Shown here: one piece after another, positions 1 to 64,000 of the stretch
Position numbering within the stretch: the first letter of the stretch is position 1
How the letters are laid out: every line of letters starts with the position of its first letter
DNA from: Astropecten irregularis
Lineage: Eukaryota; Echinodermata; Asteroidea; Paxillosida; Astropectinidae
Reading direction: 5' to 3'
Assembly: GCA_963971285.1 (NCBI GenBank)
Contig: OZ020246.1
Coordinates: 12,197,217-12,261,216 of the forward strand
DNA length: 64,000 bases
Program-made: the position numbers and the translations under genes
Notes under the pieces: generated by a model
What the model saw: only the letters and a program-made list of their open reading frames with translations
Databases searched by the model: none
Told to the model about the DNA's origin: nothing

Positions 1-1023
1 TAAGTGCAGGTTTTTTTTGCCGCGTGCTCTGCCGTTTTGTCGCATAGCGTGTGGTGCTATACTTGGATTTTCGGCCATGAACATGACTTTGGAATTTGGC
101 ACTGCTCATACTTTCCTGTAGAGTACATCTGGGGCTACATTTCGTGCAAGTTTCAGCTCGATTGCCTCAGTATTGAGGGAGAAATTTCAAACTCTAGCAG
201 AAAAAAGTGTCTCATAGTCTAAGTGCAGTTTTTTTTTGCCGCGTGCTCTGCCGTTTTGTGGCATAGCGTGTGGTGCTATACTTGGATTTTCGGCCATGAA
301 CATGACTTTGGAATTTGGCACAGCTCATACTTCCCTGTAGAGTACATCTGGGGCTACATTTCGTGCAAGTTTCAGCTCGATTGCCTCAGTATTGAGGGAG
401 AAATTTCAAACTCTAGCAGAAAAAAGTGTCTCCTAGTCTAAGCGCAGTTTTTTTACCGCCTGCTCTGCCGTTTGTCGCATAGCGTGTGGTGCTATACTTG
501 GATTTTCGGCCATGAACATGACTTTGGAATTTGGCACTGCTCATACTTTCCTGTAGAGTACATCTGGGGCTACATTTCGTGCAAGTTTCAGCTCGATTGC
601 CTCAGTATTGAGGGAGAAATTTCAAACTCTAGCAGAAAAAAGTGTCTCCTAGTCTAAGCGCAGTTTTTTTACCGCCTGCTCTGCCGTTTTGTCGCATAGC
701 GTGTGGTGCTATACTTGGATTTTCGGCCATGAACATGACTTTGGAATTTGGTACAGCTCATACCTTCATTTAGAGTACATCTGGGGCTACCTTTCGTGCA
801 AGTTTCAGCTCGATTGCCTCAGTATTGAGGGAGAAATTTCAAACTCTAGCAGAAAAAAGTGTCTCATAGTCTAAGTGCAGTTTTTTTGCCGACTGCTCTG
901 CCGTTTGTCACATAGCGTGTGGTGCTATACTTGGATTTTCGGCCATGAACATGACTTTGGAATTTGGCACAGCTCATACTTTCCTGTAGAGTACATCTGG
1001 GGCTACATTTCGTGCAAGTTTTA

Positions 1024-1903
1024 GTTCGATGGCCTCAGTATTGAGGGAGAAATTTCAAACTCTAGCAGAAAAAAGTGTCTCATAGTCTAAGTGCAGTTTT
1101 TTTTGCCGCGTGCTCTGCCGTTTTGTCGCATAGCGTGTGGTGCTATACTTGGATTTTCGGCCATGAACATGACTTTGGAATTTGGCACAGCTCATACTTT
1201 CCTGTAGAGTACATCTGGGGCTACATTTCGTGCAAGTTTCAGCTCGATTGCCTCTGTATTGAGGGAGAAATTTCAAACTCTAACAGAAAAAAGTGTCTCC
1301 TAGTCTAAGCGCAGTTTTTTTGCCGCGTGCTCTGCCGTTTGTCGCATAGCGTGTGGTGCTATACTTGGATTTTCGGCCATGAACATGACTTTGGAATTTG
1401 GCACAGCTCATACTTTCCTGTAGAGAACATCTGGGGCTACATTTCGTGCAAGTTTCAGCTCGATTGCCTAAGTATTGAGGGAGAAATTTCAAACTCTAGC
1501 AGAAAAAAGTGTCTCATAGTCTAAGTGCAGTTTTTCTGCCGACTGCTCTGCCGTTTTGTCGCATAGCGTGTGGTGCTATACTTGGATTTTCGGCCATGAA
1601 CATGACTTTGGAATTTGGCACAGCTCATACTTTCCTGTAGAGTACATCTGGGGCTACATTTCGTGCAAGTTTCAGTTCGATGGCCTCAGTATTGAGGGAG
1701 AAATTTCAAACTCTAGCAGAAAAAAGTGTCTCCTAGTCTAAGCGCAGTTTTTTTGCCGCGTGCTCTGCCGTTTTGTCGCATAGCGTGTGGTGCTATACTT
1801 GGATATTCGGCCATGAACATGACTTTGGAATTTGGCACTGCTCATACTTTCCTGTAGAGTACATCTGGGGCTACATTTCGTGCAAGTTTCAGCTCGATTG
1901 CCT
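1024..1903 (+). repeat. Copy A of a 1,233-bp-offset duplication
   Basis: About 880 bp here reappears 1,233 bp downstream. Both copies share the rare 'gttcgatggcctc' tail, a 'ctgtagagaac' monomer and a 'ggatattcgg' monomer in the same order. The offset equals five monomers plus the 145-bp truncated one, so the duplication took place in an array that already held, or simultaneously created, that truncation. Confidence 0.8.
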
Positions 1904-2175
1904 CTGTATTGAGGGAGAAATTTCAAACTCTAACAGAAAAAAGTGTCTCATAGTCTAAGTGCAGGTTTTTTTTTGCTGCGTGCTCTGCCGTTTTGTCGCA
2001 TAGCGTGTGGTGCTATACTTGGATTTTCGGCCATGAACATGACTTTGTAATTTGGCACTGCTCATACTTTTATTTAGAGTACATCTGGGGCTACCTTTCG
2101 TGCAAGTTTCAATTCGATGGCCTCAGTATTGAGGGAGAAATTTCAAACTCTAGCAGAAAAAAGTGTCTCCTAGTC

Positions 2176-2320
2176 TAAGCGCAGTTTTTTTGGAATTTGG
2201 CACAGCTCATACTTTCCTGTAGAGTACATCTGGGGCTACCTTTCGTGCAAGTTTCAGTTCGATGGCCTCAGTATTGAGGGAGAAATTTCAAACTCTAGCA
2301 GAAAAAAGTGTCTCATAGTC
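2176..2320 (+). repeat. Truncated monomer, 145 bp (72-bp internal deletion)
   Basis: After 'taagcgcag' and seven T's the sequence jumps directly to 'ggaatttggcac', omitting the linker and the conserved core normally found between them. Full monomers have a run of T before 'gcc' at the linker and 'cttt' before 'ggaattt' at the right side, so the junction lies in short T-run homology. It is the only monomer in the window lacking the conserved core block. Confidence 0.93.
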
Positions 2321-3136
2321 TAAGTGCAGTTTTTTTTGCCGCGTGCTCTGCCGTTTTGTCGCATAGCGTGTGGTGCTATACTTGGATTTTCGGCCATGAA
2401 CATGACTTTGGAATTTGGCACAGCTCATACTTTCCTGTAGAGTACATCTGGGGCTACATTTCGTGCAAGTTTCAGCTCGATTGCCTCTGTATTGAGGGAG
2501 AAATTTCAAACTCTAACAGAAAAAAGTGTCTCCTAGTCTAAGCGCAGTTTTTTTGCCGCGTGCTCTGCCGTTTGTCGCATAGCGTGTGGTGCTATACTTG
2601 GATTTTCGGCCATGAACATGACTTTGGAATTTGGCACAGCTCATACTTTCCTGTAGAGAACATCTGGGGCTACATTTCGTGCAAGTTTCAGCTCGATTGC
2701 CTAAGTATTGAGGGAGAAATTTCAAACTCTAGCAGAAAAAAGTGTCTCATAGTCTAAGTGCAGTTTTTCTGCCGACTGCTCTGCCGTTTTGTCGCATAGC
2801 GTGTGGTGCTATACTTGGATTTTCGGCCATGAACATGACTTTGGAATTTGGCACAGCTCATACTTTCCTGTAGAGTACATCTGGGGCTACATTTCGTGCA
2901 AGTTTCAGTTCGATGGCCTCAGTATTGAGGGAGAAATTTCAAACTTTAGCAGAAAAAAGTGTCTCCTAGTCTAAGCGCAGTTTTTTTGCCGCGTGCTCTG
3001 CCGTTTTGTCGCATAGCGTGTGGTGCTATACTTGGATATTCGGCCATGAACATGACTTTGGAATTTGGCACTGCTCATACTTTCCTGTAGAGTACATCTG
3101 GGGCTACATTTCGTGCAAGTTTCAGCTCGATTGCCT
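2257..3136 (+). repeat. Copy B of a 1,233-bp-offset duplication
   Basis: Matches 1024-1903 monomer for monomer. The clearest difference is 'aaactttagc' here near 2945 against 'aaactctagc' in copy A. The match breaks inside the monomer starting near 2970, whose tail reads 'cctaagtattg...ttttaaacac' instead of 'cctctgtattg'. Confidence 0.8.
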
Positions 3137-5146
3137 AAGTATTGAGGGAGAAATTTTAAACACTAGCAGAAAAAAGTGTCTCATAGTCTAAGTGCAGTTT
3201 TTTTTGCCGCGTGCTCTGCCGTTTTGTCGCATAGCGTTTGGTGCTATACTTGGATTTTCGGCCATGAACATGACTTTGGAATTTGGCACAGCTCATACTT
3301 TCCTGTAGAGTACATCTGGGGCTACATTTCGTGCAAGTGTCAGCTCGATTGCCTCAGTATTGAGGGAGAAATTTCAAACTCTAGCAGAAAAAAGTGTCTC
3401 CTAGTCTAAGCGCAGTTTTTTACCGCCTGCTCTGCCGTTTGTCGCATAGCGTGTGGTGCTATACTTGGATTTTCGGCCATGAACATGACTTTGGAATTTG
3501 GCACAGCCCATACTTTCCTGTAGAGTACATCTGGGGCTACGTTTTGTGCAAGTTTCAGCTCGATTGCCTCAGTATTGAGGGAGAAATTTCAAACTCTAGC
3601 AGAAAAAAGTGTCTCATAGTCTAAGTGCAGTTTTTTTTTGCCGCGTGCTCTGCCGTTTTGTCGCATAGCGTGTGGTGCTATACTTGGATTTTCGGCCATG
3701 AACATGACTTTGGAATTTGGCACAGCTCATACTTCCCTGTAGAGTACATCTGGGGCTACATTTCGTGCAAGTTTCAGCTCGATTGCCTCAGTATTGAGGG
3801 AGAAATTTCGAACTCTAGCAGAAAAAAGTGTCTCATATAGTCTAAGTGCAGTTTTTTTTTGCCGCGTGCTCTGCCGTTTTGTGGCATAGCGTGTGGTGCT
3901 ATACTTGGATTTTCGGCCATGAACATGACTTTGGAATTTGGCACAGCTCATACTTTCATTTAGAGTACATCTGGGGCTACATTTTGTGCAAGTTTCAGCT
4001 CGATTGCCTCTGTATTGAGGGAGAAATTTCAAACTCTAGCAGAAAAAAGTGTCTCCTAGTCTAAGCACAGTTTTTTTGCCGCCTGCTCTGCCGTTTGTCG
4101 CATAGCGTGTGGTGCTATACTTGGATTTTCGGCCATGAACATGACTTTGGAATTTGGCACAGCTCATACTTTCCTGTAGAGTACATCTGGGGCTACATTT
4201 CGTGCAAGTTTCAGCTCGATTGCCTCAGTATTGAGGGAGAAATTTCAAACTCTAGCAGAAAAAAGTGTCTCCTAGTCTAAGAGCAGTTTTTTTACCGCCT
4301 GCTCTGCCGTTTGTCGCATAGCGTGTGGTGCTATACTTGGATTTTCGGCCATGAACATGACTTTGGAATTTGGCACAGCTCATACTTTTATTTAGAGTAC
4401 ATCTGGGGCTACCTTTCGTGCAAGTTTCAGCTCGATTGCCTCTGTATTGAGGGAGAAATTTCAAACTCTAGCAGAAAAAAGTGTCTCCTAGTCTAAGCGC
4501 AGTTTTTTTACCGCCTGCTCTGCCGTTTGTCGCATAGCGTGTGGTGCTATACTTGGATTTTCGGCCATGAACATGACTTTGGAATTTGGCACAGCTCATA
4601 CTTTCCTGTAGAGTACATCTGGGGCTACCTTTCGTGCAAGTTTCAGCTCGATTGCCTCTGTATTGAGGGAGAAATTTCAAACTCTTACAGAAAAAAGTGT
4701 CTCATAGTCTAAGTGCAGGTTTTTTTTTGCCGCGTGCTCTGCCGTTTTGTTACATAGCGTGTGGTGCTATACTTGGATTTTCGGCCATGAACATGACTTT
4801 GGAATTTGGCACTGCTCATACTTTCCTGTAGAGTACATCTAGGGCTACATTTCGTGCAAGTTTCAGCTCGATTGCCTAAGTATTGAGGGAGAAATTTTAA
4901 ACTCTAGCAAAAAAAAGTGTCTCATAGTCTAAGTGCAGTTTTTCTGCCGACTGCTCTGCCGTTTTGTCGCATAGCGTGTGGTGCTATACTTGGATTTTCG
5001 GCCATGAACATGACTTTGGAATTTGGCACAGCTCATACTTTCCTGTAGAGTACATCTGGGGCTACATTTCGTGCAAGTTTCAGCTCGATTGCCTCAGTAT
5101 TGAGGGAGAAATTTCAAACTCTAGCAGAAAAAAGTGTCTCCTAGTC

Positions 5147-6452
5147 TAAGCACAGTTTTTTTGCCGCCTGCTCTGCCGTTTGTCGCATAGCGTGTGGTGC
5201 TATACTTGGATTTTCGTCCATGAACATGACTTTGGAATTTGGCACTGCTCATACTTTCCTGTAGAGTACATCTGGGGCTACATTTCGTGCAAGTTTCAGC
5301 TCGATTGCCTAAGTATTGAGGGAGAAATTGTAAACTCTAGCAGAAAAAAGTGTCTCATAGTCTAAGTGCAGTTTTTCTGCCGACTGCTCTGCCGTTTTGT
5401 CGCATAGCGTGTGGTGCTATACTTGGATTTTCGGCCATGAACATGACTTTGGAATTTGGCACAGCTCATACTTTCCTGTAGAGTACATCTGGGGCTACAT
5501 TTCGTGCAAGTTTCAGCTCGATTGCCTCAGTATTGAGGGAGAAATTTCAAACTCTAGCAGAAAAAAGTGTCTCATAGTCTAAGTGCAGTTTTTCTGCCGA
5601 CTGCTCTGCCGTTTTGTCGCATAGCGTGTGGTGCTATACTTGGATTTTCGGCCATGAACATGACTTTGGAATTTGGCACAGCTCATACTTTCCTGTAGAG
5701 TACATCTGGGGCTACATTTCGTGCAAGTTTCAGTTCGATTGCCTAAGGATTGAGGGAGAAATTTCAAACTCTAACAGAAAAAAGTGTCTCATAGTCTAAG
5801 TGCAGGTTTTTTTTTGCCGCCTGCTCTGCCGTTTTGTCGCATAGCGTGTGGTGCTATACTTGGATTTTCGGCCATGAACATGACTTTGGAATTTGGCACT
5901 GCTCATACTTTCCTGTAGAGTACATCTGGGGCTACATTTCGTGCAAGTTTCAGCTCGATTGCCTCAGTATTGAGGGAGAAATTTCAAACTCTAGCAGAAA
6001 AAAGTGTCTCCTAGTCTAAGCGCAGTTTTTTTACCGCCTGCTCTGCCGTTTGTCGCATAGCGTGTGGTGCTATACTTGGATTTTCGGCCATGAACATGAC
6101 TTTGGAATTTGGCACAGCTCATACTTTCCTGTAGAGTACATCTGGGGCTACCTTTCGTGCAAGTTTCAGCTCGATTGCCTCAGTATTGAGGGAGAAATTT
6201 CAAACTCTAGCAGAAAAAAGTGTCTTATAGTCTAAGTGCAGGGTTTTTTTTGCCGCGTGCTCTGCCGTTTTGTCACATAGCGTGTGGTGCTATACTTGGA
6301 TTTTCGGCCATGAACATGACTTTGGAATTTGGCACAGCTCATACTTTCATTTAGAGTACATCTGGGGCTACATTTTGTGCAAGTTTCAGCTCGATTGCCT
6401 CTGTATTGAGGGAGAAATTTCAAACTCTAGCAGAAAAAAGTGTCTCCTAGTC
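5147..6452 (+). repeat. Six-monomer tandem unit, first copy (1,306 bp)
   Basis: Begins with an m2-type monomer (linker 'taagcacag', 'ttcgtcc' at base 72, 'aattgtaaac' tail), followed by a 'tctgccgac' linker monomer, an m12-like 'cctaagg' monomer, an 'aggttttttttt' linker monomer, an m10-like and an m11-like monomer. The same opening order restarts at 6453. A related six-mer lies inside the 53-monomer unit at 22533-23836. Confidence 0.8.
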
Positions 6453-7740
6453 TAAGCACAGTTTTTTTGCCGCCTGCTCTGCCGTTTGTCGCATAGCGTG
6501 TGGTGCTATACTTGGATTTTCGTCCATGAACATGACTTTGGAATTTGGCACTGCTCATACTTTCCTGTAGAGTACATCTGGGGCTACATTTCGTGCAAGT
6601 TTCAGCTCGATTGCCTCAGTATTGAGGGAGAAATTGTAAACTCTAGCAGAAAAAAGTGTCTCATAGTCTAAGTGCAGTTTTTCTGCCGACTGCTCTGCCG
6701 TTTTGTCGCATAGCGTGTGGTGCTATACTTGGATTTTCGGCCATGAACATGACTTTGGAATTTGGCACAGCTCATACTTTCCTGTAGAGTACATCTGGGG
6801 CTACATTTCGTGCAAGTTTCAGCTCGATTGCCTCAGTATTGAGGGAGAAATTTCAAACTCTAGCAGAAAAAAGTGTCTCATAGTCTAAGTGCAGTTTTTC
6901 TGCCGACTGCTCTGCCGTTTTGTCGCATAGCGTGTGGTGCTATACTTGGATTTTCGGCCATGAACATGACTTTGGAATTTGGCACAGCTCATACTTTCCT
7001 GTAGAGTACATCTGGGGCTACATTTCGTGCAAGTTTCAGTTCGATTGCCTAAGGATTGAGGGAGAAATTTCAAACTCTAACAGAAAAAAGTGTCTCATAG
7101 TCTAAGTGCAGGTTTTTTTTTGCCGCCTGCTCTGCCGTTTTGTCGCATAGCGTGTGGTGTTATACTTGGATTTTCGGCCATGAACATGACTTTGGAATTT
7201 GGCACTGCTCATACTTTCCTGTAGAGTACATCTGGGGCTACATTTCGTGCAAGTTTCAGCTCGATTGCCTAAGTATTGAGGGAGAAATTTTAAACTCTAG
7301 CAGAAAAAAGTGTCTCATAGTCTAAGTGCAGTTTTTCTGCCGACTGCTCTGCCGTTTTGTCGCATAGCGTGTGGTGCTATACTTGGATTTTCGGCCATGA
7401 ACATGACTTTGGAATTTGGCACAGCTCATACTTTCCTGTAGAGTACATCTGGGGCTACATTTCGTGCAAGTTTCAGCTCGATTGACTCAGTATTGAGGGA
7501 GAAATTTCAAACTCTAGCAGAAAAAAGTGCAGTTTTTTTGCCGACTGCTCTGCCGTTTTGTCACATAGCGTGTGGTGCTATACTTGGATTTTCGGCCATG
7601 AACATGACTTTGGAATTTGGCACAGCTCATACTTTCATTTAGAGTACATCTGGGGCTACATTTTGTGCAAGTTTCAGCTCGATTGCCTCTGTATTGAGGG
7701 AGAAATTTCAAACTCTAGCAGAAAAAAGTGTCTCCTAGTC
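6453..7740 (+). repeat. Six-monomer tandem unit, second copy (1,288 bp)
   Basis: Same order of the first three monomers as 5147-6452. It is shorter mainly because of a 16-bp deletion at the boundary near 7525. Monomers four and five differ in subtype: the fourth has the 'ttttaaac' tail and the fifth has 'gactcag'. The match is therefore partly overwritten by conversion or later exchange. Confidence 0.75.
7525..7529 (+). other. 16-bp deletion junction between direct 'aagtg' repeats
   Basis: A normal boundary reads 'aagtgtctcctagtctaagtg', with 'aagtg' at both ends. Here only one 'aagtg' remains, followed directly by 'cagttttttt'. Monomer spacing falls from 217 to 201 bp, exactly the 16 bp expected for loss of one 5-bp repeat plus the intervening 11 bp. 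The monomer stop TAA is lost with it. Confidence 0.93.
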
Positions 7741-9045
7741 TAAGCACAGTTTTTTTGCCGCCTGCTCTGCCGTTTGTCGCATAGCGTGTGGTGCTATACT
7801 TGGATTTTCGTCCATGAACATGACTTTGGAATTTGGCACTGCTCATACTTTCCTGTAGAGTACATCTGGGGCTACATTTCGTGCAAGTTTCAGCTCGATT
7901 GCCTAAGTATTGAGGGAGAAATTGTAAACTCTAGCAGAAAAAAGTGTCTCATAGTCTAAGTGCAGTTTTTCTGCCGACTGCTCTGCCGTTTTGTCGCATA
8001 GCGTGTGGTGCTATACTTGGATTTTCGGCCATGAACATGACTTTGGAATTTGGCACAGCTCATACTTTCCTGTAGAGTACATCTGGGGCTACATTTCGTG
8101 CAAGTTTCAGCTCGATTGCCTCAGTATTGAGGGAGAAATTTCAAACTCTAGCAGAAAAAAGTGTCTCCTAGTCTAAGCGCAGTTTTTTTACCGCCTGCTC
8201 TGCCGTTTGTCGCATAGCGTGTGGTGCTATACTTGGATTTTCGGCCATGAACATGACTTTGGAATTTGGCACAGCTCATACTTTTATTTAGAGTACATCT
8301 GGGGCTACCTTTCGTGCAAGTTTCAGCTCGATTGCCTCTGTATTGAGGGAGAAATTTCAAACTCTAACAGAAAAAAGTGTCTCAAAGTCTAAGTGCAGGT
8401 TTTTTTTTGCCGCGCGCTCTGCCGTTTTGTTACATAGCGTGTGGTGCTATACTTGGATTTTCGGCCATGAACATGACTTCCGAATTTGGCACAGCTCATA
8501 CTTTCATTTAGAGTACATCTGGGGCTACATTTCGTGCAAGTTTCAGCTCGATTGCCTCAGTATTGAGGGAGAAATTTCAAACTCTAGCAGAAAAAAGTGT
8601 CTTATAGTCTAAGTGCAGGGTTTTTTTTGCCGCGTGCTCTGCCGTTTTGTCACATAGCGTGTGGTGCTATACTTGGATTTTCGGCCATGAACATGACTTT
8701 GGAATTTGGCACAGCTCATACTTTCATTTAGAGTACATCTGGGGCTACATTTTGTGCAAGTTTCAGCTCGATTGCCTCTGTATTGAGGGAGAAATTTCAA
8801 ACTCTAGCAGAAAAAAGTGTCTCCTAGTCTAAGCACAGTTTTTTTGCCGCCTGCTCTGCCGTTTGTCGCATAGCGTGTGGTGCTATACTTGGATTTTCGG
8901 CCATGAACATGACTTTGGAATTTGGCACAGCTCATACTTTCCTGTAGAGTACATCTGGGGCTACATTTCGTGCAAGTTTCAGCTCGATTGCCTCAGTATT
9001 GAGGGAGAAATTTCAAACTCTAGCAGAAAAAAGTGTCTCCTAGTC

Positions 9046-10133
9046 TAAGCGCAGTTTTTTTACCGCCTGCTCTGCCGTTTGTCGCATAGCGTGTGGTGCT
9101 ATACTTGGATTTTCGGCCATGAACATGACTTTGGAATTTGGCACAGCTCATACTTTTATTTAGAGTACATCTGGGGCTACCTTTCGTGCAAGTTTCAGCT
9201 CGATTGCCTCTGTATTGAGGGAGAAATTTCAAACTCTAACAGAAAAAAGTGTCTCATAGTCTAAGTGCAGGTTTTTTTTTGCCGCGCGCTCTGCCGTTTT
9301 GTTACATAGCGTGTGGTGCTATACTTGGATTTTCGGCCATGAACATGACTTTGGAATTTGGCACTGCTCATACTTTCCTGTAGAGTACATCTGGGGCTAC
9401 ATTTCGTGCAAGTTTCAGCTCGATTGCCTAAGTATTGAGGGAGAAATTTCAAACTCTAGCAGAAAAAAGTGTCTCCTAGTCTAAGCGCAGTTTTTTTACC
9501 GCCTGCTCTGCCGTTTGTCGCATAGCGTGTGGTGCTATACTTGGATTTTCGGCCATGAACATGACTTTGGAATTTGGCACAGCTCATACTTTCCTGTAGA
9601 GTACATCTGGGGCTACCTTTCGTGCAAGTTTCAGCTCGATTGCCTCTGTATTGAGGGAGAAATTTCAAACTCTTACAGAAAAAAGTGTCTCATAGTCTAA
9701 GTGCAGGTTTTTTTTTGCCGCGTGCTCTGCCGTTTTGTTACATAGCGTGTGGTGCTATACTTGGATTTTCGGCCATGAACATGACTTTGGAATTTGGCAC
9801 AGCTCATACTTTCATTTAGAGTACATCTGGGGCTACATTTTGTGCAAGTTTCAGCTCGATTGCCTCTGTATTGAGGGAGAAATTTCAAACTCTAGCAGAA
9901 AAAAGTGTCTCCTAGTCTAAGCACAGTTTTTTTGCCGCCTGCTCTGCCGTTTGTCGCATAGCGTGTGGTGCTATACTTGGATTTTCGGCCATGAACATGA
10001 CTTTGGAATTTGGCACAGCTCATACTTTCATTTAGAGTACATCTGGGGCTACATTTTGTGCAAGTTTCAGCTCGATTGCCTCAGTATTGAGGGAGAAATT
10101 TCAAACTCTAGCAGAAAAAAGTGTCTCCTAGTC
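9046..10133 (+). repeat. Five-monomer tandem duplication, copy 1 (1,088 bp)
   Basis: Order: m4-type ('cttttattta'), m5-like ('gttacatag'), m6-like with 'cttacag', a 'gttacatag' linker joined to an m1/m11 body, and a 'taagcacag' linker with m11 body. The same five restart at 10134. Confidence 0.9.
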
Positions 10134-11221
10134 TAAGCGCAGTTTTTTTACCGCCTGCTCTGCCGTTTGTCGCATAGCGTGTGGTGCTATACTTGGATTT
10201 TCGGCCATGAACATGACTTTGGAATTTGGCACAGCTCATACTTTTATTTAGAGTACATCTGGGGCTACCTTTCGTGCAAGTTTCAGCTCGATTGCCTCTG
10301 TATTGAGGGAGAAATTTCAAACTCTAACAGAAAAAAGTGTCTCATAGTCTAAGTGCAGGTTTTTTTTTGCCGCGCGCTCTGCCGTTTTGTTACATAGCGT
10401 GTGGTGCTATACTTGGATTTTCGGCCATGAACATGACTTTGGAATTTGGCACTGCTCATACTTTCCTGTAGAGTACATCTGGGGCTACATTTCGTGCAAG
10501 TTTCAGCTCGATTGCCTAAGTATTGAGGGAGAAATTTCAAACTCTAGCAGAAAAAAGTGTCTCCTAGTCTAAGCGCAGTTTTTTTACCGCCTGCTCTGCC
10601 GTTTGTCGCATAGCGTGTGGTGCTATACTTGGATTTTCGGCCATGAACATGACTTTGGAATTTGGCACAGCTCATACTTTCCTGTAGAGTACATCTGGGG
10701 CTACCTTTCGTGCAAGTTTCAGCTCGATTGCCTCTGTATTGAGGGAGAAATTTCAAACTCTTACAGAAAAAAGTGTCTCATAGTCTAAGTGCAGGTTTTT
10801 TTTTGCCGCGTGCTCTGCCGTTTTGTTACATAGCGTGTGGTGCTATACTTGGATTTTCGGCCATGAACATGACTTTGGAATTTGGCACAGCTCATACTTT
10901 CATTTAGAGTACATCTGGGGCTACATTTTGTGCAAGTTTCAGCTCGATTGCCTCTGTATTGAGGGAGAAATTTCAAACTCTAGCAGAAAAAAGTGTCTCC
11001 TAGTCTAAGCACAGTTTTTTTGCCGCCTGCTCTGCCGTTTGTCGCATAGCGTGTGGTGCTATACTTGGATTTTCGGCCATGAACATGACTTTGGAATTTG
11101 GCACAGCTCATACTTTCATTTAGAGTACATCTGGGGCTACATTTTGTGCAAGTTTCAGCTCGATTGCCTCTGTATTGAGGGAGAAATTTCAAACTCTAGC
11201 AGAAAAAAGTGTCTCCTAGTC
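10134..11221 (+). repeat. Five-monomer tandem duplication, copy 2 (1,088 bp)
   Basis: Same length and order as 9046-10133. The visible difference is in the fifth monomer: its tail is 'cctctgtattg' here and 'cctcagtattg' in copy 1. Only one copy of this five-mer exists at the equivalent place in the later blocks (17964-19052 and 29709-30580). Confidence 0.9.
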
Positions 11222-12307
11222 TAAGCACAGTTTTTTTGCCGCCTGCTCTGCCGTTTGTCGCATAGCGTGTGGTGCTATACTTGGATTTTCGTCCATGAAC
11301 ATGACTTTGGAATTTGGCACTGCTCATACTTTCCTGTAGAGTACATCTGGGGCTACATTTCGTGCAAGTTTCAGCTCGATTGCCTAAGTATTGAGGGAGA
11401 AATTGTAAACTCTAGCAGAAAAAAGTGTCTCATAGTCTAAGTGCAGTTTTTCTGCCGACTGCTCTGCCGTTTTGTCGCATAGCGTGTGGTGCTATACTTG
11501 GATTTTCGGCCATGAACATGACTTTGGAATTTGGCACAGCTCATACTTTCATTTAGAGTACATCTGGGGCTACATTTTGTGCAAGTTTCAGCTCGATTGC
11601 CTTTGTATTGAGGGAGAAATTTCAAACTCTAGCAGAAAAAAGTGTCTCCTAGTCTAAGCACAGTTTTTTTGCCGCCTGCTCTGCCGTTTGTCGCATAGCG
11701 TGTGGTGCTATACTTGGATTTTCGGCCATGAACATGACTTTGGAATTTGGCACAGCTCATACTTTCCTATAGAGAACATCTGGGGCTACATTTCGTGCAA
11801 GTTTCAGCTCGATTCCCTAAGTATTGAGGGAGAAATTTCAAACTCTAGCAGAAAAAAGTGTCTCATAGTCTAAGTGCAGTTTTTCTGCCGACTGCTCTGC
11901 CGTTTTGTCGCATAGCGTGTGGTGCTATACTTGGATTTTCGGCCATGAACATGACTTTGGAATTTGGCACAGCTCATACTTTCCTGTAGAGTACATCTGG
12001 GGCTACATTTCGTGCAAGTTTCAGTTCGATTGCCTAAGGATTGAGGGAGAAATTTCAAACTCTAACAGAAAAAAGTGTCTCATAGTCTAAGTGCAGGTTT
12101 TTTTTTGCCGCCTGCTCTGCCGTTTTGTCGCATAGCGTGTGGTGCTATACTTGGATTTTCGGCCATGAACATGACTTTGGAATTTGGCACTGCTCATACT
12201 TTCCTGTAGAGTACATCTGGGGCTACATTTCGTGCAAGTTTCAGCTCGATTGCCTAAGTATTGAGGGAGAAATTTTAAACTCTAGCAGAAAAAAGTGTCT
12301 CATAGTC

Positions 12308-13612
12308 TAAGTGCAGTTTTTCTGCCGACTGCTCTGCCGTTTTGTCGCATAGCGTGTGGTGCTATACTTGGATTTTCGGCCATGAACATGACTTTGGAAT
12401 TTGGCACAGCTCATACTTTCATTTAGAGTACATCTGGGGCTACATTTTGTGCAAGTTTCAGCTCGATTGCCTCTGTATTGAGGGAGAAATTTCAAACTCT
12501 AGCAGAAAAAAGTGTCTCCTAGTCTAAGCACAGTTTTTTTGCCGCCTGCTCTGCCGTTTGTCGCATAGCGTGTGGTGCTATACTTGGATTTTCGGCCATG
12601 AACATGACTTTGGAATTTGGCACAGCTCATACTTTCCTGTAGAGTACATCTGGGGCTACATTTCGTGCAAGTTTCAGCTCGATTGCCTCAGTATTGAGGG
12701 AGAAATTTCAAACTCTAGCAGAAAAAAGTGTCTCCTAGTCTAAGAGCAGTTTTTTTACCGCCTGCTCTGCCGTTTGTCGCATAGCGTGTGGTGCTATACT
12801 TGGATTTTCGGCCATGAACATGACTTTGGAATTTGGCACAGCTCATACTTTTATTTAGAGTACATCTGGGGCTACCTTTCGTGCAAGTTTCAGCTCGATT
12901 GCCTCTGTATTGAGGGAGAAATTTCAAACTCTAACAGAAAAAAGTGTCTCATAGTCTAAGTGCAGGTTTTTTTTTGCCGCGCGCTCTGCCGTTTTGTTAC
13001 ATAGCGTGTGGTGCTATACTTGGATTTTCGGCCATGAACATGACTTTGGAATTTGGCACTGCTCATACTTTCTTGTAGAGTACATCTGGGGCTACATTTC
13101 GTGCAAGTTTCAGCTCGATTGCCTAAGTATTGAGGGAGAAATTTCAAACTCTAGCAGAAAAAAGTGTCTCCTAGTCTAAGCGCAGTTTTTTTACCGCCTG
13201 CTCTGCCGTTTGTCGCATAGCGTGTGGTGCTATACTTGGATTTTCGGCCATGAACATGACTTTGGAATTTGGCACAGCTCATACTTTCCTGTAGAGTACA
13301 TCTGGGGCTACCTTTCGTGCAAGTTTCAGCTCGATTGCCTCTGTATTGAGGGAGAAATTTCAAACTCTTACAGAAAAAAGTGTCTCATAGTCTAAGTGCA
13401 GGTTTTTTTTTGCCGCGTGCTCTGCCGTTTTGTTACATAGCGTGTGGTGCTATACTTGGATTTTCGGCCATGAACATGACTTTGGAATTTGGCACTGCTC
13501 ATACTTTCCTGTAGAGTACATCTGGGGCTACATTTCGTGCAAGTTTCAGCTCGATTGCCTAAGTATTGAGGGAGAAATTTTAAACTCTAGCAGAAAAAAG
13601 TGTCTCATAGTC
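12308..13612 (+). repeat. Six-monomer duplication, copy 1 (1,305 bp)
   Basis: Six monomers that recur 1,522 bp downstream at 13830-15134. Both carry the 'taagagcag' linker variant and the 'ctttcttgtag' substitution, which link them to 20139-21443 and 31667-32971 as well. Confidence 0.88.
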
Positions 13613-13829
13613 TAAGTGCAGTTTTTCTGCCGACTGCTCTGCCGTTTTGTCGCATAGCGTGTGGTGCTATACTTGGATTTTCGGCCATGAACATGACTTT
13701 GGAATTTGGCACAGCTCATACTTTCCTGTAGAGTACATCTGGGGCTACATTTCGTGCAAGTTTCAGCTCGATTGCCTAAGTATTGAGGGAGAAATTTTAA
13801 ACTCTAGCAGAAAAAAGTGTCTCATAGTC
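13613..13829 (+). repeat. Hybrid monomer at a duplication junction
   Basis: It begins like the m9/m14 monomer at 15135 (linker 'tttttctgccgac', 'cacagctcat'). It ends like the preceding m8/m13 type ('cctaagtattg', 'ttttaaac', 'ctcatagtc'). It sits exactly between the two six-monomer copies, which is the expected product of unequal exchange between those monomer types. Confidence 0.82.
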
Positions 13830-15134
13830 TAAGTGCAGTTTTTCTGCCGACTGCTCTGCCGTTTTGTCGCATAGCGTGTGGTGCTATACTTGGATTTTCG
13901 GCCATGAACATGACTTTGGAATTTGGCACAGCTCATACTTTCATTTAGAGTACATCTGGGGCTACATTTTGTGCAAGTTTCAGCTCGATTGCCTCTGTAT
14001 TGAGGGAGAAATTTCAAACTCTAGCAGAAAAAAGTGTCTCCTAGTCTAAGCACAGTTTTTTTGCCGCCTGCTCTGCCGTTTGTCGCATAGCGTGTGGTGC
14101 TATACTTGGATTTTCGGCCATGAACATGACTTTGGAATTTGGCACAGCTCATACTTTCCTGTAGAGTACATCTGGGGCTACATTTCGTGCAAGTTTCAGC
14201 TCGATTGCCTCAGTATTGAGGGAGAAATTTCAAACTCTAGCAGAAAAAAGTGTCTCCTAGTCTAAGAGCAGTTTTTTTACCGCCTGCTCTGCCGTTTGTC
14301 GCATAGCGTGTGGTGCTATACTTGGATTTTCGGCCATGAACATGACTTTGGAATTTGGCACAGCTCATACTTTTATTTAGAGTACATCTGGGGCTACCTT
14401 TCGTGCAAGTTTCAGCTCGATTGCCTCTGTATTGAGGGAGAAATTTCAAACTCTAACAGAAAAAAGTGTCTCATAGTCTAAGTGCAGGTTTTTTTTTGCC
14501 GCGCGCTCTGCCGTTTTGTTACATAGCGTGTGGTGCTATACTTGGATTTTCGGCCATGAACATGACTTTGGAATTTGGCACTGCTCATACTTTCTTGTAG
14601 AGTACATCTGGGGCTACATTTCGTGCAAGTTTCAGCTCGATTGCCTAAGTATTGAGGGAGAAATTTCAAACTCTAGCAGAAAAAAGTGTCTCCTAGTCTA
14701 AGCGCAGTTTTTTTACCGCCTGCTCTGCCGTTTGTCGCATAGCGTGTGGTGCTATACTTGGATTTTCGGCCATGAACATGACTTTGGAATTTGGCACAGC
14801 TCATACTTTCCTGTAGAGTACATCTGGGGCTACCTTTCGTGCAAGTTTCAGCTCGATTGCCTCTGTATTGAGGGAGAAATTTCAAACTCTTACAGAAAAA
14901 AGTGTCTCATAGTCTAAGTGCAGGTTTTTTTTTGCCGCGTGCTCTGCCGTTTTGTTACATAGCGTGTGGTGCTATACTTGGATTTTCGGCCATGAACATG
15001 ACTTTGGAATTTGGCACTGCTCATACTTTCCTGTAGAGTACATCTGGGGCTACATTTCGTGCAAGTTTCAGCTCGATTGCCTAAGTATTGAGGGAGAAAT
15101 TTTAAACTCTAGCAGAAAAAAGTGTCTCATAGTC
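13830..15134 (+). repeat. Six-monomer duplication, copy 2 (1,305 bp)
   Basis: Matches 12308-13612 in order and length at a 1,522-bp offset. It is followed at 15135 by a regular m9-type monomer rather than by the hybrid. Confidence 0.88.
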
Positions 15135-17526
15135 TAAGTGCAGTTTTTCTGCCGACTGCTCTGCCGTTTTGTCGCATAGCGTGTGGTGCTATACTTGGAT
15201 TTTCGGCCATGAACATGACTTTGGAATTTGGCACAGCTCATACTTTCCTGTAGAGTACATCTGGGGCTACATTTCGTGCAAGTTTCAGCTCGATTGCCTC
15301 AGTATTGAGGGAGAAATTTCAAACTCTAGCAGAAAAAAGTGTCTCCTAGTCTAAGCGCAGTTTTTTTACCGCCTGCTCTGCCGTTTGTCGCATAGCGTGT
15401 GGTGCTATACTTGGATTTTCGGCCATGAACATGACTTTGGAATTTGGCACAGCTCATACTTTCCTGTAGAGTACATCTGGGGCTACCTTTCGTGCAAGTT
15501 TCAGCTCGATTGCCTCAGTATTGAGGGAGAAATTTCAAACTCTAGCAGAAAAAAGTGTCTTATAGTCTAAGTGCAGGGTTTTTTTTGCCGCGTGCTCTGC
15601 CGTTTTGTCACATAGCGTGTGGTGCTATACTTGGATTTTCGGCCATGAACATGACTTTGGAATTTGGCACAGCTCATACTTTCATTTAGAGTACATCTGG
15701 GGCTACATTTTGTGCAAGTTTCAGCTCGATTGCCTCTGTATTGAGGGAGAAATTTCAAACTCTAGCAGAAAAAAGTGTCTCCTAGTCTAAGCACAGTTTT
15801 TTTGCCGCCTGCTCTGCCGTTTGTCGCATAGCGTGTGGTGCTATACTTGGATTTTCGTCCATGAACATGACTTTGGAATTTGGCACTGCTCATACTTTCC
15901 TGTAGAGTACATCTGGGGCTACATTTCGTGCAAGTTTCAGCTCGATTGCCTAAGTATTGAGGGAGAAATTGTAAACTCTAGCAGAAAAAAGTGTCTCATA
16001 GTCTAAGTGCAGTTTTTCTGCCGACTGCTCTGCCGTTTTGTCGCATAGCGTGTGGTGCTATACTTGGATTTTCGGCCATGAACATGACTTTGGAATTTGG
16101 CACAGCTCATACTTTCCTGTAGAGTACATCTGGGGCTACCTTTCGTGCAAGTTTCAGCTCGATTGCCTCTGTATTGAGGGAGAAATTTCAAACTCTAACA
16201 GAAAAAAGTGTCTCATAGTCTAAGTGCAGGTTTTTTTTTGCCGCGTGCTCTGCCGTTTTGTTACATAGCGTGTGGTGCTATACTTGGATTTTCGGCCATG
16301 AACATGACTTTGGAATTTGGCACTGCTCATACTTTCCTGTAGAGTACATCTGGGGCTACATTTCGTGCAAGTTTCAGCTCGATTGCCTAAGTATTGAGGG
16401 AGAAATTTCAAACTCTAGCAGAAAAAAGTGTCTCATAGTCTAAGTGAAGTTTTTCTGCCGACTGCTCTGCCGTTTTGTCGCATAGCGTGTGGTGCTATAC
16501 TTGGATTTTCGGCCATGAACATGACTTTGGAATTTGGCACAGCTCATACTTTCATTTAGAGTACATCTGGGGCTACATTTTGTGCAAGTTTCAGCTCGAT
16601 TGCCTCTGTATTGAGGGAGAAATTTCAAACTCTAGCAGAAAAAAGTGTCTCCTAGTCTAAGCACAGTTTTTTTGCCGCCTGCTCTGCCGTTTGTCGCATA
16701 GCGTGTGGTGCTATACTTGGATTTTCGTCCATGAACATGACTTTGGAATTTGGCACTGCTCATACTTTCCTGTAGAGTACATCTGGGGCTACATTTCGTG
16801 CAAGTTTCAGCTCGATTGCCTAAGTATTGAGGGAGAAATTGTAAACTCTAGCAGAAAAAAGTGTCTCATAGTCTAAGTGCAGTTTTTCTGCCGACTGCTC
16901 TGCCGTTTTGTCGCATAGCGTGTGGTGCTATACTTGGATTTTCGGCCATGAACATGACTTTGGAATTTGGCACAGCTCATACTTTCCTGTAGAGTACATC
17001 TGGGGCTACATTTCGTGCAAGTTTCAGCTCGATTGCCTCAGTATTGAGGGAGAAATTTCAAACTCTAGCAGAAAAAAGTGTCTCCTAGTCTAAGCGCAGT
17101 TTTTTTACCGCCTGCTCTGCCGTTTGTCGCATAGCGTGTGGTGCTATACTTGGATTTTCGGCCATGAACATGACTTTGGAATTTGGCACAGCTCATACTT
17201 TTATTTAGAGTACATCTGGGGCTACCTTTCGTGCAAGTTTCAGCTCGATTGCCTCTGTATTGAGGGAGAAATTTCAAACTCTAACAGAAAAAAGTGTCTC
17301 ATAGTCTAAGTGCAGGTTTTTTTTTGCCGCGCGCTCTGCCGTTTTGTTACATAGCGTGTGGTGCTATACTTGGATTTTCGGCCATGAACATGACTTCCGA
17401 ATTTGGCACAGCTCATACTTTCATTTAGAGTACATCTGGGGCTACATTTCGTGCAAGTTTCAGCTCGATTGCCTCAGTATTGAGGGAGAAATTTCAAACT
17501 CTAGCAGAAAAAAGTGTCTTATAGTC

Positions 17527-18179
17527 TAAGTGCAGGGTTTTTTTTGCCGCGTGCTCTGCCGTTTTGTCACATAGCGTGTGGTGCTATACTTGGATTTTCG
17601 GCCATGAACATGACTTTGGAATTTGGCACAGCTCATACTTTCATTTAGAGTACATCTGGGGCTACATTTTGTGCAAGTTTCAGCTCGATTGCCTCTGTAT
17701 TGAGGGAGAAATTTCAAACTCTAGCAGAAAAAAGTGTCTCCTAAGTCTAAGCACAGTTTTTTTGCCGCCTGCTCTGCCGTTTGTCGCATAGCGTGTGGTG
17801 CTATACTTGGATTTTCGGCCATGAACATGACTTTGGAATTTGGCACAGCTCATACTTTCCTGTAGAGTACATCTGGGGCTACATTTCGTGCAAGTTTCAG
17901 CTCGATTGCCTCAGTATTGAGGGAGAAATTTCAAACTCTAGCAGAAAAAAGTGTCTCCTAGTCTAAGCGCAGTTTTTTTACCGCCTGCTCTGCCGTTTGT
18001 CGCATAGCGTGTGGTGCTATACTTGGATTTTCGGCCATGAACATGACTTTGGAATTTGGCACAGCTCATACTTTTATTTAGAGTACATCTGGGGCTACCT
18101 TTCGTGCAAGTTTCAGCTCGATTGCCTCTGTATTGAGGGAGAAATTTCAAACTCTAACAGAAAAAAGTGTCTCATAGTC
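17527..18179 (+). repeat. Three-monomer stretch replaced between super-unit copies (copy 1 form)
   Basis: Order here is m11-type ('agggtttttttt'), an m3-like body with 'taagcacag' linker, and m4-type ('cttttattta'). At the same place in copy 2 (29055-29708) three different monomers occur. The order here agrees with 8610-9261 in the left partial copy, so this is probably the older arrangement. Confidence 0.8.
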
Positions 18180-21100
18180 TAAGTGCAGGTTTTTTTTGGC
18201 CGCGCGCTCTGCCGTTTTGTTACATAGCGTGTGGTGCTATACTTGGATTTTCGGCCATGAACATGACTTTGGAATTTGGCACTGCTCATACTTTCCTGTA
18301 GAGTACATCTGGGGCTACATTTCGTGCAAGTTTCAGCTCGATTGCCTAAGTATTGAGGGAGAAATTTCAAACTCTAGCAGAAAAAAGTGTCTCCTAGTCT
18401 AAGCGCAGTTTTTTTACCGCCTGCTCTGCCGTTTGTCGCATAGCGTGTGGTGCTATACTTGGATTTTCGGCCATGAACATGACTTTGGAATTTGGCACAG
18501 CTCATACTTTCCTGTAGAGTACATCTGGGGCTACCTTTCGTGCAAGTTTCAGCTCGATTGCCTCTGTATTGAGGGAGAAATTTCAAACTCTTACAGAAAA
18601 AAGTGTCTCATAGTCTAAGTGCAGGTTTTTTTTTTGCCGCGTGCTCTGCCGTTTTGTTACATAGCGTGTGGTGCTATACTTGGATTTTCGGCCATGAACA
18701 TGACTTTGGAATTTGGCACAGCTCATACTTTCATTTAGAGTACATCTGGGGCTACATTTTGTGCAAGTTTCAGCTCGATTGCCTCTGTATTGAGGGAGAA
18801 ATTTCAAACTCTAGCAGAAAAAAGTGTCTCCTAGTCTAAGCACAGTTTTTTTGCCGCCTGCTCTGCCGTTTGTCGCATAGCGTGTGGTGCTATACTTGGA
18901 TTTTCGGCCATGAACATGACTTTGGAATTTGGCACAGCTCATACTTTCATTTAGAGTACATCTGGGGCTACATTTTGTGCAAGTTTCAGCTCGATTGCCT
19001 CTGTATTGAGGGAGAAATTTCAAACTCTAGCAGAAAAAAGTGTCTCCTAGTCTAAGCACAGTTTTTTTGCCGCCTGCTCTGCCGTTTGTCGCATAGCGTG
19101 TGGTGCTATACTTGGATTTTCGTCCATGAACATGACTTTGGAATTTGGCACTGCTCATACTTTCCTGTAGAGTACATCTGGGGCTACATTTCGTGCAAGT
19201 TTCAGCTCGATTGCCTAAGTATTGAGGGAGAAATTGTAAACTCTAGCAGAAAAAAGTGTCTCATAGTCTAAGTGCAGTTTTTCTGCCGACTGCTCTGCCG
19301 TTTTGTCGCATAGCGTGTGGTGCTATACTTGGATTTTCGGCCATGAACATGACTTTGGAATTTGGCACAGCTCATACTTTCATTTAGAGTACATCTGGGG
19401 CTACATTTTGTGCAAGTTTCAGCTCGATTGCCTTTGTATTGAGGGAGAAATTTCAAACTCTAGCAGAAAAAAGTGTCTCCTAGTCTAAGCACAGTTTTTT
19501 TGCCGCCTGCTCTGCCGTTTGTCGCATAGCGTGTGGTGCTATACTTGGATTTTCGGCCATGAACATGACTTTGGAATTTGGCACAGCTCATACTTTCCTA
19601 TAGAGAACATCTGGGGCTACATTTCGTGCAAGTTTCAGCTCGATTCCCTAAGTATTGAGGGAGAAATTTCAAACTCTAGCAGAAAAAAGTGTCTCATAGT
19701 CTAAGTGCAGTTTTTCTGCCGACTGCTCTGCCGTTTTGTCGCATAGCGTGTGGTGCTATACTTGGATTTTCGGCCATGAACATGACTTTGGAATTTGGCA
19801 CAGCTCATACTTTCCTGTAGAGTACATCTGGGGCTACATTTCGTGCAAGTTTCAGTTCGATTGCCTAAGGATTGAGGGAGAAATTTCAAACTCTAACAGA
19901 AAAAAGTGTCTCATAGTCTAAGTGCAGGTTTTTTTTTGCCGCCTGCTCTGCCGTTTTGTCGCATAGCGTGTGGTGCTATACTTGGATTTTCGGCCATGAA
20001 CATGACTTTGGAATTTGGCACTGCTCATACTTTCCTGTAGAGTACATCTGGGGCTACATTTCGTGCAAGTTTCAGCTCGATTGCCTAAGTATTGAGGGAG
20101 AAATTTTAAACTCTAGCAGAAAAAAGTGTCTCATAGTCTAAGTGCAGTTTTTCTGCCGACTGCTCTGCCGTTTTGTCGCATAGCGTGTGGTGCTATACTT
20201 GGATTTTCGGCCATGAACATGACTTTGGAATTTGGCACAGCTCATACTTTCATTTAGAGTACATCTGGGGCTACATTTTGTGCAAGTTTCAGCTCGATTG
20301 CCTCTGTATTGAGGGAGAAATTTCAAACTCTAGCAGAAAAAAGTGTCTCCTAGTCTAAGCACAGTTTTTTTGCCGCCTGCTCTGCCGTTTGTCGCATAGC
20401 GTGTGGTGCTATACTTGGATTTTCGGCCATGAACATGACTTTGGAATTTGGCACAGCTCATACTTTCCTGTAGAGTACATCTGGGGCTACATTTCGTGCA
20501 AGTTTCAGCTCGATTGCCTCAGTATTGAGGGAGAAATTTCAAACTCTAGCAGAAAAAAGTGTCTCCTAGTCTAAGAGCAGTTTTTTTACCGCCTGCTCTG
20601 CCGTTTGTCGCATAGCGTGTGGTGCTATACTTGGATTTTCGGCCATGAACATGACTTTGGAATTTGGCACAGCTCATACTTTTATTTAGAGTACATCTGG
20701 GGCTACCTTTCGTGCAAGTTTCAGCTCGATTGCCTCTGTATTGAGGGAGAAATTTCAAACTCTAACAGAAAAAAGTGTCTCATAGTCTAAGTGCAGGTTT
20801 TTTTTTGCCGCGCGCTCTGCCGTTTTGTTACATAGCGTGTGGTGCTATACTTGGATTTTCGGCCATGAACATGACTTTGGAATTTGGCACTGCTCATACT
20901 TTCTTGTAGAGTACATCTGGGGCTACATTTCGTGCAAGTTTCAGCTCGATTGCCTAAGTATTGAGGGAGAAATTTCAAACTCTAGCAGAAAAAAGTGTCT
21001 CCTAGTCTAAGCGCAGTTTTTTTACCGCCTGCTCTGCCGTTTGTCGCATAGCGTGTGGTGCTATACTTGGATTTTCGGCCATGAACATGACTTTGGAATT

Positions 21101-22096
21101 TGGCACAGCTCATACTTTCCTGTAGAGTACATCTGGGGCTACCTTTCGTGCAAGTTTCAGCTCGATTGCCTCTGTATTGAGGGAGAAATTTCAAACTCTT
21201 ACAGAAAAAAGTGTCTCATAGTCTAAGTGCAGGTTTTTTTTTGCCGCGTGCTCTGCCGTTTTGTTACATAGCGTGTGGTGCTATACTTGGATTTTCGGCC
21301 ATGAACATGACTTTGGAATTTGGCACTGCTCATACTTTCCTGTAGAGTACATCTGGGGCTACATTTCGTGCAAGTTTCAGCTCGATTGCCTAAGTATTGA
21401 GGGAGAAATTTTAAACTCTAGCAGAAAAAAGTGTCTCATAGTCTAAGTGCAGTTTTTCTGCCGACTGCTCTGCCGTTTTGTCGCATAGCGTGTGGTGCTA
21501 TACTTGGATTTTCGGCCATGAACATGACTTTGGAATTTGGCACAGCTCATACTTTCCTGTAGAGTACATCTGGGGCTACATTTCGTGCAAGTTTCAGCTC
21601 GATTGCCTCAGTATTGAGGGAGAAATTTCAAACTCTAGCAGAAAAAAGTGTCTCCTAGTCTAAGCGCAGTTTTTTTACCGCCTGCTCTGCCGTTTGTCGC
21701 ATAGCGTGTGGTGCTATACTTGGATTTTCGGCCATGAACATGACTTTGGAATTTGGCACAGCTCATACTTTCCTGTAGAGTACATCTGGGGCTACCTTTC
21801 GTGCAAGTTTCAGCTCGATTGCCTCAGTATTGAGGGAGAAATTTCAAACTCTAGCAGAAAAAAGTGTCTTATAGTCTAAGTGCAGGGTTTTTTTTGCCGC
21901 GTGCTCTGCCGTTTTGTCACATAGCGTGTGGTGCTATACTTGGATTTTCGGCCATGAACATGACTTTGGAATTTGGCACAGCTCATACTTTCATTTAGAG
22001 TACATCTGGGGCTACATTTTGTGCAAGTTTCAGCTCGATTGCCTCAGTATTGAGGGAGAAATTTCAAACTCTAGCAGAAAAAAGTGTCTCCTAGTC

Positions 22097-22312
22097 TAAG
22101 CGCAGTTTTTTTACCGCCTGCTCTGCCGTTTGTCGCATAGCGTGTGGTGCTATACTTGGATTTTCGGCCATGAACATGACTTTGGAATTTGGCACAGCTC
22201 ATACTTTCCTGTAGAGTACATCTGGGGCTACCTTTCGTGCAAGTTTCAGCTCGATTGCCTCAGTATTGAGGGAGAAATTTCAAACTCTAGCAGAAAAAAG
22301 TGTCTTATAGTC
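22097..22312 (+). repeat. Monomer missing from super-unit copy 2
   Basis: This m10-like monomer follows an m11-linked monomer at 21877 and precedes another m11-type at 22313. In copy 2 the offset drops here from 11,528 to 11,312 bp, a loss of 216 bp or exactly one monomer. Copy 2 has a single hybrid monomer (33405) instead of 21877 plus 22097. Confidence 0.85.
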
Positions 22313-25300
22313 TAAGTGCAGGGTTTTTTTTGCCGCGTGCTCTGCCGTTTTGTCACATAGCGTGTGGTGCTATACTTGGATTTTCGGCCATGAACATGAC
22401 TTTGGAATTTGGCACAGCTCATACTTTCATTTAGAGTACATCTGGGGCTACATTTTGTGCAAGTTTCAGCTCGATTGCCTCTGTATTGAGGGAGAAATTT
22501 CAAACTCTAGCAGAAAAAAGTGTCTCCTAGTCTAAGCACAGTTTTTTTGCCGCCTGCTCTGCCGTTTGTCGCATAGCGTGTGGTGCTATACTTGGATTTT
22601 CGTCCATGAACATGACTTTGGAATTTGGCACTGCTCATACTTTCCTGTAGAGTACATCTGGGGCTACATTTCGTGCAAGTTTCAGCTCGATTGCCTAAGT
22701 ATTGAGGGAGAAATTGTAAACTCTAGCAGAAAAAAGTGTCTCATAGTCTAAGTGCAGTTTTTCTGCCGACTGCTCTGCCGTTTTGTCGCATAGCGTGTGG
22801 TGCTATACTTGGATTTTCGGCCATGAACATGACTTTGGAATTTGGCACAGCTCATACTTTCCTGTAGAGTACATCTGGGGCTACATTTCGTGCAAGTTTC
22901 AGCTCGATTGCCTCAGTATTGAGGGAGAAATTTCAAACTCTAGCAGAAAAAAGTGTCTCATAGTCTAAGTGCAGTTTTTCTGCCGACTGCTCTGCCGTTT
23001 TGTCTCATAGCGTGTGGTGCTATACTTGGATTTTCGGCCATGAACATGACTTTGGAATTTGGCACAGCTCATACTTTCCTGTAGAGTACATCTGGGGCTA
23101 CATTTCGTGCAAGTTTCAGTTCGATTGCCTAAGGATTGAGGGAGAAATTTCAAACTCTAACAGAAAAAAGTGTCTCATAGTCTAAGTGCAGGTTTTTTTT
23201 TGCCGCCTGCTCTGCCGTTTTGTCGCATAGCGTGTGGTGCTATACTTGGATTTTCGGCCATGAACATGACTTTGGAATTTGGCACTGCTCATACTTTCCT
23301 GTAGAGTACATCTGGGGCTACATTTCGTGCAAGTTTCAGCTCGATTGCCTAAGTATTGAGGGAGAAATTTTAAACTCTAGCAGAAAAAAGTGTCTCATAG
23401 TCTAAGTGCAGTTTTTCTGCCGACTGCTCTGCCGTTTTGTCGCATAGCGTGTGGTGCTATACTTGGATTTTCGGCCATGAACATGACTTTGGAATTTGGC
23501 ACAGCTCATACTTTCCTGTAGAGTACATCTGGGGCTACATTTCGTGCAAGTTTTAGCTCGATTGCCTCAGTATTGAGGGAGAAATTTCAAACTCTAGCAG
23601 AAAAAAGTGTCTCCTAGTCTAAGTGCAGTTTTTCTGCCGACTGCTCTGCCGTTTTGTCGCATAGCGTGTGGTGCTATACTTGGATTTTCGGCCATGAACA
23701 TGACTTTGGAATTTGGCACAGCTCATACTTTCATTTAGAGTACATCTGGGGCTACATTTTGTGCAAGTTTCAGCTCGATTGCCTCTGTATTGAGGGAGAA
23801 ATTTCAAACTCTAGCAGAAAAAAGTGTCTCCTAGTCTAAGCACAGTTTTTTTGCCGCCTGCTCTGCCGTTTGTCGCATAGCGTGTGGTGCTATACTTGGA
23901 TTTTCGTCCATGAACATGACTTTGGAATTTGGCACTGCTCATACTTTCCTGTAGAGTACATCTGGGGCTACATTTCGTGCAAGTTTCAGCTCGATTGCCT
24001 AAGTATTGAGGGAGAAATTGTAAACTTTAGCAGAAAAAAGTGTCTCATAGTCTAAGTGCAGTTTTTCTGCCGACTGCTCTGCCGTTTTGTCGCATAGCGT
24101 GTGGTGCTATACTTGGATTTTCGGCCATGAACATGACTTTGGAATTTGGCACAGCTCATACTTTCATTTAGAGTACATCTGGGGCTACATTTTGTGCAAG
24201 TTTCAGCTCGATTGCCTTTGTATTGAGGGAGAAATTTCAAACTCTAGCAGAAAAAAGTGTCTCCTAGTCTAAGCACAGTTTTTTTGCCGCCTGCTCTGCC
24301 GTTTGTCGCATAGCGTGTGGTGCTATACTTGGATTTTCGGCCATGAACATGACTTTGGAATTTGGCACAGCTCATACTTTCCTATAGAGAACATCTGGGG
24401 CTACATTTCGTGCAAGTTTCAGCTCGATTCCCTAAGTATTGAGGGAGAAATTTCAAACTCTAGCAGAAAAAAGTGTCTCATAGTCTAAGTGCAGTTTTTC
24501 TGCCGACTGCTCTGCCGTTTTGTCGCATAGCGTGTGGTGCTATACTTGGATTTTCGGCCATGAACATGACTTTGGAATTTGGCACAGCTCATACTTTCCT
24601 GTAGAGTACATCTGGGGCTACATTTCGTGCAAGTGTCAGTTCGATTGCCTAAGGATTGAGGGAGAAATTTCAAACTCTAACAGAAAAAAGTGTCTCATAG
24701 TCTAAGTGCAGGTTTTTTTTTGCCGCCTGCTCTGCCGTTTTGTCGCATAGCGTGTGGTGCTATACTTGGATTTTCGGCCATGAACATGACTTTGGAATTT
24801 GGCACTGCTCATACTTTCCTGTAGAGTACATCTGGGGCTACATTTCGTGCAAGTTTCAGCTCGATTGCCTAAGTATTGAGGGAGAAATTTTAAACTCTAG
24901 CAGAAAAAAGTGTCTCATAGTCTAAGTGCAGTTTTTCTGCCGACTGCTCTGCCGTTTTGTCGCATAGCGTGTGGTGCTATACTTGGATTTTCGGCCATGA
25001 ACATGACTTTGGAATTTGGCACAGCTCATACTTTCCTGTAGAGTACATCTGGGGCTACATTTCGTGCAAGTTTCAGCTCGATTGCCTAAGTATTGAGGGA
25101 GAAATTTCAAACTCTAGCAGAAAAAAGTGTCTCCTAGTCTAAGCGCAGTTTTTTTACCGCCTGCTCTGCCGTTTGTCGCATAGCGTGTGGTGCTATACTT
25201 GGATTTTCGGCCATGAACATGACTTTGGAATTTGGCACAGCTCATACTTTCCTGTAGAGTACATCTGGGGCTACCTTTCGTGCAAGTTTCAGCTCGATTG

Positions 25301-26445
25301 CCTCAGTATTGAGGGAGAAATTTCAAACTCTAGCAGAAAAAAGTGTCTTATAGTCTAAGTGCAGGTTTTTTTTTGCCGCGTGCTCTGCCGTTTTGTCACA
25401 TAGCGTGTGGTGCTATACTTGGATTTTCGGCCATGAACATGACTTTGGAATTTGGCACAGCTCATACTTTCATTTAGAGTACATCTGGGGCTACATTTTG
25501 TGCAAGTTTCAGCTCGATTGCCTCTGTATTGAGGGAGAAATTTCAAACTCTAGCAGAAAAAAGTGTCTCCTAGTCTAAGCACAGTTTTTTTGCCGCCTGC
25601 TCTGCCGTTTTGTCGCATAGCGTGTGGTGCTATACTTGGATTTTCGGCCATGAACATGACTTTGGAATTTGGCACAGCTCATACTTTCCTGTAGAGTACA
25701 TCTGGGGCTACATTTCGTGCAAGTTTCAGCTCGATTGCCTAAGGATTGAGGGAGAAATTTCAAACTCTAACAGAAAAAAGTGTCTCATAGTCTAAGTGCA
25801 GGTTTTTTTTTGCCGCCTGCTCTGCCGTTTTGTCGCATAGCGTGTGGTGCTATACTTGGATTTTCGGCCATGAACATGACTTTGGAATTTGGCACTGCTC
25901 ATACTTTCCTGTAGAGTACATCTGGGGCTACATTTCGTGCAAGTTTCAGCTCGATTGCCTAAGTATTGAGGGAGAAATTTTAAACTCTAGCAGAAAAAAG
26001 TGTCTCATAGTCTAAGTGCAGTTTTTCTGCCGACTGCTCTGCCGTTTTGTCGCATAGCGTGTGGTGCTATACTTGGATTTTCGGCCATGAACATGACTTT
26101 GGAATTTGGCAAAGCTCATACTTTCCTGTAGAGTACATCTGGGGCTACATTTCGTGCAAGTTTTAGCTCGATTGCCTCAGTATTGAGGGAGAAATTTCAA
26201 ACTCTAGCAGAAAAAAGTGTCTCCTAGTCTAAGCGCAGTTTTTTTACCGCCTGCTCTGCCGTTTGTCGCATAGCGTGTGGTGCTATACTTGGATTTTCGG
26301 CCATGAACATGACTTTGGAATTTGGCACAGCTCATACTTTCCTGTAGAGTACATCTAGGGTTACCTTTCGTGCAAGTTTCAGCTCGATTGACTCAGTATT
26401 GAGGGAGAAATTTCAAACTCTAGCAGAAAAAAGTGTCTCCTAGTC

Positions 26446-26662
26446 TAAGTGCAGTTTTTTTGCCGACTGCTCTGCCGTTTTGTCACATAGCGTGTGGTGC
26501 TATACTTGGATTTTCGGCCATGAACATGACTTTGGAATTTGGCACTGCTCATACTTTCCTGTAGAGTACATCTGGGGCTACATTTCGTGCAAGTTTCAGC
26601 TCGATTGCCTAAGTATTGAGGGAGAAATTGTAAACTCTAGCAGAACAAAGTGTCTCATAGTC
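26446..26662 (+). repeat. Hybrid m1/m2 monomer (deletion junction)
   Basis: The start is m1-type ('tttttttgccgac', 'gtcacatag', 'cggccatg'). From 'cactgctcat' onward it is m2-type, ending 'aattgtaaac' and 'agaacaaag'. Copy 2 still has the two separate parents at 37758 (m1) and 37975 (m2, carrying the same 'agaacaaag'). One monomer was therefore lost in copy 1 by exchange between adjacent m1 and m2. Confidence 0.88.
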
Positions 26663-28834
26663 TAAGTGCAGTTTTTCTGCCGACTGCTCTGCCGTTTTGT
26701 CGCATAGCGTGTGGTGCTATACTTGGATTTTCGGCCATGAACATGACTTTGGAATTTGGCACAGCTCATACTTTCCTGTAGAGTACATCTGGGGCTACAT
26801 TTCGTGCAAGTTTCAGCTCGATTGCCTCAGTATTGAGGGAGAAATTTCAAACTCTAGCAGAAAAAAGTGTCTCCTAGTCTAAGCGCAGTTTTTTTACCGC
26901 CTGCTCTGCCGTTTGTCGCATAGCGTGTGGTGCTATACTTGGATTTTCGGCCATGAACATGACTTTGGAATTTGGCACAGCTCATACTTTCCTGTAGAGT
27001 ACATCTGGGGCTACCTTTCGTGCAAGTTTCAGCTCGATTGCCTCAGTATTGAGGGAGAAATTTCAAACTCTAGCAGAAAAAAGTGTCTTATAGTCTAAGT
27101 GCAGGGTTTTTTTTGCCGCGTGCTCTGCCGTTTTGTCACATAGCGTGTGGTGCTATACTTGGATTTTCGGCCATGAACATGACTTTGGAATTTGGCACAG
27201 CTCATACTTTCATTTAGAGTACATCTGGGGCTACATTTTGTGCAAGTTTCAGCTCGATTGCCTCTGTATTGAGGGAGAAATTTCAAACTCTAGCAGAAAA
27301 AAGTGTCTCCTAGTCTAAGCACAGTTTTTTTGCCGCCTGCTCTGCCGTTTGTCGCATAGCGTGTGGTGCTATACTTGGATTTTCGTCCATGAACATGACT
27401 TTGGAATTTGGCACTGCTCATACTTTCCTGTAGAGTACATCTGGGGCTACATTTCGTGCAAGTTTCAGCTCGATTGCCTAAGTATTGAGGGAGAAATTGT
27501 AAACTCTAGCAGAAAAAAGTGTCTCATAGTCTAAGTGCAGTTTTTCTGCCGACTGCTCTGCCGTTTTGTCGCATAGCGTGTGGTGCTATACTTGGATTTT
27601 CGGCCATGAACATGACTTTGGAATTTGGCACAGCTCATACTTTCCTGTAGAGTACATCTGGGGCTACCTTTCGTGCAAGTTTCAGCTCGATTGCCTCTGT
27701 ATTGAGGGAGAAATTTCAAACTCTAACAGAAAAAAGTGTCTCATAGTCTAAGTGCAGGTTTTTTTTTGCCGCGTGCTCTGCCGTTTTGTTACATAGCGTG
27801 TGGTGCTATACTTGGATTTTCGGCCATGAACATGACTTTGGAATTTGGCACTGCTCATACTTTCCTGTAGAGTACATCTGGGGCTACATTTCGTGCAAGT
27901 TTCAGCTCGATTGCCTAAGTATTGAGGGAGAAATTTCAAACTCTAGCAGAAAAAAGTGTCTCATAGTCTAACTGAAGTTTTTCTGCCGACTGCTCTGCCG
28001 TTTTGTCGCATAGCGTGTGGTGCTATACTTGGATTTTCGGCCATGAACATGACTTTGGAATTTGGCACAGCTCATACTTTCATTTAGAGTACATCTGGGG
28101 CTACATTTTGTGCAAGTTTCAGCTCGATTGCCTCTGTATTGAGGGAGAAATTTCAAACTCTAGCAGAAAAAAGTGTCTCCTAGTCTAAGCACAGTTTTTT
28201 TGCCGCCTGCTCTGCCGTTTGTCGCATAGCGTGTGGTGCTATACTTGGATTTTCGTCCATGAACATGACTTTGGAATTTGGCACTGCTCATACTTTCCTG
28301 TAGAGTACATCTGGGGCTACATTTCGTGCAAGTTTCAGCTCGATTGCCTAAGTATTGAGGGAGAAATTGTAAACTCTAGCAGAAAAAAGTGTCTCATAGT
28401 CTAAGTGCAGTTTTTCTGCCGACTGCTCTGCCGTTTTGTCGCATAGCGTGTGGTGCTATACTTGGATTTTCGGCCATGAACATGACTTTGGAATTTGGCA
28501 CAGCTCATACTTTCCTGTAGAGTACATCTGGGGCTACATTTCGTGCAAGTTTCAGCTCGATTGCCTCAGTATTGAGGGAGAAATTTCAAACTCTAGCAGA
28601 AAAAAGTGTCTCCTAGTCTAAGCGCAGTTTTTTTACCGCCTGCTCTGCCGTTTGTCGCATAGCGTGTGGTGCTATACTTGGATTTTCGGCCATGAACATG
28701 ACTTTGGAATTTGGCACAGCTCATACTTTTATTTAGAGTACATCTGGGGCTACCTTTCGTGCAAGTTTCAGCTCGATTGCCTCTGTATTGAGGGAGAAAT
28801 TTCAAACTCTAACAGAAAAAAGTGTCTCATAGTC

Positions 28835-29271
28835 TAAGTGCAGGTTTTTTTTTGCCGCGCGCTCTGCCGTTTTGTTACATAGCGTGTGGTGCTATACTTG
28901 GATTTTCGGCCATGAACATGACTTCCGAATTTGGCACAGCTCATACTTTCATTTAGAGTACATCTGGGGCTACATTTCGTGCAAGTTTCAGCTCGATTGC
29001 CTCAGTATTGAGGGAGAAATTTCAAACTCTAGCAGAAAAAAGTGTCTCATAGTCTAAGTGCAGTTTTTCTGCCGACTGCTCTGCCGTTTTGTCGCATAGC
29101 GTGTGGTGCTATACTTGGATTTTCGGCCATGAACATGACTTTGGAATTTGGCACTGCTCATACTTTCCTGTAGAGTACATCTGGGGCTACCTTTCGTGCA
29201 AGTTTCAGCTCGATTGCCTCTGTATTGAGGGAGAAATTTCAAACTCTAACAGAAAAAAGTGTCTCATAGTC
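28835..29271 (+). repeat. Dimer tandem duplication, copy 1 (437 bp)
   Basis: A monomer with the double substitution 'gacttccgaa' plus a monomer that combines 'cactgctcat' with 'ctacctttcg' and 'ctaacag'. The same pair restarts at 29272. Only the first monomer of the pair has a counterpart at this place in super-unit copy 1 (17307). Confidence 0.9.
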
Positions 29272-29708
29272 TAAGTGCAGGTTTTTTTTTGCCGCGCGCT
29301 CTGCCGTTTTGTTACATAGCGTGTGGTGCTATACTTGGATTTTCGGCCATGAACATGACTTCCGAATTTGGCACAGCTCATACTTTCATTTAGAGTACAT
29401 CTGGGGCTACATTTCGTGCAAGTTTCAGCTCGATTGCCTCAGTATTGAGGGAGAAATTTCAAACTCTAGCAGAAAAAAGTGTCTCATAGTCTAAGTGCAG
29501 TTTTTCTGCCGACTGCTCTGCCGTTTTGTCGCATAGCGTGTGGTGCTATACTTGGATTTTCGGCCATGAACATGACTTTGGAATTTGGCACTGCTCATAC
29601 TTTCCTGTAGAGTACATCTGGGGCTACCTTTCGTGCAAGTTTCAGCTCGATTGCCTCTGTATTGAGGGAGAAATTTCAAACTCTAACAGAAAAAAGTGTC
29701 TCATAGTC
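29272..29708 (+). repeat. Dimer tandem duplication, copy 2 (437 bp)
   Basis: Same two subtypes as 28835-29271. I saw no difference by eye, which suggests a very recent event within super-unit copy 2. Confidence 0.9.
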
Positions 29709-32700
29709 TAAGTGCAGGTTTTTTTTTGCCGCGCGCTCTGCCGTTTTGTTACATAGCGTGTGGTGCTATACTTGGATTTTCGGCCATGAACATGACTTTG
29801 GAATTTGGCACTGCTCATACTTTCCTGTAGAGTACATCTGGGGCTACATTTCGTGCAAGTTTCAGCTCGATTGCCTAAGTATTGAGGGAGAAATTTCAAA
29901 CTCTAGCAGAAAAAAGTGTCTCCTAGTCTAAGCGCAGTTTTTTTACCGCCTGCTCTGCCGTTTGTCGCATAGCGTGTGGTGCTATACTTGGATTTTCGGC
30001 CATGAACATGACTTTGGAATTTGGCACAGCTCATACTTTCCTGTAGAGTACATCTGGGGCTACCTTTCGTGCAAGTTTCAGCTCGATTGCCTCTGTATTG
30101 AGGGAGAAATTTCAAACTCTTACAGAAAAAAGTGTCTCATAGTCTAAGTGCAGGTTTTTTTTTGCCGCGTGCTCTGCCGTTTTGTTACATAGCGTGTGGT
30201 GCTATACTTGGATTTTCGGCCATGAACATGACTTTGGAATTTGGCACAGCTCATACTTTCATTTAGAGTACATCTGGGGCTACATTTTGTGCAAGTTTCA
30301 GCTCGATTGCCTCTGTATTGAGGGAGAAATTTCAAACTCTAGCAGAAAAAAGTGTCTCCTAGTCTAAGCACAGTTTTTTTGCCGCCTGCTCTGCCGTTTG
30401 TCGCATAGCGTGTGGTGCTATACTTGGATTTTCGGCCATGAACATGACTTTGGAATTTGGCACAGCTCATACTTTCATTTAGAGTACATCTGGGGCTACA
30501 TTTTGTGCAAGTTTCAGCTCGATTGCCTCTGTATTGAGGGAGAAATTTCAAACTCTAGCAGAAAAAAGTGTCTCCTAGTCTAAGCACAGTTTTTTTGCCG
30601 CCTGCTCTGCCGTTTGTCGCATAGCGTGTGGTGCTATACTTGGATTTTCGTCCATGAACATGACTTTGGAATTTGGCACTGCTCATACTTTCCTGTAGAG
30701 TACATCTGGGGCTACATTTCGTGCAAGTTTCAGCTCGATTGCCTAAGTATTGAGGGAGAAATTGTAAACTCTAGCAGAAAAAAGTGTCTCATAGTCTAAG
30801 TGCAGTTTTTCTGCCGACTGCTCTGCCGTTTTGTCGCATAGCGTGTGGTGCTATACTTGGATTTTCGGCCATGAACATGACTTTGGAATTTGGCACAGCT
30901 CATACTTTCATTTAGAGTACATCTGGGGCTACATTTTGTGCAAGTTTCAGCTCGATTGCCTTTGTATTGAGGGAGAAATTTCAAACTCTAGCAGAAAAAA
31001 GTGTCTCCTAGTCTAAGCACAGTTTTTTTGCCGCCTGCTCTGCCGTTTGTCGCATAGCGTGTGGTGCTATACTTGGATTTTCGGCCATGAACATGACTTT
31101 GGAATTTGGCACAGCTCATACTTTCCTATAGAGAACATCTGGGGCTACATTTCGTGCAAGTTTCAGCTCGATTCCCTAAGTATTGAGGGAGAAATTTCAA
31201 ACTCTAGCAGAAAAAAGTGTCTCATAGTCTAAGTGCAGTTTTTCTGCCGACTGCTCTGCCGTTTTGTCGCATAGCGTGTGGTGCTATACTTGGATTTTCG
31301 GCCATGAACATGACTTTGGAATTTGGCACAGCTCATACTTTCCTGTAGAGTACATCTGGGGCTACATTTCGTGCAAGTTTCAGTTCGATTGCCTAAGGAT
31401 TGAGGGAGAAATTTCAAACTCTAACAGAAAAAAGTGTCTCATAGTCTAAGTGCAGGTTTTTTTTTGCCGCCTGCTCTGCCGTTTTGTCGCATAGCGTGTG
31501 GTGCTATACTTGGATTTTCGGCCATGAACATGACTTTGGAATTTGGCACTGCTCATACTTTCCTGTAGAGTACATCTGGGGCTACATTTCGTGCAAGTTT
31601 CAGCTCGATTGCCTAAGTATTGAGGGAGAAATTTTAAACTCTAGCAGAAAAAAGTGTCTCATAGTCTAAGTGCAGTTTTTCTGCCGACTGCTCTGCCGTT
31701 TTGTCGCATAGCGTGTGGTGCTATACTTGGATTTTCGGCTATGAACATGACTTTGGAATTTGGCACAGCTCATACTTTCATTTAGAGTACATCTGGGGCT
31801 ACATTTTGTGCAAGTTTCAGCTCGATTGCCTCTGTATTGAGGGAGAAATTTCAAACTCTAGCAGAAAAAAGTGTCTCCTAGTCTAAGCACAGTTTTTTTG
31901 CCGCCTGCTCTGCCGTTTGTCGCATAGCGTGTGGTGCTATACTTGGATTTTCGGCCATGAACATGACTTTGGAATTTGGCACAGCTCATACTTTCCTGTA
32001 GAGTACATCTGGGGCTACATTTCGTGCAAGTTTCAGCTCGATTGCCTCAGTATTGAGGGAGAAATTTCAAACTCTAGCAGAAAAAAGTGTCTCCTAGTCT
32101 AAGAGCAGTTTTTTTACCGCCTGCTCTGCCGTTTGTCGCATAGCGTGTGGTGCTATACTTGGATTTTCGGCCATGAACATGACTTTGGAATTTGGCACAG
32201 CTCATACTTTTATTTAGAGTACATCTGGGGCTACCTTTCGTGCAAGTTTCAGCTCGATTGCCTCTGTATTGAGGGAGAAATTTCAAACTCTAACAGAAAA
32301 AAGTGTCTCATAGTCTAAGTGCAGGTTTTTTTTTGCCGCGCGCTCTGCCGTTTTGTTACATAGCGTGTGGTGCTATACTTGGATTTTCGGCCATGAACAT
32401 GACTTTGGAATTTGGCACTGCTCATACTTTCTTGTAGAGTACATCTGGGGCTACATTTCGTGCAAGTTTCAGCTCGATTGCCTAAGTATTGAGGGAGAAA
32501 TTTCAAACTCTAGCAGAAAAAAGTGTCTCCTAGTCTAAGCGCAGTTTTTTTACCGCCTGCTCTGCCGTTTGTCGCATAGCGTGTGGTGCTATACTTGGAT
32601 TTTCGGCCATGAACATGACTTTGGAATTTGGCACAGCTCATACTTTCCTGTAGAGTACATCTGGGGCTACCTTTCGTGCAAGTTTCAGCTCGATTGCCTC

Positions 32701-33404
32701 TGTATTGAGGGAGAAATTTCAAACTCTTACAGAAAAAAGTGTCTCATAGTCTAAGTGCAGGTTTTTTTTTGCCGCGTGCTCTGCCGTTTTGTTACATAGC
32801 GTGTGGTGCTATACTTGGATTTTCGGCCATGAACATGACTTTGGAATTTGGCACTGCTCATACTTTCCTGTAGAGTACATCTGGGGCTACATTTCGTGCA
32901 AGTTTCAGCTCGATTGCCTAAGTATTGAGGGAGAAATTTTAAACTCTAGCAGAAAAAAGTGTCTCATAGTCTAAGTGCAGTTTTTCTGCCGACTGCTCTG
33001 CCGTTTTGTCGCATAGCGTGTGGTGCTATACTTGGATTTTCGGCCATGAACATGACTTTGGAATTTGGCACAGCTCATACTTTCCTGTAGAGTACATCTG
33101 GGGCTACATTTCGTGCAAGTTTCAGCTCGATTGCCTCAGTATTGAGGGAGAAATTTCAAACTCTAGCAGAAAAAAGTGTCTCCTAGTCTAAGCGCAGTTT
33201 TTTTACCGCCTGCTCTGCCGTTTGTCGCATAGCGTGTGGTGCTATACTTGGATTTTCGGCCATGAACATGACTTTGGAATTTGGCACAGCTCATACTTTC
33301 CTGTAGAGTACATCTGGGGCTACCTTTCGTGCAAGTTTCAGCTCGATTGCCTCAGTATTGAGGGAGAAATTTCAAACTCTAGCAGAAAAAAGTGTCTTAT
33401 AGTC

Positions 33405-33624
33405 TAAGTGCAGGGTTTTTTTTGCCGCGTGCTCTGCCGTTTTGTCACATAGCGTGTGGTGCTATACTTGGATTTTCGGCCATGAACATGACTTTGGAAT
33501 TTGGCACAGCTCATACTTTCATTTAGAGTACATCTGGGGCTACATTTTGTGCAAGTTTCAGCTCGATTGCCTCAGTATTGAGGGAGAAATTTCAAACTCT
33601 AGCAGAAAAAAGTGTCTTATAGTC
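33405..33624 (+). repeat. Hybrid monomer marking a one-monomer deletion in super-unit copy 2
   Basis: The start has the 'agggtttttttt' linker, 'gtcacatag' and 'tttcatttag' body of the 21877 monomer. The end has the 'gtcttatag' boundary of the 22097 monomer. It replaces both of them. Confidence 0.85.
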
Positions 33625-36600
33625 TAAGTGCAGGGTTTTTTTTGCCGCGTGCTCTGCCGTTTTGTCACATAGCGTGTGGTGCTATACTTGGATTTTCGGC
33701 CATGAACATGACTTTGGAATTTGGCACAGCTCATACTTTCATTTAGAGTACATCTGGGGCTACATTTTGTGCAAGTTTCAGCTCGATTGCCTCTGTATTG
33801 AGGGAGAAATTTCAAACTCTAGCAGAAAAAAGTGTCTCCTAGTCTAAGCACAGTTTTTTTGCCGCCTGCTCTGCCGTTTGTCGCATAGCGTGTGGTGCTA
33901 TACTTGGATTTTCGTCCATGAACATGACTTTGGAATTTGGCACTGCTCATACTTTCCTGTAGAGTACATCTGGGGCTACATTTCGTGCAAGTTTCAGCTC
34001 GATTGCCTAAGTATTGAGGGAGAAATTGTAAACTCTAGCAGAAAAAAGTGTCTCATAGTCTAAGTGCAGTTTTTCTGCCGACTGCTCTGCCGTTTTGTCG
34101 CATAGCGTGTGGTGCTATACTTGGATTTTCGGCCATGAACATGACTTTGGAATTTGGCACAGCTCATACTTTCCTGTAGAGTACATCTGGGGCTACATTT
34201 CGTGCAAGTTTCAGCTCGATTGCCTCAGTATTGAGGGAGAAATTTCAAACTCTAGCAGAAAAAAGTGTCTCATAGTCTAAGTGCAGTTTTTCTGCCGACT
34301 GCTCTGCCGTTTTGTCTCATAGCGTGTGGTGCTATACTTGGATTTTCGGCCATGAACATGACTTTGGAATTTGGCACAGCTCATACTTTCCTGTAGAGTA
34401 CATCTGGGGCTACATTTCGTGCAAGTTTCAGTTCGATTGCCTAAGGATTGAGGGAGAAATTTCAAACTCTAACAGAAAAAAGTGTCTCATAGTCTAAGTG
34501 CAGGTTTTTTTTTGCCGCCTGCTCTGCCGTTTTGTCGCATAGCGTGTGGTGCTATACTTGGATTTTCGGCCATGAACATGACTTTGGAATTTGGCACTGC
34601 TCATACTTTCCTGTAGAGTACATCTGGGGCTACATTTCGTGCAAGTTTCAGCTCGATTGCCTAAGTATTGAGGGAGAAATTTTAAACTCTAGCAGAAAAA
34701 AGTGTCTCATAGTCTAAGTGCAGTTTTTCTGCCGACTGCTCTGCCGTTTTGTCGCATAGCGTGTGGTGCTATACTTGGATTTTCGGCCATGAACATGACT
34801 TTGGAATTTGGCACAGCTCATACTTTCCTGTAGAGTACATCTGGGGCTACATTTCGTGCAAGTTTTAGCTCGATTGCCTCAGTATTGAGGGAGAAATTTC
34901 AAACTCTAGCAGAAAAAAGTGTCTCCTAGTCTAAGTGCAGTTTTTCTGCCGACTGCTCTGCCGTTTTGTCGCATAGCGTGTGGTGCTATACTTGGATTTT
35001 CGGCCATGAACATGACTTTGGAATTTGGCACAGCTCATACTTTCATTTAGAGTACATCTGGGGCTACATTTTGTGCAAGTTTCAGCTCGATTGCCTCTGT
35101 ATTGAGGGAGAAATTTCAAACTCTAGCAGAAAAAAGTGTCTCCTAGTCTAAGCACAGTTTTTTTGCCGCCTGCTCTGCCGTTTGTCGCATAGCGTGTGGT
35201 GCTATACTTGGATTTTCGTCCATGAACATGACTTTGGAATTTGGCACTGCTCATACTTTCCTGTAGAGTACATCTGGGGCTACATTTCGTGCAAGTTTCA
35301 GCTCGATTGCCTAAGTATTGAGGGAGAAATTGTAAACTTTAGCAGAAAAAAGTGTCTCATAGTCTAAGTGCAGTTTTTCTGCCGACTGCTCTGCCGTTTT
35401 GTCGCATAGCGTGTGGTGCTATACTTGGATTTTCGGCCATGAACATGACTTTGGAATTTGGCACAGCTCATACTTTCATTTAGAGTACATCTGGGGCTAC
35501 ATTTTGTGCAAGTTTCAGCTCGATTGCCTTTGTATTGAGGGAGAAATTTCAAACTCTAGCAGAAAAAAGTGTCTCCTAGTCTAAGCACAGTTTTTTTGCC
35601 GCCTGCTCTGCCGTTTGTCGCATAGCGTGTGGTGCTATACTTGGATTTTCGGCCATGAACATGACTTTGGAATTTGGCACAGCTCATACTTTCCTATAGA
35701 GAACATCTGGGGCTACATTTCGTGCAAGTTTCAGCTCGATTCCCTAAGTATTGAGGGAGAAATTTCAAACTCTAGCAGAAAAAAGTGTCTCATAGTCTAA
35801 GTGCAGTTTTTCTGCCGACTGCTCTGCCGTTTTGTCGCATAGCGTGTGGTGCTATACTTGGATTTTCGGCCATGAACATGACTTTGGAATTTGGCACAGC
35901 TCATACTTTCCTGTAGAGTACATCTGGGGCTACATTTCGTGCAAGTGTCAGTTCGATTGCCTAAGGATTGAGGGAGAAATTTCAAACTCTAACAGAAAAA
36001 AGTGTCTCATAGTCTAAGTGCAGGTTTTTTTTTGCCGCCTGCTCTGCCGTTTTGTCGCATAGCGTGTGGTGCTATACTTGGATTTTCGGCCATGAACATG
36101 ACTTTGGAATTTGGCACTGCTCATACTTTCCTGTAGAGTACATCTGGGGCTACATTTCGTGCAAGTTTCAGCTCGATTGCCTAAGTATTGAGGGAGAAAT
36201 TTTAAACTCTAGCAGAAAAAAGTGTCTCATAGTCTAAGTGCAGTTTTTCTGCCGACTGCTCTGCCGTTTTGTCGCATAGCGTGTGGTGCTATACTTGGAT
36301 TTTCGGCCATGAACATGACTTTGGAATTTGGCACAGCTCATACTTTCCTGTAGAGTACATCTGGGGCTACATTTCGTGCAAGTTTCAGCTCGATTGCCTA
36401 AGTATTGAGGGAGAAATTTCAAACTCTAGCAGAAAAAAGTGTCTCCTAGTCTAAGCGCAGTTTTTTTACCGCCTGCTCTGCCGTTTGTCGCATAGCGTGT
36501 GGTGCTATACTTGGATTTTCGGCCATGAACATGACTTTGGAATTTGGCACAGCTCATACTTTCCTGTAGAGTACATCTGGGGCTACCTTTCGTGCAAGTT

Positions 36601-38407
36601 TCAGCTCGATTGCCTCAGTATTGAGGGAGAAATTTCAAACTCTAGCAGAAAAAAGTGTCTTATAGTCTAAGTGCAGGTTTTTTTTTGCCGCGTGCTCTGC
36701 CGTTTTGTCACATAGCGTGTGGTGCTATACTTGGATTTTCGGCCATGAACATGACTTTGGAATTTGGCACAGCTCATACTTTCATTTAGAGTACATCTGG
36801 GGCTACATTTTGTGCAAGTTTCAGCTCGATTGCCTCTGTATTGAGGGAGAAATTTCAAACTCTAGCAGAAAAAAGTGTCTCCTAGTCTAAGCACAGTTTT
36901 TTTGCCGCCTGCTCTGCCGTTTTGTCGCATAGCGTGTGGTGCTATACTTGGATTTTCGGCCATGAACATGACTTTGGAATTTGGCACAGCTCATACTTTC
37001 CTGTAGAGTACATCTGGGGCTACATTTCGTGCAAGTTTCAGCTCGATTGCCTAAGGATTGAGGGAGAAATTTCAAACTCTAACAGAAAAAAGTGTCTCAT
37101 AGTCTAAGTGCAGGTTTTTTTTTGCCGCCTGCTCTGCCGTTTTGTCGCATAGCGTGTGGTGCTATACTTGGATTTTCGGCCATGAACATGACTTTGGAAT
37201 TTGGCACTGCTCATACTTTCCTGTAGAGTACATCTGGGGCTACATTTCGTGCAAGTTTCAGCTCGATTGCCTAAGTATTGAGGGAGAAATTTTAAACTCT
37301 AGCAGAAAAAAGTGTCTCATAGTCTAAGTGCAGTTTTTCTGCCGACTGCTCTGCCGTTTTGTCGCATAGCGTGTGCTGCTATACTTGGATTTTCGGCCAT
37401 GAACATGACTTTGGAATTTGGCAAAGCTCATACTTTCCTGTAGAGTACATCTGGGGCTACATTTCGTGCAAGTTTTAGCTCGATTGCCTCAGTATTGAGG
37501 GAGAAATTTCAAACTCTAGCAGAAAAAAGTGTCTCCTAGTCTAAGCGCAGTTTTTTTACCGCCTGCTCTGCCGTTTGTCGCATAGCGTGTGGTGCTATAC
37601 TTGGATTTTCGGCCATGAACATGACTTTGGAATTTGGCACAGCTCATACTTTCCTGTAGAGTACATCTAGGGTTACCTTTCGTGCAAGTTTCAGCTCGAT
37701 TGACTCAGTATTGAGGGAGAAATTTCAAACTCTAGCAGAAAAAAGTGTCTCCTAGTCTAAGTGCAGTTTTTTTGCCGACTGCTCTGCCGTTTTGTCACAT
37801 AGCGTGTGGTGCTATACTTGGATTTTCGGCCATGAACATGACTTTGGAATTTGGCACAGCTCATACTTTCATTTAGAGTACATCTGGGGCTACATTTTGT
37901 GCAAGTTTCAGCTCGATTGCCTCTGTATTGAGGGAGAAATTTCAAACTCTAGCAGAAAAAAGTGTCTCCTAGTCTAAGCACAGTTTTTTTGCCGCCTGCT
38001 CTGCCGTTTGTCGCATAGCGTGTGGTGCTATACTTGGATTTTCGTCCATGAACATGACTTTGGAATTTGGCACTGCTCATACTTTCCTGTAGAGTACATC
38101 TGGGGCTACATTTCGTGCAAGTTTCAGCTCGATTGCCTAAGTATTGAGGGAGAAATTGTAAACTCTAGCAGAACAAAGTGTCTCATAGTCTAAGTGCAGT
38201 TTTTCTGCCGACTGCTCTGCCGTTTTGTCGCATAGCGTGTGGTGCTATACTTGGATTTTCGGCCATGAACATGACTTTGGAATTTGGCACAGCTCATACT
38301 TTCCTGTAGAGTACATCTGGGGCTACATTTCGTGCAAGTTTCAGCTCGATTGCCTCAGTATTGAGGGAGAAATTTCAAACTCTAGCAGAAAAAAGTGTCT
38401 CCTAGTC

Positions 38408-39497
38408 TAAGCGCAGTTTTTTTACCGCCTGCTCTGCCGTTTGTCGCATAGCGTGTGGTGCTATACTTGGATTTTCGGCCATGAACATGACTTTGGAATT
38501 TGGCACAGCTCATACTTTTATTTAGAGTACATCTGGGGCTACCTTTCGTGCAAGTTTCAGCTCGATTGCCTCTGTATTGAGGGAGAAATTTCAAACTCTA
38601 ACAGAAAAAAGTGTCTCATAGTCTAAGTGCAGGTTTTTTTTTTGCCGCGCGCTCTGCCGTTTTGTTACATAGCGTGTGGTGCTATACTTGGATTTTCGGC
38701 CATGAACATGACTTTGGAATTTGGCACTGCTCATACTTTCCTGTAGAGTACATCTGGGGTTACATTTTGTGCAAGTTTCAGCTCGATTGCCTTTGTATTG
38801 AGGGAGAAATTTCAAACTCTAGCAGAAAAAAGTGTCTCCTAGTCTAAGCACAGTTTTTTTGCCGCCTGCTCTGCCGTTTGTCGCATAGCGTGTGGTGCTA
38901 TACTTGGATTTTCGGCCATGAACATGACTTTGGAATTTGGCACAGCTCATACTTTCCTATAGAGAACATCTGGGGCTACATTTCGTGCAAGTTTCAGCTC
39001 GATTCCCTAAGTATTGAGGGAGAAATTTCAAACTCTAGCAGAAAAAAGTGTCTCATAGTCCAAGTGCAGTTTTTCTGCCGACTGCTCTGCCGTTTTGTCG
39101 CATAGCGTGTGGTGCTATACTTGGATTTTCGGCCATGAACATGACTTTGGAATTTGGCACAGCTCATACTTTCCTGTAGAGTACATCTGGGGCTACATTT
39201 CGTGCAAGTTTCAGTTCGATTGCCTAAGGATTGAGGGAGAAATTTCAAACTCTAACAGAAAAAAGTGTCTCATAGTCTAAGTGCAGGTTTTTTTTTGCCG
39301 CCTGCTCTGCCGTTTTGTCGCATAGCGTGTGGTGCTATACTTGGATTTTCGGCCATGAACATGACTTTGGAATTTGGCACTGCTCATACTTTCCTGTAGA
39401 GTACATATGGGGCTACATTTCGTGCAAGTTTCAGCTCGATTGCCTAAGTATTGAGGGAGAAATTTTAAACTCTAGCAGAAAAAAGTGTCTCCTAGTC
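38408..39497 (+). repeat. Five-monomer tandem duplication, copy 1 (1,090 bp)
   Basis: Shares with copy 2 the rare boundary 'caag' instead of 'taag' (39061 here, 40151 there). Private changes here are 'ggggttac' near 38760 and 'acatatgg' at 39407. The fifth monomer ends 'cctag' here and 'catag' in copy 2. Confidence 0.9.
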
Positions 39498-40587
39498 TAA
39501 GCGCAGTTTTTTTACCGCCTGCTCTGCCGTTTGTCGCATAGCGTGTGGTGCTATACTTGGATTTTCGGCCATGAACATGACTTTGGAATTTGGCACAGCT
39601 CATACTTTTATTTAGAGTACATCTGGGGCTACCTTTCGTGCAAGTTTCAGCTCGATTGCCTCTGTATTGAGGGAGAAATTTCAAACTCTAACAGAAAAAA
39701 GTGTCTCATAGTCTAAGTGCAGGTTTTTTTTTTGCCGCGCGCTCTGCCGTTTTGTTACATAGCGTGTGGTGCTATACTTGGATTTTCGGCCATGAACATG
39801 ACTTTGGAATTTGGCACTGCTCATACTTTCCTGTAGAGTACATCTGGGGCTACATTTTGTGCAAGTTTCAGCTCGATTGCCTTTGTATTGAGGGAGAAAT
39901 TTCAAACTCTAGCAGAAAAAAGTGTCTCCTAGTCTAAGCACAGTTTTTTTGCCGCCTGCTCTGCCGTTTGTCGCATAGCGTGTGGTGCTATACTTGGATT
40001 TTCGGCCATGAACATGACTTTGGAATTTGGCACAGCTCATACTTTCCTATAGAGAACATCTGGGGCTACATTTCGTGCAAGTTTCAGCTCGATTCCCTAA
40101 GTATTGAGGGAGAAATTTCAAACTCTAGCAGAAAAAAGTGTCTCATAGTCCAAGTGCAGTTTTTCTGCCGACTGCTCTGCCGTTTTGTCGCATAGCGTGT
40201 GGTGCTATACTTGGATTTTCGGCCATGAACATGACTTTGGAATTTGGCACAGCTCATACTTTCCTGTAGAGTACATCTGGGGCTACATTTCGTGCAAGTT
40301 TCAGTTCGATTGCCTAAGGATTGAGGGAGAAATTTCAAACTCTAACAGAAAAAAGTGTCTCATAGTCTAAGTGCAGGTTTTTTTTTGCCGCCTGCTCTGC
40401 CGTTTTGTCGCATAGCGTGTGGTGCTATACTTGGATTTTCGGCCATGAACATGACTTTGGAATTTGGCACTGCTCATACTTTCCTGTAGAGTACATCTGG
40501 GGCTACATTTCGTGCAAGTTTCAGCTCGATTGCCTAAGTATTGAGGGAGAAATTTTAAACTCTAGCAGAAAAAAGTGTCTCATAGTC
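39498..40587 (+). repeat. Five-monomer tandem duplication, copy 2 (1,090 bp)
   Basis: Same order as 38408-39497, including the 'caag' boundary at 40151. It leads directly into m9 at 40588, so it forms the immediate left border of the 15-mer array. Confidence 0.9.
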
Positions 40588-42110
40588 TAAGTGCAGTTTT
40601 TCTGCCGACTGCTCTGCCGTTTTGTCGCATAGCGTGTGGTGCTATACTTGGATTTTCGGCCATGAACATGACTTTGGAATTTGGCACAGCTCATACTTTC
40701 CTGTAGAGTACATCTGGGGCTACATTTCGTGCAAGTTTCAGCTCGATTGCCTCAGTATTGAGGGAGAAATTTCAAACTCTAGCAGAAAAAAGTGTCTCCT
40801 AGTCTAAGCGCAGTTTTTTTACCGCCTGCTCTGCCGTTTGTCGCATAGCGTGTGGTGCTATACTTGGATTTTCGGCCATGAACATGACTTTGGAATTTGG
40901 CACAGCTCATACTTTCCTGTAGAGTACATCTGGGGCTACCTTTCGTGCAAGTTTCAGCTCGATTGCCTCAGTATTGAGGGAGAAATTTCAAACTCTAGCA
41001 GAAAAAAGTGTCTTATAGTCTAAGTGCAGGGTTTTTTTTGCCGCGTGCTCTGCCGTTTTGTCACATAGCGTGTGGTGCTATACTTGGATTTTCGGCCATG
41101 AACATGACTTTGGAATTTGGCACAGCTCATACTTTCATTTAGAGTACATCTGGGGCTACATTTTGTGCAAGTTTCAGCTCGATTGCCTCTGTATTGAGGG
41201 AGAAATTTCAAACTCTAGCAGAAAAAAGTGTCTCCTAGTCTAAGCACAGTTTTTTTGCCGCCTGCTCTGCCGTTTTGTCGCATAGCGTGTGGTGCTATAC
41301 TTGGATTTTCGGCCATGAACATGACTTTGGAATTTGGCACAGCTCATACTTTCCTGTAGAGTACATCTGGGGCTACATTTCGTGCAAGTTTCAGTTCGAT
41401 TGCCTAAGGATTGAGGGAGAAATTTCAAACTCTAACAGAAAAAAGTGTCTCATAGTCTAAGTGCAGGTTTTTTTTTGCCGCCTGCTCTGCCGTTTTGTCG
41501 CATAGCGTGTGGTGCTATACTTGGATTTTCGGCCATGAACATGACTTTGGAATTTGGCACTGCTCATACTTTCCTGTAGAGTACATCTGGGGCTACATTT
41601 CGTGCAAGTTTCAGCTCGATTGCCTAAGTATTGAGGGAGAAATTTTAAACTCTAGCAGAAAAAAGTGTCTCATAGTCTAAGTGCAGTTTTTCTGCCGACT
41701 GCTCTGCCGTTTTGTCGCATAGCGTGTGGTGCTATACTTGGATTTTCGGCCATGAACATGACTTTGGAATTTGGCACAGCTCATACTTTCCTGTAGAGTA
41801 CATCTGGGGCTACATTTCGTGCAAGTTTCAGCTCGATTGCCTCAGTATTGAGGGAGAAATTTCAAACTCTAGCAGAAAAAAGTGTCTCCTAGTCTAAGCG
41901 CAGTTTTTTTACCGCCTGCTCTGCCGTTTGTCGCATAGCGTGTGGTGCTATACTTGGATTTTCGGCCATGAACATGACTTTGGAATTTGGCACAGCTCAT
42001 ACTTTCCTGTAGAGTACATCTGGGGCTACCTTTCGTGCAAGTTTCAGCTCGATTGACTCAGTATTGAGGGAGAAATTTCAAACTCTAGCAGAAAAAAGTG
42101 TCTCCTAGTC

Positions 42111-43633
42111 TAAGTGCAGTTTTTTTGCCGACTGCTCTGCCGTTTTGTCACATAGCGTGTGGTGCTATACTTGGATTTTCGGCCATGAACATGACTTTGG
42201 AATTTGGCACAGCTCATACTTTCATTTAGAGTACATCTGGGGCTACATTTTGTGCAAGTTTCAGCTCGATTGCCTCTGTATTGAGGGAGAAATTTCAAAC
42301 TCTAGCAGAAAAAAGTGTCTCCTAGTCTAAGCACAGTTTTTTTGCCGCCTGCTCTGCCGTTTGTCGCATAGCGTGTGGTGCTATACTTGGATTTTCGTCC
42401 ATGAACATGACTTTGGAATTTGGCACTGCTCATACTTTCCTGTAGAGTACATCTGGGGCTACATTTCGTGCAAGTTTCAGCTCGATTGCCTAAGTATTGA
42501 GGGAGAAATTGTAAACTCTAGCAGAAAAAAGTGTCTCATAGTCTAAGTGCAGTTTTTCTGCCGACTGCTCTGCCGTTTTGTCGCATAGCGTGTGGTGCTA
42601 TACTTGGATTTTCGGCCATGAACATGACTTTGGAATTTGGCACAGCTCATACTTTCCTGTAGAGTACATCTGGGGCTACATTTCGTGCAAGTTTCAGCTC
42701 GATTGCCTCAGTATTGAGGGAGAAATTTCAAACTCTAGCAGAAAAAAGTGTCTCCTAGTCTAAGCGCAGTTTTTTTACCGCCTGCTCTGCCGTTTGTCGC
42801 ATAGCGTGTGGTGCTATACTTGGATTTTCGGCCATGAACATGACTTTGGAATTTGGCACAGCTCATACTTTTATTTAGAGTACATCTGGGGCTACCTTTC
42901 GTGCAAGTTTCAGCTCGATTGCCTCTGTATTGAGGGAGAAATTTCAAACTCTAACAGAAAAAAGTGTCTCATAGTCTAAGTGCAGGTTTTTTTTTTGCCG
43001 CGCGCTCTGCCGTTTTGTTACATAGCGTGTGGTGCTATACTTGGATTTTCGGCCATGAACATGACTTTGGAATTTGGCACTGCTCATACTTTCCTGTAGA
43101 GTACATCTGGGGCTACATTTCGTGCAAGTTTCAGCTCGATTGCCTAAGTATTGAGGGAGAAATTTCAAACTCTAGCAGAAAAAAGTGTCTCCTAGTCTAA
43201 GCGCAGTTTTTTTACCGCCTGCTCTGCCGTTTGTCGCATAGCGTGTGGTGCTATACTTGGATTTTCGGCCATGAACATGACTTTGGAATTTGGCACAGCT
43301 CATACTTTCCTGTAGAGTACATCTGGGGCTACCTTTCGTGCAAGTTTCAGCTCGATTGCCTCTGTATTGAGGGAGAAATTTCAAACTCTAACAGAAAAAA
43401 GTGTCTCATAGTCTAAGTGCAGGTTTTTTTTTGCCGCGTGCTCTGCCGTTTTGTTACATAGCGTGTGGTGCTATACTTGGATTTTCGGCCATGAACATGA
43501 CTTTGGAATTTGGCACAGCTCATACTTTCCTGTAGAGTACATCTGGGGCTACCTTTCGTGCAAGTTTCAGCTCGATTGACTCAGTATTGAGGGAGAAATT
43601 TCAAACTCTAGCAGAAAAAAGTGTCTCCTAGTC
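42111..43633 (+). repeat. HOR unit H1, 7 monomers (1,523 bp)
   Basis: m1, m2, m3, m4, m5, m6 and a hybrid m7/m15, after which m1 restarts. Compared with the full 15-mer it lacks eight monomers. The preceding m9-m15 at 40588-42110 is the tail of an incomplete earlier unit. Confidence 0.9.
43414..43633 (+). repeat. Hybrid m7/m15 monomer
   Basis: The m7 linker ('aggttttttttt', 'gccgcgtgc', 'gttacatag') is followed by m15 features: 'cacagctcat', 'ctacctttcg' and 'gattgactcag'. It is the junction that removes m8-m14 from unit H1. Confidence 0.88.
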
Positions 43634-46243
43634 TAAGTGCAGTTTTTTTGCCGACTGCTCTGCCGTTTTGTCACATAGCGTGTGGTGCTATACTTGGATT
43701 TTCGGCCATGAACATGACTTTGGAATTTGGCACAGCTCATACTTTCATTTAGAGTACATCTGGGGCTACATTTTGTGCAAGTTTCAGCTCGATTGCCTCT
43801 GTATTGAGGGAGAAATTTCAAACTCTAGCAGAAAAAAGTGTCTCCTAGTCTAAGCACAGTTTTTTTGCCGCCTGCTCTGCCGTTTGTCGCATAGCGTGTG
43901 GTGCTATACTTGGATTTTCGTCCATGAACATGACTTTGGAATTTGGCACTGCTCATACTTTCCTGTAGAGTACATCTGGGGCTACATTTCGTGCAAGTTT
44001 CAGCTCGATTGCCTAAGTATTGAGGGAGAAATTGTAAACTCTAGCAGAAAAAAGTGTCTCATAGTCTAAGTGCAGTTTTTCTGCCGACTGCTCTGCCGTT
44101 TTGTCGCATAGCGTGTGGTGCTATACTTGGATTTTCGGCCATGAACATGACTTTGGAATTTGGCACAGCTCATACTTTCCTGTAGAGTACATCTGGGGCT
44201 ACATTTCGTGCAAGTTTCAGCTCGATTGCCTCAGTATTGAGGGAGAAATTTCAAACTCTAGCAGAAAAAAGTGTCTCCTAGTCTAAGCGCAGTTTTTTTA
44301 CCGCCTGCTCTGCCGTTTGTCGCATAGCGTGTGGTGCTATACTTGGATTTTCGGCCATGAACATGACTTTGGAATTTGGCACAGCTCATACTTTTATTTA
44401 GAGTACATCTGGGGCTACCTTTCGTGCAAGTTTCAGCTCGATTGCCTCTGTATTGAGGGAGAAATTTCAAACTCTAACAGAAAAAAGTGTCTCATAGTCT
44501 AAGTGCAGGTTTTTTTTTTGCCGCGCGCTCTGCCGTTTTGTTACATAGCGTGTGGTGCTATACTTGGATTTTCGGCCATGAACATGACTTTGGAATTTGG
44601 CACTGCTCATACTTTCCTGTAGAGTACATCTGGGGCTACATTTCGTGCAAGTTTCAGCTCGATTGCCTAAGTATTGAGGGAGAAATTTCAAACTCTAGCA
44701 GAAAAAAGTGTCTCCTAGTCTAAGCGCAGTTTTTTTACCGCCTGCTCTGCCGTTTGTCGCATAGCGTGTGGTGCTATACTTGGATTTTCGGCCATGAACA
44801 TGACTTTGGAATTTGGCACAGCTCATACTTTCCTGTAGAGTACATCTGGGGCTACCTTTCGTGCAAGTTTCAGCTCGATTGCCTCTGTATTGAGGGAGAA
44901 ATTTCAAACTCTAACAGAAAAAAGTGTCTCATAGTCTAAGTGCAGGTTTTTTTTTGCCGCGTGCTCTGCCGTTTTGTTACATAGCGTGTGGTGCTATACT
45001 TGGATTTTCGGCCATGAACATGACTTTGGAATTTGGCACTGCTCATACTTTCCTGTAGAGTACATCTGGGGCTACATTTCGTGCAAGTTTCAGCTCGATT
45101 GCCTAAGTATTGAGGGAGAAATTTCAAACTCTAGCAAAAAAAAGTGTCTCATAGTCTAAGTGAAGTTTTTCTGCCGACTGCTCTGCCGTTTTGTCGCATA
45201 GCGTGTGGTGCTATACTTGGATTTTCGGCCATGAACATGACTTTGGAATTTGGCACTGCTCATACTTTCCTGTAGAGTACATCTGGGGCTACATTTCGTG
45301 CAAGTTTCAGCTCGATTGCCTAAGTATTGAGGGAGAAATTTTAAACTCTAGCAGAAAAAAGTGTCTCATAGTCTAAGTGCAGTTTTTCTGCCGACTGCTC
45401 TGCCGTTTTGTCGCATAGCGTGTGGTGCTATACTTGGATTTTCGGCCATGAACATGACTTTGGAATTTGGCACAGCTCATACTTTCCTGTAGAGTACATC
45501 TGGGGCTACATTTCGTGCAAGTTTCAGCTCGATTGCCTCAGTATTGAGGGAGAAATTTCAAACTCTAGCAGAAAAAAGTGTCTCCTAGTCTAAGCGCAGT
45601 TTTTTTACCGCCTGCTCTGCCGTTTGTCGCATAGCGTGTGGTGCTATACTTGGATTTTCGGCCATGAACATGACTTTGGAATTTGGCACAGCTCATACTT
45701 TCCTGTAGAGTACATCTGGGGCTACCTTTCGTGCAAGTTTCAGCTCGATTGCCTCAGTATTGAGGGAGAAATTTCAAACTCTAGCAGAAAAAAGTGTCTT
45801 ATAGTCTAAGTGCAGGGTTTTTTTTGCCGCGTGCTCTGCCGTTTTGTCACATAGCGTGTGGTGCTATACTTGGATTTTCGGCCATGAACATGACTTTGGA
45901 ATTTGGCACAGCTCATACTTTCATTTAGAGTACATCTGGGGCTACATTTTGTGCAAGTTTCAGCTCGATTGCCTCTGTATTGAGGGAGAAATTTCAAACT
46001 CTAGCAGAAAAAAGTGTCTCCTAGTCTAAGCACAGTTTTTTTGCCGCCTGCTCTGCCGTTTTGTCGCATAGCGTGTGGTGCTATACTTGGATTTTCGGCC
46101 ATGAACATGACTTTGGAATTTGGCACAGCTCATACTTTCCTGTAGAGTACATCTGGGGCTACATTTCGTGCAAGTTTCAGTTCGATTGCCTAAGGATTGA
46201 GGGAGAAATTTCAAACTCTAACAGAAAAAAGTGTCTCCTAGTC
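43634..46243 (+). repeat. HOR unit H2, 12 monomers (2,610 bp)
   Basis: m1-m11 plus a hybrid m12/m15; m13, m14 and most of m15 are absent. 3,263 minus 2,610 is 653 bp, the length of m13+m14+m15. A private 'ctagcaaaaaaaag' change lies near 45133. Confidence 0.92.
46027..46243 (+). repeat. Hybrid m12/m15 monomer (first instance)
   Basis: The body is m12 ('cagttcg', 'cctaaggattg', 'ctaacag') but the end is 'cctagtc', followed by the m1 linker 'taagtgcagttttttt'. True m12 ends 'catagtc' before the m13 linker. The identical hybrid recurs at 54510, which shows that H2 and H5 descend from one unit. Confidence 0.9.
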
Positions 46244-49200
46244 TAAGTGCAGTTTTTTTGCCGACTGCTCTGCCGTTTTGTCACATAGCGTGTGGTGCTA
46301 TACTTGGATTTTCGGCCATGAACATGACTTTGGAATTTGGCACAGCTCATACTTTCATTTAGAGTACATCTGGGGCTACATTTTGTGCAAGTTTCAGCTC
46401 GATTGCCTCTGTATTGAGGGAGAAATTTCAAACTCTAGCAGAAAAAAGTGTCTCCTAGTCTAAGCACAGTTTTTTTGCCGCCTGCTCTGCCGTTTGTCGC
46501 ATAGCGTGTGGTGCTATACTTGGATTTTCGTCCATGAACATGACTTTGGAATTTGGCACTGCTCATACTTTCCTGTAGAGTACATCTGGGGCTACATTTC
46601 GTGCAAGTTTCAGCTCGATTGCCTAAGTATTGAGGGAGAAATTGTAAACTCTAGCAGAAAAAAGTGTCTCATAGTCTAAGTGCAGTTTTTCTGCCGACTG
46701 CTCTGCCGTTTTGTCGCATAGCGTGTGGTGCTATACTTGGATTTTCGGCCATGAACATGACTTTGGAATTTGGCACAGCTCATACTTTCCTGTAGAGTAC
46801 ATCTGGGGCTACATTTCGTGCAAGTTTCAGCTCGATTGCCTCAGTATTGAGGGAGAAATTTCAAACTCTAGCAGAAAAAAGTGTCTCCTAGTCTAAGCGC
46901 AGTTTTTTTACCGCCTGCTCTGCCGTTTGTCGCATAGCGTGTGGTGCTATACTTGGATTTTCGGCCATGAACATGACTTTGGAATTTGGCACAGCTCATA
47001 CTTTTATTTAGAGTACATCTGGGGCTACCTTTCGTGCAAGTTTCAGCTCGATTGCCTCTGTATTGAGGGAGAAATTTCAAACTCTAACAGAAAAAAGTGT
47101 CTCATAGTCTAAGTGCAGGTTTTTTTTTTGCCGCGCGCTCTGCCGTTTTGTTACATAGCGTGTGGTGCTATACTTGGATTTTCGGCCATGAACATGACTT
47201 TGGAATTTGGCACTGCTCATACTTTCCTGTAGAGTACATCTGGGGCTACATTTCGTGCAAGTTTCAGCTCGATTGCCTAAGTATTGAGGGAGAAATTTCA
47301 AACTCTAGCAGAAAAAAGTGTCTCCTAGTCTAAGCGCAGTTTTTTTACCGCCTGCTCTGCCGTTTGTCGCATAGCGTGTGGTGCTATACTTGGATTTTCG
47401 GCCATGAACATGACTTTGGAATTTGGCACAGCTCATACTTTCCTGTAGAGTACATCTGGGGCTACCTTTCGTGCAAGTTTCAGCTCGATTGCCTCTGTAT
47501 TGAGGGAGAAATTTCAAACTCTAACAGAAAAAAGTGTCTCATAGTCTAAGTGCAGGTTTTTTTTTGCCGCGTGCTCTGCCGTTTTGTTACATAGCGTGTG
47601 GTGCTATACTTGGATTTTCGGCCATGAACATGACTTTGGAATTTGGCACTGCTCATACTTTCCTGTAGAGTACATCTGGGGCTACATTTCGTGCAAGTTT
47701 CAGCTCGATTGCCTAAGTATTGAGGGAGAAATTTCAAACTCTAGCAGAAAAAAGTGTCTCATAGTCTAAGTGAAGTTTTTCTGCCGACTGCTCTGCCGTT
47801 TTGTCGCATAGCGTGTGGTGCTATACTTGGATTTTCGGCCATGAACATGACTTTGGAATTTGGCACTGCTCATACTTTCCTGTAGAGTACATCTGGGGCT
47901 ACATTTCGTGCAAGATTCAGCTCGATTGCCTAAGTATTGAGGGAGAAATTTTAAACTCTAGCAGAAAAAAGTGTCTCATAGTCTAAGTGCAGTTTTTCTG
48001 CCGACTGCTCTGCCGTTTTGTCGCATAGCGTGTGGTGCTATACTTGGATTTTCGGCCATGAACATGACTTTGGAATTTGGCACAGCTCATACTTTCCTGT
48101 AGAGTACATCTGGGGCTACATTTCGTGCAAGTTTCAGCTCGATTGCCTCAGTATTGAGGGAGAAATTTCAAACTCTAGCAGAAAAAAGTGTCTCCTAGTC
48201 TAAGCGCAGTTTTTTTACCGCCTGCTCTGCCGTTTGTCGCATAGCGTGTGGTGCTATACTTGGATTTTCGGCCATGAACATGACTTTGGAATTTGGCACA
48301 GCTCATACTTTCCTGTAGAGTACATCTGGGGCTACCTTTCGTGCAAGTTTCAGCTCGATTGCCTCAGTATTGAGGGAGAAATTTCAAACTCTAGCAGAAA
48401 AAAGTGTCTTATAGTCTAAGTGCAGGGTTTTTTTTGCCGCGTGCTCTGCCGTTTTGTCACATAGCGTGTGGTGCTATACTTGGATTTTCGGCCATGAACA
48501 TGACTTTGGAATTTGGCACAGCTCATACTTTCATTTAGAGTACATCTGGGGCTACATTTTGTGCAAGTTTCAGCTCGATTGCCTCTGTATTGAGGGAGAA
48601 ATTTCAAACTCTAGCAGAAAAAAGTGTCTCCTAGTCTAAGCACAGTTTTTTTGCCGCCTGCTCTGCCGTTTTGTCGCATAGCGTGTGGTGCTATACTTGG
48701 ATTTTCGGCCATGAACATGACTTTGGAATTTGGCACAGCTCATACTTTCCTGTAGAGTACATCTGGGGCTACATTTCGTGCAAGTTTCAGTTCGATTGCC
48801 TAAGGATTGAGGGAGAAATTTCAAACTCTAACAGAAAAAAGTGTCTCATAGTCTAAGTGCAGGTTTTTTTTTGCCGCCTGCTCTGCCGTTTTGTCGCATA
48901 GCGTGTGGTGCTATACTTGGATTTTCGGCCATGAACATGACTTTGGAATTTGGCACTGCTCATACTTTCCTGTAGAGTACATCTGGGGCTACATTTCGTG
49001 CAAGTTTCAGCTCGATTGCCTAAGTATTGAGGGAGAAATTTTAAACTCTAGCAGAAAAAAGTGTCTCATAGTCTAAGTGCAGTTTTTCTGCCGACTGCTC
49101 TGCCGTTTTGTCGCATAGCGTGTGGTGCTATACTTGGATTTTCGGCCATGAACATGACTTTTGAATTTGGCACAGCTCATACTTTCCTGTAGAGTACATC

Positions 49201-49506
49201 TGGGGCTACATTTCGTGCAAGTTTCAGCTCGATTGCCTCAGTATTGAGGGAGAAATTTCAAACTCTAGCAGAAAAAAGTGTCTCCTAGTCTAAGCGCAGT
49301 TTTTTTACCGCCTGCTCTGCCGTTTGTCGCATAGCGTGTGGTGCTATACTTGGATTTTCGGCCATGAACATGACTTTGGAATTTGGCACAGCTCATACTT
49401 TCCTGTAGAGTACATCTGGGGCTACCTTTCGTGCAAGTTTCAGCTCGATTGACTCAGTATTGAGGGAGAAATTTCAAACTCTAGCAGAAAAAAGTGTCTC
49501 CTAGTC
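46244..49506 (+). repeat. HOR unit H3, 15 monomers (3,263 bp)
   Basis: Complete m1-m15. It carries 'gcaagattcag' in m8 (A at 47915), shared only with H6. A private G-to-T in m14 at 49162 ('gacttttgaa') is not in H6, so it arose after the two separated. Confidence 0.93.
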
Positions 49507-49723
49507 TAAGTGCAGTTTTTTTGCCGACTGCTCTGCCGTTTTGTCACATAGCGTGTGGTGCTATACTTGGATTTTCGGCCATGAACATGACTTTGGAATT
49601 TGGCACAGCTCATACTTTCATTTAGAGTACATCTGGGGCTACATTTTGTGCAAGTTTCAGCTCGATTGCCTCTGTATTGAGGGAGAAATTTCAAACTCTA
49701 GCAGAAAAAAGTGTCTCCTAGTC
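49507..49723 (+). repeat. Subtype m1 (217 bp)
   Basis: Linker 'taagtgcag' + T7 + 'gccgac', 'gtcacatag'; 'cacagctcat'; 'tttcatttag'; 'ctacattttgtg'; 'cctctgtattg'; 'ctagcag'; end 'cctagtc'. The body equals m11; only the linker differs. Confidence 0.93.
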
Positions 49724-49939
49724 TAAGCACAGTTTTTTTGCCGCCTGCTCTGCCGTTTGTCGCATAGCGTGTGGTGCTATACTTGGATTTTCGTCCATGA
49801 ACATGACTTTGGAATTTGGCACTGCTCATACTTTCCTGTAGAGTACATCTGGGGCTACATTTCGTGCAAGTTTCAGCTCGATTGCCTAAGTATTGAGGGA
49901 GAAATTGTAAACTCTAGCAGAAAAAAGTGTCTCATAGTC
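49724..49939 (+). repeat. Subtype m2 (216 bp)
   Basis: Linker 'taagcacag' + T7 + 'gccgcc'. It is the only subtype with 'ttcgtcc' in place of 'ttcggcc' (base 72) and with the tail 'aattgtaaac'. 'cactgctcat', 'cctaagtattg', end 'catagtc'. This makes m2 the best single marker for phasing the array. Confidence 0.94.
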
Positions 49940-50156
49940 TAAGTGCAGTTTTTCTGCCGACTGCTCTGCCGTTTTGTCGCATAGCGTGTGGTGCTATACT
50001 TGGATTTTCGGCCATGAACATGACTTTGGAATTTGGCACAGCTCATACTTTCCTGTAGAGTACATCTGGGGCTACATTTCGTGCAAGTTTCAGCTCGATT
50101 GCCTCAGTATTGAGGGAGAAATTTCAAACTCTAGCAGAAAAAAGTGTCTCCTAGTC
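49940..50156 (+). repeat. Subtype m3 (217 bp)
   Basis: Linker 'taagtgcagtttttctgcc', 'cacagctcat', 'tttcctgtag', 'ctacatttcg', 'cctcagtattg', 'ctagcag', end 'cctagtc'. Indistinguishable by eye from m9 and m14. Confidence 0.92.
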
Positions 50157-50372
50157 TAAGCGCAGTTTTTTTACCGCCTGCTCTGCCGTTTGTCGCATAG
50201 CGTGTGGTGCTATACTTGGATTTTCGGCCATGAACATGACTTTGGAATTTGGCACAGCTCATACTTTTATTTAGAGTACATCTGGGGCTACCTTTCGTGC
50301 AAGTTTCAGCTCGATTGCCTCTGTATTGAGGGAGAAATTTCAAACTCTAACAGAAAAAAGTGTCTCATAGTC
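50157..50372 (+). repeat. Subtype m4 (216 bp)
   Basis: Linker 'taagcgcag' + T7 + 'accgcc'; the only subtype with 'cttttatttag'; 'ctacctttcg', 'cctctgtattg', 'ctaacag', end 'catagtc'. Confidence 0.93.
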
Positions 50373-50593
50373 TAAGTGCAGGTTTTTTTTTTGCCGCGCG
50401 CTCTGCCGTTTTGTTACATAGCGTGTGGTGCTATACTTGGATTTTCGGCCATGAACATGACTTTGGAATTTGGCACTGCTCATACTTTCCTGTAGAGTAC
50501 ATCTGGGGCTACATTTCGTGCAAGTTTCAGCTCGATTGCCTAAGTATTGAGGGAGAAATTTCAAACTCTAGCAGAAAAAAGTGTCTCCTAGTC
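50373..50593 (+). repeat. Subtype m5 (221 bp, ten-T linker)
   Basis: Linker 'taagtgcagg' + T10 + 'gccgcgcgc', 'gttacatag'; 'cactgctcat'; 'cctaagtattg'; end 'cctagtc'. The longest subtype. T10 with 'gcgcgc' is fixed in all m5 copies from 38624 rightward, while related monomers further left have nine T's. Confidence 0.93.
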
Positions 50594-50809
50594 TAAGCGC
50601 AGTTTTTTTACCGCCTGCTCTGCCGTTTGTCGCATAGCGTGTGGTGCTATACTTGGATTTTCGGCCATGAACATGACTTTGGAATTTGGCACAGCTCATA
50701 CTTTCCTGTAGAGTACATCTGGGGCTACCTTTCGTGCAAGTTTCAGCTCGATTGCCTCTGTATTGAGGGAGAAATTTCAAACTCTAACAGAAAAAAGTGT
50801 CTCATAGTC
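50594..50809 (+). repeat. Subtype m6 (216 bp)
   Basis: m4-type linker with 'tttcctgtag' body, 'ctacctttcg', 'cctctgtattg', 'ctaacag', end 'catagtc'. The left half of the window has a sister form with 'cttacag'. Confidence 0.92.
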
Positions 50810-51029
50810 TAAGTGCAGGTTTTTTTTTGCCGCGTGCTCTGCCGTTTTGTTACATAGCGTGTGGTGCTATACTTGGATTTTCGGCCATGAACATGACTTT
50901 GGAATTTGGCACTGCTCATACTTTCCTGTAGAGTACATCTGGGGCTACATTTCGTGCAAGTTTCAGCTCGATTGCCTAAGTATTGAGGGAGAAATTTCAA
51001 ACTCTAGCAGAAAAAAGTGTCTCATAGTC
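50810..51029 (+). repeat. Subtype m7 (220 bp)
   Basis: Linker 'taagtgcagg' + T9 + 'gccgcgtgc', 'gttacatag'; 'cactgctcat'; 'cctaagtattg'; end 'catagtc'. Confidence 0.92.
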
Positions 51030-51246
51030 TAAGTGAAGTTTTTCTGCCGACTGCTCTGCCGTTTTGTCGCATAGCGTGTGGTGCTATACTTGGATTTTCG
51101 GCCATGAACATGACTTTGGAATTTGGCACTGCTCATACTTTCCTGTAGAGTACATCTGGGGCTACATTTCGTGCAAGTTTCAGCTCGATTGCCTAAGTAT
51201 TGAGGGAGAAATTTTAAACTCTAGCAGAAAAAAGTGTCTCATAGTC
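51030..51246 (+). repeat. Subtype m8 (217 bp)
   Basis: Linker 'taagtgaagtttttctgcc' (c-to-a at base 7, also at 16441, 27969, 63433), 'cactgctcat', 'cctaagtattg', 'ttttaaac', end 'catagtc'. Body equals m13. Confidence 0.92.
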
Positions 51247-51463
51247 TAAGTGCAGTTTTTCTGCCGACTGCTCTGCCGTTTTGTCGCATAGCGTGTGGTG
51301 CTATACTTGGATTTTCGGCCATGAACATGACTTTGGAATTTGGCACAGCTCATACTTTCCTGTAGAGTACATCTGGGGCTACATTTCGTGCAAGTTTCAG
51401 CTCGATTGCCTCAGTATTGAGGGAGAAATTTCAAACTCTAGCAGAAAAAAGTGTCTCCTAGTC
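51247..51463 (+). repeat. Subtype m9 (217 bp)
   Basis: Same sequence type as m3 and m14; distinguished only by its neighbours m8 and m10. Confidence 0.9.
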
Positions 51464-51679
51464 TAAGCGCAGTTTTTTTACCGCCTGCTCTGCCGTTTGT
51501 CGCATAGCGTGTGGTGCTATACTTGGATTTTCGGCCATGAACATGACTTTGGAATTTGGCACAGCTCATACTTTCCTGTAGAGTACATCTGGGGCTACCT
51601 TTCGTGCAAGTTTCAGCTCGATTGCCTCAGTATTGAGGGAGAAATTTCAAACTCTAGCAGAAAAAAGTGTCTTATAGTC
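51464..51679 (+). repeat. Subtype m10 (216 bp)
   Basis: Linker 'taagcgcag' + T7 + 'accgcc', 'cacagctcat', 'ctacctttcg', 'cctcagtattg', 'ctagcag', end 'ttatagtc'. The 'gtcttatag' boundary is its marker. Confidence 0.92.
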
Positions 51680-51899
51680 TAAGTGCAGGGTTTTTTTTGC
51701 CGCGTGCTCTGCCGTTTTGTCACATAGCGTGTGGTGCTATACTTGGATTTTCGGCCATGAACATGACTTTGGAATTTGGCACAGCTCATACTTTCATTTA
51801 GAGTACATCTGGGGCTACATTTTGTGCAAGTTTCAGCTCGATTGCCTCTGTATTGAGGGAGAAATTTCAAACTCTAGCAGAAAAAAGTGTCTCCTAGTC
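51680..51899 (+). repeat. Subtype m11 (220 bp)
   Basis: Linker 'taagtgcaggg' + T8 + 'gccgcgtgc', 'gtcacatag', then an m1 body ('tttcatttag', 'ctacattttg', 'cctctg'), end 'cctagtc'. Confidence 0.92.
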
Positions 51900-52116
51900 T
51901 AAGCACAGTTTTTTTGCCGCCTGCTCTGCCGTTTTGTCGCATAGCGTGTGGTGCTATACTTGGATTTTCGGCCATGAACATGACTTTGGAATTTGGCACA
52001 GCTCATACTTTCCTGTAGAGTACATCTGGGGCTACATTTCGTGCAAGTTTCAGTTCGATTGCCTAAGGATTGAGGGAGAAATTTCAAACTCTAACAGAAA
52101 AAAGTGTCTCATAGTC
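51900..52116 (+). repeat. Subtype m12 (217 bp)
   Basis: Linker 'taagcacag' + T7 + 'gccgcctgc' with four T's before 'gtcgcatag'; the only m-type with 'cagttcg' and 'cctaaggattg'; 'ctaacag'; end 'catagtc'. Confidence 0.93.
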
Positions 52117-52336
52117 TAAGTGCAGGTTTTTTTTTGCCGCCTGCTCTGCCGTTTTGTCGCATAGCGTGTGGTGCTATACTTGGATTTTCGGCCATGAACA
52201 TGACTTTGGAATTTGGCACTGCTCATACTTTCCTGTAGAGTACATCTGGGGCTACATTTCGTGCAAGTTTCAGCTCGATTGCCTAAGTATTGAGGGAGAA
52301 ATTTTAAACTCTAGCAGAAAAAAGTGTCTCATAGTC
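52117..52336 (+). repeat. Subtype m13 (220 bp)
   Basis: Linker 'taagtgcagg' + T9 + 'gccgcctgc', 'gtcgcatag', 'cactgctcat', 'cctaagtattg', 'ttttaaac', end 'catagtc'. Confidence 0.92.
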
Positions 52337-52354
52337 TAAGTGCAGTTTTTCTGC
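52314..52354 (+). other. 9-bp inverted repeat spanning the monomer boundary (example copy)
   Basis: 'gcagaaaaa' at 52314-52322 and its exact reverse complement 'tttttctgc' at 52346-52354, separated by 23 bp containing the boundary 'taag'. The full arm exists only before monomers with the 'tttttctgcc' linker (m3, m8, m9, m14). Other linkers keep only A:T pairing between the A6 tract and the longer T tract. Confidence 0.8.
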
Positions 52355-52376
52355 CGACTGCTCTGCCGTTTTGTCG

Positions 52377-52436
52377 CATAGCGTGTGGTGCTATACTTGG
52401 ATTTTCGGCCATGAACATGACTTTGGAATTTGGCAC
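52377..52436 (+). other. Conserved 60-bp core block of the monomer (example copy)
   Basis: Bases 41-100, from 'catagcgtgtggtgctatac' through 'ggccatgaacatgac' to 'tttggcac'. Apart from the m2 substitution at base 72 and the 'gacttccgaa' pair, only scattered single-copy changes occur in this block (for example near 3238, 7160, 37375, 61963). Diagnostic subtype sites cluster outside it. A conserved box inside otherwise variable satellite monomers is the pattern expected of a bound site, as for the CENP-B box in alphoid DNA. No known motif was recognised here. Confidence 0.7.
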
Positions 52437-52498
52437 AGCTCATACTTTCCTGTAGAGTACATCTGGGGCTACATTTCGTGCAAGTTTCAGCTCGATTG

Positions 52499-52512
52499 CC
52501 TCAGTATTGAGG
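52499..52512 (+). other. Short dyad 'cctca-gtat-tgagg' (example copy)
   Basis: Perfect 5-bp arms with a 4-base loop at bases 163-176. Its left arm holds the most variable diagnostic site of the monomer: 'cctca', 'cctct', 'cctaa' and 'actca' all occur. The right arm 'tgagg' is essentially invariant. The dyad is perfect only in m3, m9, m10 and m14. Confidence 0.75.
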
Positions 52513-52514
52513 GA

Positions 52515-52522
52515 GAAATTTC
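52515..52522 (+). other. 8-bp palindrome 'gaaatttc' (example copy)
   Basis: Perfect self-complementary 8-mer at bases 179-186, three bases after the dyad. It is broken to 'gaaatttt' in m8/m13 and 'gaaattgt' in m2. Confidence 0.75.
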
Positions 52523-52553
52523 AAACTCTAGCAGAAAAAAGTGTCTCCTAGTC

Positions 52554-52769
52554 TAAGCGCAGTTTTTTTACCGCCTGCTCTGCCGTTTGTCGCATAGCGT
52601 GTGGTGCTATACTTGGATTTTCGGCCATGAACATGACTTTGGAATTTGGCACAGCTCATACTTTCCTGTAGAGTACATCTGGGGCTACCTTTCGTGCAAG
52701 TTTCAGCTCGATTGACTCAGTATTGAGGGAGAAATTTCAAACTCTAGCAGAAAAAAGTGTCTCCTAGTC
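52554..52769 (+). repeat. Subtype m15 (216 bp)
   Basis: m10-like linker and body, but 'gattgactcag' (c-to-a at base 163) and end 'cctagtc' before the m1 linker. The base-163 change is also present at 7487, 26389 and 37701. Confidence 0.92.
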
Positions 52770-53635
52770 TAAGTGCAGTTTTTTTGCCGACTGCTCTGCC
52801 GTTTTGTCACATAGCGTGTGGTGCTATACTTGGATTTTCGGCCATGAACATGACTTTGGAATTTGGCACAGCTCATACTTTCATTTAGAGTACATCTGGG
52901 GCTACATTTTGTGCAAGTTTCAGCTCGATTGCCTCTGTATTGAGGGAGAAATTTCAAACTCTAGCAGAAAAAAGTGTCTCCTAGTCTAAGCACAGTTTTT
53001 TTGCCGCCTGCTCTGCCGTTTGTCGCATAGCGTGTGGTGCTATACTTGGATTTTCGTCCATGAACATGACTTTGGAATTTGGCACTGCTCATACTTTCCA
53101 GTAGAGTACATCTGGGGCTACATTTCGTGCAAGTTTCAGCTCGATTGCCTAAGTATTGAGGGAGAAATTGTAAACTCTAGCAGAAAAAAGTGTCTCATAG
53201 TCTAAGTGCAGTTTTTCTGCCGACTGCTCTGCCGTTTTGTCGCATAGCGTGTGGTGCTATACTTGGATTTTCGGCCATGAACATGACTTTGGAATTTGGC
53301 ACAGCTCATACTTTCCTGTAGAGTACATCTGGGGCTACATTTCGTGCAAGTTTCAGCTCGATTGCCTCAGTATTGAGGGAGAAATTTCAAACTCTAGCAG
53401 AAAAAAGTGTCTCCTAGTCTAAGCGCAGTTTTTTTACCGCCTGCTCTGCCGTTTGTCGCATAGCGTGTGGTGCTATACTTGGATTTTCGGCCATGAACAT
53501 GACTTTGGAATTTGGCACAGCTCATACTTTTATTTAGAGTACATCTGGGGCTACCTTTCGTGCAAGTTTCAGCTCGATTGCCTCTGTATTGAGGGAGAAA
53601 TTTCAAACTCTAACAGAAAAAAGTGTCTCATAGTC

Positions 53636-53856
53636 TAAGTGCAGGTTTTTTTTTTGCCGCGCGCTCTGCCGTTTTGTTACATAGCGTGTGGTGCTATACT
53701 TGGATTTTCGGCCATGAACATGACTTTGGAATTTGGCACTGCTCATACTTTCCTGTAGAGTACATCTGGGGCTACATTTCGTGCAAGTTTCAGCTCGATT
53801 GCCTAAGTATTGAGGGAGAAATTTTAAACTCTAGCAGAAAAAAGTGTCTCATAGTC
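53636..53856 (+). repeat. Hybrid m5/m8 monomer
   Basis: The ten-T m5 linker with 'gcgcgc' and 'gttacatag' leads into an m8 (or m13) tail with 'ttttaaac' and 'catagtc', then m9 follows. It marks the loss of m6, m7 and parts of m5 and m8. Confidence 0.9.
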
Positions 53857-54509
53857 TAAGTGCAGTTTTTCTGCCGACTGCTCTGCCGTTTTGTCGCATA
53901 GCGTGTGGTGCTATACTTGGATTTTCGGCCATGAACATGACTTTGGAATTTGGCACAGCTCATACTTTCCTGTAGAGTACATCTGGGGCTACATTTCGTG
54001 CAAGTTTCAGCTCGATTGCCTCAGTATTGAGGGAGAAATTTCAAACTCTAGCAGAAAAAAGTGTCTCCTAGTCTAAGCGCAGTTTTTTTACCGCCTGCTC
54101 TGCCGTTTGTCGCATAGCGTGTGGTGCTATACTTGGATTTTCGGCCATGAACATGACTTTGGAATTTGGCACAGCTCATACTTTCCTGTAGAGTACATCT
54201 GGGGCTACCTTTCGTGCAAGTTTCAGCTCGATTGCCTCAGTATTGAGGGAGAAATTTCAAACTCTAGCAGAAAAAAGTGTCTTATAGTCTAAGTGCAGGG
54301 TTTTTTTTGCCGCGTGCTCTGCCGTTTTGTCACATAGCGTGTGGTGCTATACTTGGATTTTCGGCCATGAACATGACTTTGGAATTTGGCACAGCTCATA
54401 CTTTCATTTAGAGTACATCTGGGGCTACATTTTGTGCAAGTTTCAGCTCGATTGCCTCTGTATTGAGGGAGAAATTTCAAACTCTAGCAGAAAAAAGTGT
54501 CTCCTAGTC

Positions 54510-54726
54510 TAAGCACAGTTTTTTTGCCGCCTGCTCTGCCGTTTTGTCGCATAGCGTGTGGTGCTATACTTGGATTTTCGGCCATGAACATGACTTTGGA
54601 ATTTGGCACAGCTCATACTTTCCTGTAGAGTACATCTGGGGCTACATTTCGTGCAAGTTTCAGTTCGATTGCCTAAGGATTGAGGGAGAAATTTCAAACT
54701 CTAACAGAAAAAAGTGTCTCCTAGTC
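54510..54726 (+). repeat. Hybrid m12/m15 monomer (second instance)
   Basis: Same junction as 46027-46243: m12 body with 'cctaaggattg' ending 'cctagtc' and followed by m1. Confidence 0.9.
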
Positions 54727-57700
54727 TAAGTGCAGTTTTTTTGCCGACTGCTCTGCCGTTTTGTCACATAGCGTGTGGTGCTATACTTGGATTTTCGGCC
54801 ATGAACATGACTTTGGAATTTGGCACAGCTCATACTTTCATTTAGAGTACATCTGGGGCTACATTTTGTGCAAGTTTCAGCTCGATTGCCTCTGTATTGA
54901 GGGAGAAATTTCAAACTCTAGCAGAAAAAAGTGTCTCCTAGTCTAAGCACAGTTTTTTTGCCGCCTGCTCTGCCGTTTGTCGCATAGCGTGTGGTGCTAT
55001 ACTTGGATTTTCGTCCATGAACATGACTTTGGAATTTGGCACTGCTCATACTTTCCTGTAGAGTACATCTGGGGCTACATTTCGTGCAAGTTTCAGCTCG
55101 ATTGCCTAAGTATTGAGGGAGAAATTGTAAACTCTAGCAGAAAAAAGTGTCTCATAGTCTAAGTGCAGTTTTTCTGCCGACTGCTCTGCCGTTTTGTCGC
55201 ATAGCGTGTGGTGCTATACTTGGATTTTCGGCCATGAACATGACTTTGGAATTTGGCACAGCTCATACTTTCCTGTAGAGTACATCTGGGGCTACATTTC
55301 GTGCAAGTTTCAGCTCGATTGCCTCAGTATTGAGGGAGAAATTTCAAACTCTAGCAGAAAAAAGTGTCTCCTAGTCTAAGCGCAGTTTTTTTACCGCCTG
55401 CTCTGCCGTTTGTCGCATAGCGTGTGGTGCTATACTTGGATTTTCGGCCATGAACATGACTTTGGAATTTGGCACAGCTCATACTTTTATTTAGAGTACA
55501 TCTGGGGCTACCTTTCGTGCAAGTTTCAGCTCGATTGCCTCTGTATTGAGGGAGAAATTTCAAACTCTAACAGAAAAAAGTGTCTCATAGTCTAAGTGCA
55601 GGTTTTTTTTTTGCCGCGCGCTCTGCCGTTTTGTTACATAGCGTGTGGTGCTATACTTGGATTTTCGGCCATGAACATGACTTTGGAATTTGGCACTGCT
55701 CATACTTTCCTGTAGAGTACATCTGGGGCTACATTTCGTGCAAGTTTCAGCTCGATTGCCTAAGTATTGAGGGAGAAATTTCAAACTCTAGCAGAAAAAA
55801 GTGTCTCCTAGTCTAAGCGCAGTTTTTTTACCGCCTGCTCTGCCGTTTGTCGCATAGCGTGTGGTGCTATACTTGGATTTTCGGCCATGAACATGACTTT
55901 GGAATTTGGCACAGCTCATACTTTCCTGTAGAGTACATCTGGGGCTACCTTTCGTGCAAGTTTCAGCTCGATTGCCTCTGTATTGAGGGAGAAATTTCAA
56001 ACTCTAACAGAAAAAAGTGTCTCATAGTCTAAGTGCAGGTTTTTTTTTGCCGCGTGCTCTGCCGTTTTGTTACATAGCGTGTGGTGCTATACTTGGATTT
56101 TCGGCCATGAACATGACTTTGGAATTTGGCACTGCTCATACTTTCCTGTAGAGTACATCTGGGGCTACATTTCGTGCAAGTTTCAGCTCGATTGCCTAAG
56201 TATTGAGGGAGAAATTTCAAACTCTAGCAGAAAAAAGTGTCTCATAGTCTAAGTGAAGTTTTTCTGCCGACTGCTCTGCCGTTTTGTCGCATAGCGTGTG
56301 GTGCTATACTTGGATTTTCGGCCATGAACATGACTTTGGAATTTGGCACTGCTCATACTTTCCTGTAGAGTACATCTGGGGCTACATTTCGTGCAAGATT
56401 CAGCTCGATTGCCTAAGTATTGAGGGAGAAATTTTAAACTCTAGCAGAAAAAAGTGTCTCATAGTCTAAGTGCAGTTTTTCTGCCGACTGCTCTGCCGTT
56501 TTGTCGCATAGCGTGTGGTGCTATACTTGGATTTTCGGCCATGAACATGACTTTGGAATTTGGCACAGCTCATACTTTCCTGTAGAGTACATCTGGGGCT
56601 ACATTTCGTGCAAGTTTCAGCTCGATTGCCTCAGTATTGAGGGAGAAATTTCAAACTCTAGCAGAAAAAAGTGTCTCCTAGTCTAAGCGCAGTTTTTTTA
56701 CCGCCTGCTCTGCCGTTTGTCGCATAGCGTGTGGTGCTATACTTGGATTTTCGGCCATGAACATGACTTTGGAATTTGGCACAGCTCATACTTTCCTGTA
56801 GAGTACATCTGGGGCTACCTTTCGTGCAAGTTTCAGCTCGATTGCCTCAGTATTGAGGGAGAAATTTCAAACTCTAGCAGAAAAAAGTGTCTTATAGTCT
56901 AAGTGCAGGGTTTTTTTTGCCGCGTGCTCTGCCGTTTTGTCACATAGCGTGTGGTGCTATACTTGGATTTTCGGCCATGAACATGACTTTGGAATTTGGC
57001 ACAGCTCATACTTTCATTTAGAGTACATCTGGGGCTACATTTTGTGCAAGTTTCAGCTCGATTGCCTCTGTATTGAGGGAGAAATTTCAAACTCTAGCAG
57101 AAAAAAGTGTCTCCTAGTCTAAGCACAGTTTTTTTGCCGCCTGCTCTGCCGTTTTGTCGCATAGCGTGTGGTGCTATACTTGGATTTTCGGCCATGAACA
57201 TGACTTTGGAATTTGGCACAGCTCATACTTTCCTGTAGAGTACATCTGGGGCTACATTTCGTGCAAGTTTCAGTTCGATTGCCTAAGGATTGAGGGAGAA
57301 ATTTCAAACTCTAACAGAAAAAAGTGTCTCATAGTCTAAGTGCAGGTTTTTTTTTGCCGCCTGCTCTGCCGTTTTGTCGCATAGCGTGTGGTGCTATACT
57401 TGGATTTTCGGCCATGAACATGACTTTGGAATTTGGCACTGCTCATACTTTCCTGTAGAGTACATCTGGGGCTACATTTCGTGCAAGTTTCAGCTCGATT
57501 GCCTAAGTATTGAGGGAGAAATTTTAAACTCTAGCAGAAAAAAGTGTCTCATAGTCTAAGTGCAGTTTTTCTGCCGACTGCTCTGCCGTTTTGTCGCATA
57601 GCGTGTGGTGCTATACTTGGATTTTCGGCCATGAACATGACTTTGGAATTTGGCACAGCTCATACTTTCCTGTAGAGTACATCTGGGGCTACATTTCGTG

Positions 57701-57989
57701 CAAGTTTCAGCTCGATTGCCTCAGTATTGAGGGAGAAATTTCAAACTCTAGCAGAAAAAAGTGTCTCCTAGTCTAAGCGCAGTTTTTTTACCGCCTGCTC
57801 TGCCGTTTGTCGCATAGCGTGTGGTGCTATACTTGGATTTTCGGCCATGAACATGACTTTGGAATTTGGCACAGCTCATACTTTCCTGTAGAGTACATCT
57901 GGGGCTACCTTTCGTGCAAGTTTCAGCTCGATTGACTCAGTATTGAGGGAGAAATTTCAAACTCTAGCAGAAAAAAGTGTCTCCTAGTC
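54727..57989 (+). repeat. HOR unit H6, 15 monomers (3,263 bp)
   Basis: Complete m1-m15. It carries the m8 'gcaagattcag' variant (A at 56398) shared with H3. Confidence 0.93.
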
Positions 57990-60900
57990 TAAGTGCAGTT
58001 TTTTTGCCGACTGCTCTGCCGTTTTGTCACATAGCGTGTGGTGCTATACTTGGATTTTCGGCCATGAACATGACTTTGGAATTTGGCACAGCTCATACTT
58101 TCATTTAGAGTACATCTGGGGCTACATTTTGTGCAAGTTTCAGCTCGATTGCCTCTGTATTGAGGGAGAAATTTCAAACTCTAGCAGAAAAAAGTGTCTC
58201 CTAGTCTAAGCACAGTTTTTTTGCCGCCTGCTCTGCCGTTTGTCGCATAGCGTGTGGTGCTATACTTGGATTTTCGTCCATGAACATGACTTTGGAATTT
58301 GGCACTGCTCATACTTTCCTGTAGAGTACATCTGGGGCTACATTTCGTGCAAGTTTCAGCTCGATTGCCTAAGTATTGAGGGAGAAATTGTAAACTCTAG
58401 CAGAAAAAAGTGTCTCATAGTCTAAGTGCAGTTTTTCTGCCGACTGCTCTGCCGTTTTGTCGCATAGCGTGTGGTGCTATACTTGGATTTTCGGCCATGA
58501 ACATGACTTTGGAATTTGGCACAGCTCATACTTTCCTGTAGAGTACATCTGGGGCTACATTTCGTGCAAGTTTCAGCTCGATTGCCTCAGTATTGAGGGA
58601 GAAATTTCAAACTCTAGCAGAAAAAAGTGTCTCCTAGTCTAAGCGCAGTTTTTTTACCGCCTGCTCTGCCGTTTGTCGCATAGCGTGTGGTGCTATACTT
58701 GGATTTTCGGCCATGAACATGACTTTGGAATTTGGCACAGCTCATACTTTTATTTAGAGTACATCTGGGGCTACCTTTCGTGCAAGTTTCAGCTCGATTG
58801 CCTCTGTATTGAGGGAGAAATTTCAAACTCTAACAGAAAAAAGTGTCTCATAGTCTAAGTGCAGGTTTTTTTTTTGCCGCGCGCTCTGCCGTTTTGTTAC
58901 ATAGCGTGTGGTGCTATACTTGGATTTTCGGCCATGAACATGACTTTGGAATTTGGCACTGCTCATACTTTCCTGTAGAGTACATCTGGGGCTACATTTC
59001 GTGCAAGTTTCAGCTCGATTGCCTAAGTATTGAGGGAGAAATTTCAAACTCTAGCAGAAAAAAGTGTCTCCTAGTCTAAGCGCAGTTTTTTTACCGCCTG
59101 CTCTGCCGTTTGTCGCATAGCGTGTGGTGCTATACTTGGATTTTCGGCCATGAACATGACTTTGGAATTTGGCACAGCTCATACTTTCCTGTAGAGTACA
59201 TCTGGGGCTACCTTTCGTGCAAGTTTCAGCTCGATTGCCTCTGTATTGAGGGAGAAATTTCAAACTCTAACAGAAAAAAGTGTCTCATAGTCTAAGTGCA
59301 GGTTTTTTTTTGCCGCGTGCTCTGCCGTTTTGTTACATAGCGTGTGGTGCTATACTTGGATTTTCGGCCATGAACATGACTTTGGAATTTGGCACTGCTC
59401 ATACTTTCCTGTAGAGTACATCTGGGGCTACATTTCGTGCAAGTTTCAGCTCGATTGCCTAAGTATTGAGGGAGAAATTTCAAACTCTAGCAGAAAAAAG
59501 TGTCTCATAGTCTAAGTGAAGTTTTTCTGCCGACTGCTCTGCCGTTTTGTCGCATAGCGTGTGGTGCTATACTTGGATTTTCGGCCATGAACATGACTTT
59601 GGAATTTGGCACTGCTCATACTTTCCTGTAGAGTACATCTGGGGCTACATTTCGTGCAAGTTTCAGCTCGATTGCCTAAGTATTGAGGGAGAAATTTTAA
59701 ACTCTAGCAGAAAAAAGTGTCTCATAGTCTAAGTGCAGTTTTTCTGCCGACTGCTCTGCCGTTTTGTCGCATAGCGTGTGGTGCTATACTTGGATTTTCG
59801 GCCATGAACATGACTTTGGAATTTGGCACAGCTCATACTTTCCTGTAGAGTACATCTGGGGCTACATTTCGTGCAAGTTTCAGCTCGATTGCCTCAGTAT
59901 TGAGGGAGAAATTTCAAACTCTAGCAGAAAAAAGTGTCTCCTAGTCTAAGCGCAGTTTTTTTACCGCCTGCTCTGCCGTTTGTCGCATAGCGTGTGGTGC
60001 TATACTTGGATTTTCGGCCATGAACATGACTTTGGAATTTGGCACAGCTCATACTTTCCTGTAGAGTACATCTGGGGCTACCTTTCGTGCAAGTTTCAGC
60101 TCGATTGCCTCAGTATTGAGGGAGAAATTTCAAACTCTAGCAGAAAAAAGTGTCTTATAGTCTAAGTGCAGGGTTTTTTTTGCCGCGTGCTCTGCCGTTT
60201 TGTCACATAGCGTGTGGTGCTATACTTGGATTTTCGGCCATGAACATGACTTTGGAATTTGGCACAGCTCATACTTTCATTTAGAGTACATCTGGGGCTA
60301 CATTTTGTGCAAGTTTCAGCTCGATTGCCTCTGTATTGAGGGAGAAATTTCAAACTCTAGCAGAAAAAAGTGTCTCCTAGTCTAAGCACAGTTTTTTTGC
60401 CGCCTGCTCTGCCGTTTTGTCGCATAGCGTGTGGTGCTATACTTGGATTTTCGGCCATGAACATGACTTTGGAATTTGGCACAGCTCATACTTTCCTGTA
60501 GAGTACATCTGGGGCTACATTTCGTGCAAGTTTCAGTTCGATTGCCTAAGGATTGAGGGAGAAATTTCAAACTCTAACAGAAAAAAGTGTCTCATAGTCT
60601 AAGTGCAGGTTTTTTTTTGCCGCCTGCTCTGCCGTTTTGTCGCATAGCGTGTGGTGCTATACTTGGATTTTCGGCCATGAACATGACTTTGGAATTTGGC
60701 ACTGCTCATACTTTCCTGTAGAGTACATCTGGGGCTACATTTCGTGCAAGTTTCAGCTCGATTGCCTCAGTATTGAGGGAGAAATTTCAAACTCTAGCAG
60801 AAAAAAGTGTCTTATAGTCTAAGTGCAGGGTTTTTTTTGCCGCGTGCTCTGCCGTTTTGTCACATAGCGTGTGGTGCTATACTTGGATTTTCGGCCATGA

Positions 60901-61909
60901 ACATGACTTTGGAATTTGGCACAGCTCATACTTTCATTTAGAGTACATCTGGGGCTACATTTTGTGCAAGTTTCAGCTCGATTGCCTCTGTATTGAGGGA
61001 GAAATTTCAAACTCTAGCAGAAAAAAGTGTCTCCTAGTCTAAGCACAGTTTTTTTGCCGCCTGCTCTGCCGTTTTGTCGCATAGCGTGTGGTGCTATACT
61101 TGGATTTTCGGCCATGAACATGACTTTGGAATTTGGCACAGCTCATACTTTCCTGTAGAGTATATCTGGGGCTACATTTCGTGCAAGTTTCAGTTCGATT
61201 GCCTAAGGATTGAGGGAGAAATTTCAAACTCTAACAGAAAAAAGTGTCTCATAGTCTAAGTGCAGGTTTTTTTTTGCCGCCTGCTCTGCCGTTTTGTCGC
61301 ATAGCGTGTGGTGCTATACTTGGATTTTCGGCCATGAACATGACTTTGGAATTTGGCACTGCTCATACTTTCCTGTAGAGTACATCTGGGGCTACATTTC
61401 GTGCAAGTTTCAGCTCGATTGCCTAAGTATTGAGGGAGAAATTTTAAACTCTAGCAGAAAAAAGTGTCTCATAGTCTAAGTGCAGTTTTTCTGCCGACTG
61501 CTCTGCCGTTTTGTCGCATAGCGTGTGGTGCTATACTTGGATTTTCGGCCATGAACATGACTTTGGAATTTGGCACAGCTCATACTTTCCTGTAGAGTAC
61601 ATCTGGGGCTACATTTCGTGCAAGTTTCAGCTCGATTGCCTCAGTATTGAGGGAGAAATTTCAAACTCTAGCAGAAAAAAGTGTCTCCTAGTCTAAGCGC
61701 AGTTTTTTTACCGCCTGCTCTGCCGTTTGTCGCATAGCGTGTGGTGCTATACTTGGATTTTCGGCCATGAACATGACTTTGGAATTTGGCACAGCTCATA
61801 CTTTCCTGTAGAGTACATCTGGGGCTACCTTTCGTGCAAGTTTCAGCTCGATTGACTCAGTATTGAGGGAGAAATTTCAAACTCTAGCAGAAAAAAGTGT
61901 CTCCTAGTC
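57990..61909 (+). repeat. HOR unit H7, 18 monomers (3,920 bp)
   Basis: m1-m12, hybrid m13/m10, then m11-m15. This is a 15-mer with three extra monomers from a 657-bp internal duplication of m11-m12 plus the hybrid. A private C-to-T near 61163 ('gtatatctgg') lies only in the second m12. Confidence 0.92.
60600..60819 (+). repeat. Hybrid m13/m10 monomer
   Basis: m13 linker and 'cactgctcat', then the m10 tail: 'cctcagtattg', 'ttcaaac', 'ctagcag', 'gtcttatag'. It is the join of the three-monomer duplication in H7. Confidence 0.9.
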
Positions 61910-63432
61910 TAAGTGCAGTTTTTTTGCCGACTGCTCTGCCGTTTTGTCACATAGCGTGTGGTACTATACTTGGATTTTCGGCCATGAACATGACTTTGGA
62001 ATTTGGCACAGCTCATACTTTCATTTAGAGTACATCTGGGGCTACATTTTGTGCAAGTTTCAGCTCGATTGCCTCTGTATTGAGGGAGAAATTTCAAACT
62101 CTAGCAGAAAAAAGTGTCTCCTAGTCTAAGCACAGTTTTTTTGCCGCCTGCTCTGCCGTTTGTCGCATAGCGTGTGGTGCTATACTTGGATTTTCGTCCA
62201 TGAACATGACTTTGGAATTTGGCACTGCTCATACTTTCCTGTAGAGTACATCTGGGGCTACATTTCGTGCAAGTTTCAGCTCGATTGCCTAAGTATTGAG
62301 GGAGAAATTGTAAACTCTAGCAGAAAAAAGTGTCTCATAGTCTAAGTGCAGTTTTTCTGCCGACTGCTCTGCCGTTTTGTCGCATAGCGTGTGGTGCTAT
62401 ACTTGGATTTTCGGCCATGAACATGACTTTGGAATTTGGCACAGCTCATACTTTCCTGTAGAGTACATCTGGGGCTACATTTCGTGCAAGTTTCAGCTCG
62501 ATTGCCTCAGTATTGAGGGAGAAATTTCAAACTCTAGCAGAAAAAAGTGTCTCCTAGTCTAAGCGCAGTTTTTTTACCGCCTGCTCTGCCGTTTGTCGCA
62601 TAGCGTGTGGTGCTATACTTGGATTTTCGGCCATGAACATGACTTTGGAATTTGGCACAGCTCATACTTTTATTTAGAGTACATCTGGGGCTACCTTTCG
62701 TGCAAGTTTCAGCTCGATTGCCTCTGTATTGAGGGAGAAATTTCAAACTCTAACAGAAAAAAGTGTCTCATAGTCTAAGTGCAGGTTTTTTTTTTGCCGC
62801 GCGCTCTGCCGTTTTGTTACATAGCGTGTGGTGCTATACTTGGATTTTCGGCCATGAACATGACTTTGGAATTTGGCACTGCTCATACTTTCCTGTAGAG
62901 TACATCTGGGGCTACATTTCGTGCAAGTTTCAGCTCGATTGCCTAAGTATTGAGGGAGAAATTTCAAACTCTAGCAGAAAAAAGTGTCTCCTAGTCTAAG
63001 CGCAGTTTTTTTACCGCCTGCTCTGCCGTTTGTCGCATAGCGTGTGGTGCTATACTTGGATTTTCGGCCATGAACATGACTTTGGAATTTGGCACAGCTC
63101 ATACTTTCCTGTAGAGTACATCTGGGGCTACCTTTCGTGCAAGTTTCAGCTCGATTGCCTCTGTATTGAGGGAGAAATTTCAAACTCTAACAGAAAAAAG
63201 TGTCTCATAGTCTAAGTGCAGGTTTTTTTTTGCCGCGTGCTCTGCCGTTTTGTTACATAGCGTGTGGTGCTATACTTGGATTTTCGGCCATGAACATGAC
63301 TTTGGAATTTGGCACTGCTCATACTTTCCTGTAGAGTACATCTGGGGCTATATTTCGTGCAAGTTTCAGCTCGATTGCCTAAGTATTGAGGGAGAAATTT
63401 CAAACTCTAGCAGAAAAAAGTGTCTCATAGTC
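61910..63432 (+). repeat. HOR unit H8, m1-m7 (1,523 bp)
   Basis: m1-m7 intact, with private changes 'gtggtactat' near 61963 and 'ggctatattt' near 63350. It is followed by an m8/m11 hybrid rather than by m8, so the 15-mer order stops here. Confidence 0.9.
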
Positions 63433-64000
63433 TAAGTGAAGTTTTTCTGCCGACTGCTCTGCCGTTTTGTCGCATAGCGTGTGGTGCTATACTTGGATTT
63501 TCGGCCATGAACATGACTTTGGAATTTGGCACAGCTCATACTTTCATTTAGAGTACATCTGGGGCTACATTTTGTGCAAGTTTCAGCTCGATTGCCTCTG
63601 TATTGAGGGAGAAATTTCAAACTCTAGCAGAAAAAAGTGTCTCCTAGTCTAAGCACAGTTTTTTTGCCGCCTGCTCTGCCGTTTGTCGCATAGCGTGTGG
63701 TGCTATACTTGGATTTTCGTCCATGAACATGACTTTGGAATTTGGCACTGCTCATACTTTCCTGTAGAGTACATCTGGGGCTACATTTCGTGCAAGTTTC
63801 AGCTCGATTGCCTAAGTATTGAGGGAGAAATTGTAAACTCTAGCAGAAAAAAGTGTCTCATAGTCTAAGTGCAGTTTTTCTGCCGACTGCTCTGCCGTTT
63901 TGTCGCATAGCGTGTGGTGCTATACTTGGATTTTCGGCCATGAACATGACTTTGGAATTTGGCACAGCTCATACTTTCCTGTAGAGTACATCTGGGGCTA
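63433..64000 (+). repeat. Return to 53-mer order: m8/m1 hybrid, m2, partial m3
   Basis: The monomer at 63433 has the 'taagtgaag' linker of m8 and the 'tttcatttag', 'ctacattttg' and 'cctctg' body of m1/m11. It is followed by m2 at 63650 and a 135-bp m3 piece at 63866. The same hybrid-m2-m3 order occurs at 16441 and 27969 inside the 53-monomer units. Confidence 0.88.

Follow-up and report, generated by a model that had tools for sequence, protein, structure and literature searches.

Duplication and loss processes of the kind considered here belong to the standard models of satellite evolution. An HOR array of the alpha-satellite type consists of a unit repeated many times in register, as is the case for human alpha-satellite HOR units. 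The locus described here resembles these HORs in its multi-monomer blocks and in the high identity between copies, but presents two copies where they present many units in register. In maize CentC, the portion of the study drawn on here describes an adjacent segmental duplication of 10 monomers in CEN10, as well as the loss of a single monomer via a 5'/3' chimera of two neighbours, shown between two inbreds (PMC4806543). The present locus likewise combines the duplication of an adjacent monomer block with an apparent one-monomer loss through a neighbour chimera; it differs in the length of the block (53 monomers here, 10 there), in the satellite concerned, and in that the loss, observed between two inbreds there, would here have occurred between copies within one assembly (PMC4806543). 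Set against the cases in that portion of the CentC study, the 53-monomer pair is longer and lies in another satellite, yet it is the same kind of thing. In Arabidopsis, CEN178 HORs are, in the relevant section of the TRASH study, pairs of similar monomer blocks (PMC10199239). Block pairs with few variants also occur here, and one monomer may similarly join several pairs, but the monomer here is 217 bp and CEN178 is likened by the TRASH definition, not by sequence (PMC10199239). In contrast to CEN178-type blocks, the pair here is adjacent and is interrupted by a patch and by indels.

The window (the whole 64-kb stretch of DNA that was analysed) is filled throughout by a satellite array, a long head-to-tail run of similar monomers in one orientation. 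Phasing of 294 boundaries yields 293 monomers, with 291 of 293 measuring 215-221 bp and 271 of 293 measuring 216, 217 or 220 bp; Tandem Repeats Finder also gives a 217-bp period across the window. Exact copies of a test motif number 287 in the forward orientation and 0 in reverse. Two short monomers, at 2176-2320 (145 bp) and 7323-7522 (200 bp), are the sole ones outside the 215-221 bp range. The 293 monomers comprise 91 distinct sequences, and 47 monomers lack an identical twin. Random monomers differ at a mean of 10.2 sites, which serves as the background hereafter (the poly-T region is scored as a single site in these counts). No long reading frame is present, the longest stop-to-stop stretch in six frames of the whole window being 106 codons.

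Sequence searches give no match for this satellite in Rfam (at the gathering score), in viral contigs (exact search with one motif), in genome contigs (exact search with another motif), in plasmid sequences (two-monomer query) or in the literature text searched (five short monomer strings). The Hedysarum repeat HF 252, as given in an excerpt of its description, is also 217 bp and is likened by length only (PMC11595117), and the basic centromeric monomer of hop is, in the corresponding excerpt, 284 bp (PMC12371157). The consensus contains no CENP-B-box-like match when up to 2 substitutions are allowed, a result that neither supports nor excludes a centromeric role. The array is likely to have the role of general satellite array DNA, and is possibly centromeric.

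An earlier note on this DNA described two adjacent blocks of equal monomer count and length, and this is borne out: each block contains 53 monomers in 11,528 bp, and 15135, 26663 and 38191 are exact monomer boundaries by phasing (Table 1). Ungapped identity between the copies is 71.9%, a low value that results from register shifts. Allowing gaps raises identity to 99.69% across 11,307 aligned columns, and to 99.95% (5 mismatches and a single 1-bp gap over 10,658 aligned bases) when a three-monomer patch and two monomer indels are left out. Positions at which each copy carries a variant of its own include 16444/27972, 20212/31740 and 26064/37376. The adjacent copies are hence far more alike than the background of 10.2 differences per monomer, and the segmental-scale tandem duplication inside the array that had been proposed is well supported. 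At a 53-monomer offset, 29 of the initial 32 monomers lie within 2 differences of their counterparts and the remaining monomers do not; at an offset of 52 monomers, m102-m120 match with one difference in total. The register along the pair therefore starts at 53 monomers, drops to 52 and returns to 53. That both copies total 53 monomers and 11,528 bp arises because two opposite one-monomer differences cancel; the equal length is a coincidence, and no sign of an intact unit.

Table 1. Positions of the tandem pairs, shared tracts and monomers discussed in the text, in window coordinates.
Feature	Positions	Strand	Remarks
Copy 1 of the tandem duplication	15135..26662	.	m69-m121; 53 monomers, 11,528 bp; from phasing, monomer differences and gapped alignment
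Copy 2 of the tandem duplication	26663..38190	.	m122-m174; 53 monomers, 11,528 bp; from phasing, monomer differences and gapped alignment
344-bp exact tract, start of copy 1	15119..15462	.	candidate exchange site; common to all three boundaries
344-bp tract, copy 1/copy 2 junction	26647..26990	.	in m122
344-bp tract, right end of copy 2	38175..38518	.	in m175; 53-monomer register ends after it
Three-monomer patch, copy 1	17527..18179	.	m80-82; probable older state, from m35-45 against m76-86
Three-monomer patch, copy 2	29055..29708	.	m133-135; probable changed state; repeated dimer, m132 = m134 and m133 = m135
Extra 216 bp of copy 1	22021..22236	.	lacks counterpart in copy 2; right of m100 and left of m101 as placed by the aligner; gapped alignment
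m153, copy 2	33405..33624	.	fits m100-left/m101-right exactly, breakpoint columns 146-215; weak
m121, end of copy 1	26446..26662	.	exact m173-left/m174-right chimera, breakpoint columns 77-105
m173 and m174, copy 2	37758..38190	.	counterpart of the single chimera m121; gapped alignment and chimera fit
39-monomer tandem pair, first copy	45374..53856	.	m208-246; comparison case
39-monomer tandem pair, second copy	53857..60599	.	31 monomers still match; comparison case

Comparison with other block pairs, as the earlier note had suggested, gives the same picture. A banded monomer alignment of the pair has a cost of 74; non-overlapping 53-monomer block pairs, of which 4,465 were sampled by using every second start, average 386 (sd 48), and the 25 lowest-cost block pairs listed are all shifted versions of copy 1/copy 2. 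Near-identical runs (up to 2 differences per monomer at a single offset) between the copies extend over 19, 18 and 11 monomers; the longest in the window, 31 monomers, belongs to a separate 39-monomer pair, and in 200 shuffles of monomer order no such run ever exceeded 5. The 31-mers that occur exactly twice in the window, one per copy, number 226, with an offset of 11,312 in 195 and of 11,528 in 31. By the TRASH default thresholds (at least 3 monomers, up to 5 variants), applied with our own script to a MAFFT alignment and so not TRASH's own output, the window holds 456 block pairs, versus a shuffle mean of 83 and maximum of 115 (100 shuffles). This type of count breaks up the 53-monomer pair (segments of 19 and of 18 monomers are among the longest) because the patch and the indels interrupt it.

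Six private variants had been cited as shared by the two copies. Three of these, GCAAAGCTC, CTAGGGTTAC and AGAACAAAG, are strictly private, with exactly two occurrences each in the window, one per copy; AAACTTTAGC and AAGTGTCAG are nearly so, with three occurrences each. GTCTCATAG occurs 143 times in the window, is not private, and drops out. Four of the five informative variants lie at an offset of 11,312 (52 monomers) and one of the five at 11,528. The third sites, at 2941 (AAACTTTAGC, m12) and 3335 (AAGTGTCAG, m14), place these variants two monomers apart, versus three monomers apart in m109-m112, which suggests that the stretch m109-m112 has an older relative in the m12/m14 region.

Of the two one-monomer differences, that at the end of the pair is the better resolved. 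The gapped alignment leaves 216 bp of copy 2, placed at 37830-38045, missing from copy 1, and the single monomer m121 is exactly accounted for as a chimera of m173 and m174. Among adjacent pairs in array order, this is the only exact fit (1 of 290), and across all ordered pairs there are 8 of 83,810, all with m174 as right parent. Fusion of m173-left with m68-right was tried and rejected, given that it leaves 2 mismatches, a fit equalled or bettered by 513 of 83,810 pairs. Because the series m173-m176 is found again at m193-196 and at m200-203, each time with one difference, the two-monomer state (m173, m174) appears to be older than the fused m121, an order that fails if those blocks were copied from copy 2. 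The other difference, in the middle of the pair, is ambiguous: either monomer loss in copy 2 or gains of unequal size in the two copies could explain m100-m101 against m153. The exact fit of m153 as a chimera was rejected as proof of monomer loss, being weakened by its own control. It carries little weight because m153 and m100 differ at two columns only and because 288 of 83,810 ordered pairs also fit exactly; m100/m101 is the one exact fit among 290 adjacent pairs in array order, and 15 adjacent pairs fit when reversed, including m100-left/m99-right. Adjacent-pair chimeras are not in excess in the window, explaining 7 of the 47 unique monomers, compared with a mean of 8.2 (6-11) over 20 random pairings. 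Exact chimeras are thus not enriched window-wide, and therefore only the chimera indicated by the alignment carries weight.

Between these regions of high identity lies the three-monomer patch, across which copy 2 and copy 1 have 619 identical positions, 30 mismatches and 9 gap bases. The older patch has probably been retained in copy 1 and altered in copy 2, since m35-45 match m76-86 (offset 41) straight through the copy 1 patch with 0-3 differences per monomer, but break against the copy 2 equivalent at three monomers (12, 13 and 9 differences). Among 84,390 pairs, there is no exact chimera that would account for the patch; the best local one (m77/m78 or m77/m82) leaves 1 mismatch.

Taken from sequence comparison, the probable origin of the pair is a single recent event of register-preserving unequal homologous exchange, which duplicated about 53 monomers in tandem to give two copies and was followed by small later changes. 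Misaligned sister chromatids or homologues would have exchanged within an identical monomer, now present as m69, m122 and m175, through crossing over or through break repair with the same outcome, such that the intervening interval was duplicated in register. Copy 1 would later have lost one monomer via exchange between neighbours, giving m121; the copies would have diverged by one monomer at m100-m101/m153 (either copy 2 lost it or the two made unequal gains); and three copy 2 monomers would have been replaced by the repeated dimer, by conversion or by deletion and then dimer duplication. The same sequence is found at both ends of the pair and at its junction, with a chance rate of 4.5-8.6%: the exact match between the monomer starts at 15135 and 38191 extends 16 bp left and 328 bp right, and the exchange perhaps took place within this identical 344-bp tract. 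Tracts of at least 344 bp link 4.5% of the 41,616 boundary pairs separated by 5 or more monomers and 8.6% of the 187 separated by 106 monomers (the 15135/38191 pair counted in both), because of which the tract is compatible with an exchange site and is no proof of one. Events of the same kind elsewhere in the window, namely the 39-monomer pair and the block pairs at offsets of 12, 15, 24 and 36 monomers, also support tandem duplication. If real, the pair is a clear worked example of satellite array growth, in which one can still read the junction and, from an exact chimeric monomer, at least one later loss of a single monomer. Its use is illustrative, the processes being described in the cited portion of the maize CentC study (PMC4806543).

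Break-induced replication or template switching, in place of reciprocal unequal crossing over, is a possible though not the favoured route to the same structure; it would be a variant within the explanation just given and would not add to it. Either process would likewise yield an in-register tandem copy, and a template switch could account for the three-monomer swap in copy 2, but the sequence in this window fits crossing over equally well. It is unlikely that the duplication is false, an artefact of the assembler joining two haplotypes head to tail or repeating a single locus in this way. The five SNVs, one 1-bp indel, two monomer indels and one three-monomer swap that separate the copies do resemble allelic differences. 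However, the junction is in register and lies inside a tract also found at the far end, and comparable duplications of different period are scattered through the window, although neither point is decisive. The earlier note's term 'super-unit' is not supported in the sense of a regularly repeating unit, and a true 53-monomer HOR that continues beyond the window or has since been worn away is very improbable. In its favour, two adjacent copies are present, their pieces qualify as a HOR in the TRASH sense of two similar blocks, as worded in the section cited (PMC10199239), and monomers of the block preceding copy 1 show a mean of 9.1 differences at this offset, slightly below the background of 10.2. 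Against it, the block from m175 starts with an identical monomer and continues with 6, 8, 7, 6 and 6 differences, and over its last 52 monomers averages 10.4 differences, level with the background (10.2). A regular 53-monomer HOR is rejected on the grounds that the unit is not repeated many times, the window holding two copies only.

With tandem duplication by unequal exchange as the preferred reading, the monomer at the candidate exchange site can be followed through the array. Twenty-eight of the 293 monomers are identical to m69 (the m69 class), and the copies of both large tandem pairs start at members of this class (m69/m122 and m208/m247); the monomers one period further, m175 and m286, also belong to it. 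That this class is a preferred exchange site, steering where the array recombines, would be a most doubtful conclusion, as the pattern was spotted post hoc in two events and the similarity of the 39-monomer pair ends at m277, before m286.

The window is a patchwork of tandem duplication events. In the 39-monomer pair, m208-238 and m247-277 differ by 1 mismatch in 6,743 bp. Its age relative to that of the 53-monomer pair would have to be judged from 1/6,743 against 5/10,658, counts too small to order the two. Block pairs of at least 10 monomers are found at offsets that include 12, 15, 18, 24, 27, 34 and 36 monomers. Between 43634 and 63432, near-identical runs are nested at offsets of 12, 15, 18, 24 and 27 monomers, and one block of six monomers (m193-198) appears again at m200, m212 and m251. 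Altogether, 219 of the 293 monomers fall in near-identical runs of at least 10. By position along the array, the initial 69 monomers contribute 16 of these, the 106 that follow contribute 97 and the final 118 contribute 106. Homogenisation is weaker towards the left (1-15134), where 16 of 69 monomers lie in such runs, than elsewhere (203 of 224).
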